Shown here piece after piece: positions 1-64,000 of a stretch of 64,000 bases of DNA (its first letter is position 1; the number at the start of each line of letters is the position of its first letter). Location: positions 3,534,001 to 3,598,000 of the forward strand of contig NW_027464602.1 in NCBI RefSeq assembly GCF_043290135.1. Direction: 5' to 3'. The stretch is from Rhipicephalus microplus (lineage: Eukaryota; Arthropoda; Arachnida; Ixodida; Ixodidae). The position numbers and the translations under genes were made by a program. A model generated the notes under the pieces. The model searched no databases, had not been told where the DNA came from, and saw nothing but the letters and a program-made list of their open reading frames with translations.

Positions 1-60
1 CTCGAACCTACAACCTTTCGGTTAACAGCCGATCGCGCTAGCCAATTGCGCCACAGAGAC
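1..60 (-). tRNA. Partial tRNA-Asn-like unit at window edge
   Basis: The 5' part of a tRNA-like body, cut by the window start; its nt 1 is at position 60. It carries the GTT anticodon loop and the GTCTCTG acceptor variant. The same unit type recurs at 3690-3749. Confidence 0.5.
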
Positions 61-136
61 AGTCGTGCTTCACTCTCACCACCGTCAGACCATTTCTTCA
101 GAGCTATCGCCCCAAAGAAAAAAAAAGCGCCGCACC

Positions 137-209
137 ACCACCGGGTGGGCTCGAACCTCCAACCTTTCGGTTAAAAGTTGATCGCGCTAGCCAATTGCGC
201 CACGGAGAC
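137..209 (-). tRNA. tRNA-like unit with TTT anticodon, broken stem
   Basis: A 73-nt body whose anticodon loop reads CTTTTAA, giving TTT (Lys-type). The 5' side of the anticodon stem is ATCAA against CCGAA, so two closing pairs are lost and the arm probably does not fold. Same-type copies lie near 3826-3898, 7690, 14100, 24890, 29160, 35810 and 36400. Most likely a pseudo-tRNA spread by block duplication. Confidence 0.45.
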
Positions 210-305
210 AGTCCTGCTCCACTCTCACCACCGTCAGAACATTTCTTCAGAGCTATCAGCCCAAAGAAGAAAAAGCGCCGCACCACCACCGGGTGGGCTC
301 AAAAC

Positions 306-316
306 TCCAACCTTTC
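306..316. other. Empty-site paralogue of the Penelope insertion
   Basis: TCCAACCTTTC present once and uninterrupted, followed directly by the GTTTATCAG sequence that resumes after the Penelope-like element at 17081. It belongs to the same higher-order block as the insertion locus and shows the pre-insertion state. Confidence 0.8.
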
Positions 317-2939
317 GTTTATCAGCCGATCGCGCTAGCCAATTGCGCCACGAAGACAGTCCTGCTCCACTCTCACCACCATCAGAACATATCTTCAAAG
401 CTATTAGCGCAAAAAAAAGCGCCGCGCCACCTTCGGGTGGGCTCGAACCTCCAACCTTTCGGTTAACAGCTGATCGCGCTAACCCATTGCGCCACGGGGA
501 CAGTCTTGCTCCACTCTCACCACTATCAGAACATATCTTCGAAGCTATCAGCGCAAAGAAAAAAAAGCGCCGCACCACCACCGGGTGGGCTCGAACCTCC
601 AACCTTTCGATTAACAGCCGATCGCGCTAGCCAATTGCGCCACAGAGACAGTCTTGCTCCACTCTCAACACTATCAGAACATATCTTCAAAGCTACAAGC
701 GCAAAGAAAAAAAAGCGCTGCACCACCACCGGGTGGGCTCGAACCTCCACCAACCTTTCGGTTAACAGCCGATCGCGCTAGCCAATTGCGCCACGGGGAC
801 AGTCTTGCTCCACCCTCACCACCATCAGAACATATCTTCAAAGCTATCAGCGCAAAGAAAAAAAAGCGCCGCACCACCACCGGGTGTGCTCGAACCTCCA
901 ACCTTTCGGTTAACAGCCGATCGCGCTAGCCAATTGCGCCAGGGAGAAAGTCCTGCTCCACTCTCACCACCATCAGAACATATCTTCAAAGCTATCAGCC
1001 CAAAGAAAAAAAAGCACCGCACCACCACCGGGTGGGCTCGAACCTCCAACCTTTCGTTTAACAGCCAATCGCGCTAGCCAATTGCGCCACGGAGACAGTC
1101 CTGCTCCACTCTCACCACCATCAGAACATATCTTCAAAGCTATCAGCACAAAGAAAAAAAAGCGCCGCACCACCACCGGGTAGGCTCGAAACTCCAACCT
1201 TTCGGTTAACAGCCGATCGCGCTAGCCAATTGCGCCATGGAGACAGTCGTGCTCCACTCTCACCACCATCAGAACATATCTTCAAAGCTATTAGCGCAAA
1301 GAAAAAAAGCGCCGCGCCACCACCGGGTGGGCTCGAACCTCCAACCTTTCGGTTAACAGCCGATCGCGCTAGCCAATTGCGCCACAGAGACACTCTTGCT
1401 CCACTCTCAACACCATCAGAACATATCTTCAAAGCTACAAGCGCAAAGAAAAAAAAGCGCCGCACCACCACCGGGTGGGCTCGAACCTCCAACCTTTCGG
1501 TTAACAGCTGATCGCGCTAACCCATTGCGCCACGGGGACAGTCTTGCTCCACTCTCACCACTATCAGAACATATCTTCGAAGCTATCAGCGCAAAGAAAA
1601 AAAAGCGCCGCACCACCACCGGGTGGGCTCGAACCTCCAACCTTTCGATTAACAGCCGATCGCGCTAGCCAATTGCGCCACAGAGACAGTCTTGCTCCAC
1701 TCTCAACACTATCAGAACATATCTTCAAAGCTACAAGCGCAAAGAAAAAAAGCGCTGCACCACCACCGGGTGGGCTCGAACCTCCAACCTTTCGGTTAAC
1801 AGCCGATCGCGCTAGCCAATTGCGCCACGGGGACAGTCTTGCTCCACCCTCACCACCATCAGAACATATCTTCAAAGCTATCAGCGCAAAGAAAAAAAAG
1901 CGCCGCACCACCACCGGGTGTGCTCGAACCTCCAACCTTTCGGTTAACAGCCGATCGCGCTAGCCAATTGCGCCAGGGAGAAAGTCCTGCTCCACTCTCA
2001 CCACCATCAGAACATATCTTCAAAGCTATCAGCCCAAAGAAAAAAAAGCACCGCACCACCACCGGGTGGGCTCGAACCTCCAACCTTTCGTTTAACAGCC
2101 AATCGCGCTAGCCAATTGCGCCACGGAGACAGTCCTGCTCCACTCTCACCACCATCAGAACATATCTTCAAAGCTATCAGCACAAAGAAAAAAAAGCGCC
2201 GCACCACCACCGGGTAGGCTCGAAACTCCAACCTTTCGGTTAACAGCCGATCGCGCTAGCCAATTGCGCCATGGAGACAGTCCTGCTCCACTCTCACCAC
2301 CATCAGAACATATCTTCAAAGCTATCAGCCCAAAGAAAAAAAAGCACCGCACCACCACCGGGTGGGCTCGAACCTCCAACCTTTCGGTTAACAGCCAATC
2401 GCGCTAGCCAATTGCGCCACGGAGACAGTCGTGCTCCACTCTCACCACCATCAGAACATATCTTCAAAGCTATTAGCGCAAAAAAAAAAGCGCCGCGCCA
2501 CCACCGGGTGGGCTCGAACCTCCAACCTTTCGGTTAACAGCCGATCGCGCTAGCCAATTGCGCCACAGAGACACTCTTGCTCCACTCTCAACACCATCAG
2601 AACATATCTTTCAAGCTATCAGCCCAAGGAATAAAAAGCGCCGACACCACCGGGAGGGCTCGAACCTCCAACCTTTTGGTTAACGGCCGATCGCGCTAGC
2701 CAATTGCGCCACGGAGACAATCGTGCTCCACGCTCACCACCATCAGAACATATCTTCAAAGCTATCAGTGCAAAGAAAAAAGCAACACACCACTCCCGGG
2801 AGGGCTCGAAATTCCAACCTTTTGGTTAACAGCCCATCGCGCTAGCCCATTGCGCCACGGAGACAGTCTTACTCCACTCTCACCACCATCAGAACATATC
2901 TTCAAAGCTATCAGCGCAAAGAAAAAAAAGCGCCGCACC

Positions 2940-3012
2940 ACCACCGGGTTGGCTCGAACCTCCAGCCTTTCGGTTAATGGCCGATCGCGCAAGCCAATTG
3001 CGCCACGGAGAC
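2940..3012 (-). tRNA. tRNA-like unit with ATT anticodon and C33
   Basis: The anticodon loop is CCATTAA: anticodon ATT, with the normally invariant U33 replaced by C. Length is the standard 73 nt and the anticodon stem pairs as in ordinary units. Loss of U33 argues against normal decoding. Confidence 0.42.
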
Positions 3013-3233
3013 AGTCATGCTCCACTCTCACCACCATCAGAACATATCTTCAAAGCTATCAGCACAAAGAGAAAAAAGCGCCGCACCACCACCGGGTGGG
3101 CTTGAAACTCCAACCTTTCGGTTAACAGCCGATCGTGCTAGCCAATTGCGCCATGGAGACAGTCCTGCTCCACTCTTACCACCATCAGAACATATCTTCA
3201 AAGCTATCAGCACAAAGAAAAAAGCAACACACC

Positions 3234-3306
3234 ACTCCCGGGAGGGCTCGAACCTCCAACTTTTCGGTTAACAGCCGATCGCGCTGGCCAATTGCTCCAC
3301 GGAGAC
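3234..3306 (-). tRNA. Class II tRNA-Asn-like unit with fully paired T stem
   Basis: Representative of the second unit class. The T stem is GGAGG/CCTCC, fully paired, where the common class has GGAGG/CCACC with an A.A mismatch. The trailer is GTGTGTTGC and the T run has six Ts. Anticodon GTT, stem ATCGG/CCGAA. The D stem has one mismatch (GAGC/GCGC). Class II units are interspersed singly or in short runs among class I units. Confidence 0.5.
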
Positions 3307-3994
3307 AGTCCTGCTCCACTCTCACCACCATTAGAACATATCTTTCAAGCTATCAGCGCAAAGAAAAAAAAAGCGCCGCACCACCACCGGGTGGGCTCGA
3401 ACCTCCAACCTTTTGGTTAACGGCCGATCGCGCTAGCCAATTGCGCCACGGAGACAATCGTGCTCCACGCTCACCACCATCAGAAAATATCTTCAAAGCT
3501 ATCATCGCAAAGAAAAAAGCAACACACCCAACCCGGGAGGGCTCGAACCTCCAACTTTTTGGTTAACAGCCGATCGCGCTAGCCAATGGCGCCACGGGGA
3601 CAGTCCTGCTCCACTCTCACCACCGTCAGAACATTTCTTCAGAGCTATCAGCCTAAAGAAAAAAAAGCGCCGCACCACCACCGGGTGGGCTCGAACCTAC
3701 AACCTTTCGGTTAACAGCCGATCGCGCTAGCCAATTGCGCCACAGAGACAGTCGTGCTTCACTCTCACCACCGTCAGACCATTTCTTCAGAGCTATCGCC
3801 CCAAAGAAAAAAAAAGCGCCGCACCACCACCGGGTGGGCTCGAACCTCCAACCTTTCGGTTAAAAGTTGATCGCGCTAGCCAATTGCGCCACGGAGACAG
3901 TCCTGCTCCACTCTCACCACCGTCAGAACATTTCTTCAGAGCTATCAGCCCAAAGAAGAAAAAGCGCCGCACCACCACCGGGTGGGCTCAAAAC

Positions 3995-4005
3995 TCCAAC
4001 CTTTC
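3995..4005. other. Second empty-site paralogue of the Penelope insertion
   Basis: TCCAACCTTTC occurs once. The flanking block 2595-5425 matches 12850-14260 at offset 10255 and 17071-18501 at offset 13076. The difference, 2821 bp, equals the 2810-bp element plus an 11-bp duplication, which independently fixes the element ends. Confidence 0.88.
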
Positions 4006-5878
4006 GTTTATCAGCCGATCGCGCTAGCCAATTGCGCCACGAAGACAGTCCTGCTCCACTCTCACCACCATCAGAACATATCTTCAAAGCTATTAGCGCA
4101 AAAAAAAGCGCCGCGCCACCTTCGGGTGGGCTCGAACCTCCAACCTTTCGGTTAACAGCTGATCGCGCTAACCCATTGCGCCACGGGGACAGTCTTGCTA
4201 CACTCTCACCACTATCAGAACATATCTTCGAAGCTATCAGCGCAAAGAAAAAAAAGCGCCGCACCACCACCGGGTGGGCTCGAACCTCCAACCTTTCGAT
4301 TAACAGCCGATCGCGCTAGCCAATTGCGCCACAGAGACAGTCTTGCTCCACTCTCAACACTATCAGAACATATCTTCAAAGCTACAAGCGCAAAGAAAAA
4401 AAAGCGCTGCACCACCACCGGGTGGGCTCGAACCTCCACCAACCTTTCGGTTAACAGCCGATCGCGCTAGCCAATTGCGCCACGGGGACAGTCTTGCTCC
4501 ACCCTCACCACCATCAGAACATATCTTCAAAGCTATCAGCGCAAAGAAAAAAAAGCGCCGCACCACCACCGGGTGTGCTCGAACCTCCAACCTTTCGGTT
4601 AACAGCCGATCGCGCTAGCCAATTGCGCCAGGGAGAAAGTCCTGCTCCACTCTCACCACCATCAGAACATATCTTCAAAGCTATCAGCCCAAAGAAAAAA
4701 AAGCACCGCACCACCACCGGGTGGGCTCGAACCTCCAACCTTTCGTTTAACAGCCAATCGCGCTAGCCAATTGCGCCACGGAGACAGTCCTGCTCCACTC
4801 TCACCACCATCAGAACATATCTTCAAAGCTATCAGCACAAAGAAAAAAAAGCGCCGCACCACCACCGGGTAGGCTCGAAACTCCAACCTTTCGGTTAACA
4901 GCCGATCGCGCTAGCCAATTGCGCCATGGAGACAGTCCTGCTCCACTCTCACCACCATCAGAACATATCTTCAAAGCTATCAGCCCAAAGAAAAAAAAAG
5001 CACCGCACCACCACCGGGTGGGCTCGAACCTCCAACCTTTCGGTTAACAGCCAATCGCGCTAGCCAATTGCGCCACGGAGACAGTCGTGCTCCACTCTCA
5101 CCACCATCAGAACATATCTTCAAAGCTATTAGCGCAAAGAAAAAAAGCGCCGCGCCACCACCGGGTGGGCTCGAACCTCCAACCTTTCGGTTAACAGCCG
5201 ATCGCGCTAGCCAATTGCGCCACAGAGACACTCTTGCTCCACTCTCAACACCATCAGAACATATCTTCAAAGCTACAAGCGCAAAGAAAAAAAAGCGCCG
5301 CACCACCACCGGGTGGGCTCGAACCTCCAACCTTTCGGTTAACAGCCGATTGCGCAAGCCAATTGCGCCACGGAGACAGTCCTGCTCCACTCTCACCACC
5401 ATCAGAACATATCTTCAAAGCTATCAGCACAAAGAAAAAAAAGCGCCGCACCACCACCGGGTAGGCTCGAAACTCCAACCTTTCGGTTAACAGCCAATCG
5501 CGCTAGCCAATTGCGCCACGGAGACAGTCCTGCTTCACTCTCACCACCATCAGAACATATCTTCAAAGCTATCAGCACAAAGAAAAAAAAGCGCCACACC
5601 ATCATCGGGTGGGCTCGAACCTCCAACCTTTCGGTTAACAGCCGATCGCGCAAGCCAATTGCGCCACGGAGACAGTCCTGCTCCACACTCACCACCGTCA
5701 TAACATTTCTTCAGAGCTATCACCCCAAAGAAAAAAAAGCGCCGCACCACCACCGGGTGGGCTCGAACCTCCAACCTTTCAGTTAACTGCCGATCGCGCT
5801 AGCCGATTGCGCCACAGAGACAGTCTTGCTCCACTCTCAACACCATCAGAACATATCTTCAAACCTACAAGCGCAAAG

Positions 5879-5886
5879 AAAAAAAA
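5879..5886 (-). terminator. Pol III-type T8 terminator of a representative unit
   Basis: Eight consecutive Ts on the minus strand, 10 nt beyond the 3' end of the tRNA-like body at 5897-5969. RNA polymerase III stops at runs of four or more Ts. Nearly every unit has such a run at this place. Confidence 0.6.
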
Positions 5887-5906
5887 GCGCCGCACAACCA
5901 CCGGGT

Positions 5907-5917
5907 GGGCTCGAACC
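5907..5917 (-). promoter_or_regulatory. Pol III B box
   Basis: GGTTCGAGCCC on the minus strand matches the B-box consensus GGTTCGANNCC. It spans the T stem and loop of the unit at 5897-5969 and is conserved in most array units. Confidence 0.65.
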
Positions 5918-5950
5918 TCCAACCTTTCGGTTAACAGCCGATCGCGCTAG

Positions 5951-5962
5951 CCAATTGCGCCA
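5951..5962 (-). promoter_or_regulatory. Pol III A box
   Basis: TGGCGCAATTGG on the minus strand, at tRNA nt 8-19, fits the internal A-box pattern. The LINEs insert inside this box (after nt 15) in other units. Confidence 0.6.
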
Positions 5963-7810
5963 CGGGGACAGTCTTGCTCCACTCTCACCACCATCAGAAC
6001 ATATCTTCAAAGCTATCAGCGCAAAGAAAAAAAAGCGCCGCACCACCACCGGGTGGGCTCGAACCTCCAACCTTTCGGTTAACAGCCGATCGCGCTAGCC
6101 AATTGCGCCAGGAAGACAGTCTTGCTCCACTCTCACCACCATCAGAACATATCTTCAAAGCTATCAGCCCAAAGAAAAAAAGCACCCCACCACCACCGGG
6201 TGGGCTGGAACCTCCAACCTTTCGGTTAACAGCCAATCGCGTTAGCCAATTGCGCCACGGAGACAGTCCTGCTCCACTCTCACCACCATCAGAACATATC
6301 TTCAAAGCTATCAGCACAAAGAGAAAAAAGCGCCGCACCACCACCGGGTGGGCTCGAAACTCCAACCTTTCGGTTAACAGTCGATCGCGCTAGCCAATTG
6401 CGCCATGGAGACAGTCCTGCTCCACTCTCACCACCATCAGAACATATCTTCAAAGCTATTACCACAAAGAAAAAAAAGCGCCGCAACACCACCGGGTGGG
6501 CTCGAACCTCCAAACTTTCGGTTAACAGCTGATCGCGCTAGCCAATTGCGCCACGAAGACAGTCCTGCTGCACTCTCACCACCATCAGAACATATCTTCA
6601 AAGCTATTACCGCAAAGAAAAAAGCAACACACCACTCACGGGAGGGCTCGAAATTCCAACCTTTCGGTTAACAGCCGATCGCGCTAGCCCATTGCGCCAC
6701 GGAGACAGTCTTGCTCCACTCTCACCACCATCAGAACATATCTTCAAACTATCAGCGCAAAAAAAAGCCCCGCACCACCACCGGGTGGGCTCGAAATTCC
6801 AACCTTTTTGGTTAACAGCCGATCGCGCTTGCCCATTGCGCCACGGGGACAGTCTTGCTCCACTCTCACCACCATCAGAACATATCATCAAAGCTATCAG
6901 CCCAAAGAAAAAAAAGCGCCGCACCACCACCGGGTGGGCTCGAACCTTCAACCTTTCGGTTAACAGCCGATCGCACTAGCCAACTGCGCCACGGAGGCAG
7001 TCGTGCTCCACTCTTACCACCATCAGAACATATCTTCAAAGCTATCAGCACAAAGAAAAAAGCAACACACCACTACCGGGAGGGCTCGAACCTCAAACTT
7101 TTCGGTTAACAGCCGATCGCGCTGGCCAATTGCTCCACGGAGACAGTCCTGCTCCACTCTCACCACCATTAGAACATATCTTTCAAGCTATCAGCCCAAA
7201 GAAAAAAAAAGCGCCGCACCACCACCGGGTGGGCTCGAACCTCCAACCTTTTGGTTAACGACCGATCGCGCTAGCCAATTGCGCCACGGAGACAATCGTG
7301 CTCCACGCTCACCACCATCAGAAAATATCTTCAAAGCTATCATCGCAAAGAAAAAAGCAACACACCCCACCCGGGAGGGCTCGAACCTCCAACTTTTTGG
7401 TTAACAGCCGATCGCGCTAACCCATTGCGCCACGGGGACAGTCTTGCTCCACTCTCACCACTATCAGAACATATCTTCAAAGCTATCAGTGCAAAGAAAA
7501 AAAAGCGCCGCACCACCACCGGGTGGGCTCGAACCTACAACCTTTCGGTTAACAGCCGATCGCGCTAGCCAATTGCGCCACAGAGACAGTCGTGCTTCAC
7601 TCTCACCACCTTCAGACCATTTCTTCAGAGCTATCGCCCCAAAGAAAAAAAAGCGCCGCACCACCACCGGGTGGGCTCGAACCTCCAACCTTTCGGTTAA
7701 AAGTTGATCGCGCTAGCCAATTGCGCCACGGAGACAGTCCTGCCCCACTCTCACCACCGTCAGAACATTTCTTCAGAGCTATGAGCCCAAAGAAGAAAAA
7801 GCGCCGCACC

Positions 7811-7883
7811 ACCACCGGGTGGGCTCGAAACTCCAACCTTTCGGTTATCAGCCGATCGCGCTAGCCAATTGCGCCATGGAGAC
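7811..7883 (-). tRNA. tRNA-like unit with GAT anticodon, weakened B box
   Basis: The anticodon loop CTGATAA gives GAT (Ile-type). The B box reads GTTTCGAGCCC, with the first T-stem/B-box G changed, so transcription is less likely. The same kind of unit (GTTTATCAG on +) occurs near 306, 3995 and 17071. Confidence 0.4.
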
Positions 7884-9435
7884 AGTCCTGCTCCACTCTC
7901 ACCACCATCAGAACATATCTTCAAAGCTATTAGCGCAAAAAAAAAGCGCCGCGCCACCTTCGGGTGGGCTCGAACCTCCAACCTTTCGGTTAACAGCCGA
8001 TCGCGCTAACCCATTGCGCCACGGGGACAGTCTTGCTCCACTCTCACCACTATCAGAACATATCTTCAAAGCTATCAGCGCAAAGAAAAAAAAGCGCCGC
8101 ACCACCACCGGGTGGGCTCGAACCTCCAACCTTTCGGTTAACAGCCGATCGCGTTAGAAAATTGCGCCACAGAGACAGTCTTGCTCCACTCTCAACACCA
8201 TCAGAACATATCTTCAAAGCTACAAGCGCAAAGAAAAAAAAAGCGCTGCACCACCACCGGGTGGGCTCGAACCTCCAACCTTTCGGTTAACAGCCGATCG
8301 CGCTAGCCAATTGCGCCACGGGGACAGTCTTGCTCCACCCTCACCACCATCAGAACATATCTTCAAAGCTATCAGCGCAAAGAAAAAAAAAGCGCCGCAC
8401 CACCACCGGGTGTGCTCGAACCTCCAACCTGTCGGTTAACAGCCGATCGCGCTAGCCAAGTGCGCCAGGGAGTCAGTCCTGCTCCACTCTCACCACCATC
8501 AGAACATATCTTCAAAGCTATCAGCCCAAAGAAAAAAAAGCACCGCACCACCACCGGGTGGGCTCGAACCTCCAACCTTTCGTTTAACAGCCAATCGCGC
8601 TAGCCAATTGCGCCACGGAAACAGTCCTGCTCCTCTCTCACCACCATCAGAACATATCTTCAAAGCTATCAGCACAAAGAAAAAAAAGCGCCGCACCACC
8701 ACCGGGGAGGCTCGAAACTCCAACCTTTCGGTTAACAGCCGATCGCGCTAGCCAATTGCGCCATGGAGACAGTCCTGCTCCACTCTCACCACCATCAGAA
8801 CATGTCTTCAAAGCCATCAGCCCAAAGAAAAAAAAGCACCGCACCACCACCGGGTGGGCTCGAACCTCCAACCTTTCGGTTAACAGCCAATCGCGCTAGC
8901 CAATTGCGCCACGGAGACAGTCCTGCTGCACTCTCACCACCATCAGAACATATCTTCAAAGCTATTAGCGCAAAGAAAAAAAGCGCCGCGCCACCACCGG
9001 GTGGGCTCGAACCTCCAACCTTTCGGTTAACAGCCGATCGCGCTAACCCAATGCGCCACGGGGACAGTCTTGCTTCACTCTCACCACCATCAGAACATAT
9101 CTTCAAAGCTATCAGCGCAAAGAAAAATAGCGCCGCACCACCACCGGGTGGGCTCGAACCTCCAACCTTTCGGTTAACAGCCGATCGCGCTAGCCAATTG
9201 CGCCACGGAGACAGTCTTGCTCCACTCTCAACACCATCAGAACATATCTTCAAAGCTACAAGCGCAAAGAAAAAAAAGCGCCGCACCACCACCGGGTGGG
9301 CTCGAACCTCCAACCTTTCGGTTAACAGCCAATCGCGTTAGCCAATAGCGCCACAGAGACAGTCCTGCTCCACTCTCACCACCATCAGAACATATCTTCA
9401 AAGCTATCAGCACAAAGAGAAAAAAGCGCCGCACC

Positions 9436-9508
9436 ACCACCGGGTGGGCTCGAACCTCCAACCTTTCGGTTACAAGCCGATCGCGCTAGCCAATTGCGCC
9501 ACGGGGAC
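9436..9508 (-). tRNA. tRNA-like unit with TGT anticodon
   Basis: The anticodon loop CTTGTAA gives TGT (Thr-type) in an otherwise ordinary class I body with intact A and B boxes and a five-T terminator. Confidence 0.45.
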
Positions 9509-9878
9509 AGTCTTGCTCCACTCTCACCACCATCAGAACATATCTTCAAAGCTATCAGGGCAAAGAAAAAAAAGCGCCGCACCACCACCGGGTGGGCTCG
9601 AACCTCCAACCTTTCGGTTAACAGCCGATCGCGCTAGCCAATTGCGCCAGGGAGACAGTCCTGCTCCACTCTCACCACCATCAGAACCTATCTTCAAAGC
9701 TATCAGCCCAAAGAAAAAAAGCACCGCACCACCACCGGGTGGGCTGGAACCTCCAACCTTTCGGTTAACAGCCGATCGCGCTAGCCAAGTGCGCCAGGGA
9801 GACAGTCCTGCTCCACTCTCACCACCATCAGAACATATCTTCAAAGCTATCAGCGCAAAGAAAAAAAAGCGCCGCGCC

Positions 9879-9951
9879 ACCACCGGGTGGGCTCGAACCT
9901 CCAACCTTTCGGTTATCAGCCGATCGCGCTAACCCATTGCGCCACGGGGAC
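9879..9951 (-). tRNA. tRNA-like unit with GAT anticodon
   Basis: Loop CTGATAA (GAT, Ile-type) with the standard B box and T arm. The D loop is AATGGGTTA, giving A box TGGCGCAATGGG. The best-formed of the GAT variants. Confidence 0.47.
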
Positions 9952-12824
9952 AGTCTTGCTCCACTCTCACCACTATCAGAACATATCTTCAAAGCTATCA
10001 GCGCAAAGAAAAAAAAGCGCCGCACCACCACCGGGTGGGCTCGAACCTCCAACCTTTCGGTTAACAGCCGATCGCGCTAGCCAATTGCGCCACAGAGACA
10101 GTCTTGCTCCACTCTCAACACCATCAGAACATATCTTCAAACCTACAAGCGCAAAGAAAAAAAAGCGCCGCACCACCACCGGGTGGGCTCGAACCTCCAA
10201 CCTTTCGGTTAACAGCCGATCGCGCTAGCCAATTGCGCCACGGGGACAGTCTTGCTCCACTCTCACCACCATCAGAACATACCTTCAAAGCTATCAGCGC
10301 AAAGAAAAAAAAGCGCCGCACCACGACCGGGTGGGCTCGAACCTCCAACCTTTCGGTTAACAGCCGATCGCGCTAGCCAATTGCGCCAGGAAGACAGTCT
10401 TGCTCCACTCTCACCACCATCAGAACATATCTTCAAAGCTATCAGCCCAAAGAAAAAAAGCACCCCACCACCACCGGGTGGGCTGGAACCTCCAACCTTT
10501 CGGTTAACAGCCAATCGCGTTAGCCAATTGCGCCACGGAGACAGTCCTGCTCCACTCTCACCACCATCAGAACATATCTTCAAAGCTATCAGCACAAAAA
10601 GAAAAAAGCGCCGCACCACCACCGGGTGGGCTCGAAACTCCAACCTTTCGGTTAACAGCCGATCGCGCTAGCCAATTGCGCCATGGAGACAGTCCTGCTC
10701 CACTCTCACCACCATCAGAACATATCTTCAAAGCTATTACCACAAAGAAAAAAAAGCGCCGCAACACCACCGGGTGGGCTCGAACCTCCAAACTTTCGGT
10801 TAACAGCTGATCGCGCTAGCCAATTGCGCCACGAAGACAGTCCTGCTGCACTCTCACCACCATCAGAACATATCTTCAAAGCTATTACCGCAAAGAAAAA
10901 AGCAACACACCACTCCCGGGAGGGCTCGAAATTCCAACCTTTCGGTTAACAGCCGATCGCGCTAGCCCATTGCGCCACGGAGACAGTCTTGCTCCACTCT
11001 CACCACCATCAGAACATATCTTCAAACTATCAGCGCAAAAAAAAGCCCCGCACCACCACCGGGTGGGCTCGAAATTCCAACCTTTTGGTTAACAGCCGAT
11101 CGCGCTTGCCCATTGCGCCACGGGGACAGTCTTGCTCCACTCTCACCACCATCAGAACATATCATCAAAGCTATCAGCCCAAAGAAAAAAAAGCGCCGCA
11201 CCACCACCGGGTGGGCTCGAACCTTCAACCTTTCGGTTAACAGCCGATCGCACTAGCCAACTGCGCCACGGAGGCAGTCGTGCTCCACTCTTACCACCAT
11301 CAGAACATATCTTCAAAGCTATCAGCACAAAGAAAAAAGCAACACACCACTCCCGGGAGGGCTCGAACCTCAAACTTTTCGGTTAACAGCCGATCGCGCT
11401 GGCCAATTGCTCCACGGAGACAGTCCTGCTCCACTCTCACCACCATTAGAACATATCTTTCAAGCTATCAGCCCAAAGAAAAAAAAGCGCCGCACCACCA
11501 CCGGGTGGGCTCGAACCTCCAACCTTTTGGTTAACGGCCGATCGCGCTAGCCAATTGCGCCACAGAGACAATCGTGCTCCACGCTCACCACCATCAGAAA
11601 ATATCTTCAAAGCTATCATCGCAAAGAAAAAAGCAACACACCCCACCCGGGAGGGCTCGAACCTCCAACTTTTTGGTTAACAGCCGATCACGCTAACCCA
11701 TTGCGCCACGGGGACAGTCTTGCTCCACTCTCACCACTATCAGAACATATCTTCAAAGCTATCAGCGCAAAGAAAAAAAAGCGCCGCACCACCACCGGGT
11801 GGGCTCGAACCTACAACCTTTCGGTTAACAGCCGATCGCGCTAACCCAATGCGCCACGGGGACAGTCTTGCTCCACTCTCACCACCATCAGAACATATCT
11901 TCAAAGCTATCAGCGCAAAGAAAAATAGCGCCGCACCACCACCGGGTGGGCTCGAACCTCCAACCTTTCGGTTAACAGCCGATCGCGTTAGCCAATTGCG
12001 CCACAGAGACAGTCTTGCTCCACTCTCAACACCATCAGAACATATCTTCAAAGCTACAAGCGCAAAGAAAAAAAAGCGCTGCACCACCACCGGGTGGTCT
12101 CGAACCTCCAACCTTTCGGTTAACAGCCGATCGCGCTAGCCAATTGCGCCACGGGGACAGTCTTGCTCCACCCTCACCACAATCAGAACATATCTTCAAA
12201 GCTATCAGCGCAAAGAAAAAAAAAAGCGCCGCACCACCACCGGGTGTGCTCGAACCTCCAACCTTTCGGTTAACAGCCGATCGCGCTAGCCAAGTGCGCC
12301 AGGGAGACAGTCCTGCTCCACTCTCACCACCATCAGAACATATCTTCAAAGCTATCAGCCCAAAGAAAAAAAAGCACCGCACCACCACCGGGTGGGCTCG
12401 AACCTCCAACCTTTCGTTTAACAGCCAATCGCGCTAGCCAATTGCGCCACGGGGACAGTCTTGCTCCACCCTCACCACCATCAGAACATATCTTCAAAGC
12501 TATCAGCGCAAAGAAAAAAAAGCGCCGCACCACCACCGGGTGTGCTCGAACCTCCAACCTTTCGGTTAACAGCCGATCGCGCTAGCCAATTGCGCCAGGG
12601 AGAAAGTCCTGCTCCACTCTCACCACCATCAGAACATATCTTCAAAGCTATCAGCCCAAAGAAAAAAAAGCACCGCACCACCACCGGGTGGGCTCGAACC
12701 TCCAACCTTTCGGTTAACAGCCAATCGCGCTAGCCAATTGCGCCACGGAGACAGTCGTGCTCCACTCTCACCACCATCAGAACATATCTTCAAAGCTATT
12801 AGCGCAAAAAAAAAGCGCCGCGCC

Positions 12825-12844
12825 ACCACCGGGTGGGCTCGAAC
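12825..12844 (-). pseudogene. Truncated tRNA-like unit (deletion)
   Basis: Only the 3' ~20 nt of a tRNA body survive. After GCTCGAAC at 12844 the sequence jumps to spacer (ATCACCATCAGAAC), so most of the tRNA body and the start of the spacer are gone. Intact neighbours on both sides show a local deletion of about 0.1 kb, probably between short similar words. Confidence 0.75.
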
Positions 12845-13194
12845 ATCACCATCAGAACATATCTTTCAAGCTATCAGCCCAAGGAATAAAAAGCGCCGAC
12901 ACCACCGGGAGGGCTCGAACCTCCAACCTTTTGGTTAACGGCCGATCGCGCTAGCCAATTGCGCCACGGAGACAATCGTGCTCCACGCTCACCACCATCA
13001 GAACATATCTTCAAAGCTATCAGTGCAAAGAAAAAAGCAACACACCACTCCCGGGAGGGCTCGAAATTCCAACCTTTTGGTTAACAGCCCATCGCGCTAG
13101 CCCATTGCGCCACGGAGACAGTCTTACTCCACTCTCACCACCATCAGAACATATCTTCAAAGCTATCAGCGCAAAGAAAAAAAAGCGCCGCACC

Positions 13195-13267
13195 ACCACC
13201 GGGTTGGCTCGAACCTCCAGCCTTTCGGTTAATGGCCGATCGCGCAAGCCAATTGCGCCACGGAGAC
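13195..13267 (-). tRNA. tRNA-like unit with ATT anticodon and C33 (copy 2)
   Basis: Loop CCATTAA; block copy of the unit at 2940, offset 10255. Confidence 0.42.
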
Positions 13268-14249
13268 AGTCATGCTCCACTCTCACCACCATCAGAACAT
13301 ATCTTCAAAGCTATCAGCACAAAGAGAAAAAAGCGCCGCACCACCACCGGGTGGGCTTGAAACTCCAACCTTTCGGTTAACAGCCGATCGTGCTAGCCAA
13401 TTGCGCCATGGAGACAGTCCTGCTCCACTCTTACCACCATCAGAACATGTCTTCAAAGCTATCAGCACAAAGAAAAAAGCAACACACCACTCCCGGGAGG
13501 GCTCGAACCTCCAACTTTTCGGTTAACAGCCGATCGCGCTGGCCAATTGCTCCACGGAGACAGTCCTGCTCCACTCTCACCACCATTAGAACATATCTTT
13601 CAAGCTATCAGCGCAAAGAAAAAAAAAGCGCCGCACCACCACCGGGTGGGCTCGAACCTCCAACCTTTTGGTTAACGGCCGATCGCGCTAGCCAATTGCG
13701 CCACGGAGACAATCGTGCTCCACGCTCACCACCATCAGAAAATATCTTCAAAGCTATCATCGCAAAGAAAAAAGCAACACACCCAACCCGGGAGGGCTCG
13801 AACCTCCAACTTTTTGGTTAACAGCCGATCGCGCTAGCCAATGGCGCCACGGGGACAGTCCTGCTCCACTCTCACCACCGTCAGAACATTTCTTCAGAGC
13901 TATCAGCCTAAAGAAAAAAAAGCGCCGCACCACCACCGGGTGGGCTCGAACCTACAACCTTTCGGTTAACAGCCGATCGCGCTAGCCAATTGCGCCACAG
14001 AGACAGTCGTGCTTCACTCTCACCACCGTCAGACCATTTCTTCAGAGCTATCGCCCCAAAGAAAAAAAAAGCGCCGCACCACCACCGGGTGGGCTCGAAC
14101 CTCCAACCTTTCGGTTAAAAGTTGATCGCGCTAGCCAATTGCGCCACGGAGACAGTCCTGCTCCACTCTCACCACCGTCAGAACATTTCTTCAGAGCTAT
14201 CAGCCCAAAGAAGAAAAAGCGCCGCACCACCACCGGGTGGGCTCAAAAC

Positions 14250-14260
14250 TCCAACCTTTC
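14250..14260. repeat. Target-site duplication, left of Penelope-like element
   Basis: TCCAACCTTTC immediately before the element. The same 11 bp follow it at 17071-17081 and occur once at the empty sites 306-316 and 3995-4005. Confidence 0.9.
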
Positions 14261-14871
14261 ATGATGATGGATGGTAGCGCAGACAACAAACACGGACAAG
14301 AGAAGGCACATAGACACAACACAGCGCTAACTTTCAACAACAATTTATTACACGCAGATCTCCGTGGTGTATGCGATCCACCACGCCAACGTCGCACGTG
14401 CGTAGCTCTAAAAACCATCAAATATAACCAACGCGCGTGTTCCAATACTTTACAATTTTATATTTTTCAATCTTTTTCTACTTTTTCTTTCTTCCTTTTA
14501 TCCCATGTTACCACAAACCCTATCGCGAATACATGTAATCAAGTTCCTTATCTGTCAACACCACTGATGGGCTGCTCACACACGTGTCACCTAGCTCTGC
14601 AATTCTGCCGGCCTCCAATACCAACCGCGTCATCTCGTGCCTACTTCTATTGATTATAACCGTTTCCTTGAACTTCGGTGTGCAATTACATCTCTGGCAA
14701 TGCAGGGAAAGAAAACCATCAGGAACAACACTATTTACTTTGTTATTGTGCTCGCGCAAGCGATCGTTTATGCATCTACTGGTCTGACCGATATAACACT
14801 TTCCACAAGTAAGTGGAATGAGGTATACAACACACATGATGCACTCCACAAATAGGTTTCTATGTTTCTTT
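14261..14871 (-). repeat. Left inverted arm of Penelope-like element
   Basis: 611 bp, the reverse complement of 16420-17030. Homology breaks after the TTTCTTT at 14871, where the left side reads GGGACTT and the complement of the right side reads TGGCATA. Confidence 0.9.
14520..14871 (-). pseudogene. Inverted duplicate of the GIY-YIG 3' coding end
   Basis: The minus strand of the left arm encodes the same C-terminal ~117 residues as the main ORF, from KKHRNLF to the TAG stop at 14520, including CYIGQT. It is not a separate gene; it exists because the arm is an inverted copy of the element's 3' end. Beyond 14871 the frame runs into unrelated antisense sequence. Confidence 0.88.
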
Positions 14872-16771
14872 GGGACTTGGGCCAAAGTTTGCCGTGCAAC
14901 CTCAAAAGAACAAGCCGGAACTCGTATCAATTGTACGTCAAGTGTCGAAGCGGGTTCCCGAGGATCAAGCCACCAGGATCATCAACGAAGGTGTGGACGC
15001 TTTAAAATTGTGTAGGCCTCCAAGCCGCAGTTTGCCTCTCAAACGCGTGGAAACTTACTTGACACAGCATGCTCTGAGTGTACTTCCAGTCGATAAAGAA
15101 GGAGGGTTTGCGGTTTTCTCGCATGATGAATTTAAAGAAAAGGCTAAAAGTGCTATTACGGCAGTGTTCAGCGAAAAGAAGAGTATTTCGATTGAAAAAG
15201 TGAGGGGAAAAGCAATAGAACTTTGTAAGAGGATGAATCTAGAAGGTGTGCTTAGCGGTATCAGAAAAAGTAAAAATGACAGTCTGGATGTGTTCTTTAG
15301 TGCTAAAACGCATAAGGAAGGAGTACCGTTCAGAGTGATAGTGTCGGAGAAGGACACGTGGCAAAAAGCTGTAGCTGTGTATCTGCAAAGAACATTAAAC
15401 TTGCTTGACATAAATGACCCCTTCCTGACAAAAAATTCGGAACAGGTGATAAGTTTCGTCAGGGAACGAAAAAACATAGGGTTAAAAGCGTTTTCGGCTG
15501 ACATAAAAGATCTGTACTATTCTCTGCCACAATCAGCAGTATTAACAAGTGTTGGCGAATGCATCGATGAGTACGGTGCCGTTAGATTTAGCTCACAAGC
15601 AGGTACGTCCGTCGACAATTTCTTAGAATTACTTAGGTTTTACTTGTCGTCAACGTTTATTGAAAACAATGGTACCCTGTATCTGCAAAAACAAGGAGTA
15701 TGCATTGGCTCGTGCTTAGCACCAGTTTTAAGTAATTTGTTTTTGGCTGAAATGGACAGGAGGCTATCAGGACGCCTAAATGAATACAATGTTGTGCACG
15801 TATTTAGGTACGTCGATGACTTTTTAGTGTTTATCAATGACAGAACTGCAGATTTTGCTACTCAATGTAGTGGCGTGTGTAGCGTTTTTCGTGAGGGGCT
15901 TAACCCACTTGAAGTGACTTTTGAAATGCCATGTGACGGAAGGCTCAGATTTCTTGACATTAACTTTCAATTCTCAGATGAAAAGACATGCTGGTGTTAC
16001 GAGCCCAGAGCAAGTAAGCCTTTACTACAGTTTCACTCAGCGCATACTAAACTGGTAAAACGAGGCATTGCGAAGATGTGCTTGAGTGAGGCACTAAAGA
16101 AGTCCTGCCGGTGCCTCATGAATGAAAGCTTCAGACAACAGGTCTCGAGGCTAAGCAATGCCGGGTACCCCAAGAGCCTCGTCGTGTCCGTTGCTGAAGG
16201 ATTGCACAGAAAAGTGCTGGAGAAAAGATGTGAAGGGATGGATAGGGTGAGCTCAAGAAAGGAAAGTTTTGCCGTAATTCCATACATGCATAAGGTTTCT
16301 CACAGGATAAAAAAGATTGCGGAAAAATGTGGCACTAACGTAGTTTTCTCGGCACCCAATAAGTTGGTGAGTCTTTGCAGAAGCACAAGACCAGACAAGG
16401 GAAAATCAAATGTATGCCAAAAGAAACATAGAAACCTATTTGTGGAGTGCATCATGTGTGTTGTATACCTCATTCCACTTACTTGTGGAAAGTGTTATAT
16501 CGGTCAGACCAGTAGATGCATAAACGATCGCTTGCGCGAGCACAATAACAAAGTAAATAGTGTTGTTCCTGATGGTTTTCTTTCCCTGCATTGCCAGAGA
16601 TGTAATTGCACACCGAAGTTCAAGGAAACGGTTATAATCAATAGAAGTAGGCACGAGATGACGCGGTTGGTATTGGAGGCCGGCAGAATTGCAGAGCTAG
16701 GTGACACGTGTGTGAGCAGCCCATCAGTGGTGTTGACAGATAAGGAACTTGATTACATGTATTCGCGATAG
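14870..16771 (+). CDS. Penelope-like reverse transcriptase / GIY-YIG endonuclease (5'-truncated)
   Basis: About 633 residues, stop TAG at 16769-16771. RT signatures: SADIKDLYYSLP with catalytic D211, GSCLAP at 280-285, and FRYVDDFLVF with the YVDD box at 314-317. A C-terminal CxxC (527, 530) leads into the GIY-YIG domain: VVY at 531-533, YIG at 543-545, RLREH at 554-558, and a candidate catalytic Glu in LEAGRI at 603. The protein would copy its RNA at a nick made by its own endonuclease. There is no ATG at the start: the frame opens at a stop at 14837, and LGLGPKF-like residues, normally internal in the family, are the first ones seen. The N-terminal part is therefore missing and replaced by the inverted arm, so this copy is probably not autonomous. 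RT and endonuclease are otherwise uninterrupted. Confidence 0.9.
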   Translation: MGLGPKFAVQPQKNKPELVSIVRQVSKRVPEDQATRIINEGVDALKLCRPPSRSLPLKRVETYLTQHALSVLPVDKEGGFAVFSHDEFKEKAKSAITAVFSEKKSISIEKVRGKAIELCKRMNLEGVLSGIRKSKNDSLDVFFSAKTHKEGVPFRVIVSEKDTWQKAVAVYLQRTLNLLDINDPFLTKNSEQVISFVRERKNIGLKAFSADIKDLYYSLPQSAVLTSVGECIDEYGAVRFSSQAGTSVDNFLELLRFYLSSTFIENNGTLYLQKQGVCIGSCLAPVLSNLFLAEMDRRLSGRLNEYNVVHVFRYVDDFLVFINDRTADFATQCSGVCSVFREGLNPLEVTFEMPCDGRLRFLDINFQFSDEKTCWCYEPRASKPLLQFHSAHTKLVKRGIAKMCLSEALKKSCRCLMNESFRQQVSRLSNAGYPKSLVVSVAEGLHRKVLEKRCEGMDRVSSRKESFAVIPYMHKVSHRIKKIAEKCGTNVVFSAPNKLVSLCRSTRPDKGKSNVCQKKHRNLFVECIMCVVYLIPLTCGKCYIGQTSRCINDRLREHNNKVNSVVPDGFLSLHCQRCNCTPKFKETVIINRSRHEMTRLVLEAGRIAELGDTCVSSPSVVLTDKELDYMYSR

Positions 16772-17030
16772 GGTTTGTGGTAACATGGGATAAAAGGAAG
16801 AAAGAAAAAGTAGAAAAAGATTGAAAAATATAAAATTGTAAAGTATTGGAACACGCGCGTTGGTTATATTTGATGGTTTTTAGAGCTACGCACGTGCGAC
16901 GTTGGCGTGGTGGATCGCATACACCACGGAGATCTGCGTGTAATAAATTGTTGTTGAAAGTTAGCGCTGTGTTGTGTCTATGTGCCTTCTCTTGTCCGTG
17001 TTTGTTGTCTGCGCTACCATCCATCATCAT
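16420..17030 (+). repeat. Right inverted arm of Penelope-like element
   Basis: Holds the last ~117 codons (GIY-YIG), the stop at 16771 and 259 bp of 3' non-coding sequence ending CCATCCATCATCAT. Perfect inverted partner of 14261-14871 wherever compared. Confidence 0.9.
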
Positions 17031-17070
17031 GCAACCATACCAACAAGCCCAAATCGCCACCCTCATTGAT
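17031..17070 (+). other. 40-bp unpaired tail of Penelope-like element
   Basis: Sequence starting GCAACCATACC and ending CTCATTGAT, present only at the right end and absent from array paralogues. It fits the one-sided extension of pseudo-LTRs known for Penelope-like elements. Confidence 0.8.
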
Positions 17071-17081
17071 TCCAACCTTTC
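17071..17081. repeat. Target-site duplication, right of Penelope-like element
   Basis: Second copy of TCCAACCTTTC; the array resumes in register with GTTTATCAGCCG, exactly as after the empty sites. Confidence 0.9.
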
Positions 17082-18675
17082 GTTTATCAGCCGATCGCGC
17101 TAGCCAATTGCGCCACGAAGACAGTCCTGCTCCACTCTCACCACCATCAGAACATATCTTCAAAGCTATTAGCGCAAAAAAAAGCGCCGCGCCACCTTCG
17201 GGTGGGCTCGAACCTCCAACCTTTCGGTTAACAGCTGATCGCGCTAACCCATTGCGCCACGGGGACAGTCTTGCTCCACTCTCACCACTATCAGAACATA
17301 TCTTCGAAGCTATCAGCGCAAAGAAAAAAAAGCGCCGCACCACCACCGGGTGGGCTCGAACCTCCAACCTTTCGATTAACAGCCGATCGTGCTAGCCAAT
17401 TGCGCCACAGAGACAGTCTTGCTCCACTCTCAACACTATCAGAACATATCTTCAAAGCTACAAGCGCAAAGAAAAAAAAGCGCTGCACCACCACCGGGTG
17501 GGCTCGAACCTCCACCAACCTTTCGGTTAACAGCCGATCGCGCTAGCCAATTGCGCCACGGGGACAGTCTTGCTCCACCCTCACCACCATCAGAACATAT
17601 CTTCAAAGCTATCAGCGCAAAGAAACAAAAGCGCCGCACCACCACCGGGTGTGCTCGAACCTCCAACCTTTCGGTTAACAGCCGATCGCGCTAGCCAATT
17701 GCGCCAGGGAGAAAGTCCTGCTCCACTCTCACCACCATCAGAACATATCTTCAAAGCTATCAGCCCAAAGAAAAAAAAGCACCGCACCACCACCGGGTGG
17801 GCTCGAACCTCCAACCTTTCGTTTAACAGCCAATCGCGCTAGCCAATTGCGCCACGGAGACAGTCCTGCTCCACTCTCACCACCATCAGAACATATCTTC
17901 AAAGCTATCAGCACAAAGAAAAAAAAGCGCCGCACCACCACCGGGTAGGCTCGAAACTCCAACCTTTCGGTTAACAGCCGATCGCGCTAGCCAATTGCGC
18001 CATGGAGACAGTCCTGCTCCACTCTCACCACCATCAGAACATATCTTCAAAGCTATCAGCCCAAAGAAAAAAAAAGCACCGCACCACCACCGGGTGGGCT
18101 CGAACCTCCAACCTTTCGGTTAACAGCCAATCGCGCTAGCCAATTGCGCCACGGAGACAGTCGTGCTCCACTCTCACCACCATCAGAACATATCTTCAAA
18201 GCTATTAGCGCAAAGAAAAAAAGCGCCGCGCCACCACCGGGTGGGCTCGAACCTCCAACCTTTCGGTTAACAGCCGATCGCGCTAGCCAATTGCGCCACA
18301 GAGACACTCTTGCTCCACTCTCAACACCATCAGAACATATCTTCAAAGCTACAAGCGCAAAGAAAAAAAAGCGCCGCACCACCACCGGGTGGGCTCGAAC
18401 CTCCAACCTTTCGGTTAACAGCCGATTGCGCAAGCCAATTGCGCCACGGAGACAGTCCTGCTCCACTCTCACCACCATCAGAACATATCTTCAAAGCTAT
18501 CAGCCCAAAGAAAAAAAGCACCGCACCACCACCGGGTGGGCTCGAACTTCCAACCTTTCGGTTAACAGCCAATCGCGCTAGCCAATTGCGCCACGGAGAC
18601 AGTCCTGCTTCACTCTCACCACCATCAGAACATATCTTCAAAGCTATCAGCACAAAGAAAAAAAAGCGCCGCACC

Positions 18676-18748
18676 ACCACCGGGTGGGCTCGAACCTCCA
18701 ACCTTTCGGTTACAAGCCGATCGCGCTAGCCAATTGCGCCACGGGGAC
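18676..18748 (-). tRNA. tRNA-like unit with TGT anticodon (copy 2)
   Basis: Same CTTGTAA loop; block copy of the unit at 9436 at offset 9240. Confidence 0.45.
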
Positions 18749-19118
18749 AGTCTTGCTCCACTCTCACCACCATCAGAACATATCTTCAAAGCTATCAGGG
18801 CAAAGAAAAAAAAGCGCCGCACCACCACCGGGTGGGCTCGAACCTCCAACCTTTCGGTTAACAGCCGATCGCGCTAGCCAATTGCGCCAGGGAGACAGTC
18901 CTGCTCCACTCTCACCACCATCAGAACCTATCTTCAAAGCTATCAGCCCAAAGAAAAAAAGCACCGCACCACCACCGGGTGGGCTGGAACCTCCAACCTT
19001 TCGGTTAACAGCCGATCGCGCTAGCCAAGTGCGCCAGGGAGACAGTCCTGCTCCACTCTCACCACCATCAGAACATATCTTCAAAGCTATCAGCGCAAAG
19101 AAAAAAAAGCGCCGCGCC

Positions 19119-19191
19119 ACCACCGGGTGGGCTCGAACCTCCAACCTTTCGGTTATCAGCCGATCGCGCTAACCCATTGCGCCACGGGGAC
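19119..19191 (-). tRNA. tRNA-like unit with GAT anticodon (copy 2)
   Basis: Block copy of the unit at 9879, offset 9240. Confidence 0.47.
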
Positions 19192-22100
19192 AGTCTTGCT
19201 CCACTCTCACCACTATCAGAACATATCTTCAAAGCTATCAGCGCAAAGAAAAAAAAGCGCCGCACCACCACCGGGTGGGCTCGAACCTCCAACCTTTCGG
19301 TTAACAGCCGATCGCGCTAGCCAATTGCGCCACAGAGACAGTCTTGCTCCACTCTCAACACCATCAGAACATATCTTCAAACCTACAAGCGCAAAGAAAA
19401 AAAAGCGCCGCACCACCACCGGGTGGGCTCGAACCTCCAACCTTTCGGTTAACAGCCGATCGCGCTAGCCAATTGCGCCACGGGGACAGTCTTGCTCCAC
19501 TCTCACCACCATCAGAACATACCTTCAAAGCTATCAGCGCAAAGAAAAAAAAAGCGCCGCACCACCACCGGGTGGGCTCGAACCTCCAACCTTTCGGTTA
19601 ACAGCCGATCGCGCTAGCCAATTGCGCCAGGAAGACAGTCTTGCTCCACTCTCACCACCATCAGAACATATCTTCAAAGCTATCAGCCCAAAGAAAAAAA
19701 GCACCCCACCACCACCGGGTGGGCTGGAACCTCCAACCTTTCGGTTAACAGCCAATCGCGTTAGCCAATTGCGCCACGGAGACAGTCCTGCTCCACTCTC
19801 ACCACCATCAGAACATATCTTCAAAGCTATCAGCACAAAAAGAAAAAAGCGCCGCACCACCACCGGGTGGGCTCGAAACTCCAACCTTTCGGTTAACAGC
19901 CGATCGCGCTAGCCAATTGCGCCATGGAGACAGTCCTGCTCCACTCTCACCACCATCAGAACATATCTTCAAAGCTATTACCACAAAGAAAAAAAAGCGC
20001 CGCAACACCACCGGGTGGGCTCGAACCTCCAAACTTTCGGTTAACAGCTGATCGCGCTAGCCAATTGCGCCACGAAGACAGTCCTGCTGCACTCTCACCA
20101 CCATCAGAACATATCTTCAAAGCTATTACCGCAAAGAAAAAAGCAACACACCACTCCCGGGAGGGCTCGAAATTCCAACCTTTCGGTTAACAGCCGATCG
20201 CGCTAGCCCATTGCGCCACGGAGACAGTCTTGCTCCACTCTCACCACCATCAGAACATATCTTCAAACTATCAGCGCAAAAAAAAGCCCCGCACCACCAC
20301 CGGGTGGGCTCGAAATTCCAACCTTTTGGTTAACAGCCGATCGCGCTTGCCCATTGCGCCACGGGGACAGTCTTGCTCCACTCTCACCACCATCAGAACA
20401 TATCATCAAAGCTATCAGCCCAAAGAAAAAAAGCGCCGCACCACCACCGGGTGGGCTCGAACCTTCAACCTTTCGGTTAACAGCCGATCGCACTAGCCAA
20501 CTGCGCCACGGAGGCAGTCGTGCTCCACTCTTACCACCATCAGAACATATCTTCAAAGCTATCAGCACAAAGAAAAAAGCAACACACCACTCCCGGGAGG
20601 GCTCGAACCTCAAACTTTTCGGTTAACAGCCGATCGCGCTGGCCAATTGCTCCACGGAGACAGTCCTGCTCCACTCTCACCACCATTAGAACATATCTTT
20701 CAAGCTATCAGCCCAAAGAAAAAAAAGCGCCGCACCACCACCGGGTGGGCTCGAACCTCCAACCTTTTGGTTAACGGCCGATCGCGCTAGCCAATTGCGC
20801 CACAGAGACAATCGTGCTCCACGCTCACCACCATCAGAAAATATCTTCAAAGCTATCATCGCAAAGAAAAAAGCAACACACCCCACCCGGGAGGGCTCGA
20901 ACCTCCAACTTTTTGGTTAACAGCCGATCACGCTAACCCATTGCGCCACGGGGACAGTCTTGCTCCACTCTCACCACTATCAGAACATATCTTCAAAGCT
21001 ATCAGCGCAAAGAAAAAAAAGCGCCGCACCACCACCGGGTGGGCTCGAACCTACAACCTTTCGGTTAACAGCCGATCGCGCTAACCCAATGCGCCACGGG
21101 GACAGTCTTGCTCCACTCTCACCACCATCAGAACATATCTTCAAAGCTATCAGCGCAAAGAAAAATAGCGCCGCACCACCACCGGGTGGGCTCGAACCTC
21201 CAACCTTTCGGTTAACAGCCGATCGCGTTAGCCAATTGCGCCACAGAGACAGTCTTGCTCCACTCTCAACACCATCAGAACATATCTTCAAAGCTACAAG
21301 CGCAAAGAAAAAAAAGCGCTGCACCACCACCGGGTGGTCTCGAACCTCCAACCTTTCGGTTAACAGCCGATCGCGCTAGCCAATTGCGCCACGGGGACAG
21401 TCTTGCTCCACCCTCACCACAATCAGAACATATCTTCAAAGCTATCAGCGCAAAGAAAAAAAAAGCGCCGCACCACCACCGGGTGTGCTCGAACCTCCAA
21501 CCTTTCGGTTAACAGCCGATCGCGCTAGCCAAGTGCGCCAGGGAGACAGTCCTGCTCCACTCTCACCACCATCAGAACATATCTTCAAAGCTATCAGCCC
21601 AAAGAAAAAAAAGCACCGCACCACCACCGGGTGGGCTCGAACCTCCAACCTTTCGTTTAACAGCCAATCGCGCTAGCCAATTGCGCCACGGAAACAGTCC
21701 TGCTCCTCTCTCACCACCATCAGAACATATCTTCAAAGCTATCAGCACAAAGAAAAAAAGCGCCGCACCACCACCGGGTAGGCTCGAAACTCCAACCTTT
21801 CGGTTAACAGCCGATCGCGCTAGCCAATTGCGCCATGGAGACAGTCCTGCTCCACTCTCACCACCATCAGAACATATCTTCAAAGCCATCAGCCCAAAGA
21901 AAAAAAAGCACCGCACCACCACCGGGTGGGCTCGAACCTCCAACCTTTCGGTTAACAGCCAATCGCGCTAGCCAATTGCGCCACGGAGACAGTCCTGCTC
22001 CACTCTCACCACCATCAGAACATATCTTCAAAGCTATTAGCGCAAAGAAAAAAAGCGCCGCGCCACCACCGGGTGGGCTCGAACCTCCAACCTTTCGGTT

Positions 22101-22507
22101 AACAGCCGATCGCGCTAACCCAATGCGCCACGGGGACAGTCTTGCTCCACTCTCACCACCATCAGAACATATCTTCAAAGCTATCAGCGCAAAGAAAAAT
22201 AGCGCCGCACCACCACCGGGTGGGCTCGAACCTCCAACCTTTCGGTTAACAGCCGATCGCGCTAGCCAATTGCGCCACGGAGACAGTCTTGCTCCACTCT
22301 CAACACCATCAGAACATATCTTCAAAGCTACAAGCGCAAAGAAAAAAAAGCGCCGCACCACCACCGGGTGGGCTCGAACCTCCAACCTTTCGGTTAACAG
22401 CCAATCGCGTTAGCCAATAGCGCCACAGAGACAGTCCTGCTCCACTCTCACCACCATCAGAACATATCTTCAAAGCTATCAGCACAAAGAGAAAAAAGCG
22501 CCGCACC

Positions 22508-22580
22508 ACCACCGGGTGGGCTCGAACCTCCAACCTTTCGGTTACAAGCCGATCGCGCTAGCAGATTGCGCCACGGGGAC
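22508..22580 (-). tRNA. tRNA-like unit with TGT anticodon (copy 3)
   Basis: CTTGTAA loop, with a D-loop change (GCAGATT on +) that marks a sublineage shared with the copies at 30760 and 33411. Confidence 0.43.
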
Positions 22581-25500
22581 AGTCTTGCTCCACTCTCACC
22601 ACCATCAGAACATATCTTCAAAGCTATCAGCGCAAAGAAAAAAAAGCGCCGCACCACCACCGGGTGGGCTCGAACCTCCAACCTTTCGGTTAACAGCCGA
22701 TCGCGCTAGCCAATTGCGCCAGGGAGACAGTCCTGCTCCACTCTCACCACCATCAGAACCTATCTTCAAAGCTATCAGCCCAAAGAAAAAAAGCACCGCA
22801 CCACCAACGGGTGGGCTGGAACCTCCAACCTTTCGGTTAACAGCCGATCGCGCTAGCCAAGTGCGCCAGGGAGACAGTCCTGCTCCACTCTCACCACCAT
22901 CAGAACATATCTTCAAAGCTATTAGCGCAAAGAAAAAAAGCGCCGCGCCACCTACGGGTGGGCTCGAACCTCCAACCTTTCGGTTAACAGCCGATCGCGC
23001 TAACCCATTGCGCCACGGGGACAGTCTTGCTCCACTCTCACCACTATCAGAACATATCTTCAAAGCTATCAGCGCAAAGAAAAAAAAGCGCCGCACCACC
23101 ACCGGGTGGGCTCAAAACTCCAACCTTTCGGTTATCAGCCGATCGCGCTAGCCAATTGCGCCATGAAGACAGTCCTGCTCCACTCTCACCACCATCAGAA
23201 CATATCTTCAAAGCTATTAGCGCAAAAAAAAGCGCCGCGCCACCTTCGGGTGGGCTCGAACTCCAACCTTTCGGTTAACAGCTGATCGCGCTAACCCATT
23301 GCGCCACGGGGACAGTCTTGCTCCACTCTCACCACTATCAGAACATATCTTCAAAGCTATCAGCCCAAAGAAAAAAAGCACCCCACCACCACCGGGTGGG
23401 CTGGAACCTCCAACCTTTCGGTTAACAGCCAATCGCGTTAGCCAATTGCGCCACGGAGACAGTCCTGCTCCACTCTCACCACCATCAGAACATATCTTCA
23501 AAGCTATCAGCACAAAGAGAAAAAAGCGCCGCACCACCACCGGGTGGGCTCGAAACTCCAACCTTTCGGTTAACAGTCGATCGCGCTAGCCAATTGCGCC
23601 ATGGAGACAGTCCTGCTCCACTCTCACCACCATCAGAACATATCTTCAAAGCTATTACCACAAAGAAAAAAAAGCGCCGCAACACCACCGGGTGGGCTCG
23701 AACCTCCAAACTTTCGGTTAACAGCTGATCGCGCTAGCCAATTGCGCCACGAAGACAGTCCTGCTGCACTCTCACCACCATCAGAACATATCTTCAAAGC
23801 TATTACCGCAAAGAAAAAAGCAACACACCACTCCCGGGAGGGCTCGAAATTCCAACCTTTCGGTTAACAGCCGATCGCGCTAGCCCATTGCGCAACGGAG
23901 ACAGTCTTGCTCCACTCTCACCACCATCAGAACATATCTTCAAACTATCAGCGCAAAAAACGCCCCGCACCACCACCGGGTGGGCTCGAAATTCCAACCT
24001 TTTGGTTAACAGCCGATCGCGCTTGCCCATTGCGCCACGGGGACAGTCTTGCTCCACTCTCACCACCATCAGAACATATCATCAAAGCTATCAGCCCAAA
24101 GAAAAAAAAGCGCCGCACCACCACCGGGTGGGCTCGAACCTTCAAACTTTCGGTTAACAGCCGATCGCACTAGCCAACTGCGCCACGGAGGCAGTCGTGC
24201 TCCACTCTTACCACCATCAGAACATATCTTCAAAGCTATCAGCACAAAGAAAAAAGCAACACACCACTCCCGGGAGGGCTCGAACCTCAAACTTTTCGGT
24301 TAACAGCCGATCGCGCTGGCCAATTGCTCCACGGAGACAGTCCTGCTCCACTCTCACCACCATTAGAACATATCTTTCAAGCTATCAGCCCAAAGAAAAA
24401 AAAAGCGCCGCACCACCACCGGGTGGGCTCGAACCTCCAACCTTTTGGTTAACGACCGATCGCGCTAGCCAATTGCGCCACGGAGACAATCGTGCTCCAC
24501 GCTCACCACCATCAGAAAATATCTTCAAAGCTATCATCGCAAAGAAAAAAGCAACACACCCCACCCGGGAGGGCTCGAACCTCCAACTTTTTGGTTAACA
24601 GCCGATCGCGCTAACCCATTGCGCCACGGGGACAGTCTTGATCCACTCTCACCACTATCAGAACATATCTTCAAAGCTATCAGTGCAAAGAAAAAAAAGC
24701 GCCGCACCACCACCGGGTGGGCTCGAACCTACAACCTTTCGGTTAACAGCCGATCGCGCTAGCCAATTGCGCCACAGAGACAGTCGTGCTTCACTCTCAC
24801 CACCGTCAGACCATTTCTTCAGAGCTATCGCCCCAAAGAAAAAAAAGCGCCGCACCACCACCGGGTGGGCTCGAACCTCCAACCTTTCGGTTAAAAGTTG
24901 ATCGCGCTAGCCAATTGCGCCACGGAGACAGTCCTGCCCCACTCTCACCACCGTCAGAACATTTCTTCAGAGCTATGAGCCCAAAGAAGAAAAAGCGCCG
25001 CACCACCACCGGGTGGGCTCGAAACTCCAACCTTTCGGTTATCAGCCGATCGCGCTAGCCAATTGCGCCATGGAGACAGTCCTGCTCCAGTCTCACCACC
25101 ATCAGAACATATCTTCAAAGCTATTAGCGCAAAAAAAAGCGCCGCGCCACCTTCGGGTGGGCTCGAACCTCCAACCTTTCGGTTAACAGCCGATCGCGCT
25201 AACCCATTGCGCCACGGGGACAGTCTTGCTCCACTCTCACCACTATCAGAACATATCTTCAAAGCTATCAGCGCAAAGAAAAAAAAGAGCCGCACCACCA
25301 CCGGGTGGGCTCGAACCTCCAACCTTTCGGTTAACAGCCGATCGCGTTAGCCAATTGCGCCACAGAGACAGTCTTGCTCCACTCTCAACACCATCAGAAC
25401 ATATCTTCAAAGCTACAAGCGCAAAGAAAAAAAAGCGCTGCACCACCACCGGGTGGGCTCGAACCTCCAACCTTTCGGTTAACAGCCGATCGCGCTAGCC

Positions 25501-26627
25501 AATTGCGCCACGGGGACAGTCTTGCTCCACCCTCACCACCATCAGAACATATCTTCAAAGCTATCAGCGCAAAGAAAAAAAAAGCGCCGCACCACCACCG
25601 GGTGTGCTCGAACCTCCAACCTGTCGGTTAACAGCCGATCGCGCTAGCCAAGTGCGCCAGGGAGACAGTCCTGCTCCACTCTCACCACCATCAGAACATA
25701 TCTTCAAAGCTATCAGCCCAAAGAAAAAAAAGCACCGCACCACCACCGGGTGGGCTCGAACCTCCAACCTTTCGTTTAACAGCCAATCGCGCTAGCCAAT
25801 TGCGCCACGGAAACAGTCCTGCTCCTCTCTCACCACCATCAGAACATATCTTCAAAGCTATCAGCACAAAGAAAAAAAAGCGCCGCACCACCACCGGGGA
25901 GGCTCGAAACTCCAACCTTTCGGTTAACAGCCGATCGCGCTAGCCAATTGCGCCATGGAGACAGTCCTGCTCCACTCTCACCACCATCAGAACATATCTT
26001 CAAAGCCATCAGCCCAAAGAAAAAAAAGCACCGCACCACCACCGGGTGGGCTCGAACCTCCAACCTTTCGGTTAACAGCCAATCGCGCTAGCCAATTGCG
26101 CCACGGAGACAGTCCTGCTCCACTCTCACCACCATCAGAACATATCTTCAAAGCTATTAGCGCAAAGAAAAAAAGCGCCGCGCCACCACCGGGTGGGCTC
26201 GAACCTCCAACCTTTCGGTTAACAGCCGATCGCGCTAACCCAATGCGCCACGGGGACAGTCTTGCTCCACTCTCACCACCATCAGAACATATCTTCAAAG
26301 CTATCAGCGCAAAGAAAAATAGCGCCGCACCACCACCGGGTGGGCTCGAACCTCCAACCTTTCGGTTAACAGCCGATCGCGCTAGCCAATTGCGCCATGG
26401 AGACAGTCTTGCTCCACTCTCAACACCATCAGAACATATCTTCAAAGCTACAAGCGCAAAGAAAAAAAAGCGCCGCACCACCACCGGGTGGGCTCGAACC
26501 TCCAACCTTTCGGTTAACAGCCAATCGCGTTAGCCAATAGCGCCACAGAGACAGTCCTGCTCCACTCTCACCACCATCAGAACATATCTTCAAAGCTATC
26601 AGCACAAAGAGAAAAAAGCGCCGCACC

Positions 26628-26700
26628 ACCACCGGGTGGGCTCGAACCTCCAACCTTTCGGTTACAAGCCGATCGCGCTAGCCAATTGCGCCACGGGGAC
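26628..26700 (-). tRNA. tRNA-like unit with TGT anticodon (copy 4)
   Basis: CTTGTAA loop; block copy of the unit at 9436 at offset 17192. Confidence 0.45.
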
Positions 26701-27070
26701 AGTCTTGCTCCACTCTCACCACCATCAGAACATATCTTCAAAGCTATCAGCGCAAAGAAAAAAAAGCGCCGCACCACCACCGGGTGGGCTCGAACCTCCA
26801 ACCTTTCGGTTAACAGCCGATCGCGCTAGCCAATTGCGCCAGGGAGACAGTCCTGCTCCACTCTCACCACCATCAGAACCTATCTTCAAAGCTATCAGCC
26901 CAAAGAAAAAAAGCACCGCACCACCACCGGGTGGGCTGGAACCTCCAACCTTTCGGTTAACAGCCGATCGCGCTAGCCAAGTGCGCCAGGGAGACAGTCC
27001 TGCTCCACTCTCACCACCATCAGAACATATCTTCAAAGCTATCAGCGCAAAGAAAAAAAAGCGCCGCGCC

Positions 27071-27143
27071 ACCACCGGGTGGGCTCGAACCTCCAACCTT
27101 TCGGTTATCAGCCGATCGCGCTAACCCATTGCGCCACGGGGAC
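27071..27143 (-). tRNA. tRNA-like unit with GAT anticodon (copy 3)
   Basis: Block copy of the unit at 9879, offset 17192. Confidence 0.47.
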
Positions 27144-30100
27144 AGTCTTGCTCCACTCTCACCACTATCAGAACATATCTTCAAAGCTATCAGCGCAAAG
27201 AAAAAAAAGCGCCGCACCACCACCGGGTGGGCTCGAACCTCCAACCTTTCGGTTAACAGCCGATCGCGCTAGCCAATTGCGCCACAGAGACAGTCTTGCT
27301 CCACTCTCAACACCATCAGAACATATCTTCAAACCTACAAGCGCAAAGAAAAAAAAGCGCCGCACCACCACCGGGTGGGCTCGAACCTCCAACCTTTCGG
27401 TTAACAGCCGATCGCGCTAGCCAATTGCGCCACGGGGACAGTCTTGCTCCACTCTCACCACCATCAGAACATACCTTCAAAGCTATCAGCGCAAAGAAAA
27501 AAAAGCGCCGCACCACCACCGGGTGGGCTCGAACCTCCAACCTTTCGGTTAACAGCCGATCGCGCTAGCCAATTGCGCCAGGAAGACAGTCTTGCTCCAC
27601 TCTCACCACCATCAGAACATATCTTCAAAGCTATCAGCCCAAAGAAAAAAAGCACCCCACCACCACCGGGTGGGCTGGAACCTCCAACCTTTCGGTTAAC
27701 AGCCAATCGCGTTAGCCAATTGCGCCACGGAGACAGTCCTGCTCCACTCTCACCACCATCAGAACATATCTTCAAAGCTATCAGCACAAAGATAAAAAAG
27801 CGCCGCACCACCACCGGGTGGGCTCGAAACTCCAACCTTTCGGTTAACAGCCGATCGCGCTAGCCAATTGCGCCATGGAGACAGTCCTGCTCCACTCTCA
27901 CCACCATCAGAACATATCTTCAAAGCTATTACCACAAAGAAAAAAAAGCGCCGCAACACCACCGGGTGGGCTCGAACCTCCAAACTTTCGGTTAACAGCT
28001 GATCGCGCTAGCCAATTGCGCCACGAAGACAGTCCTGCTGCACTCTCACCACCATCAGAACATATCTTCAAAGCTATTACCGCAAAGAAAAAAGCAACAC
28101 ACCACTCCCGGGAGGGCTCGAAATTCCAACCTTTCGGTTAACAGCCGATCGCGCTAGCCCATTGCGCCACGGAGACAGTCTTGCTCCACTCTCACCACCA
28201 TCAGAACATATCTTCAAACTATCAGCGCAAAAAAAAGCCCCGCACCACCACCGGGTAGGCTCGAAATTCCAACCTTTTGGTTAACAGCCGATCGCGCTTG
28301 CCCATTGCGCCACGGGGACAGTCTTGCTCCACTCTCACCACCATCAGAACATATCATCAAAGCTATCAGCCCAAAGAAAAAAAAGCGCCGCACCACCACC
28401 GGGTGGGCTCGAACCTTCAACCTTTCGGTTAACAGCCGATCGCACTAGCCAACTGCGCCACGGAGGCAGTCGTGCTCCACTCTTACCACCATCAGAACAT
28501 ATCTTCAAAGCTATCAGCACAAAGAAAAAAGCAACACACCACTCCCGGGAGGGCTCGAACCTCAAACTTTTCGGTTAACAGCCGATCGCGCTGGCCAATT
28601 GCTCCACGGAGACAGTCCTGCTCCACTCTCACCACCATTAGAACATATCTTTCAAGCTATCAGCCCAAAGAAAAAAAAAAGCGCCGCACCACCCCCGGGT
28701 GGGCTCGAACCTCCAACCTTTTGGTTAACGGCCGATCGCGCTAGCCAATTGCGCCACGGAGACAATCGTGCTCCACGCTCACCACCATCAGAAAATATCT
28801 TCAAAGCTATCATCGCAAAGAAAAAAGCAACACACCCCACCCGGGAGGGCTCGAACCTCCAACTTTTTGGTTAACAGCCGATCGCGCTAACCCATTGCGC
28901 CACGGGGACAGTCTTGCTCCACTCTCACCACTATCAGAACATATCTTCAAAGCTATCAGCGCAAAGAAAAAAAAGCGCCGCACCACCACCGGGTGGGCTC
29001 GAACCTACAACCTTTCGGTTAACAGCCGATCGCGCTAGCCAATTGCGCCACAGAGACAGTCGTGCTTCACTCTCACCACCGTCAGACCATTTCTTCAGAG
29101 CTATCGCCCCAAAGAAAAAAAAGCGCCGCACCACCACCGGGTGGGCTCGAACCTCCAACCTTTCGGTTAAAAGTTGATCGCGCTAGCCAATTGCGCCACG
29201 GAGACAGTCCTGCCCCACTCTCACCACCGTCAGAACATTTCTTCAGAGCTATGAGCCCAAAGAAGAAAAAGCGCCGCACCACCACCGGGTGGGCTCGAAA
29301 CTCCAACCTTTCGGTTATCAGCCGATCGCGCTAGCCAATTGCGCCACGGGGACAGTCTTGCTCCACTCTCACCACTATCAGAACATATCTTCAAAGCTAT
29401 CAGCGCAAAGAAAAAAAAGCGCCGCACCACCACCGGGTGGGCTCGAACCTCCAACCTTTCGGTTAACAGCCGATCGCGTTAGCCAATTGCGCCACAGAGA
29501 CAGTCTTGCTCCACTCTCAACACCATCAGAACATATCTTCAAAGCCACAAGCGCAAAGAAAAAAAAGCGCTGCACCACCACCGGGTGGTCTCGAACCTCC
29601 AACCTTTCGGTTAACAGCCGATCGCGCTAGCCAATTGCGCCACGGGGACAGTCTTGCTCCACCCTCACCACAATCAGAACATATCTTCAAAGCTATCAGC
29701 GCAAAGAAAAAAAAAGCGCCGCACCACCACCGGGTGTGCTCGAACCTCCAACCTTTCGGTTAACAGCCGATCGCGCTAGCCAAGTGCGCCAGGGAGACAG
29801 TCCTGCTCCACTCTCACCACCATCAGAACATATCTTCAAAGCTATCAGCCCAAAGAAAAAAAAGCACCGCACCACCACCGGGTGGGCTCGAACCTCCAAC
29901 CTTTCGTTTAACAGCCAATCGCGCTAGCCAATTGCGCCACGGAAACAGTCCTGCTCCTCTCTCACCACCATCAGAACATATCTTCAAAGCTATCAGCACA
30001 AAGAAAAAAAAGCGCCGCACCACCACCGGGTAGGCTCGAAACTCCAACCTTTCGGTTAACAGCCGATCGCGCTAGCCAATTGCGCCATGGAGACAGTCCT

Positions 30101-30759
30101 GCTCCACTCTCACCACCATCAGAACATATCTTCAAAGCCATCAGCCCAAAGAAAAAAAAGCACCGCACCACCACCGGGTGGGCTCGAACCTCCAACCTTT
30201 CGGTTAACAGCCAATCGCGCTAGCCAATTGCGCCACGGAGACAGTCCTGCTCCACTCTCACCACCATCAGAACATATCTTCAAAGCTATTAGCGCAAAGA
30301 AAAAAAGCGCCGCGCCACCACCGGGTGGGCTCGAACCTCCAACCTTTCGGTTAACAGCCGATCGCGCTAACCCAATGCGCCACGGGGACAGTCCTGCTCC
30401 ACTCTCACCACCATCAGAACATATCTTCAAAGCTATCAGCGCAAAGAAAAATAGCGCCGCACCACCACCGGGTGGGCTCGAACCTCCAACCTTTCGGTTA
30501 ACAGCCGATCGCGCTAGCCAATTGCGCCACGGAGACAGTCTTGCTCCACTCTCAACACCATCAGAACATATCTTCAAAGCTACAAGCGCAAAGAAAAAAA
30601 AGCGCCGCACCACCACCGGGTGGGCTCGAACCTCCAACCTTTCGGTTAACAGCCAATCGCGTTAGCCAATAGCGCCACAGAGACAGTCCTGCTCCACTCT
30701 CACCACCATCAGAACATATCTTCAAAGCTATCAGCACAAAGAGAAAAAAGCGCCGCACC

Positions 30760-30832
30760 ACCACCGGGTGGGCTCGAACCTCCAACCTTTCGGTTACAAG
30801 CCGATCGCGCTAGCAGATTGCGCCACGGGGAC
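30760..30832 (-). tRNA. tRNA-like unit with TGT anticodon (copy 5)
   Basis: CTTGTAA loop and the GCAGATT D-loop marker; lies in the first copy of the 2651-bp tandem block. Confidence 0.43.
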
Positions 30833-33410
30833 AGTCTTGCTCCACTCTCACCACCATCAGAACATATCTTCAAAGCTATCAGCGCAAAGAAAAAAAAGCG
30901 CCGCACCACCACCGGGTGGGCTCGAACCTCCAACCTTTCGGTTAACAGCCGATCGCGCTAGCCAATTGCGCCAGGGAGACAGTCCTGCTCCACTCTCACC
31001 ACCATCAGAACCTATCTTCAAAGCTATCAGCCCAAAGAAAAAAAGCACCGCACCACCAACGGGTGGGCTGGAACCTCCAACCTTTCGGTTAACAGCCGAT
31101 CGCGCTAACCAAGTGCGCCACGGAGACAGTCCTGCTCCACTCTCACCACCATCAGAACATATCTTCAAAGCTATTAGCGCAAAGAAAAAAAGCGCCGCGC
31201 CACCTACGGGTGGGCTCGAACCTCCAACCTTTCGGTTAACAGCCGATCGCGCTAACCCATTGCGCCACGGGGACAGTCTTGCTCCACTCTCACCACTATC
31301 AGAACATATCTTCAAAGCTATCAGCGCAAAGAAAAAAAAGCGCCGCACCACCACCGGGTGGGCTCGAACCTCCAACCTTTCGGTTAACAGCCGATTGCGC
31401 AAACCAATTGCGCCATGGAGACAGTCCTGCTCCACTCTCACCACCATCAGAACATATCTTCAAAGCTATCAGCCTAAAGAAAAAAAGCACCGCACCACCA
31501 CCGGGTGGGCTCGAACTTCCAACCTTTCGGTTAACAGCCAATCGCGCTAGCCAATTGCGCCACGGAGACAGTCCTGCTTCACTCTCACCACCATCAGAAC
31601 ATATCTTCAAAGCTATCAGCACAAAGAAAAAAAAGCGCCACACCATCATCGGGTGGGCTCGAACCTCCAACCTTTCGGTTAACAGCCGATCGCGCAAGCC
31701 AATTGCGCCACGGAGACAGTCCTGCTCCACTCTCACCACCATCAGAACATATCTTCAAAGCTATCAGCACAAAGAGAAAAAAGCGCCGCACCACCACCGG
31801 GTGGGCTCGAAACTCCAACCTTTCGGTTAACAGCCGATCGCGCTAGCCAATTGCGCCATGGAGACAGTCCTGCTCCACTCTCACCACCATCAGAACATAT
31901 CTTCAAAGCTATTACCACAAAGAAAAAAAAGCGCCGCAACACCACCGGGTGGGCTCGAACCTCCAAACTTTCGGTTAACAGCTGATCGCGCTAGCCAATT
32001 GCGCCACGAAGACAGTCCTGCTGCACTCTCACCACCATCAGAACATATCTTCAAAGCTATTACCGCAAAGAAAAAAGCAACACACCATTCCCGGGAAAGC
32101 TCGAAATTCCAACCTTTCGGTTAACAGCCGATCGCGCTAGCCCATTGCGCCACGGAGACAGTCTTGCTCCACTCTCACCACCATCAGAACATACCTTCAA
32201 ACTATCAGCGCAAAAAAAAGCCCCGCACCACCACCGGGTGGGCTCGAAATTCCAACCTTTTGGTTAACAGCCGATCGCGCTTGCCCATTGCGCCACGGGG
32301 ACAGTCTTGCTCCATTCTCACCACCATCAGAACATATCATCAAAGCTATCAGCCCAAAGAAAAAAAAGCGCCGCACCACCACCGGGTTGGCTCGAACCTT
32401 CAACCTTTCGGTTAACAGCCGATCGCACTAGCCAACTGCGCCACGGAGGCAGTCGTGCTCCACTCTTACCACCATCAGAACATATCTTCAAAGCTATCAG
32501 CACAAAGAAAAAAGCAACACACCACTCCCGGGAGGGCTCGAACCTCAAACTTTTCGGTTAACAGCCGATCGCGCTGGCCAATTGCTCCACGGAGACAGTC
32601 CTGCTCCACTCTCACCACCATTAGAACATATCTTTCAAGCTATCAGCCCAAAGAAAAAAAAAGCGCCGCACCACCACCGGGTAGGCTCGAAACTCCAACC
32701 TTTCGGTTAACAGCCGATCGCGCTAGCCAATTGCGCCATGGAGACAGTCCTGCTCCACTCTCACCACCATCAGAACATATCTTCAAAGCCATCAGCCCAA
32801 AGAAAAAAAAGCACCGCACCACCACCGGGTGGGCTCGAACCTCCAACCTTTCGGTTAACAGCCAATCGCGCTAGCCAATTGCGCCACGGAGACAGTCCTG
32901 CTCCACTCTCACCACCATCAGAACATATCTTCAAAGCTATTAGCGCAAAGAAAAAAAGCGCCGCGCCACCACCGGGTGGGCTCGAACCTCCAACCTTTCG
33001 GTTAACAGCCGATCGCGCTAACCCAATGCGCCACGGGGACAGTCCTGCTCCACTCTCACCACCATCAGAACATATCTTCAAAGCTATCAGCGCAAAGAAA
33101 AATAGCGCCGCACCACCACCGGGTGGGCTCGAACCTCCAACCTTTCGGTTAACAGCCGATCGCGCTAGCCAATTGCGCCACGGAGACAGTCTTGCTCCAC
33201 TCTCAACACCATCAGAACATATCTTCAAAGCTACAAGCGCAAAGAAAAAAAAGCGCCGCACCACCACCGGGTGGGCTCGAACCTCCAACCTTTCGGTTAA
33301 CAGCCAATCGCGTTAGCCAATAGCGCCACAGAGACAGTCCTGCTCCACTCTCACCACCATCAGAACATATCTTCAAAGCTATCAGCACAAAGAGAAAAAA
33401 GCGCCGCACC

Positions 33411-33483
33411 ACCACCGGGTGGGCTCGAACCTCCAACCTTTCGGTTACAAGCCGATCGCGCTAGCAGATTGCGCCACGGGGAC
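33411..33483 (-). tRNA. tRNA-like unit with TGT anticodon (copy 6)
   Basis: Second copy of the unit at 30760, offset 2651. Confidence 0.43.
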
Positions 33484-36062
33484 AGTCTTGCTCCACTCTC
33501 ACCACCATCAGAACATATCTTCAAAGCTATCAGCGCAAAGAAAAAAAAGCGCCGCACCACCACCGGGTGGGCTCGAACCTCCAACCTTTCGGTTAACAGC
33601 CGATCGCGCTAGCCAATTGCGCCAGGGAGACAGTCCTGCTCCACTCTCACCACCATCAGAACCTATCTTCAAAGCTATCAGCCCAAAGAAAAAAAGCACC
33701 GCACCACCAACGGGTGGGCTGGAACCTCCAACCTTTCGGTTAACAGCCGATCGCGCTAGCCAAGTGCGCCACGGAGACAGTCCTGCTCCACTCTCACCAC
33801 CATCAGAACATATCTTCAAAGCTATTAGCGCAAAGAAAAAAAGCGCCGCGCCACCTACGGGTGGGCTCGAACCTCCAACCTTTCGGTTAACAGCCGATCG
33901 CGCTAACCCATTGCGCCACGGGGACAGTCTTGCTCCACTCTCACCACTATCAGAACATATCTTCAAAGCTATCAGCGCAAAGAAAAAAAAGCGCCGCACC
34001 ACCACCGGGTGGGCTCGAACCTCCAACCTTTCGGTTAACAGCCGATTGCGCAAACCAATTGCGCCATGGAGACAGTCCTGCTCCACTCTCACCACCATCA
34101 GAACATATCTTCAAAGCTATCAGCCTAAAGAAAAAAAGCACCGCACCACCACCGGGTGGGCTCGAACTTCCAACCTTTCGGTTAACAGCCAATCGCGCTA
34201 GCCAATTGCGCCACGGAGACAGTCCTGCTTCACTCTCACCACCATCAGAACATATCTTCAAAGCTATCAGCACAAAGAAAAAAAAGCGCCACACCATCAT
34301 CGGGTGGGCTCGAACCTCCAACCTTTCGGTTAACAGCCGATCGCGCAAGCCAATTGCGCCACGGAGACAGTCCTGCTCCACTCTCACCACCATCAGAACA
34401 TATCTTCAAAGCTATCAGCACAAAGAGAAAAAAGCGCCGCACCACCACCGGGTGGGCTCGAAACTCCAACCTTTCGGTTAACAGCCGATCGCGCTAGCCA
34501 ATTGCGCCATGGAGACAGTCCTGCTCCACTCTCACCACCATCAGAACATATCTTCAAAGCTATTACCACAAAGAAAAAAAAGCGCCGCAACACCACCGGG
34601 TGGGCTCGAACCTCCAAACTTTCGGTTAACAGCTGATCGCGCTAGCCAATTGCGCCACGAAGACAGTCCTGCTGCACTCTCACCACCATCAGAACATATC
34701 TTCAAAGCTATTACCGCAAAGAAAAAAGCAACACACCACTCCCGGGAAAGCTCGAAATTCCAACCTTTCGGTTAACAGCCGATCGCGCTAGCCCATTGCG
34801 CCACGGAGACAGTCTTGCTCCACTCTCACCACCATCAGAACATACCTTCAAACTATCAGCGCAAAAAAAAAGCCCCGCACCACCACCGGGTGGGCTCGAA
34901 ATTCCAACCTTTTGGTTAACAGCCGATCGCGCTTGCCCATTGCGCCACGGGGACAGTCTTGCTCCACTCTCACCACCATCAGAACATATCATCAAAGCTA
35001 TCAGCCCAAAGAAAAAAAAGCGCCGCACCACCACCGGGTGGGCTCGAACCTTCAACCTTTCGGTTAACAGCCGATCGCACTAGCCAACTGCGCCACGGAG
35101 GCAGTCGTGCTCCACTCTTACCACCATCAGAACATATCTTCAAAGCTATCAGCACAAAGAAAAAAGCAACACACCACTCCCGGGAGGGCTCGAACCTCAA
35201 ACTTTTCGGTTAACAGCCGATCGCGCTGGCCAATTGCTCCACGGAGACAGTCCTGCTCCACTCTCACCACCATTAGAACATATCTTTCAAGCTATCAGCC
35301 CAAAGAAAAAAAAAGCGCCGCACCACCACCGGGTGGGCTCGAACCTCCAACCTTTTGGTTAACGGCCGATCGCGCTAGCCAATTGCGCCACGGAGACAAT
35401 CGTGCTCCACGCTCACCACCATCAGAAAATATCTTCAAAGCTCTCATCGCAAAGAAAAAAGCAACACACCCCACCCGGGAGGGCTCGAACCTCCAACTTT
35501 TTGGTTAACAGCCGATCGCGCTAACCCATTGCGCCACGGGGACAGTCTTGCTCCACTCTCACCACTATCAGAACATATCTTCAAAGCTATCAGCGCAAAG
35601 AAAAAAAAGCGCCGCACCACCACCGGGTGGGCTCGAACCTACAACCTTTCGGTTAACAGCCGATCGCGCTAGCCAATTGCGCCACAGAGACAGTCGTGCT
35701 TCCCTCTCACCACCGTCAGACCATTTCTTCAGAGCTATCGCCCCAAAGAAAAAAAAGCGCCGCACCACCACCGGGTGGGCTCGAACCTCCAACCTTTCGG
35801 TTAAAAGTTGATCGCGCTAGCCAATTGCGCCACGGAGACAGTCTTGCTCCACTCTCAACACCATCAGAACATATCTTCAAAGCTACAAGCGCAAAGAAAA
35901 AAAAGCGCCGCACCACCACCGGGTGGGCTCGAACCTCCAACCTTTCGGTTAACAGCCAATCGCGTTAGCCAATAGCGCCACAGAGACAGTCCTGCTCCAC
36001 TCTCACCACCATCAGAACATATCTTCAAAGCTATCAGCACAAAGAGAAAAAAGCGCCGCACC

Positions 36063-36135
36063 ACCACCGGGTGGGCTCGAACCTCCAACCTTTCGGTTAC
36101 AAGCCGATCGCGCTAGCCAATTGCGCCACGGGGAC
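36063..36135 (-). tRNA. tRNA-like unit with TGT anticodon (copy 7)
   Basis: CTTGTAA loop in a class I body with the ordinary D loop. Its neighbours differ from the other copies, so it sits at a block junction. Confidence 0.45.
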
Positions 36136-38123
36136 AGTCTTGCTCCACTCTCACCACTATCAGAACATATCTTCAAAGCTATCAGCGCAAAGAAAAAAAA
36201 GCGCCGCACCACCACCGGGTGGGCTCGAACCTACAACCTTTCGGTTAACAGCCGATCGCGCTAGCCAATTGCGCCACAGAGACAGTCGTGCTTCCCTCTC
36301 ACCACCGTCAGACCATTTCTTCAGAGCTATCGCCCCAAAGAAAAAAAAGCGCCGCACCACCACCGGGTGGGCTCGAACCTCCAACCTTTCGGTTAAAAGT
36401 TGATCGCGCTAGCCAATTGCGCCACGGAGACAGTCCTGCCCCACTCTCACCACCGTCAGAACATTTCTTCAGAGCTATGAGCCCAAAGAAGAAAAAGCGC
36501 CGCACCACCACCGGGTGGGCTCGAAACTCCAACCTTTCGGTTATCAGCCGATCGCGCTAGCCAATTGCGCCATGGAGACAGTCCTGCTCCACTCTCACCA
36601 CCATCAGAACATATCTTCAAAGCTATTAGCGCAAAAAAAAGCGCCGCGCCACCTTCGGGTGGGCTCGAACCTCCAACCTTTCGGTTAACAGCCGATCGCG
36701 CTAACCCATTGCGCCACGGGGACAGTCTTGCTCTACTCTCACCACTATCAGAACATATCTTCAAAGCTATCAGCGCAAAGAAAAAAAAGCGCCGCACCAC
36801 CACCGGGTGGGCTCGAACCTCCAACCTTTCGGTTAACAGCCGATCGCGTTAGCCAATTGCGCCACAGAGACAGTCTTGCTCCACTCTCAACACCATCAGA
36901 ACATATCTTCAAAGCTACAAGCGCAAAGAAAAAAAAGCGCTGCACCACCACCGGGTGGGCTCGAACCTCCAACCTTTCGGTTAACAGCCGATCGCGCTAG
37001 CCAATTGCGCCACGGGGACAGTCTTGCTCCACCCTCACCACAATCAGAACATATCTTCAAAGCTATCAGCCCAAAGAATGGAAAGCGCCGCGCCACCACC
37101 GGGTGGGCTCGAACCTCCAACCTTTTGGTTAACAGCCGATCGCGCTAGCCCATTGCGCCACGGAGACAGCCTTGCTCCACTTTCAACACCATCAGAACAT
37201 ATCTTCAAAGCTATTAGCGCAAAGAAAAAAAGCGCCGCGCCACCACCGGGTGGGCTCGAACCTCCAACCTTTCGGTTAACAGCCGATCGCGCTAGCCAAT
37301 TGCGCCACGGAGACAGTCCTGCTCCATTTTCACCACCATCAGAACATATCTTCAAAGCTAATAGTGCAAAGAAAAAAGCGCCACACCATCACCGGGTGGG
37401 CTCTAACCTCCAACCTTTCGGTTAACAGCCGATCGCGCAAGCCAATTGCGCCACGGACACAGTCCTGCTCCACTCTCACCACCGTCAAAACATTTATTCA
37501 GAGCTATCACCCCAAAGAAAAAAAAGCGCCGCACCACCACCGGGAGGGCTCGAAACTCCAACCTTTCGGTTAACAGCCGATCGCGCTAGTCCATTGCGCC
37601 ACGGACACAGTCTTGCTCCACTCTCACCACCATCAGAACATATCTTCAAAGCTATCAGCGCAAAGAAAAAAAAGTGCCGCACCACCACCGGGTGGGCTCG
37701 AACCTCCAACCTTTCGGTTAACAGCCGATTGCGCTAGCCCATTGCGCCACGGAGACAGTCTTGCTCCCTTCTCACCACCATCAGAACATATATTCAAAGC
37801 TATCAGCCCAAAGAAAAAAAAGCGCCGCACCACCACCGGGTAGGCTCGAACCTCCAACCTTTCGGTTAACAGCCGATCGCACTAGCCAATTGCGCCACGG
37901 AGACAGTCGTGCTCCACTCTTATCACCATCAGAACATATCTTCAAAGCTAACAGCGCAAAGAAAAAAGCAACACACCACTCCCGGGAGGGCTCGAACCTC
38001 CAACTTTTGGGTTAACAGCCGATCGCGCTAGCCAATCGCGCCACGAAGACAGTCCTGCTCCACTTTCACCACCATCAGAACATATCTTCAAAGCTATTAG
38101 TGCAAAGTAAAAAGCAACACACC

Positions 38124-38196
38124 ACTCCCGGGAGGGCTCGAAACTCCAACCCTTCGGTTTACAGCCGATCGCGCTAGCCCATTGCGCCACGAGGAC
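38124..38196 (-). tRNA. tRNA-like unit with GTA anticodon
   Basis: Loop CTGTAAA gives GTA (Tyr-type) in a class II unit. The B box is GTTTCGAGCCC, one base off consensus. Confidence 0.42.
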
Positions 38197-41100
38197 AGTC
38201 TTGCTCCACTCTCACCACCATCAGAACATATCTTCAAAGCTATCAGCACAAAGAAAAAAAAGCGCCGCACCACCACCGGGTGGGCTCGAACCTCCAACCT
38301 TTCGGTTAACAGGCGATTGCGCAAGCCAATTGCGCCACGGAGACAGTCCTGCTCCACTCTCACCACCATCAGAACATATCTTCAAAGCTATCAGCCCAAA
38401 GAAAAAAAATACCGCACCACCACCGGGTGGGCTCGAACTTCCAACCTTTCGGTTAACAGCCAATCGCGCTAGCCAATTGCGCCACGGAGACAGTCCTGCT
38501 TCACTCTCACCACCATCAGAACATATCTTCAAAGCTATCAGCACAAAGAAAAAAAGCGCCACACCATCATCGGGTGGGCTCGAACCTCCAACCTTTCGGT
38601 TAACAACCGATCGCGCAAGCCAATTGCGCCACGGAGACAGTCCTGCTCCACACTCACCACCGTCAAAACATTTTTTCAGAGCTATCACCCCAAAGAAAAA
38701 AAAGCGCCGCAACACCACCGGGTGGGCTCAAACATCCAACCTTTCGGTTAACAGCCGATCGCGCAAGCCAATTGCGCCACGGAGACAGTCCTGCTTCACT
38801 CTCACCACCATCAGAACATATATTCAAAGCTATCAGCCCAAAGAATAGAAAGCGCCGCGCCACCACCGGGTGGGCTCGAACCTCCAACCTTTCGGTTAAC
38901 AGCCGATCGCGCTAGCCCATTGCGCCACGGAGACAGCCTTGCTCCACTTTCAACACCATCAGAACATATCTTCAAAGCTATTAGCGCAAAGAAAAAAAGC
39001 GCCGCGCCACCACCGGGTGGGCTCGAACCTCCAACCTTTCGGTTAACAGCCGATCGCGCTAGCCAATTGCGCCACGGAGACAGTCCTGCTCCATTTTCAC
39101 CACCATCAGAACATATCTTCAAAGCTAATAGTGCAAAGAAAAAAGCGCCACACCATCACCGGGTGGGCTCTAACCTCCAACCTTTCGGTTAACAGCCGAT
39201 CGCGCAAGCCAATTGCGCCACGGACACAGTCCTGCTCCACTCTCACCACCGTCAAAACATTTATTCAGAGCTATCACCCCAAAGAAAAAAAAGCGCCGCA
39301 CCACCACCGGGAGGGCTCGAAACTCCAACCTTTCGGTTAACAGCCGATCGCGCTAGTCCATTGCGCCACGGACACAGTCTTGCTCCACTCTCACCACCAT
39401 CAGAACATATCTTCAAAGCTATCAGCGCAAAGAAAAAAAAGTGCCGCACCACCACCGGGTGGGCTCGAACCTCCAACCTTTCGGTTAACAGCCGATTGCG
39501 CTAGCCCATTGCGCCACGGAGACAGTCTTGCTCCCTTCTCACCATCATCAGAACATATATTCAAAGCTATCAGCCCAAAGAAAAAAAAGCGCCGCACCAC
39601 CACCGGGTGGGCTCGAACCTCCAACCTTTCGGTTAACAGCCGATCGCACTAGCCAATTGCGCCACGGAGACAGTCGTGCTCCACTCTTATCACCATCAGA
39701 ACATATCTTCAAAGCTAACAGCGCAAAGAAAAAAGCAACACACCACTCCCGGGAGGGCTCGAACCTCCAACTTTTGGGTTAACAGCCGATCGCGCTGGCC
39801 AATTGCGCCACGGAGACAGTCCTGCTGCACTCTCACCACCATTAGAACATATCTTTCAAGCTATCAGCCCAAGGAATAAAAAGCGCCGACACCACCGGGT
39901 GGGCTCGAACCTCCAAACTTTTGGTTAACGGCCGATCGCGCTAGCCAATTGCGCCACGGAGACAATCGTGCTGCACGCTCACCACCATCAGAACATATCT
40001 TCAAAGCTATCAGTGCAAAGAAAAAAGCAACACAGCACTCCCGGGAGGGCTCGAAACTCCAACCTTTCGGTTAACAGCCCATCGCGCTAGCCCACTGCGC
40101 CACGGAGACAGTCTTGCTCCACCCTCAACACCATCAGAACATATCTTCAAAGCTACAAGCGCAAAGAAAAAAAAGCGCCGCACCACCACCGGGTGGGCTC
40201 GAACCTCGAACCTTTCGGTTAACAGCCAATCGCGTTAGCCAATTGCGCCACAGAGACAGTCCTGCTCCACTCTCACCACCATCAGAACATATCTTCAAAG
40301 CTATCAGCACAAAGAGAAAAAAGCGCCGCACCACCACCAGGTGGGCTTGAAACTCCAACCTTTCGGTTAACAGCCGATCGCGCTAGCCAATTGCGCCATG
40401 CAGACAGTCCTGCTCCACTCTCACCACCATCAGAACATATCTTCAATGCTATTACCACAAAGAAAAAAGCAACACACCACTCCTGGGAGGGATCGAAACT
40501 CCAACCTTTCAGTTAACAGCTGATCGCTCTAGCCCATTGCGCCACGGAGACAGCCTTGCTCCAATCTCAACACCATCAGAACATATCTTCAAAGCTATTA
40601 GCGCAAAGAAAAAAAAGCGCCGCACCACCACCGGGTGGGCTCGAACCTCGAACCTTTCGGTTAACAGCCAATCGCGTTAGCCAATTGCGCCACAGAGACA
40701 GTCCTGCTCCACTCTCACCACCATCAGAACATATCTTCAAAGCTATCAGCACAAAGAAAAAAAAACGCCGCACCACCACCGGGTGGGCTCGAACCTCCAA
40801 CCTTTCGGTTAACAGCCGATCGCGCAAGCCAATTGCGCCACGGAGACAGTCCTGCTCCACTCTCACCACCATCAGAACATATCTTCAAAGCTATCCGCCC
40901 AAAGAAAAAAAGCACCGCACCACCACCGGGTGGGCTCGAACCTCCAACCTTTCGGTCAACAGGTAATCGCGCTAGCCAATTGCGCCACGGAGAAAGTCCT
41001 GCTCCACTCTCACCACCATCAGAACATATCTTCAAAGCTATCAGCACAAAGAAAAAAAAGCGGCACACTATCACCGCCTGGGCTCGAACCTCCAACCTTT

Positions 41101-41952
41101 CGGTTAACAGCCGATCGCGCTAGCCAACTGCGCCACGGAGACAGTCGTGCTCCACTCTCACCACCATCAGAACATATCTTCAAAGCTATCAGCCCAAAGA
41201 AAAAAAGCGCCGCACCACCTCCGGGTGGGCTCGAACCTCCAACCTTTCGGTTAACAGCAGATCGCGCTAGCCTATTGCCCCACGGAGACAGTCGTGCTCC
41301 ACTCTCACCACCGTCAGAACATTTCTTCAGAGCTATCACCCCAAAGAAAAAAAAGAGCCGCAGCACCACCGCGTCGGCTCGAACCTCCAACCTTTCGGTT
41401 AACAGCCGATCGCGCTAGCCAATTGCGCCACGAAGACAGTCCTGCTGCACTCTCACCACCATCAGAACATATCTTCAAACTATCAGCGCAAAAAACAGCG
41501 CCGCACCACCACCGGGTGGGCTCGAAACTCCAACTTTTTGGTTAACAGCCAATCACGCTTGCCCATTGCGCCACGGGGACAGTCTTGCTCCACTCTCACC
41601 ACCATCAGAACATATCTTCAAAGCTATCAGCCCAAAGAAAAAAAAAGCGCCGCACCACCACCGGGTGGGCTCGAACCTTCAACCTTTCGGATAACAGCTG
41701 ATCGCACTCGCCAATTGCGCCACGGAGGCAGTCGTGCTCCACTGTTACCACCATCAGAACATATCTTCAAAGCTATCAGCACAAAGAAAAAAAAAGCGCC
41801 GCTCCACCACCGGGTGGGCTCGAACCTCCAACCTTTCGGTTAACAGCCGATCGCGCTAGCCCATTGCGCCACGGAGATAGCCTTGCTCCACTCTCAACAC
41901 CATCAGAACATATCTTCAAAGCTATTAGCGCAAAGAAAAAAAGCGCCGCACC

Positions 41953-42025
41953 TCCACCGGGTGGGCTCGAACCTCCAACCTTTCGGTTAAAAGCCGATCG
42001 CGCTAGCCAATTGCGCCACGAAGAC
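41953..42025 (-). tRNA. tRNA-like unit with TTT anticodon, paired stem
   Basis: Loop CTTTTAA (TTT, Lys-type) on the normal ATCGG/CCGAA stem, with standard A and B boxes. Unlike the unit at 137-209, this could fold. Confidence 0.45.
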
Positions 42026-42098
42026 AGTCCTGCTCCACTTTCACCACCATCAGAACATATCTTCAAAGCTATTAGTGCAAAGTAAAAAGCAACACACC

Positions 42099-42171
42099 AC
42101 TCCCGGGAGGGCTCGAAACTCCAACCCTTCGGTTTACAGCCGATCGCGCTAGCCCATTGCGCCACGAGGAC
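42099..42171 (-). tRNA. tRNA-like unit with GTA anticodon (copy 2)
   Basis: Copy of the unit at 38124, offset 3975; same CTGTAAA loop. Confidence 0.42.
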
Positions 42172-43039
42172 AGTCTTGCTCCACTCTCACCACCATCAGA
42201 ACATATCTTCAAAGCTATCAGCACAAAGAAAAAAAAAGCGCCGCACCACCACCGGGTGCGCTCGAACCTCCAACCTTTCGGTTAACAGCCGATTGCGCAA
42301 GCCAATTGCGCCACGGAGACAGTCCTGCTCCACTTTCACCACCATCAGAACATATCTTCAAAGCTATCAGCCCAAAGAAAAAAAATACCGCACCACCACC
42401 GGGTGGGCTCGAACTTCCAACCTCTCGGTTAACAGCCAATCGCGCTAGCCAATTGCGCCACGGAGACAGTCCTGCTTCACTCTCACCACCATCAGAACAT
42501 ATCTTCAAAGCTATCAGCACAAAGAAAAAAAGCGCCACACCATCATCGGGTGGGCTCGAACCTCCAACCTTTCGGTTAACAACCGATCGCGCAAGCCAAT
42601 TGCGCCACGGAGACAGTCCTACTCCACACTCACCACCGTCAAAACATTTTTTCAGAGCTATCACCCCAAAGAAAAAAAAGCGCCGCAACACCACCGGGTG
42701 GGCTCAAACCTCCAACCTTTCGGTTAACAGCCGATCGCGCAAGCCAATTGCGCCACGGAGACAGTCCTGCTTCACTCTCACCACCATCAGAACATATATT
42801 CAAAGCTATCAGCCCAAAGAATAGAAAGCGCCGCGCCACCACCGGGTGGGCTCGAACCTCCAACCTTTCGGTTAACAGCCGATCGCGCTAGCCCATTGCG
42901 CCACGGAGACAGCCTTGCTCCACTTTCAACACCATCAGAACATATCTTCAAAGCTATTAGCGCAAAGAAAAAAAGCGCCGCGCCACCACCGGGTGGGCTC
43001 GAACCTCCAACCTTTCGGTTAACAGCCGATCGCGCTAGC

Positions 43040-44790
43040 CAATTGCGCCACGGAGACAGTCCTGCTCCATTTTCACCACCATCAGAACATATCTTCAAAG
43101 CTAATAGTGCAAAGAAAAAAGCGCCACACCATCACCGGGTGGGCTCTAACCTCCAACCTTTCGGTTAACAGCCGATCGCGCAAGCCAATTGCGCCACGGA
43201 GACAGTCCTGCTCCACTCTCACCACCGTCAAAACATTTATTCAGAGCTATCACCTCAAAGAAAAAAAAGCGCCGCACCACCACCGGAAGGGCTCGAAACT
43301 CCAACCTTTCGGTTAACAGCCGATCGCGCTAGTCCATTGCGCCACGGACACAGTCTTGCTCCACTCTCACCACCATCAGAACATATCTTCAAAGCTATCA
43401 GCGCAAAGAAAAAAAAGCGCCACACCAGCACCGGGTGGGCTCGAACCTCCAACCTTTCGGTTAACAGCCGATTGCGCTAGCCCATTGCGCCACGGAGACA
43501 GTCTTGCTCCCTTCTCACCACCATCGGAACATATCTTCAAAGCTATCAGCGCAAAGAAAAAAGCAACACACCACTCCCGGGAGGGCTCGAACCTCCAACT
43601 TTTGGGTTAACAGCCGATCGCGCTGGCCAATTGCGCCACGGAGACAGTCCTGCTGCACTCTCACCACCATTAGAACATATCTTTCAAGCTATCAGCCCAA
43701 GGAATAAAAAGCGCCGACACCACCGGGTGGGCTCGAACCTCCAACCTTTTGGTTAACGGCCGATCGCGCTAGCCAATTGCGCCACGGAGACAATCGTGCT
43801 GCACGCTCACCACCATCAGAACATATCTTCAAAGCTATCAGCGCAAAGAAAAAAGCAACACACCACTCCCGGGAGGGCTCGAACCTCCAACTTTTGGGTT
43901 AACAGCCGATCGCGCTGGCCAATTGCGCCACGGAGACAGTCCTGCTGCACTCTCACCACCATTAGAACATATCTTTCAAGCTATCAGCCCAAGGAATAAA
44001 AAGCGCCGACACCACCGGGTGGGCTCGAACCTCTAACCTTTCGGTTAACAGCCGATCGCGCTAGCCAATTGCGCCACGGAGACAGTCCTGCTCCATTTTC
44101 ACCACCATCAGAACATATCTTCAAAGCTAATAGTGCAAAGAAAAAAGCGCCACACCATCACCGGGTGGGCTCTAACCTCCAACCTTTCGGTTAACAGCCG
44201 ATCGCGCAAGCCAATTGCGCCACGGAGACAGTCCTGCTCCACTCTCACCACCGTCAAAACATTTATTCAGAGCTATCCCCCCAAAGAAAAAAAAGCGCCG
44301 CACCACCACCGGGAGGGCTCGAAACTCCAACCTTTCGGTTAACAGCCGATCGCGCTAGTCCATTGCGCCACGGACACAGTCTTGCTCCACTCTCACCACC
44401 ATCAGAACATATCTTCAAAGCTATCAGCGCAAAGAAAAAAAAGCGCCGCACCACCACCGGGTGGGCTCGAACCTCCAACCTTTCGGTTAACAGCCGATTG
44501 CGCTAGCCCATTGCGCCACGGAGACAGTCTTGCTCCCATCTCACCACCATCGGAACATATCTTCAAAGCTATCAGCGCAAAGAAAAAAGCAACACACCAC
44601 TCCCGGGAGGGCTCGAACCTCCAACTTTTGGGTTAACAGCCGATCGCGCTGGCCAATTGCGCCACGGAGACAGTCCTGCGGCACTCTCACCACCATTAGA
44701 ACATATCTTTCAAGCTATCAGCCCAAGGAATAAAAAGCGCCGACACCACCGGGTGGGCTCGAACCTCCAACCTTTTGGTTAACGGCCGAT
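43040..44790. repeat. Block duplication, offset 1026 bp
   Basis: About 43040-43760 recurs at 44066-44786 (offset 1026, seven units). Inside it, two units at 43504-43795 are repeated at 43796-44087 (offset 292). Confidence 0.72.
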
Positions 44791-45038
44791 CGCGCTAGCC
44801 AATTGCGCCACCAAGACAATCGTGCTGCACGCTCACCACCATCAGAACATATCTTCAAAGCTATCAGTGCAAAGAAAAAAGCAACTCAGCACTCCCGGGA
44901 GGGCTCGAAACTCCAACCTTTCGGTTAACAGCCCATCGCGCTAGCCCACTGCGCCACGGAGACAGTCTTGCTCCACTCTCACCACCATCAGAACATATCT
45001 TCAAAGCTATCAGCGCAAAGAAAAAAAAGCGCCGCACC

Positions 45039-45111
45039 ACCACCGGGTGGGCTCGAACCTCCAGCCTTTCGGTTAATGGCCGATCGCGCAAGCCATTTGC
45101 GCCACGGAAAC
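45039..45111 (-). tRNA. tRNA-like unit with ATT anticodon and C33 (copy 3)
   Basis: Loop CCATTAA as at 2940, with an extra D-loop change (GCCATTT on +). Confidence 0.4.
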
Positions 45112-46361
45112 AGACATGCTCCACTCTCACCACCATCAGAACATATCTTCAAACCTATCAGCCCCAAAAAAAAAGCACCGCACCACCACCGGGCGGGCTG
45201 GAACCTCCAACCTTTCGGTTAACAGCCAATCGCGTTAGCCAATTGCGCCACGGAGACAGTCCTGCTCCACTCTCACCACAATCAGAACATATCTTCAAAG
45301 CTATCAGCACAAAGAGAAAAAAGCGCCGCACCACCACCGGGTGGGCTCGAAACTCCAACCTTTCGGTTAACAGCCGATCGTGCTAGCCAATTGCGCCATG
45401 GAGACAGTCCTGCTCCAGTCTCACCACCATCAGAACATATCTTCAAAGCTATTAGTGCAAAGAAAAAAGCAGCACACCACTCCAGGAAGGACTCGAAACT
45501 CCAACCTTTCGGTTAACAGCCGATCGCGCTAGCCCATTGCGCCACGGGGACAGTCTTGCTTCACTCTCACCTCCATCAGTACATATCTTCAAAGCTATCA
45601 GCACAAAGAAAAAAAACGCCGCACCACCACCGGGTGGGCTCGAACCTCCAACCTTTCGGTTAACAGCCGATCGCGCTAGCCCATTGCGCCACGGGGACAG
45701 TCTTGCTCCACTCTCACCACCATCAGAACATATCTTCAAAGCTATCAGCACAAAGAGAAAAAAGCGCCGCACCACCACCGGGTGGGCTCGAAACTCCAAC
45801 CTTTCGGTTAACAGCCGATCGCGCTAGCCAATTGCGCCAGGGAGACAGTCCTGCTCCACTCTCACCACCACCAGAACATATCTTCAAAGCTATTACCACA
45901 AAGAAAAAAGCAACACACCACTCCTGGGAGGGCTCGAAACTCCAACCTTTCGGTTAACAGCCGATCGCGCTAGCCCATTGCGCCACGGAGACAGCCTTGC
46001 TCCACTCTCACCACCATTAGAACATATCTTTCAAGCTATCAGCCCAAAGAATAGAAAGCGCCGCGCCACCACCGGGTGGGCTCGAACCTCCAACCTTTCG
46101 GTTAACAGCCGATCGCGCTAGCCAATTGCGCCACGGAGACAGTCCTGCTCCATTTTCACCACCATCAGAACATATCTTCAAAGCTAATAGTGCAAAGAAA
46201 AAAGCGCCACACCATCACCGGGTGGGCTCGAACCTCCAACCTTTCGGTTAACAGCCGATCGCGCAAGCCAATTGCGCCACGGAGACAGTCCTGCTCCACT
46301 CTCACCACCGTCAAAACATTTATTCAGAGCTATCACCCCAAAGAAAAAAAAGCGCCGCACC

Positions 46362-46434
46362 ACCACCGGGAGGGCTCGAAACTCCAACCCTTCGGTTTAC
46401 AGCCGATCGCGCTAGCCCATTGCGCCACGAGGAC
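46362..46434 (-). tRNA. tRNA-like unit with GTA anticodon (copy 3)
   Basis: CTGTAAA loop, here joined to a class I-type trailer and T8 run, so the anticodon variant has been combined with another unit background. Confidence 0.42.
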
Positions 46435-48275
46435 AGTCTTGCTCCACTCTCACCACCATCAGAACATATCTTCAAAGCTATCAGCACAAAGAAAAAAAAA
46501 GCGCCGCACCACCACCGGGTGGGCTCGAACCTCCAACCTTTCGGTTAACAGCCGATTGCGCAAGCCAATTGCGCCACGGAGACAGTCCTGCTCCACTCTC
46601 ACCACCATCAGAACATATCTTCAAAGCTATCAGCCCAAAGAAAAAAAGCACCGCACCACCACCGGGTGGGCTCGAACTTCCAACCTTCCGGTTAACAGCC
46701 AATCGCGCTAGCCAATTGCGCGACGGAGACAGTCCTGCTTCACTCTCACCACCATCAGAACATATCTTCAAAGCTATCAGCACAAAGAAAAAAAAGCGCC
46801 ACACCATCATCGGGTGGGCTCGAACCTCCAACCTTTCGGTTAACAACCGATCGCGCAAGCCAATTGCACCACGGAGACAGTCCTGCTCCACACTCACCAC
46901 CGTCAAAACATTTCTTCAGAGCTATCACCCCAAAGAAAAAAAAGCGCCGCACCACCACCGGGTAGGCTCGAAACTCCAACCTTTCGGTTAACAGCCGATG
47001 GCGCTAGCCAATTGCGCCATGGAGACAGTCCTGCTCCACTCTCACCACCATCAGAACATATCTTCAAAGCCATCAGCCCAAAGAAAAAAAAGCACCGCAC
47101 CACCACCGGGTGGGCTCGAACCTCCAACCTTTCGGTTAACAGCCAATCGCGCTAGCCAATTGCGCCACGGAGACAGTCCTGCTCCACTCTCACTACCATC
47201 AGAACATATCTTCAAAGCTATTAGCGCAAAGAAAAAAGCGCCGCGCCACCACCGGGTGGGCTCGAACCTCCAACCTTTCGGTTAACAGCCAATCGCGCTA
47301 GCCAATTGCGCCACGGAGACAGTCCTGCTTCACTCTCACCACCATCAGAACATATCTTCAAAGCTATCAGCACAAAGAAAAAAAGCGCCACACCATCATC
47401 GGGTGGGCTCGAACCTCCAACCTTTCGGTTAACAGCCGATCGCGCAAGCCAATTGCGCCACGGAGACAGTCCTGCTCCACACTCACCACCATCAAAACAT
47501 TTCTTCAGAGCTATCACCCCAAAGAAAAAAAAAGCGCCGCACCACCACCGGGTGGGCTCGAACCTCCAACCTTTCAGTTAACAGCCGATCGCGCTAGCCG
47601 ATTGCGCCACGGAGACAGTCCTGGTCCACTCTCACCACCATCAGAACATATCTTCAAAGCTATCAGCGCAAAGAAAAAAAAGCGCCGCGCCACCACCGGG
47701 TGGGCTCGAAATTCCAACCTTTCGGTTAACAGCCGATCGCGCTAGCCCATTGTGCCACGGAGACAGTCTTGCTCTACTCTCACCACCATCAGAACATATC
47801 ATCAAAGCTATCAGCCCAAAAAAAAGCGCCGCACCACCACCGGGTGGGCTCGAACCTTCAACCTTTCGGTTAACAGCCGATCGCTCTAGCCAATTGCGCC
47901 ACGTAGGCTGTCGTGCTCCACTCTTACCACCATCAGAACATATCTTCAAAGCTATCAGCACAAAGAAAAAAGCAACACACCACTCCCGGGAGGGCTCGAA
48001 CCTCCAACTTTTCGGTTAACAGCCGATCGCGCTGGCCAATTGCTCCACGGAGACAGTCCTGCTGCACTCTCACCACCATTAGAACATATCTTTCAAGCTA
48101 TCAGCCCAAAGAAAAAAAAGCGCCGCACCACCACCGGGTGGGCTCGAACCTCCAACCTTTTGGTTAACGGCCGATCGCGCTAGCCAATTGCGCCACGGAG
48201 ACAATCGTGCTCCACGCTCACCAACATCAGAAAATATCTTCAAAGCTATCATCGCAAAGAAAAAAGCAACACACC

Positions 48276-48348
48276 CCACCCGGGAGGGCTCGAACCTCCA
48301 ACTTTTTGGTTAAAAGCCGATCGCGCTAGCCAATGGCGCCACGGGGAC
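48276..48348 (-). tRNA. tRNA-like unit with TTT anticodon, class II
   Basis: Loop CTTTTAA with T stem GGAGG/CCTCC. The anticodon stem is ATCGG/CCAAA with one mismatch, and the D stem carries a change (GGCGCC on +). Confidence 0.4.
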
Positions 48349-48422
48349 AGTCCTGCTCCACTCTCACCACCGTCAGAACATTTCTTCAGAGCTATCAGCC
48401 TAAAGAAAAAAAGCGCCGCACC

Positions 48423-48495
48423 ATCACCGGGTGGGCTCGAACCTACAACCTTTCGGTTAACAGCCGATCGCGCTAGCCAGTTGCGCCACAGAGAC
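48423..48495 (-). tRNA. Intact tRNA-like unit directly downstream of LINE A
   Basis: A full 73-nt GTT body whose nt 1 (position 48495) abuts the LINE A poly(A). Its first 15 nt are the 3'-side copy of the target duplication, so the insertion leaves a whole unit here. The acceptor is GTCTCTG and the D loop has CAACTGG. Confidence 0.55.
48481..48495. repeat. Target-site duplication, 3' side of LINE A
   Basis: TTGCGCCACAGAGAC on +, next to the T run of the element. It differs from the other copy (53326-53340) at one base, A versus G. Confidence 0.85.
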
Positions 48496-48603
48496 TTTTT
48501 TTTTTTTTCTTTATTGCCTTTTAATAACCACAAGCAAAGGAAATACATACAAAATATGTACACTTACTAAAACACCAGCTTCAACTTGGCCAGTGCACTT
48601 GGT
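48496..48603 (-). other. 3' UTR and poly(A) of LINE A
   Basis: 95 nt of 3' UTR after the ORF2 stop (48603 down to 48509), then an A13 tail (T run at 48496-48508). The tail joins tRNA nt 1 without extra bases. Confidence 0.85.
48510..48515 (-). promoter_or_regulatory. Polyadenylation signal AATAAA of LINE A
   Basis: AATAAA within GGCAATAAAG, almost touching the poly(A). LINE B has the same GGCAATAAA at the same place, so this end is conserved between the two families. Confidence 0.7.
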
Positions 48604-51600
48604 TTAAAAAGGCTTCACAGAAGCCAATTGGTCGAGCACAGGTAACCACTCGGGGGGTTCAGGCAGCGCTTTAAACACGTCTCGTGTATACAGCATACTC
48701 TCAACAAAATAGTCTCTCGCTGAACGTGCGTCTACACGCATATGTCGAACATCCATTCTTGTCCTCCACACACTATGCATGCAAAGCAACATTAACATGT
48801 CACTCGGCACTTCCCCTGCAGCTGCACACGGAAGAAAACGGATTCCAAAAGCGTTGATAGGTAGTTCTTTTTTTATAGTCCGTTGTAGTACGTCCCACAA
48901 GAACACAGCATCATGGCAGTCGAGAAAGATATGATTTATCGTTTCTGGTTTGCCGCAGATTAGACAGTTGACGGACCACGGTACAAAAAGCCCTTTACTT
49001 TTTAGCCATGGCAGTACAGGGAGAGTGCCGGTATGCACTTGAAAGAAGAATGTTTTGACAGAGGGTCTGACCGGCATTCTCTTAACACGTTTAAACACGT
49101 CACGCTCAGAACCTAGCCTGCACGAAGCTCGGTAGACGGGCACTGGCAGGAAGACATCAAGAAGGTCACGATACAGTTTCTTTTTAGTCACGTCGGACAA
49201 GTATTCGTACGAAAATCTTTCCTTGAGCAGGCGTGTAGCTGTAACTACTTCTCGCAAATAAGGACTGAGTGGTCCAGCTTCGAAGGAAAAAGATGACACG
49301 ACGAAATCAGATAAGGGGGTCTGCAGTCTTGCTTGGATCACAGTTCTCAAGAAATTGTCAGTTTGATCTCGAGCGAACATGAATCTGCTCACCAACTGCT
49401 TAAAAAACAAATGCAAAAGCCCCAGACCACCATATTTTACCCTATGAAATAAATTGCACCGGCTCGTGCGCTCCCACTGCGACCCCCATATAAAGGTCGC
49501 GAATACTCGGTGCATTTTCTGGACCGAAGTGCGGGTCATGGTTAACACTTGTAATACATAAAACACTTTTGCAATCAGAAATACATTGCACACGGACGCT
49601 TTTGCAAACATTGATAAATTGCGACCTCCCCACTTATCAGTACAATTTTTAATGCGTTGACGTTCCTCAGACCAATACTCCGTAGCATTGCGGTAGTGAT
49701 CCAAAGGCACACCGAGGTACTTTCCGGGCATGATTTTCCAATTCATGTTACAGTAAACTTCGGGTGTGCTTTGCCACTGGCCATGCCAAACGCCTAGACA
49801 TTTTGGCCAACTAATTGCGCTGCCCGTTGCTGCACAGAATTCCCTAGCTATTCGTACAACTTCTTGCACACTTTCTTTGTCACTGCAAAACACTGCGACG
49901 TCATCAGCATAGGCTAAAATTCTAATTCCACTGGTCAGAAACGTATACCCTCTTATACTTGGTGATGCAAGTATTCGTAAACAGAAGGGCTCTAAGTAAA
50001 GCGCGAAAAGGAGTGGCGACAAGGCACAACCTTGCTTCACGCTCGAGCGCACAGGAATTGAAGCACTTACTTCTTTGTTGATTACTAAATTAGCCCTGCA
50101 ATCGTGATACACCATTCTAACGCCTTCTGTAATGACAGTTCCTACATTCACATGTTCCAGCAATAAAAACAAAATTTCATGTACGACTTTATCGAACGCT
50201 TTGTGCAGGTCTAGCTGAATCATGGCCACGCGGTCATTATTTGCATCACAGCATTCTAGAATACTTCTGGTTACGTGTATATTTGTGAATATGGTTCTGC
50301 CCTTAATCCCACATGTCTGATGCGGGCCGACAAGGGATGTGACAACACTTTGGAGCCGTCTTGCTAGGACCTTCGTGTATATTTTATAGTCAGTGTTGCT
50401 CAAACTGATAGGTCGGTAGGATTCCACTGAAAGTAGCTTTGCGGGGTCATCAGTTTTGGGGATTAATACTACGTGTGCTGTCCTAAATGAATGAGGTGTT
50501 TGCTGCTTGTCGTAGCATTCTCTGATCACTCGGTGTAATGCCAGTGCCATTTCTGTCTTAAAAAATTTGTATATGGCAGCACCAAGCCCATCCGGCCCTG
50601 GTGACTTGCCGTTACCCAGGTTATCTATAGCTGATTCAATTTCTGCCACAGTGATTTCTACTTCCAGTAGCTCCCGCTCAGAGTCTTCCAATCTCGGCAT
50701 AAGGGTCAGAAAGTCCTCTTTGAATCGTTCGGGGTCATTGATTGTATGGCTAAGGAGTTGCGTATAAAACTCGACAAAGGCGTGCTTTATCTGTTCGCGG
50801 TCCCGGGTAATGTAATTGCGGTATCGAATTTCATTTATCTCTTTGTTTGCTGCATGTTTCTTTTCTTCACTGAGCACCCGCTTAGTGGGCGTTTCACCCA
50901 TCCACAGCCGTTCAGTGCGAGCCCTTATCATTGCTCCGCGGTACTTTTCGTCGTCGATGAATTCGAGCTTTGCTTTCGCCTCCTTTATTTCTTTCTTAAA
51001 TTTTCCCGGCACTTCATTTTCTACGCTTAACATGTAGTCTAGTTCGCTTTGTAACTGCCTCTCTTGTTGCCTTTCCCGATTACGTAATACACAGGCTCTT
51101 TCAATCGCTATCATCTTTATATCACACTTCATTTGCTCCCACACAGCTATGAAGTTATTGGTCTCCAAACGAAGAGCATTTGAAAGACATTCTTTGGTTT
51201 TTGTGACAAATATTTCATCTTGCAGCAGCTTTTCATTAAATTTCCATAGAAACCAATTAAACTTCGCAGCCTTACGTTTTTCGCCAATGTTGACCTTGAC
51301 CAGACAATGATCACTAAAACTAAGATGTTGAATTTGATAAGATGAGCATAGTGGCACCAACTTTGCCGACAAATATATTCTGTCTAACCTCGCGTGCGAA
51401 TGACCTTGAAAGTGCGTATATCCTACTTCACCCTCTCGCGTCATTACATAACCGACATCTTCCAGCCCTGTCTCGTTCACTATTTTATTCAACAGCTCAG
51501 CGCTTCTATCGCGCACATTGAAGCTCGTTGTCTTATCCTCAGCTCTACAGACACAATTGAAGTCCCCTAGAACCACAACATTTCTTTCCGTTTTCAAGAA

Positions 51601-52005
51601 TCCTTCAATCGCTCTGAAAAAAAAAACCCGTTCGCGCGATCTATTCGGTGCATAAACACACACAACGCGCCAAGGCATTCCAGAAACACTGAAGTCGCAC
51701 ACAACCAGCCTACCGCTATCGCAGGTAGACACATTTTCAACAACCGCGATACTACTACGTATGAAAACGACACAGCCTCCTGACCGCCCAACAGCATGAC
51801 AAACGCAGACATTGTACCTAGAGCGAAAAACTTGAACCATTTGCTCCGTTTGTTCTTCACTTTCCATTTTAGTTTCTTGTACAGCCAGGAGGTCTATGTC
51901 GTTTTCTAACAAAATGCGACTAATCTGGCATTGTCTCCTGCGCGAACACAGGCCTCTTGAGTTCAACGTCGCGATGCAAATACCAGTTTTAAAGTTAGTC
52001 GCCAT
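48604..52005 (-). CDS. LINE A ORF2: APE endonuclease + reverse transcriptase
   Basis: 1133 residues from ATG to stop. Residues ~8-240 form an AP-like endonuclease: ATLN with N15, QET with E44, GDFN at 147-150, LDR at 207-209 and SDH at 231-233. After a linker the RT follows, with GKSPGPDG, YRPISLSN, QLDLHKAFD, KQGCALSPLLF and the catalytic YADD at 699-702. The C-terminal region has a CX2CX7HX4C knuckle at 1014-1030. In this family ORF2 nicks the target and primes reverse transcription from the nick; the insertion position implies it cuts at the 5' edge of the tRNA-like body. The start matches the LINE B homologue at the MxxxxxxxxIATLN level. No frameshift or stop is seen. Confidence 0.93.
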   Translation of the reverse strand: MATNFKTGICIATLNSRGLCSRRRQCQISRILLENDIDLLAVQETKMESEEQTEQMVQVFRSRYNVCVCHAVGRSGGCVVFIRSSIAVVENVSTCDSGRLVVCDFSVSGMPWRVVCVYAPNRSRERVFFFRAIEGFLKTERNVVVLGDFNCVCRAEDKTTSFNVRDRSAELLNKIVNETGLEDVGYVMTREGEVGYTHFQGHSHARLDRIYLSAKLVPLCSSYQIQHLSFSDHCLVKVNIGEKRKAAKFNWFLWKFNEKLLQDEIFVTKTKECLSNALRLETNNFIAVWEQMKCDIKMIAIERACVLRNRERQQERQLQSELDYMLSVENEVPGKFKKEIKEAKAKLEFIDDEKYRGAMIRARTERLWMGETPTKRVLSEEKKHAANKEINEIRYRNYITRDREQIKHAFVEFYTQLLSHTINDPERFKEDFLTLMPRLEDSERELLEVEITVAEIESAIDNLGNGKSPGPDGLGAAIYKFFKTEMALALHRVIRECYDKQQTPHSFRTAHVVLIPKTDDPAKLLSVESYRPISLSNTDYKIYTKVLARRLQSVVTSLVGPHQTCGIKGRTIFTNIHVTRSILECCDANNDRVAMIQLDLHKAFDKVVHEILFLLLEHVNVGTVITEGVRMVYHDCRANLVINKEVSASIPVRSSVKQGCALSPLLFALYLEPFCLRILASPSIRGYTFLTSGIRILAYADDVAVFCSDKESVQEVVRIAREFCAATGSAISWPKCLGVWHGQWQSTPEVYCNMNWKIMPGKYLGVPLDHYRNATEYWSEERQRIKNCTDKWGGRNLSMFAKASVCNVFLIAKVFYVLQVLTMTRTSVQKMHRVFATFIWGSQWERTSRCNLFHRVKYGGLGLLHLFFKQLVSRFMFARDQTDNFLRTVIQARLQTPLSDFVVSSFSFEAGPLSPYLREVVTATRLLKERFSYEYLSDVTKKKLYRDLLDVFLPVPVYRASCRLGSERDVFKRVKRMPVRPSVKTFFFQVHTGTLPVLPWLKSKGLFVPWSVNCLICGKPETINHIFLDCHDAVFLWDVLQRTIKKELPINAFGIRFLPCAAAGEVPSDMLMLLCMHSVWRTRMDVRHMRVDARSARDYFVESMLYTRDVFKALPEPPEWLPVLDQLASVKPF

Positions 52006-52095
52006 TTCTTGAAGGTTGTTTCGTCAGGTGTCATACTCACGTCGCAACAGTGGTTGCGTGTGCTCAGCGTAGAAGGCCTCGGAACGTCTCCTCCG
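52006..52095 (-). other. ORF1-ORF2 intergenic gap of LINE A
   Basis: 90 nt between the ORF1 stop and the ORF2 ATG. ORF2 is presumably translated by reinitiation or internal entry; no specific signal is recognisable. Confidence 0.6.
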
Positions 52096-53283
52096 CTACG
52101 GCGGGGCCGACGTTTGAGTGCCCCTACGGTCAGGAGACAGGTTTGGTCGTGGTTTAAAGGTAGGCCGACGACCAGTCGCCGTCTTTGTTGGAGGTTCATT
52201 GATGGCCGACGTGTCAACATTTCCGGTACGGTCAGGTGTTTCACGAGCTCGCTTAAAAGCGATAGCACCGGCCTTGGTCATCTCGGCGTCCGTTGCTTCC
52301 GGGCCGCCCTCTCGCGCAGCTGAAGATGACTTGCTCGCTGCTGTAGCGTCGTTCTCTACTGCTGCCGTGTCTAAATTCGTTCCTGGCGCACCAGAGTGCT
52401 TGTCGCCTTTATTGGTAGATTCCAGTGCGGCCCCAGAAGACTGTTCAGGGGGCGTGGCAGGGCCTTCCGTATAACCGTCTTCCCTGCTCGCTTCTTCGGC
52501 ATCCACGGCATCCATCAGGTGTTCAGACACTTCGTCTGTTTGGCCTGGGCCCGCAATGCTGGCGTACGACCTCACACAGTGGGCGTCATCGTGGCCATAG
52601 CGACGACAGACCCCACAGCGCGGCACGCGGCAATCCCGTCGAATGTGTCCGATAGCCCGGCATCGGAGGCATAGCGGTGCTCTGCCAGGAATTACGACGA
52701 GCGCCATATCCTCCGCAACTCGCAGTTGGTGTGGCAGGTCGTCCACGGACACGCCCGCGTGTAGCCTCAGCGTGACCGACCGCGTGGTTGAACCTTTATC
52801 ATTGCAACCCTGCACCTTCCATTTATCTCTGCTTATCTCGGTCACTTTTCCGTAGGGCGTTAAGGCGACTCGCACAGCCTCGTCCGGCACGCCATGAAGA
52901 AGCCAGTACAACTTCAGCCGCACACCTCGATCACGGGGGTCAACCACCATACAGCGATGGTCCTTTAGATCAAAAGACTCCGCCGCCAGCATCTTCTTTT
53001 TACCCTCATCATCCTTGAACGTCACTGCCCATACATGATTCATTTGGTATGCCCCTAGGGCAACCACTTCCGGCAGCAGCGAAAGACGAGCAAGGCTGTC
53101 TCGGACATGCTCCACTCGATATGGCCTGGCTTTCAAGTTTCCGTGCAAAAAAACCGTGTGCAAAACGGAATCACCTGAAGGCAGCTGAGGCAGAACAACC
53201 TGGAAATCTTCGCCTGGCTTTTCGGTACACCTGATACCGCGGCCCACACGGGCCGCTGAAACCGCCCCTACGCGGGAGCACAT
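52096..53283 (-). CDS. LINE A ORF1: nucleic-acid-binding protein with two zinc knuckles
   Basis: 395 residues, taken from the ATG at 53281-53283; an in-frame GTG three codons upstream is less likely because LINE B also starts with a short MxSxxGA segment. Residues ~28-120 hold a conserved block (VFLHG, LGAYQMNHVWAVTF), ~120-190 an RRM-like segment (YWLLHGVPDEAV, YGKVTEI), and 205-218 and 223-236 are two CX2CX4HX4C knuckles (CLRCRAIGH, CGVCRRYGH). The last ~150 residues are low-complexity and basic at the end. It is expected to coat the element RNA and deliver it with ORF2. A position-by-position homologue lies in LINE B at 59745-60959. Confidence 0.9.
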   Translation of the reverse strand: MCSRVGAVSAARVGRGIRCTEKPGEDFQVVLPQLPSGDSVLHTVFLHGNLKARPYRVEHVRDSLARLSLLPEVVALGAYQMNHVWAVTFKDDEGKKKMLAAESFDLKDHRCMVVDPRDRGVRLKLYWLLHGVPDEAVRVALTPYGKVTEISRDKWKVQGCNDKGSTTRSVTLRLHAGVSVDDLPHQLRVAEDMALVVIPGRAPLCLRCRAIGHIRRDCRVPRCGVCRRYGHDDAHCVRSYASIAGPGQTDEVSEHLMDAVDAEEASREDGYTEGPATPPEQSSGAALESTNKGDKHSGAPGTNLDTAAVENDATAASKSSSAAREGGPEATDAEMTKAGAIAFKRARETPDRTGNVDTSAINEPPTKTATGRRPTFKPRPNLSPDRRGTQTSAPP

Positions 53284-53325
53284 GATAAACACGTCCGTTC
53301 ACTGTCGTGGCCGGAAGTGGAATGA
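53284..53325 (-). other. 5' UTR of LINE A
   Basis: Only 42 nt, starting TCATTCCACTTCCGG. LINE B also has a 42-nt leader starting TCATTCTGCTTCCGG. Matching ends in both copies argue that each is full length. Confidence 0.75.
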
Positions 53326-53340
53326 TTGCGCCACGGAGAC
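53326..53340. repeat. Target-site duplication, 5' side of LINE A
   Basis: TTGCGCCACGGAGAC on +, which is tRNA nt 1-15 on the minus strand. It remains as an isolated 15-nt 5' tRNA fragment followed by spacer. Confidence 0.85.
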
Positions 53341-53415
53341 AGTCTTGCTCCCTTCCCACCACCATCAGAGCATATCTTCAAAGCTATAACCCCATAGAAA
53401 AAAAAGCGCCGCACC

Positions 53416-53500
53416 ACCACTGGGTGGGCTCGAACCTCCGACCTTTTGGTTAACAGCCGATCGCGCTAGCCAATCGGTGTAATGCAAAAGCCACGGAGAC
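53416..53500 (-). pseudogene. tRNA-like unit with 12-nt net insertion in the D arm
   Basis: The body is 85 nt instead of 73. In tRNA sense, GTGGC is followed by TTTTGCATTACACCG and then ATTGG, where normal units have GTGGC-GCA-ATTGG. The A box is destroyed. The change lies within a few bases of the LINE cleavage point (after nt 15), in the first unit after LINE A. Confidence 0.7.
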
Positions 53501-53867
53501 AGTCCTGCTCCACTCTCACCACCATCATAACATATCTTCAAAGCTATCAGCACAAAGAAAAAAAAGCGCCGCACCCCCACCGGGTGGGCTCGAAACTCCA
53601 ACCTTTCGGTTAACAGCCGATCGCGCTAGCCAATTGCGCCATGGAGACAGTCCTGCTCCACTCTCACCACCATCAGAACATAATTCAAAGCTATTACCAC
53701 AAAGAAAAAAGCAACACACCACTCCTGGGAGGGCTCGACACTCCAACGTTTCGGTTAACAGCCGATCGCGCTAGCCCATTGCGCCACGGAGATAGCCTTG
53801 CTCCACTCTCAACACCATCAGAACATATCTTCAAAGCTATTAGCGCAAAGAAAAAAAGCGCCGCACC

Positions 53868-53940
53868 ACCACCGGGTGGGCTCGAACCTCCAACCTTTCG
53901 GTTAAAAGCCGATCGCGCTAGCCAATCGCGCCACGGAGAC
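53868..53940 (-). tRNA. tRNA-like unit with TTT anticodon, class I
   Basis: Loop CTTTTAA on stem ATCGG/CCGAA, acceptor GTCTCCG, B box GGTTCGAGCCC. The best-formed Lys-type variant in the window; the D stem has one change (CGCG instead of TGCG on +). Confidence 0.45.
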
Positions 53941-54013
53941 AGTCCTGCTCCACTTTCACCACCATCAGAACATATCTTCAAAGCTATTAGTGCAAAGAAA
54001 AAAGCAGCACACC

Positions 54014-54086
54014 GTTCCCGGGAGGGCTCAAAACTCCAACCCTTCGGTTTACAGCCGATCGCGCTAGCCCATTGCGCCACGAGGAC
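54014..54086 (-). tRNA. tRNA-like unit with GTA anticodon (copy 4)
   Basis: Loop CTGTAAA in a class II unit; the T loop is altered (GCTCAAAACTCC on +), removing the B-box match. Confidence 0.38.
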
Positions 54087-56070
54087 AGTCTTGCTCCACT
54101 CTCACCACCATCAGAACATATCTTCAAAGCTATCAGGGCAAAGAAAAAAGCAACACACCACTCCAGGGTGGGCTCGAACCTCCAACCTTTCGGTTAACAG
54201 CCGATCACGCTAGCCAATTGCGCCACGGAGACAGTCCTGCTCCACTCTCACCACCGTCAGAACATTTCTTCAGAGCTATCAGCCCAAAGAAAAAAAAGCG
54301 CTGCACCACCACCGGTTGGGCTCGAACCTCCAACCTTTCGGTTAGCAGCCGATCGCGCTAGCCAATTGCCCCACAGAGACAGTCGTGCTCCACTCTCACC
54401 ATCGTCAAAACATCTCTTCAGAGCTATCACCCCAAAGAAAAAAAAGCGCCGCACCACCACCGGTTGGGCTCGAACCTCCAACCTTTCGGTTAACAGCCGA
54501 TTGCACTAGCCAATTGCGCCACGAAGACTGTCCTGCTCCACTCTCACCACCATCAGAACATATCTTCAAAGCTAATACCGCAAAGAAAAAAGCAACACAC
54601 CACTCCTGGGAGGGCTCGAGACTCCAACCTTTCGGTTAACAGCCGATCGCGCTAGCCCATTGTGCCACGGAGGCAGTCTTTCTCCACTCTCACCATCATC
54701 AGAACATATCTTCAAAGCTATCAGCACAAAGAAAAAAAAGCGCTGCACCACCACCGTGTGGGCTCGAACCTCCAACCTTTCGGTTAACAGCCAATCGCGC
54801 TAGCCCATTGCGCCACGAAGACAGTCTTGCTCCACTCTCACCACCATCAGAACATATCTTCAAAGCTATCAGCGCAAAGGAAAAAGCAACACACCACTCC
54901 CGGGAGGGCTCGAAACTCCAACCTTTCGGTCAACAGCCGATCGCGCTAGCCCATTGCGCCACGGAGACAGTCTTGCTCCCTTCTCACCACCATCAGAACA
55001 TAACTTCAAAGCTATCAGCCCAAAAAAAAGCACCGCACCACCACCGGGTGGGCTCGAACTTCCAACCTTTCGGTTAACAGCCGATCGCGCTAGCCAATTG
55101 CGCCACGGAGACAGTCGTGCTCCACTCTCACCACCATCAGAACTTATCTTCAAAGCTATCAGCGCAAAGAAAAAAGCAAAACACCACTCCCGGGAGGGCT
55201 CGAACCTCCAACTTTTCGGTTAACAGCCGATCGCGCTGGCCAATTGCGCCACGGAAAAAGTCCTGCTCAACTCTCACCACAATTAGAACATATCTTCAAA
55301 GCTATCAGCCCAAAGAAAAAAAAAAGCGCCGCACCACCACCGGGTGGGCTCGAACCTCCAACTTCTCGGTTAACAGCCGATCGCGCTAGCCAATTGCGCC
55401 ACGGGGACCGTCCTGCTCCACTCTCACCACCGTCAGACCATTTTTTTAGAGCTATCACTCCAAAGAAAAAAAAGCGCCGCACCACCACCGGGTGTGCTCG
55501 AACCTCCAACCTTTCGGTTGACAGCCGATCGCGCTAGCCAATTGCCCCACGGAGACAGTCGTGCTCCACTCTCACCACCGTCAGAACATCTCTTCAGAGC
55601 TATCACCCCAAAGAAAAAAAAGCACCGCACCACCACCGGTTGGGCTAGAACCTCAAACCTTTCGGTTAACAGCCGATCGCGCTAGCCAATTGCGCCACGA
55701 AGACTGTCCTGCTTCACTCTCACCACCATCAGAACATATCTTCAAAGTTATTACCGCAAAGAAAAAAGCAACACACCACTCCCGGGAGGGCTCAAAACTC
55801 CAACCTTTCGGTTAACAGCCGATCGCGCTAGCCCATTGCGCCACGGAGACAGTCTTGCTCCACTCTCACCACCATCAGAACATATCTCCAAAGCTATCAT
55901 CGCAAAGAAAAAAGCAACACACCACTCCCGGGAGGGCTCGAAACTCCAACCTTTCGGTCAACAGCCGATCGCGCTAGCCCATTGCGCCACGGAGACAGTC
56001 TTGCTCATCTCTCACCACCATCAGAACATATCATCAAAGCTATCGGCCCAAAGAAAAAAAGCACCGCACC

Positions 56071-56143
56071 ACCACCGGGTGGGCTCGAACCTCCAACCTT
56101 TCGGTCAACAGGTAATCGCGCTAGCCAATTGCGCCACGGAGAC
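56071..56143 (-). tRNA. Complete-length tRNA-like unit directly downstream of LINE B
   Basis: 73-nt body whose nt 1 (56143) abuts the LINE B poly(A). Loop CTGTTGA (GTT) but a damaged anticodon stem, from the GGTCAACAGGTAATCG variant on +. The same variant precedes the empty site at 62914. Confidence 0.5.
56129..56143. repeat. Target-site duplication, 3' side of LINE B
   Basis: TTGCGCCACGGAGAC on +, directly before the T17 run. Identical to 61002-61016; one more A upstream may extend it to 16 nt. Confidence 0.9.
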
Positions 56144-59100
56144 TTTTTTTTTTTTTTTTTATTTATTGCCTGGCATGGACATTGTACAGGGCAATCATTG
56201 CACACACATATATTACAATACAAAGAAAAAGAAAAAAAAAAACAAGCATTGCCATCAGTCCCATTTGTACTGATGTTGTCCTCTAAAATATACTTAAGGT
56301 TTGCCAGGGGTTCAAACCTTGACAACCATTCTGGCTCGATATCCTCTATTTTGCTACACTCAATGAATGCAGACATGCTTTGCCTGAAATAAATTACTGC
56401 TGGTTTTGCGTCCGGGTCGAAATGGTATCCGGCCATTCGTGCACGCCATATACAGTGGAGACCGGTCAACATCACTACATCGAATGGGACCCCATCATCA
56501 TTTGTTACTGCGAGGTACCTTATTCCGTGTGGGTCTAGTGGAAAATCCTTCTTTATTGTCCTCTGTAATATGTCCCAAAAATGTACCCCTTCCCAACAAT
56601 GCAAAAAAACATGGTCTATTGTTTCTGGTTTCTTACATATCAAGCAGTGTGACCCCCATAGTGTAAAAAAACCCCGTTCCTCTGTGAAAGTCTTTACTGA
56701 TAGTGTTCCTGTGTGTAACTTGAAGAAAAAAGTTTTCACCCCTGTAGGTACCTGCATGTTTCTCACCCGCTTCAGTACGTTTTGTCCCGGTCTTCCACTG
56801 TATATGGCCCTGTACAATGGTACTGGCAAAACCATAGCACATACATCTCTGTACAATTCTTTTCTTCTAACACTTGCTAGATAATCTATCGAAAAGCGTA
56901 CAGATAAAAAACGTACACTGTCTACCACTTCCTTGAGATACCCACGCAACGTCACGGGCCGGCTATCCGTAGTAACAACAAAATCTGGTAAGGCACTGCC
57001 TAACCTGAGCTGGCATACCGTACGTAAAAACGGATCCCTGACGTCACGGAAAAACAAAAATCTATTTACTACTTGTCTCACAAATAGGTGCGCCAAACCA
57101 AGACCTCCGTCCTTCACGCGCCTGAACAAGTTGGTCCGTCTGCACCTTTCCCATTTCGAGCCCCATATAAAAACTGCGAACACTCTGTGCAGCCTTTGCA
57201 CGTTGATCCTTGAACAATGTAACACCTGCATCACATACCACAGTTTAGCGATAAAAAACATGTTGCACACAGTAGCCCTAGCGAAAACAGACAGGTTCAT
57301 GCCTTTCCACCTGTCTGCTTTTTCCTTCGTCTCTTTTGTTTGACGCGACCAATACTCCTCGCTGCCGTTATAACATTCCAGGGGAACACCGAGGTACCTT
57401 GTCGGTGTTTCCGTCCAGTGCACATTCGCAAAAAGGTCCGGCTTTGAAGGCCACCTTCCGTGCCAAAGCCCAAGAGATTTCGCCCAGTTTACGCGGCTTC
57501 CTGTGACGCTACAAAAATGTTTCACAACACTTATCGTTTCCTCTACACTTTCTTTGTTCGTACAACACACCGCAATGTCGTCTGCATATGCCAGCAGCTT
57601 AACTTCCACTGCCGCCAAGCTGAAGCCACGAATTTTTTCATTTTCATTTATCGCTAAGCACATCGCTTCGATGTAAATACAAAACAAAAGTGGACTGAGG
57701 GGGCAGCCCTGGCGCACAGAACGCATTACGTGAATGGGGGCCCCCAAAGACTTGTTAACAATTAAACGTGTTGTGCAGTTCTGGTACGCCAAGGCCACTC
57801 CCTCCTTGATGATGGAACCGACATTAATATGATCTAAGATGACAAACAAAATCTCATGCGCAACACAATCAAAAGCTTTCTCCAGGTCTATCTGGAGCAC
57901 AGCAACGCCAAGTGAATCTTCGTCACAACACTCCAGCACACACCGCATCTTGTGAATGTTTGAGCTAATGGTTCTGCCTTTGATTCCACAAGTTTGGTGC
58001 TCTCCAACAATTTCTTTAATGACACCTTGAAGTCGCGCTGCCAGAACCTTCATAAAAATCTTGTAGTCGACATTGGTCAGCGATATGGGCCTATACGATG
58101 TCACCAGTTTAAGTTTTTCCCCTTCGTCCGTTTTAGGAATTAATATCGTATGCGCTTTGCTGAAGGAGGGCGGCAGAGTTTTCCGTTCGTACGCCTCATT
58201 GAACAGCTCAGCTAACCCCGGGGACAGTTCTATTCTAAACGTCTTATACCATGCTGCGGTTAGGCCATCGGGTCCCGGTGACTTTCCGGGGTTCAGATGA
58301 CCAATCGCGCGTTCCACTTCACCTTCCGTTATTCTGCCTTCTAAAAGCTTTTTTGTGTCGTCACTAAGCCGCGGCAAGCGCTTGAGAAACTCTTCTTTGA
58401 AACCATGTACATTCGCTTTTCGAATTGCAAAAAGTGACTGATAATACGCAACAAAGGCCCGTTCGATGCTTTCATTGTCGCTCGCGAGAGTCCCGTTGCA
58501 ATAGACCTTATCGATGTGGTTTCGGCGTCCTTGCGCTTTTTCGAGACCAAGCGCCCTTTTTGTGGGCGTCTCACCCGCGGCAAGATCATTTGCGCGCGCG
58601 CGAACCCAGGCGCCTCGATAACGCTCTCTGTCATGCAGTTCTAATTTTTCCTTGACACTGCGCACCTCGTCTTTGCAAGTCCCAGGCTCCCGACTTTCTA
58701 GGGCTATCAGCTGCTGCAGTGTTTTCTTAAGACTTCTTTCTTTTATTTGCGCTTCGAATTTTAGCGTGCTCGATCTGTCAAGCGCTTTCATTTTCACCTT
58801 CTGCTTTAAACACTCCCATTTCTCTGCTACTGTTTCCGTTTTTTCCATAAGCACTTCATTAATGGTCTCGTGCACTGCTTCTAAAAATGGTTCATCTTTT
58901 AGTAACAATGCGTTCAGTTTCCATAAATCCCAGTTGAAAACCTTACGCTGTTTCTTCATGCCTATGCGACACACAACCAAACAGTGATCTGAAAACGACA
59001 CTGGCTCAACCGAAAAATCGTGACACATAGGCAATACATCTAGGGATAGGTATATGCGGTCTAAACGTGCATGGCTATTGCCATGAAATCGCGTGTAGAT

Positions 59101-59715
59101 CACTTCGCGATTTGCTGCCACACATTCATACACGTCTTCCAAGTCATTTTCGGTTATTAATTTGCCTAGCACGTCACTGCTTTTGTCACGAACGCCAGTG
59201 CTATTGACTCTATCGCGAGCCCTTAAAACACAGTTAAAATCACCTAACAAAACCACCCTCTTATCACACTTTGTCCACTGAAACAGGTTAGAAAAAAACT
59301 GAGCACGCTCTTCTACACTATTCGGTGCGTATACGCATATAACTCTGAATTCAGTGGCACCATAAACAAAGTCACAATAAACAATTCTGCCCGACTGGCA
59401 TGAAAAAACACTTTGCACAAGAAGGCTTTGCAATTTTTTTACAAAAAGAACACAACCCGCGGACGTTCCTATCGAGTGGCTTACGACCGCGTAATATCGG
59501 TCAGTGAAACAGCGCACCATGCTCCCGGTCTCCTCCTCTCCGTCTACCTTAGTTTCCTGGACGGCTAGGACGTCTATGTCTTGGTCTGTGAGCAACCGAT
59601 AGAGCTGACTTTGCCTACGCCTAGCCGCCAACCCTCTGACGTTAAGCGTAGCTATACTGAATGGCGGAGTTAATTCCATAGTGACTTGTTCGCTAAAGGA
59701 GTAGGCCCGGAGCAT
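56144..59715 (-). CDS. LINE B ORF2: APE endonuclease + reverse transcriptase, stop lost
   Basis: Frame opens at ATG 59713-59715; an ATG at 59677-59679 (residue 13) aligns better with LINE A and may be the true start. Endonuclease: ATLN with N25, QET with E54, GDFN at 158-161, LDR at 218-220, SDH at 242-244. RT: GKSPGPDG, YRPISLTN, QIDLEKAFD, RQGCPLSPLLF and YADD at 710-713; the C-terminal knuckle is CLICKKPETIDH. Past the position where LINE A stops, the frame stays open through the 3' UTR and the poly(A) (as Lys codons) and ends only at 56005 in the array. A one-base change in the T11 run (56232-56242 on +) in either direction would bring a stop inside the element, so the missing stop is probably a homopolymer slip or a sequencing error. 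The catalytic parts are intact. Confidence 0.9.
56162..56167 (-). promoter_or_regulatory. Polyadenylation signal AATAAA of LINE B
   Basis: AATAAA within GGCAATAAAT, one base before the A17 tail; same placement as in LINE A. Confidence 0.7.
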
Positions 59716-59744
59716 GGCGCTTACCCTTCACGACCAGCCCTCGG

Positions 59745-60959
59745 CTAGCCGCCTCCAGGACCATCCTGCTTCCCAGCGCTGTTTTCTTTTGCCTTGTCCT
59801 CCAGTCTCCGGTCGGTAGGGACTTTCGGCTTAGGTTTGAGACTACGCCGCCTCCCTTGCGGCGCCTTCGCAGGCGGCTCCTGGCTGCTGGTGGACGACGC
59901 CCCGTCCTGCTCTACCGAGTCGTCGAGTGGACGCTTTAGCGTGGCGCTGGTCACGCACATCTCGTCGTCGCTGTCCGCCGCCGTCTCTCCCTGACCCTCC
60001 GTTGTATCAGCTGTCCCCACTGGAACCACGTCCGTCTCGACCCGCTCAGGCTCGGCCGCTGACGGGGCGCTGGCCGGTGTAGTCGAAAGCTGGCGAGTCT
60101 CCGGAAACTTGGGTGTGTCTGCCTGCGCCGCCCCTCCAGTAGTCACAGGGACCACTGGGCTTCCGACCCCTTTGGCGGCGTCCTCTGCCTCGGCCGCGTC
60201 CATGACGTGATCAGCCATCGCCTCGTTCTTCGCTGGCCCCATTGCACTGGCGTACGTTCGAACGCAATCCGCCTCGACGTGTCCGAAGCGTTTGCACCGC
60301 GAGCAACGGGGAACCTTGCACTCTCGGCGGACGTGCCCTTTGCCTTGGCAGCGCAAGCATTGCATCGGCCGACCAGGCACAACCAGCAAGGCCAGCTCTC
60401 CATCGATCCTGATCTGGTGCGGAAGGTCTTCGACCCTGACGCCGCTTTTCAGCTTCAGGAGAGCTGTTCTCGTGGTCGAACACTTGTCGGCCATGCCCGG
60501 GACACGCCACCGCTCACGGCTCACCTCCACGACCTTGCCGAAAGCCGACAGCGCCGTCCGTACTTCTTCGTCGCTCACCCCGTGAAGCAGCCAGTGAATT
60601 CGTAGCCGCACCTGCTGGTCCTGTGGGTCGACGACGACGCAGCGCCGCCCCTTCACCTGCAGCTCCTTCAAGGCGAGCAGGCGTTTTGTGGGAGCGGCAT
60701 CATTGAATGTCACCGCCCACAAGTGGTTAACCTGGTATGCACCGAGGCTTACCACATCCGGCAGCAGGCCCGTTGGCGTCAATGCGTCCCTGAAATCTTC
60801 GACCTTGTATGGCCTCGCTCGTACATCACCGTGTAAAAACACGGTGTTGATAACAAGTCGTCCTTTTGGCATTTGCGGCAAAATAAACTGGTATTCGCTA
60901 TCTCCGTTCCTGTTTCCGCGGCTAAGATTGGCCGCTGTCGCCGCTCCGCTGGAGCTCAT
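59745..60959 (-). CDS. LINE B ORF1: nucleic-acid-binding protein with two zinc knuckles
   Basis: 404 residues from ATG 60957-60959 to TAG 59745. Same order as LINE A ORF1: conserved block with VFLHG and LGAYQVNHLWAVTF (~40-85), RRM-like segment with HWLLHGVSDEEV and FGKVVEV (~115-190), knuckles CLRCQGKGH (201-214) and CSRCKRFGH (219-232), then an acidic, Ser/Thr-rich stretch and a basic C-terminus (RRRSLKPKPK). It lies 29 nt upstream of the first ORF2 ATG. Expected to bind the element RNA in the retrotransposition particle. Confidence 0.9.
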   Translation of the reverse strand: MSSSGAATAANLSRGNRNGDSEYQFILPQMPKGRLVINTVFLHGDVRARPYKVEDFRDALTPTGLLPDVVSLGAYQVNHLWAVTFNDAAPTKRLLALKELQVKGRRCVVVDPQDQQVRLRIHWLLHGVSDEEVRTALSAFGKVVEVSRERWRVPGMADKCSTTRTALLKLKSGVRVEDLPHQIRIDGELALLVVPGRPMQCLRCQGKGHVRRECKVPRCSRCKRFGHVEADCVRTYASAMGPAKNEAMADHVMDAAEAEDAAKGVGSPVVPVTTGGAAQADTPKFPETRQLSTTPASAPSAAEPERVETDVVPVGTADTTEGQGETAADSDDEMCVTSATLKRPLDDSVEQDGASSTSSQEPPAKAPQGRRRSLKPKPKVPTDRRLEDKAKENSAGKQDGPGGG

Positions 60960-61001
60960 GATCCTGCGATCCGTTCAGCACGACTGCCGGAAGCAGAATG
61001 A
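60960..61001 (-). other. 5' UTR of LINE B
   Basis: 42 nt, starting TCATTCTGCTTCCGG; matches the LINE A leader in length and start. Confidence 0.75.
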
Positions 61002-61016
61002 TTGCGCCACGGAGAC
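61002..61016. repeat. Target-site duplication, 5' side of LINE B
   Basis: TTGCGCCACGGAGAC, followed in register by the spacer AGTCCTGCTCCACTC. It is what remains of tRNA nt 1-15 upstream of the element. Confidence 0.9.
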
Positions 61017-62913
61017 AGTCCTGCTCCACTCTCACCACCATCACAACATATCTTCAAAGCTATCAGCACAAAGAAAAAAAAGCGGCACACCATCACCGCG
61101 TGGGCTCGAACCTCCAACCTTTCGGTTAACCGCTGATCGCGCTAGCCAAATGCGCCACGGAGACAGTCGTGCTCCACTCTCACCACCATCAGAACATATC
61201 TTCAAAGCTATCAGCCCAAAGAAAAAAAAGCGCCGCACCACCTCCGGGTGGGCTCGAACCTCCAACCTTTCGGTTAACAGCCGATCGCGCTAGCCTATTG
61301 CACCACGGAGACAGTCCTGCTCCACTCTCACCACCGTCAGAACATTTCTTCAGAGATATCACCCCAAAAAAAAAGAGCCGCAGCACCACCGGGTGGGCTC
61401 GAACCTCCAACCTTTCGGTTAACAGCCGATCGCGCTAGCCAATTGCGCCACGAAGACAGTCCTGCTGCACTCTCACCACCATCAGAACATATCTTCAAAC
61501 TATCAGCGCAAAAAAAAAGCGCCGCACCACCACCGGGTGGGCTCGAAACTCCAACCTTTTGGTTAACAGCCGATCGCGCTAGCCAATTGCGCCACAGAGA
61601 CAGTCTTGCTCCACTCTCAACACCATCAGAACATATCTTCAAAGCTACAAGCGCAAAGAAAAAAAAGCGCCGCACCACCACCGGGTGGGCTCGAACCTCC
61701 AACCTTTCGGTTAACAGCCGATCGCGCTAGCCAATTGCGCCACGGGGACAGTCTTGCTCCACCCTCACCACCATCAGAACATATCTTCAAAGCTATCAGC
61801 CCAAAGAAAAAAAGCACCGCACCACCACCGGGTGGGCTCGAACTTCCAACCTTTCGGTTAACATCCATTCGCGCTAGCCAATTGTGCCACGGAGACAGTC
61901 CTGCTTCACTCTCACCACCATCAGAACATATCTTCAAAGCTATCAGCACAAAGAAAGAAAAGCGCCACACCATCATCGAGTGGGCTCGAACCTCCAACCT
62001 TTCGGTTAACAACCGATCGCGCAAGCCAATTGCACCACGGAGACAGTCCTGCTCCACACTCACCACTATCAGAACATATCTTCAAAGCTATCAGCGCAAA
62101 GAAAAAAAAGCGCCGCACCACCACCGGGTGGGCTCGAACCTCCAACCTTTCGGTTAACAGCCGATTGCGCAAGCCAATTGCGCCACGGAGACAGCCTTGC
62201 TCCAATCTCAACACCATCAGAACATATCTTCAAAGCTATTAGCGCAAAGAAAAAAAGCGCCGCACCACCACCGGGTGGGCTCGAACATCCAACCTTTCGG
62301 TTAACAGCCGATCGCGCTAGCCAATTGCGCCACGGAGACAGTCCTGCTCCACTCTCACCACCATCACAACATATCTTCAAACCTATCAGCACAAAGAAAA
62401 AAAAACGCCGCACCACCACCGGGTGGGCTCGAACCTCCAACCTTTCGGTTAACAGCCGATCGCGCAAGCCAATTGCGCCATGGAGACAGTCCTGCTCCAC
62501 TCTCACCACCATCAGAACATATCTTCAAAGCTATCGGCCCAAAGAAAAAAAGCACCGCACCACCACCGGGTGGGCTCGAACCTCCAACCTTTCGGTCAAC
62601 AGGTAATCGCGCTAGCCAATTGCGCCACGGAGACAGTCTTGCTCCACTCTCACCACCATCACTACATATCTTCAAAGCTATCAGCACAAAGAAAAAAAAC
62701 GCCGCACCACCACCGGGTGGGCTCGAACCTCCAACCTTTCGGTTAACAGCCGATCGCGCAAGCCAATTGCGCCACGGAGACAGTCCTGCTCCACTCTCAC
62801 CACCATCAGAACATATCTTCAAAGCTATCGGCCCAAAGAAAAAAAGCACCGCACCACCACCGGGTGGGCTCGAACCTCCCACCTTTCGGTCAACAGGTAA
62901 TCGCGCTAGCCAA

Positions 62914-62928
62914 TTGCGCCACGGAGAC
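62914..62928. other. Empty-site paralogue of the LINE B insertion
   Basis: TTGCGCCACGGAGAC occurs once here. The left neighbour carries the rare TATCGGCCC and GGTCAACAGGTAATCG variants, like the left flank of LINE B. The right neighbour carries CATCACAACATATC and GCGGCACACC, like its right flank. Together they show the pre-insertion sequence. Confidence 0.85.
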
Positions 62929-64000
62929 AGTCCTGCTCCACTGTCACCACCATCACAACATATCTTCAAAGCTATCAGCACAAAGAAAAAAAAGCGGCAC
63001 ACCATCACCGCGTGGGCTCGAACCTCCAACCTTTCGGTTAACCGCTGATCGCGCTAGCCAAATGCGCCACGGAGACAGTCGTGCTCCACTCTCACCACCA
63101 TCAGAACATATCTTCAAAGCTATCAGCCCAAAGAAAAAAAAGCGCCGCACCACCTCCGGGTGGGCTCGAACATCCAACCTTTCGGTTAACAGCCGATCGC
63201 GCTAGCCTATTGCACCACGGAGACAGTCCTGCTCCACTCTCACCACCGTCAGAACATTTCTTCAGAGATATCACCTCAAAAAAAAGAGCCGCAGCACCAC
63301 CGGGTGGGCTCGAACCTCCAACCTTTCGGTTAACAGCCGATCGCGCTAGCCAATTGCGCCACGAAGACAGTCCTGCTGCACTCTCACCACCATCAGAACA
63401 TATCTTCAAACTATCAGCGCAAAAAAAAAGCGCCGCACCACCACCGGGTGGGCTCGAAACTCCAACCTTTTGGTTAACAGCCGATCGCGCTAGCCAATTG
63501 CGCCACAGAGACAGTCGTGCTCCACTCTCACCACCATCAGAACATATCTTCAAAGCTATCAGCCCAAAGAAAAAAAAGCGCCGCACCACCTCCGGGTGGG
63601 CTCGAACCTCCAACCTTTCGGTTAACAGCCGATCGCGCTAGCCAAATGCGCCACGGAGACAGTCGTGCTGCACTCTCACCACCATCACAACATATCTTCA
63701 AAGCTATCAGCACAAAGAAAAAAAAGCGGCACACCATCACCGCGTGGGCTCGAACCTCCAACCTTTCGGTTAACCCCTGATCGCGCTAGCCAAATGCGCC
63801 ACGGAGACAGTCGTGCTCCACTCTCACCACCATCAGAACATATCTTCAAAGCTATCAGCCCAAAGAAAAAAAAGCGCCGCACCACCTCCGGGTGGGCTCG
63901 AACCTCCAACCTTTCGGTTAACAGCCGATCGCGCTAGCCTATTGCACCACGGAGACAGTCCTGCTCCACTCTCACCACCGTCAGAACATTTCTTCAGAGA

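Follow-up and report, generated by a model that had tools for sequence, protein, structure and literature searches.

A LINE lineage of Rhipicephalus microplus that very probably targets tRNA genes of many isotypes at their 5' end

The two full-length LINEs found in the 64,000-nucleotide stretch of DNA analysed here (the window), LINE A and LINE B, very probably represent one L1-group lineage with an APE endonuclease that, judging from the sequences, uses the 5' ends of many types of tRNA genes as its target. The presence of tRNA joints throughout, the weakness of the signal upstream of the joints and the negative result obtained with a Penelope-like element used as a control argue that this lineage targets tRNA genes as a class.

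The window is largely occupied by an array of tRNA-Asn-like units (Table 1). We detected 351-352 units, all of them on the minus strand, and ARAGORN called 227 tRNAs. Three stem positions of the units seldom or never pair. The Penelope-like element lies in this array at a site and on a strand unlike those of the LINEs.

Table 1. Features of the window, with positions counted from its first nucleotide
Feature	Position	Strand	Remarks
Tandem tRNA-Asn-like array (target)	1..48495	-	~148-bp units; interrupted by the Penelope-like element
Penelope-like element (control)	14261..17029	+	RT and weak GIY-YIG; ends placed by eye
LINE A 3' target-duplication copy	48481..48495	-	tRNA nt 1-15, head of the tRNA-Asn-like gene 48422-48495
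LINE A, full length	48496..53324	-	Short 5' UTR, ORF1, ORF2, short 3' UTR, AATAAAG, (A)13
LINE A ORF2	48604..52005	-	1133 aa; APE endonuclease, reverse transcriptase, zf-RVT zinc finger; catalytic positions compared
LINE A ORF1	52096..53292	-	At most 398 aa; GTG start, first ATG a few codons later; two CCHC knuckles
LINE A 5' target-duplication copy	53325..53340	-	15 or 16 nt; position 6 unlike the 3' copy
tRNA-Asn-like array between LINE A and LINE B	53341..56127	-	
LINE B ORF2 frame	56005..59715	-	Endonuclease, RT, zf-RVT; continues beyond the family stop via the poly(A) into a tRNA unit
LINE B 3' target-duplication copy	56128..56143	-	tRNA nt 1-16
LINE B, full length	56144..61000	-	3' end AATAAAT and (A)17
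LINE B ORF1	59745..60959	-	404 aa; 45% identity to LINE A ORF1; two CCHC knuckles
LINE B 5' target-duplication copy	61001..61016	-	tRNA nt 1-16
tRNA-Asn-like array past LINE B	61017..64000	-	

The initial annotation had both poly(A) tails joined to tRNA nt 1 on the same strand, and the joints that we read bear this out. The 3' joint of LINE A reads ...AATAAAG(A)13 followed by GTCTCTGTGGCGCAAC, and its 5' joint GTCTCCGTGGCGCAAT followed by CATTCCACT; for LINE B, ...AATAAAT(A)17 is followed by GTCTCCGTGGCGCAAT at the 3' joint, and GTCTCCGTGGCGCAAT by CATTCTGCT at the 5' joint. The 15-nt duplication described for both elements is present in each, but its extent and fidelity differ: the two copies agree at 16 of 16 positions in LINE B and at 14 of 15 in LINE A, where tRNA position 6 is a T at the 3' joint versus a C at the 5' joint. 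Also at the 3' joint of LINE A, tRNA position 16 is a C; it is a T in 347 of 349 array units. A rearranged target site was considered as a possible source of the mismatched duplication. Once joined, the flanks match the array elsewhere from end to end, at best with 91.6% identity for LINE A (24 gaps in 1411 columns) and 94.5% for LINE B (4 gaps in 1396 columns).

The ORF2 of the window's LINE B lacks the family stop, so that its frame comprises 1236 aa versus 1143 aa in P0063, a relative with 99% identity. Inspection by eye of the C-termini of 110 aligned relatives revealed no tRNA read-through except in the LINE B of the window. When the read-through tail served as the query against protein databases, no match was found, and thus no junctions were obtained from database proteins.

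In line with the initial description of homologous but well-diverged proteins, LINE A and LINE B share 48% identity over the 1132 residues compared in ORF2 and 45% in ORF1, and 118 of the 149 four-fold sites compared differ, i.e. they are saturated. The two elements also fall into separate clades with 100% support in trees of database relatives. They are, on these sequence comparisons, truly distinct families. That both window copies stem from one ancestral insertion, with one element later swapped by gene conversion, would account for their common site and strand and their similar terminal bases (CATTC...CTTCCGGC; GGCAATAAA). Nevertheless, the saturated divergence and the well-supported separate clades conflict with LINE B having arisen from LINE A in this manner, and each family is also inserted at other genes; we rejected this scenario on the divergence and give it a vanishingly small probability.

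The assignment to the L1 group made at the outset was confirmed. Pfam Exo_endo_phos, RVT_1 and zf-RVT were found in both ORF2 proteins, which thus combine an APE endonuclease, an RT and a C-terminal zinc finger as expected for that group, and their closest solved relatives are LINE-1 ORF2 proteins (1e-150), followed by R2 proteins (1e-54). Each ORF1 harbours two C-X2-C-X4-H-X4-C motifs, with Pfam zf-CCHC falling under its cut-off (E 0.056 and 0.0013), and no L1 ORF1 domain was listed in the Pfam search of either ORF1. An ORF1 with CCHC zinc knuckles instead of the L1-type ORF1 is a trait of the Tx1 clade, to which Tx1, Keno, Mutsu and Dewa all belong. The CCHC knuckles and the site-specific insertion in multicopy sequence are both Tx1-clade traits, the RT trees comprising database relatives only. 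Scans of the viral contig and genome contig collections found no relatives. Ixodes scapularis has an annotated relative (P0026).

We then surveyed the whole 3.26-Gb genome and read the 3' joints of 94 copies, most of them full-length and all among the top-scoring ones of this single genome. They comprise 41 LINE A copies (all 41 scored, the window copy counted in), 33 LINE B copies (of 36 scored apart from the window copy) and 20 copies of further families, hand-picked from the list of 41 found in a search with P0087. The last set (L042-L061) includes four types of 3' ends. In 94/94 copies, the joint adjoins or lies within a tRNA or tRNA-like sequence that has the same orientation as the element; ARAGORN or Rfam called a tRNA in 68 of them, and the remaining 26 were judged by eye. 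The calls break down as 34/41 for LINE A (ARAGORN only), 16/20 for the first LINE B copies, 7/13 for the other LINE B copies and 11/20 for the further families. Rfam made no tRNA call in 10 of the latter 20 copies, nine of which come from two deep families. Reading the junctions of genomic copies, along the lines that had been suggested, placed none of these joints at unrelated sequence, and the coincident insertion site of the two window copies reflects real site specificity.

ARAGORN placed the tRNA start at most 3 nt from the end of the poly(A) in 34/41 LINE A copies, in 14/20 and 5/13 copies of the two LINE B subsets and in 10/20 others, with an offset of 0 in 24 of 34 called LINE A copies and 12 of 14 called LINE B copies. 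In most copies, the poly(A) meets nt 1 of the mature tRNA or a base a few positions off, usually just before a G. Off-site LINE B joints were found about 7 nt upstream (L136, L138) and within the gene (L075, L130).

The initial annotation took the target to be the 5' part of tRNA-Asn-like genes. The start of the tRNA gene stands; its restriction to Asn does not. If the lineage recognized tRNA-Asn-like sequence alone, one would expect both window copies and the many other LINE A and LINE B copies that do lie in tRNA-Asn arrays, bearing in mind that the LINE B query included a translated tRNA-Asn tail, which biases that set towards Asn copies. However, the same families are found at the starts of Trp, Ser, Leu, Val, Lys, Arg, Met, Ala and Thr genes, and of those non-Asn copies whose 5' end was read, most are flanked by a matching duplication. 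LINE A targets genes for Asn, Trp, Glu, Gln-like, Ser, Val, Leu-CAG, Leu-AAG, intron-bearing Leu-CAA, Lys, Arg and Met, LINE B those for Asn, Ser-CGA, Ala, Thr, Arg-ACG, Trp-like and Leu-like; over all 94 copies, the targets include Asn, Trp, Glu, Ser, three Leu, Val, Lys, Arg, Met, Ala, Thr and Ile. The non-Asn joints led us to reject recognition of tRNA-Asn alone, which we hold to be very improbable.

A LINE without site specificity, guided by a short nick preference, might also have hit the same bond repeatedly through the sheer abundance of the array, which is large and offers an ACAG-like 4-base context just twice per unit on both strands; two window hits alone might coincide. It is hard to reconcile with this idea that unrelated tRNA sequences show the same joint with almost no upstream similarity, or that the Penelope-like element of the same genome has no such pattern: among 20 hand-picked copies, none has its 3' end at a tRNA start, and two have their 3' flanks within an Asn array. 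Given the isotype spread and this control, we rejected coincidence or weak preference as highly implausible. The choice of target probably goes back to before LINE A and LINE B split, as initially proposed, because two further families branch outside the group that contains both.

The joints indicate where the signal lies. The 5' end was found in 57 of 61 LINE A and LINE B copies, corresponding to 43 distinct 5' joints (25 for LINE A and 18 for LINE B), and the 41 LINE A copies therefore do not amount to 41 events. In the 26 events sorted as non-Asn, every position from -10 to -1 carries at most 0.1 bit; position +1 is a G in 85%, and the rest of the signal is mostly found at +8 to +18. A G comes first after the poly(A) in 40/41 LINE A, 16/20 LINE B and 17/20 other copies, a count to be read against C and T only, both of which also occur, since the rule used for cutting the joints bars an A at this position. 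A B-box-like motif is present in the expected stretch in 36/41, 18/20 and 19/20 copies of these sets, respectively. The element and the tRNA share the same strand, and the duplication (~13-20 bp, mean ~16 bp) spans tRNA nt 1 to the D loop; the whole tRNA coding sequence is thus restored downstream of the element. Exact duplications are limited to 26 of 57, partly because the greedy matching rule over-extends and partly because exchange in the arrays changes the flanks. Such exchange between array units around inserted LINEs is suggested by the mismatched flanks of L006, L014 and L025, among others.

These features are consistent with a model in which the endonuclease would nick the template strand of the tRNA gene immediately 5' of nt 1, with a local preference for G, and the freed 3' end would prime reverse transcription on the LINE poly(A). 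The second strand would be cut ~16 nt deeper, within or near the A box. The gene would be recognized as a class through the A-box region, either directly or via a protein bound there. Direct reading of the degenerate A box in DNA by the LINE protein, to which we give an even chance, fits with the concentration of signal at the +1 G and in the A-box region, with the lack of 5S or U6 matches when 40 of the 94 joints were scanned against Rfam, and with targets that include poorly pairing array units and degenerate tRNA-like heads, neither of which has to be transcribed. The A box is short and degenerate, however, and the first nick lies outside it and jitters by several bases. That the Pol III initiation machinery assembled on tRNA genes recruits the LINE, as for Dictyostelium TRE5, we rate at slightly under even. 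It agrees with the gene rather than the upstream sequence setting the position, with the B-box-like motif retained at 73/81 joints scored and with the known interaction of the TRE5-A ORF1 with TFIIIB (PMC5911963). It sits less well with a joint at the mature 5' end, whereas TRE5 inserts upstream, with the fact that other Pol III genes were not seen among the targets, and with the pseudogene-like look of some of them.

Several known elements resemble this lineage, as far as the cited extracts describe them. Keno, Mutsu and Dewa insert in U2 genes, 5S genes and the tRNA-Leu spacer, respectively, and together with Tx1 they are, like LINE A and LINE B, APE-endonuclease LINEs with fixed sites in multicopy RNA genes or repeats (PMC3706591, PMC4640811). 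Unlike Keno, Mutsu and Dewa, the A/B lineage inserts at the beginning of tRNA genes of diverse kinds, and its joints at gene starts of many isotypes differ from the spacer specificity of Dewa. The dictyostelid TRE5, TRE3, NLTR-A and NLTR-B are L1-clade LINEs that target tRNA genes in general, a breadth of isotypes that the A/B lineage shares. They insert 40-54 bp (TRE5), 2-6 bp (D. purpureum NLTR-A) or 39-64 bp (P. pallidum NLTR-B) upstream, or 40-150 bp downstream (TRE3) (PMC5911963, PMC5006619). In contrast with their set distance outside the mature coding sequence, most A/B joints are at nt 1, with a few LINE B copies up to 7 nt upstream, and the duplication is inside the gene; the host genome, moreover, is 3.26 Gb in size with large tRNA arrays. 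NeSL-1_TV, LIN15_SM and LIN25_SM also insert in tRNA genes (tRNA-Pro, tRNA-Arg and tRNA-Glu, respectively), but these NeSL-clade relatives are grouped with restriction-like-endonuclease elements and are each assigned one tRNA type in the cited extract (PMC4640811). Dada elements likewise target tRNA or small-RNA genes, at fixed internal positions and including fish tRNA-Asn, but they are DNA transposons with 6-7-bp duplications and mainly one gene type per family (PMC3706591, PMC8869645). Lastly, the starts of Pol III genes are also the insertion sites of Ty3 and related LTR elements, and Ty3 itself integrates 1-4 bp upstream of the position where tRNA transcription begins; these elements differ from the A/B lineage in being integrase-based and in inserting upstream of the mature tRNA (PMC5911963).

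In the extracts cited, class-wide use of tRNA genes by LINEs is described for social amoebae, and the tRNA-specific LINEs of animals use one tRNA type each (PMC5911963, PMC5006619, PMC4640811). The A/B lineage resides in an animal genome, where roughly a dozen kinds of tRNA genes are hit at their mature 5' end and rebuilt. It would thus provide a clean natural example of a retrotransposon whose target is a gene class and not a single sequence. A further, rather unlikely reading is that this old lineage uses tRNA genes as a class for landing and has drawn the downstream tRNA into its life cycle. RNase P would then cut a LINE-to-tRNA read-through transcript exactly at the joint, because the poly(A) directly abuts tRNA nt 1; the products would be a normal tRNA and a LINE RNA whose 3' end is a poly(A) encoded in the genome. 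MALAT1, with a 3' end of this kind, offers a parallel. If this were true, the large tandem tRNA arrays of this genome might represent a shared refuge kept by or for these LINEs. The lineage opens to test how a LINE endonuclease searches for tRNA genes, whether RNase P sets the end of the LINE RNA, and in what way tRNA arrays coevolve with their parasites; the jitter of the joint and the preference for G provide concrete experimental handles.

Most of the window is a single array of ~148-bp units, tandemly repeated on the minus strand, with one tRNA-Asn-like sequence per unit. A profile search detected 351-352 units and three unit-free stretches longer than 25 bases, listed below with two smaller features. 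Although the units contain a B-box sequence and a T run, the array resembles a tRNA-derived satellite more than a set of clearly functional genes: the tRNA part is conserved no more strongly than the spacer (mean major-allele frequency of 0.951 versus 0.947), and stem positions 4-70, 28-44 and 52-64 are rarely or never paired (in 15, 0 and 15% of units, respectively).

Features of the window and their coordinates
Feature	Position	Strand	Content
Unit-free stretch	14281-17069	+	Penelope-like element (14261-17029) with RT, weak GIY-YIG and inverted terminal copies, within the array
Unit-free stretch	48498-53354	-	LINE A (48496-53324)
Array unit	53471-53490		Unit beside the LINE A 5' flank, with an odd stretch of ~14 bases in the tRNA D-arm region, possibly the scar of another mobile element
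LINE B ORF2 end	56005-56300	-	ORF2 without the usual stop of the family; the frame continues via the poly(A) into the tRNA unit
Unit-free stretch	56147-60979	-	LINE B (56144-61000)

LINE A and LINE B both harbour an ORF1, with two CCHC knuckles, and an ORF2 that encodes APE endonuclease, RT and zf-RVT domains. As reported in the initial annotation, their poly(A) is fused to tRNA nt 1, on the tRNA strand, and both begin after a copy of the first tRNA nucleotides, ending at nt 15 or 16 rather than at nt 15 only. The target duplication is identical at 16/16 positions for LINE B and at 14/15 for LINE A, with the mismatch at position 6. Once joined, the flanks of each LINE align end to end over the joint with other array sequence.

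We then read the joints of both families in the whole genome (3.26 Gb, 1202 contigs). All copies read adjoin or enter tRNA or tRNA-like sequence, and LINE A and LINE B very probably represent one lineage that targets the 5' end of tRNA genes of many isotypes. The initial annotation had proposed tRNA-Asn-like genes as the target, which proved too narrow, as joints are also found at Trp, Ser, Leu, Thr and other genes. The LINE A search scored 41 copies, each with 100% (rounded) identity over ORF2. In every one, the window copy included, the poly(A) leads into the 5' end of a same-strand tRNA gene. ARAGORN called the adjacent tRNA in 34 of the 41, its start lying at offsets of 0 (24), +1 (4), -1 (3), -2 (2) or +3 (1) from the poly(A) end; the remaining seven look Trp-like, Asn-like or Leu-like by eye, names given, like all isotypes assigned by eye, by resemblance to known tRNA sequences. 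The called targets are Asn, Trp, Glu, Ser-GCT, Val-AAC, Leu-CAG, Leu-AAG, Lys-TTT, Arg-TCG, an intron-bearing Leu-CAA and Met (initiator by eye), with odd anticodon calls at a few joints (Tyr, Arg-TCT and Pro, the latter at copy L006, which is Gln-like by eye). Based on the tRNAs neighbouring L001-L030, many targets sit in tandem arrays of the same type. Arrays beyond Asn occur at L002, L006, L007, L009, L018, L027 and L028 (Trp, Gln/Glu, Ser, Val, Leu-CAG and Leu-AAG).

With the window LINE B frame as query, 37 copies were scored, in a ranking that leans to Asn targets because the query includes a translated tRNA-Asn tail. The 3' joint was read in 33 of the 36 non-window copies, and tRNA or tRNA-like sequence is abutted or entered in all 33. 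The targets include Asn, Ser-CGA, Ala, Thr-CGT, Thr-AGT, Arg-ACG, Leu-like, Met-like and Trp-like genes, the last called Cys by ARAGORN. In four copies the joint clearly departs from nt 1, lying ~7 nt upstream for L136 and L138 and within the gene for L075 and L130. Among the first 20 joints, ARAGORN called 14, at offsets 0 (12) and -1 (2), and Rfam, at E values up to 1, listed 16, three of them below the gathering score; neither program called a tRNA at L069, L076, L077 and L078. ARAGORN called seven of the other 13, five within 3 nt.

The Penelope-like element served as a control. Among its 70 scored copies, we picked 20 and inspected their 3' flanks; none of the 20 sits at a tRNA start. Therefore, the pattern is not general to every retroelement in the genome. 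Copies L119 and L126 lie within the tRNA-Asn array and L116 has a tRNA-Ser call some distance downstream, the other flanks being in varied sequence. By their coordinates, near-identical Penelope-like relatives are often paired, in tandem or inverted.

Further families were sampled with P0087, a distant relative, as query (41 scored copies at 41-43% identity, of which we picked 20). Their 3' ends fall into four types (six, four, nine and one copies). By eye, tRNA or tRNA-like sequence is present at 20/20 joints; ARAGORN and Rfam each called 10, 11 in union, and 19 have a B-box-like motif within the expected stretch. Likewise, tRNA duplications are present at two 5' joints from L104-type copies. 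For all families together, 26 of the 94 3' joints were judged tRNA-like by eye alone. In two deep families (L042-L045, L047-L049, L051 and L058), the targets are tRNA-like heads with no Rfam tRNA call, perhaps tRNA-derived SINEs; L042 and L051, one from each family, have the same kind of target.

A 5' end was found in 57 of 61 LINE A and LINE B copies, and these amount to 43 different 5' joints (25 in LINE A and 18 in LINE B); the LINE A copies L015 and L026 have no recognised 5' end and do not enter the 5' counts. Scored with a greedy rule, which tolerates two mismatches and extends too far, 26/57 duplications are exact; their mean length is ~16, an average that includes L006, whose flanks derive from different genes. 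LINE A copies form nine groups with a shared 5' joint, eight of which have at least one member differing in the 3' unit. Because common 5' joints are paired with differing 3' tRNA units, the arrays seem to amplify, carry and reshuffle inserted LINEs. L011/L012/L013/L020 and L027/L030/L031/L039 are two such groups.

Sequence preferences were computed from 26 non-Asn events, defined by a simple string rule, of which L019, L023, L070 and L072 look Asn-like by eye. Upstream, between -10 and -1, the signal is 0.1 bit at most; +3 and +5 carry 0.3, and +8 to +18 up to 0.6. G occupies +1 in 85% of the events, a preference relative to C and T only, as the base after the poly(A) is never A by construction. 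Since C or T is found at the joint in other copies, G is a preference, not a rule. In the initiator-Met target, the joint precedes G2, not A1 (L032 and L033, with one 5' joint).

Target-primed reverse transcription is an established mechanism, and because the 3' joint is tight and the 5' joint looser, we infer that it operates here with a fixed first nick. Such a nick would hit the template strand of the tRNA immediately before nt 1, followed by a second cut within the D loop. The duplication restores tRNA nt 1 to ~16, leaving the coding sequence and the A and B boxes whole downstream of the LINE, so that a single new leader is the sole change to the gene. There is an even chance that the A box is recognised directly in the DNA, which is favoured by the degenerate targets and fits the placement relative to the gene. 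That placement also fits recognition via a bound Pol III factor, a tentative but serious possibility. As a hypothesis only, RNase P could free the LINE RNA precisely where its poly(A) stops.

Among known systems, the published targets are U2, 5S and the tRNA-Leu spacer for Keno, Mutsu and Dewa, respectively (PMC3706591), single tRNA types for NeSL and LIN elements (PMC4640811), and positions 2-64 bp upstream, or downstream, of tRNA genes for amoeba LINEs (PMC5911963; PMC5006619). Among the papers listed in the literature searches, none describes an animal LINE that inserts at nt 1 of tRNA genes in general, or tick LINEs in tRNA arrays.

The proteins of LINE A and LINE B are indeed well diverged (48% identity for ORF2, 45% for ORF1), and at residues shared by both, 118 of 149 four-fold sites differ, which is saturation; both families are old and distinct from each other. 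Among the best 120 of 425 matches, the top-scoring named relative is P0026 of Ixodes scapularis (54%), which points to a tick as the probable host. The closest solved structures are LINE-1 ORF2 proteins. Trees of database relatives place LINE A and LINE B in different clades, each 100% supported (24 and 26 rows in one tree, 23 and 25 in another); in the latter tree, the fork that unites the LINE A clade with the LINE B clade alone has weak support (80/6). In an RT tree, L104 (the nine-copy type) is nearly identical to P0024, inside the LINE A clade, and L102 (from the six-copy type) and L103 (from the four-copy type) fall outside the 62-row group of A and B (SH-aLRT 94, not starred). If this placement is correct, tRNA targeting would, by parsimony, predate the split between LINE A and LINE B.
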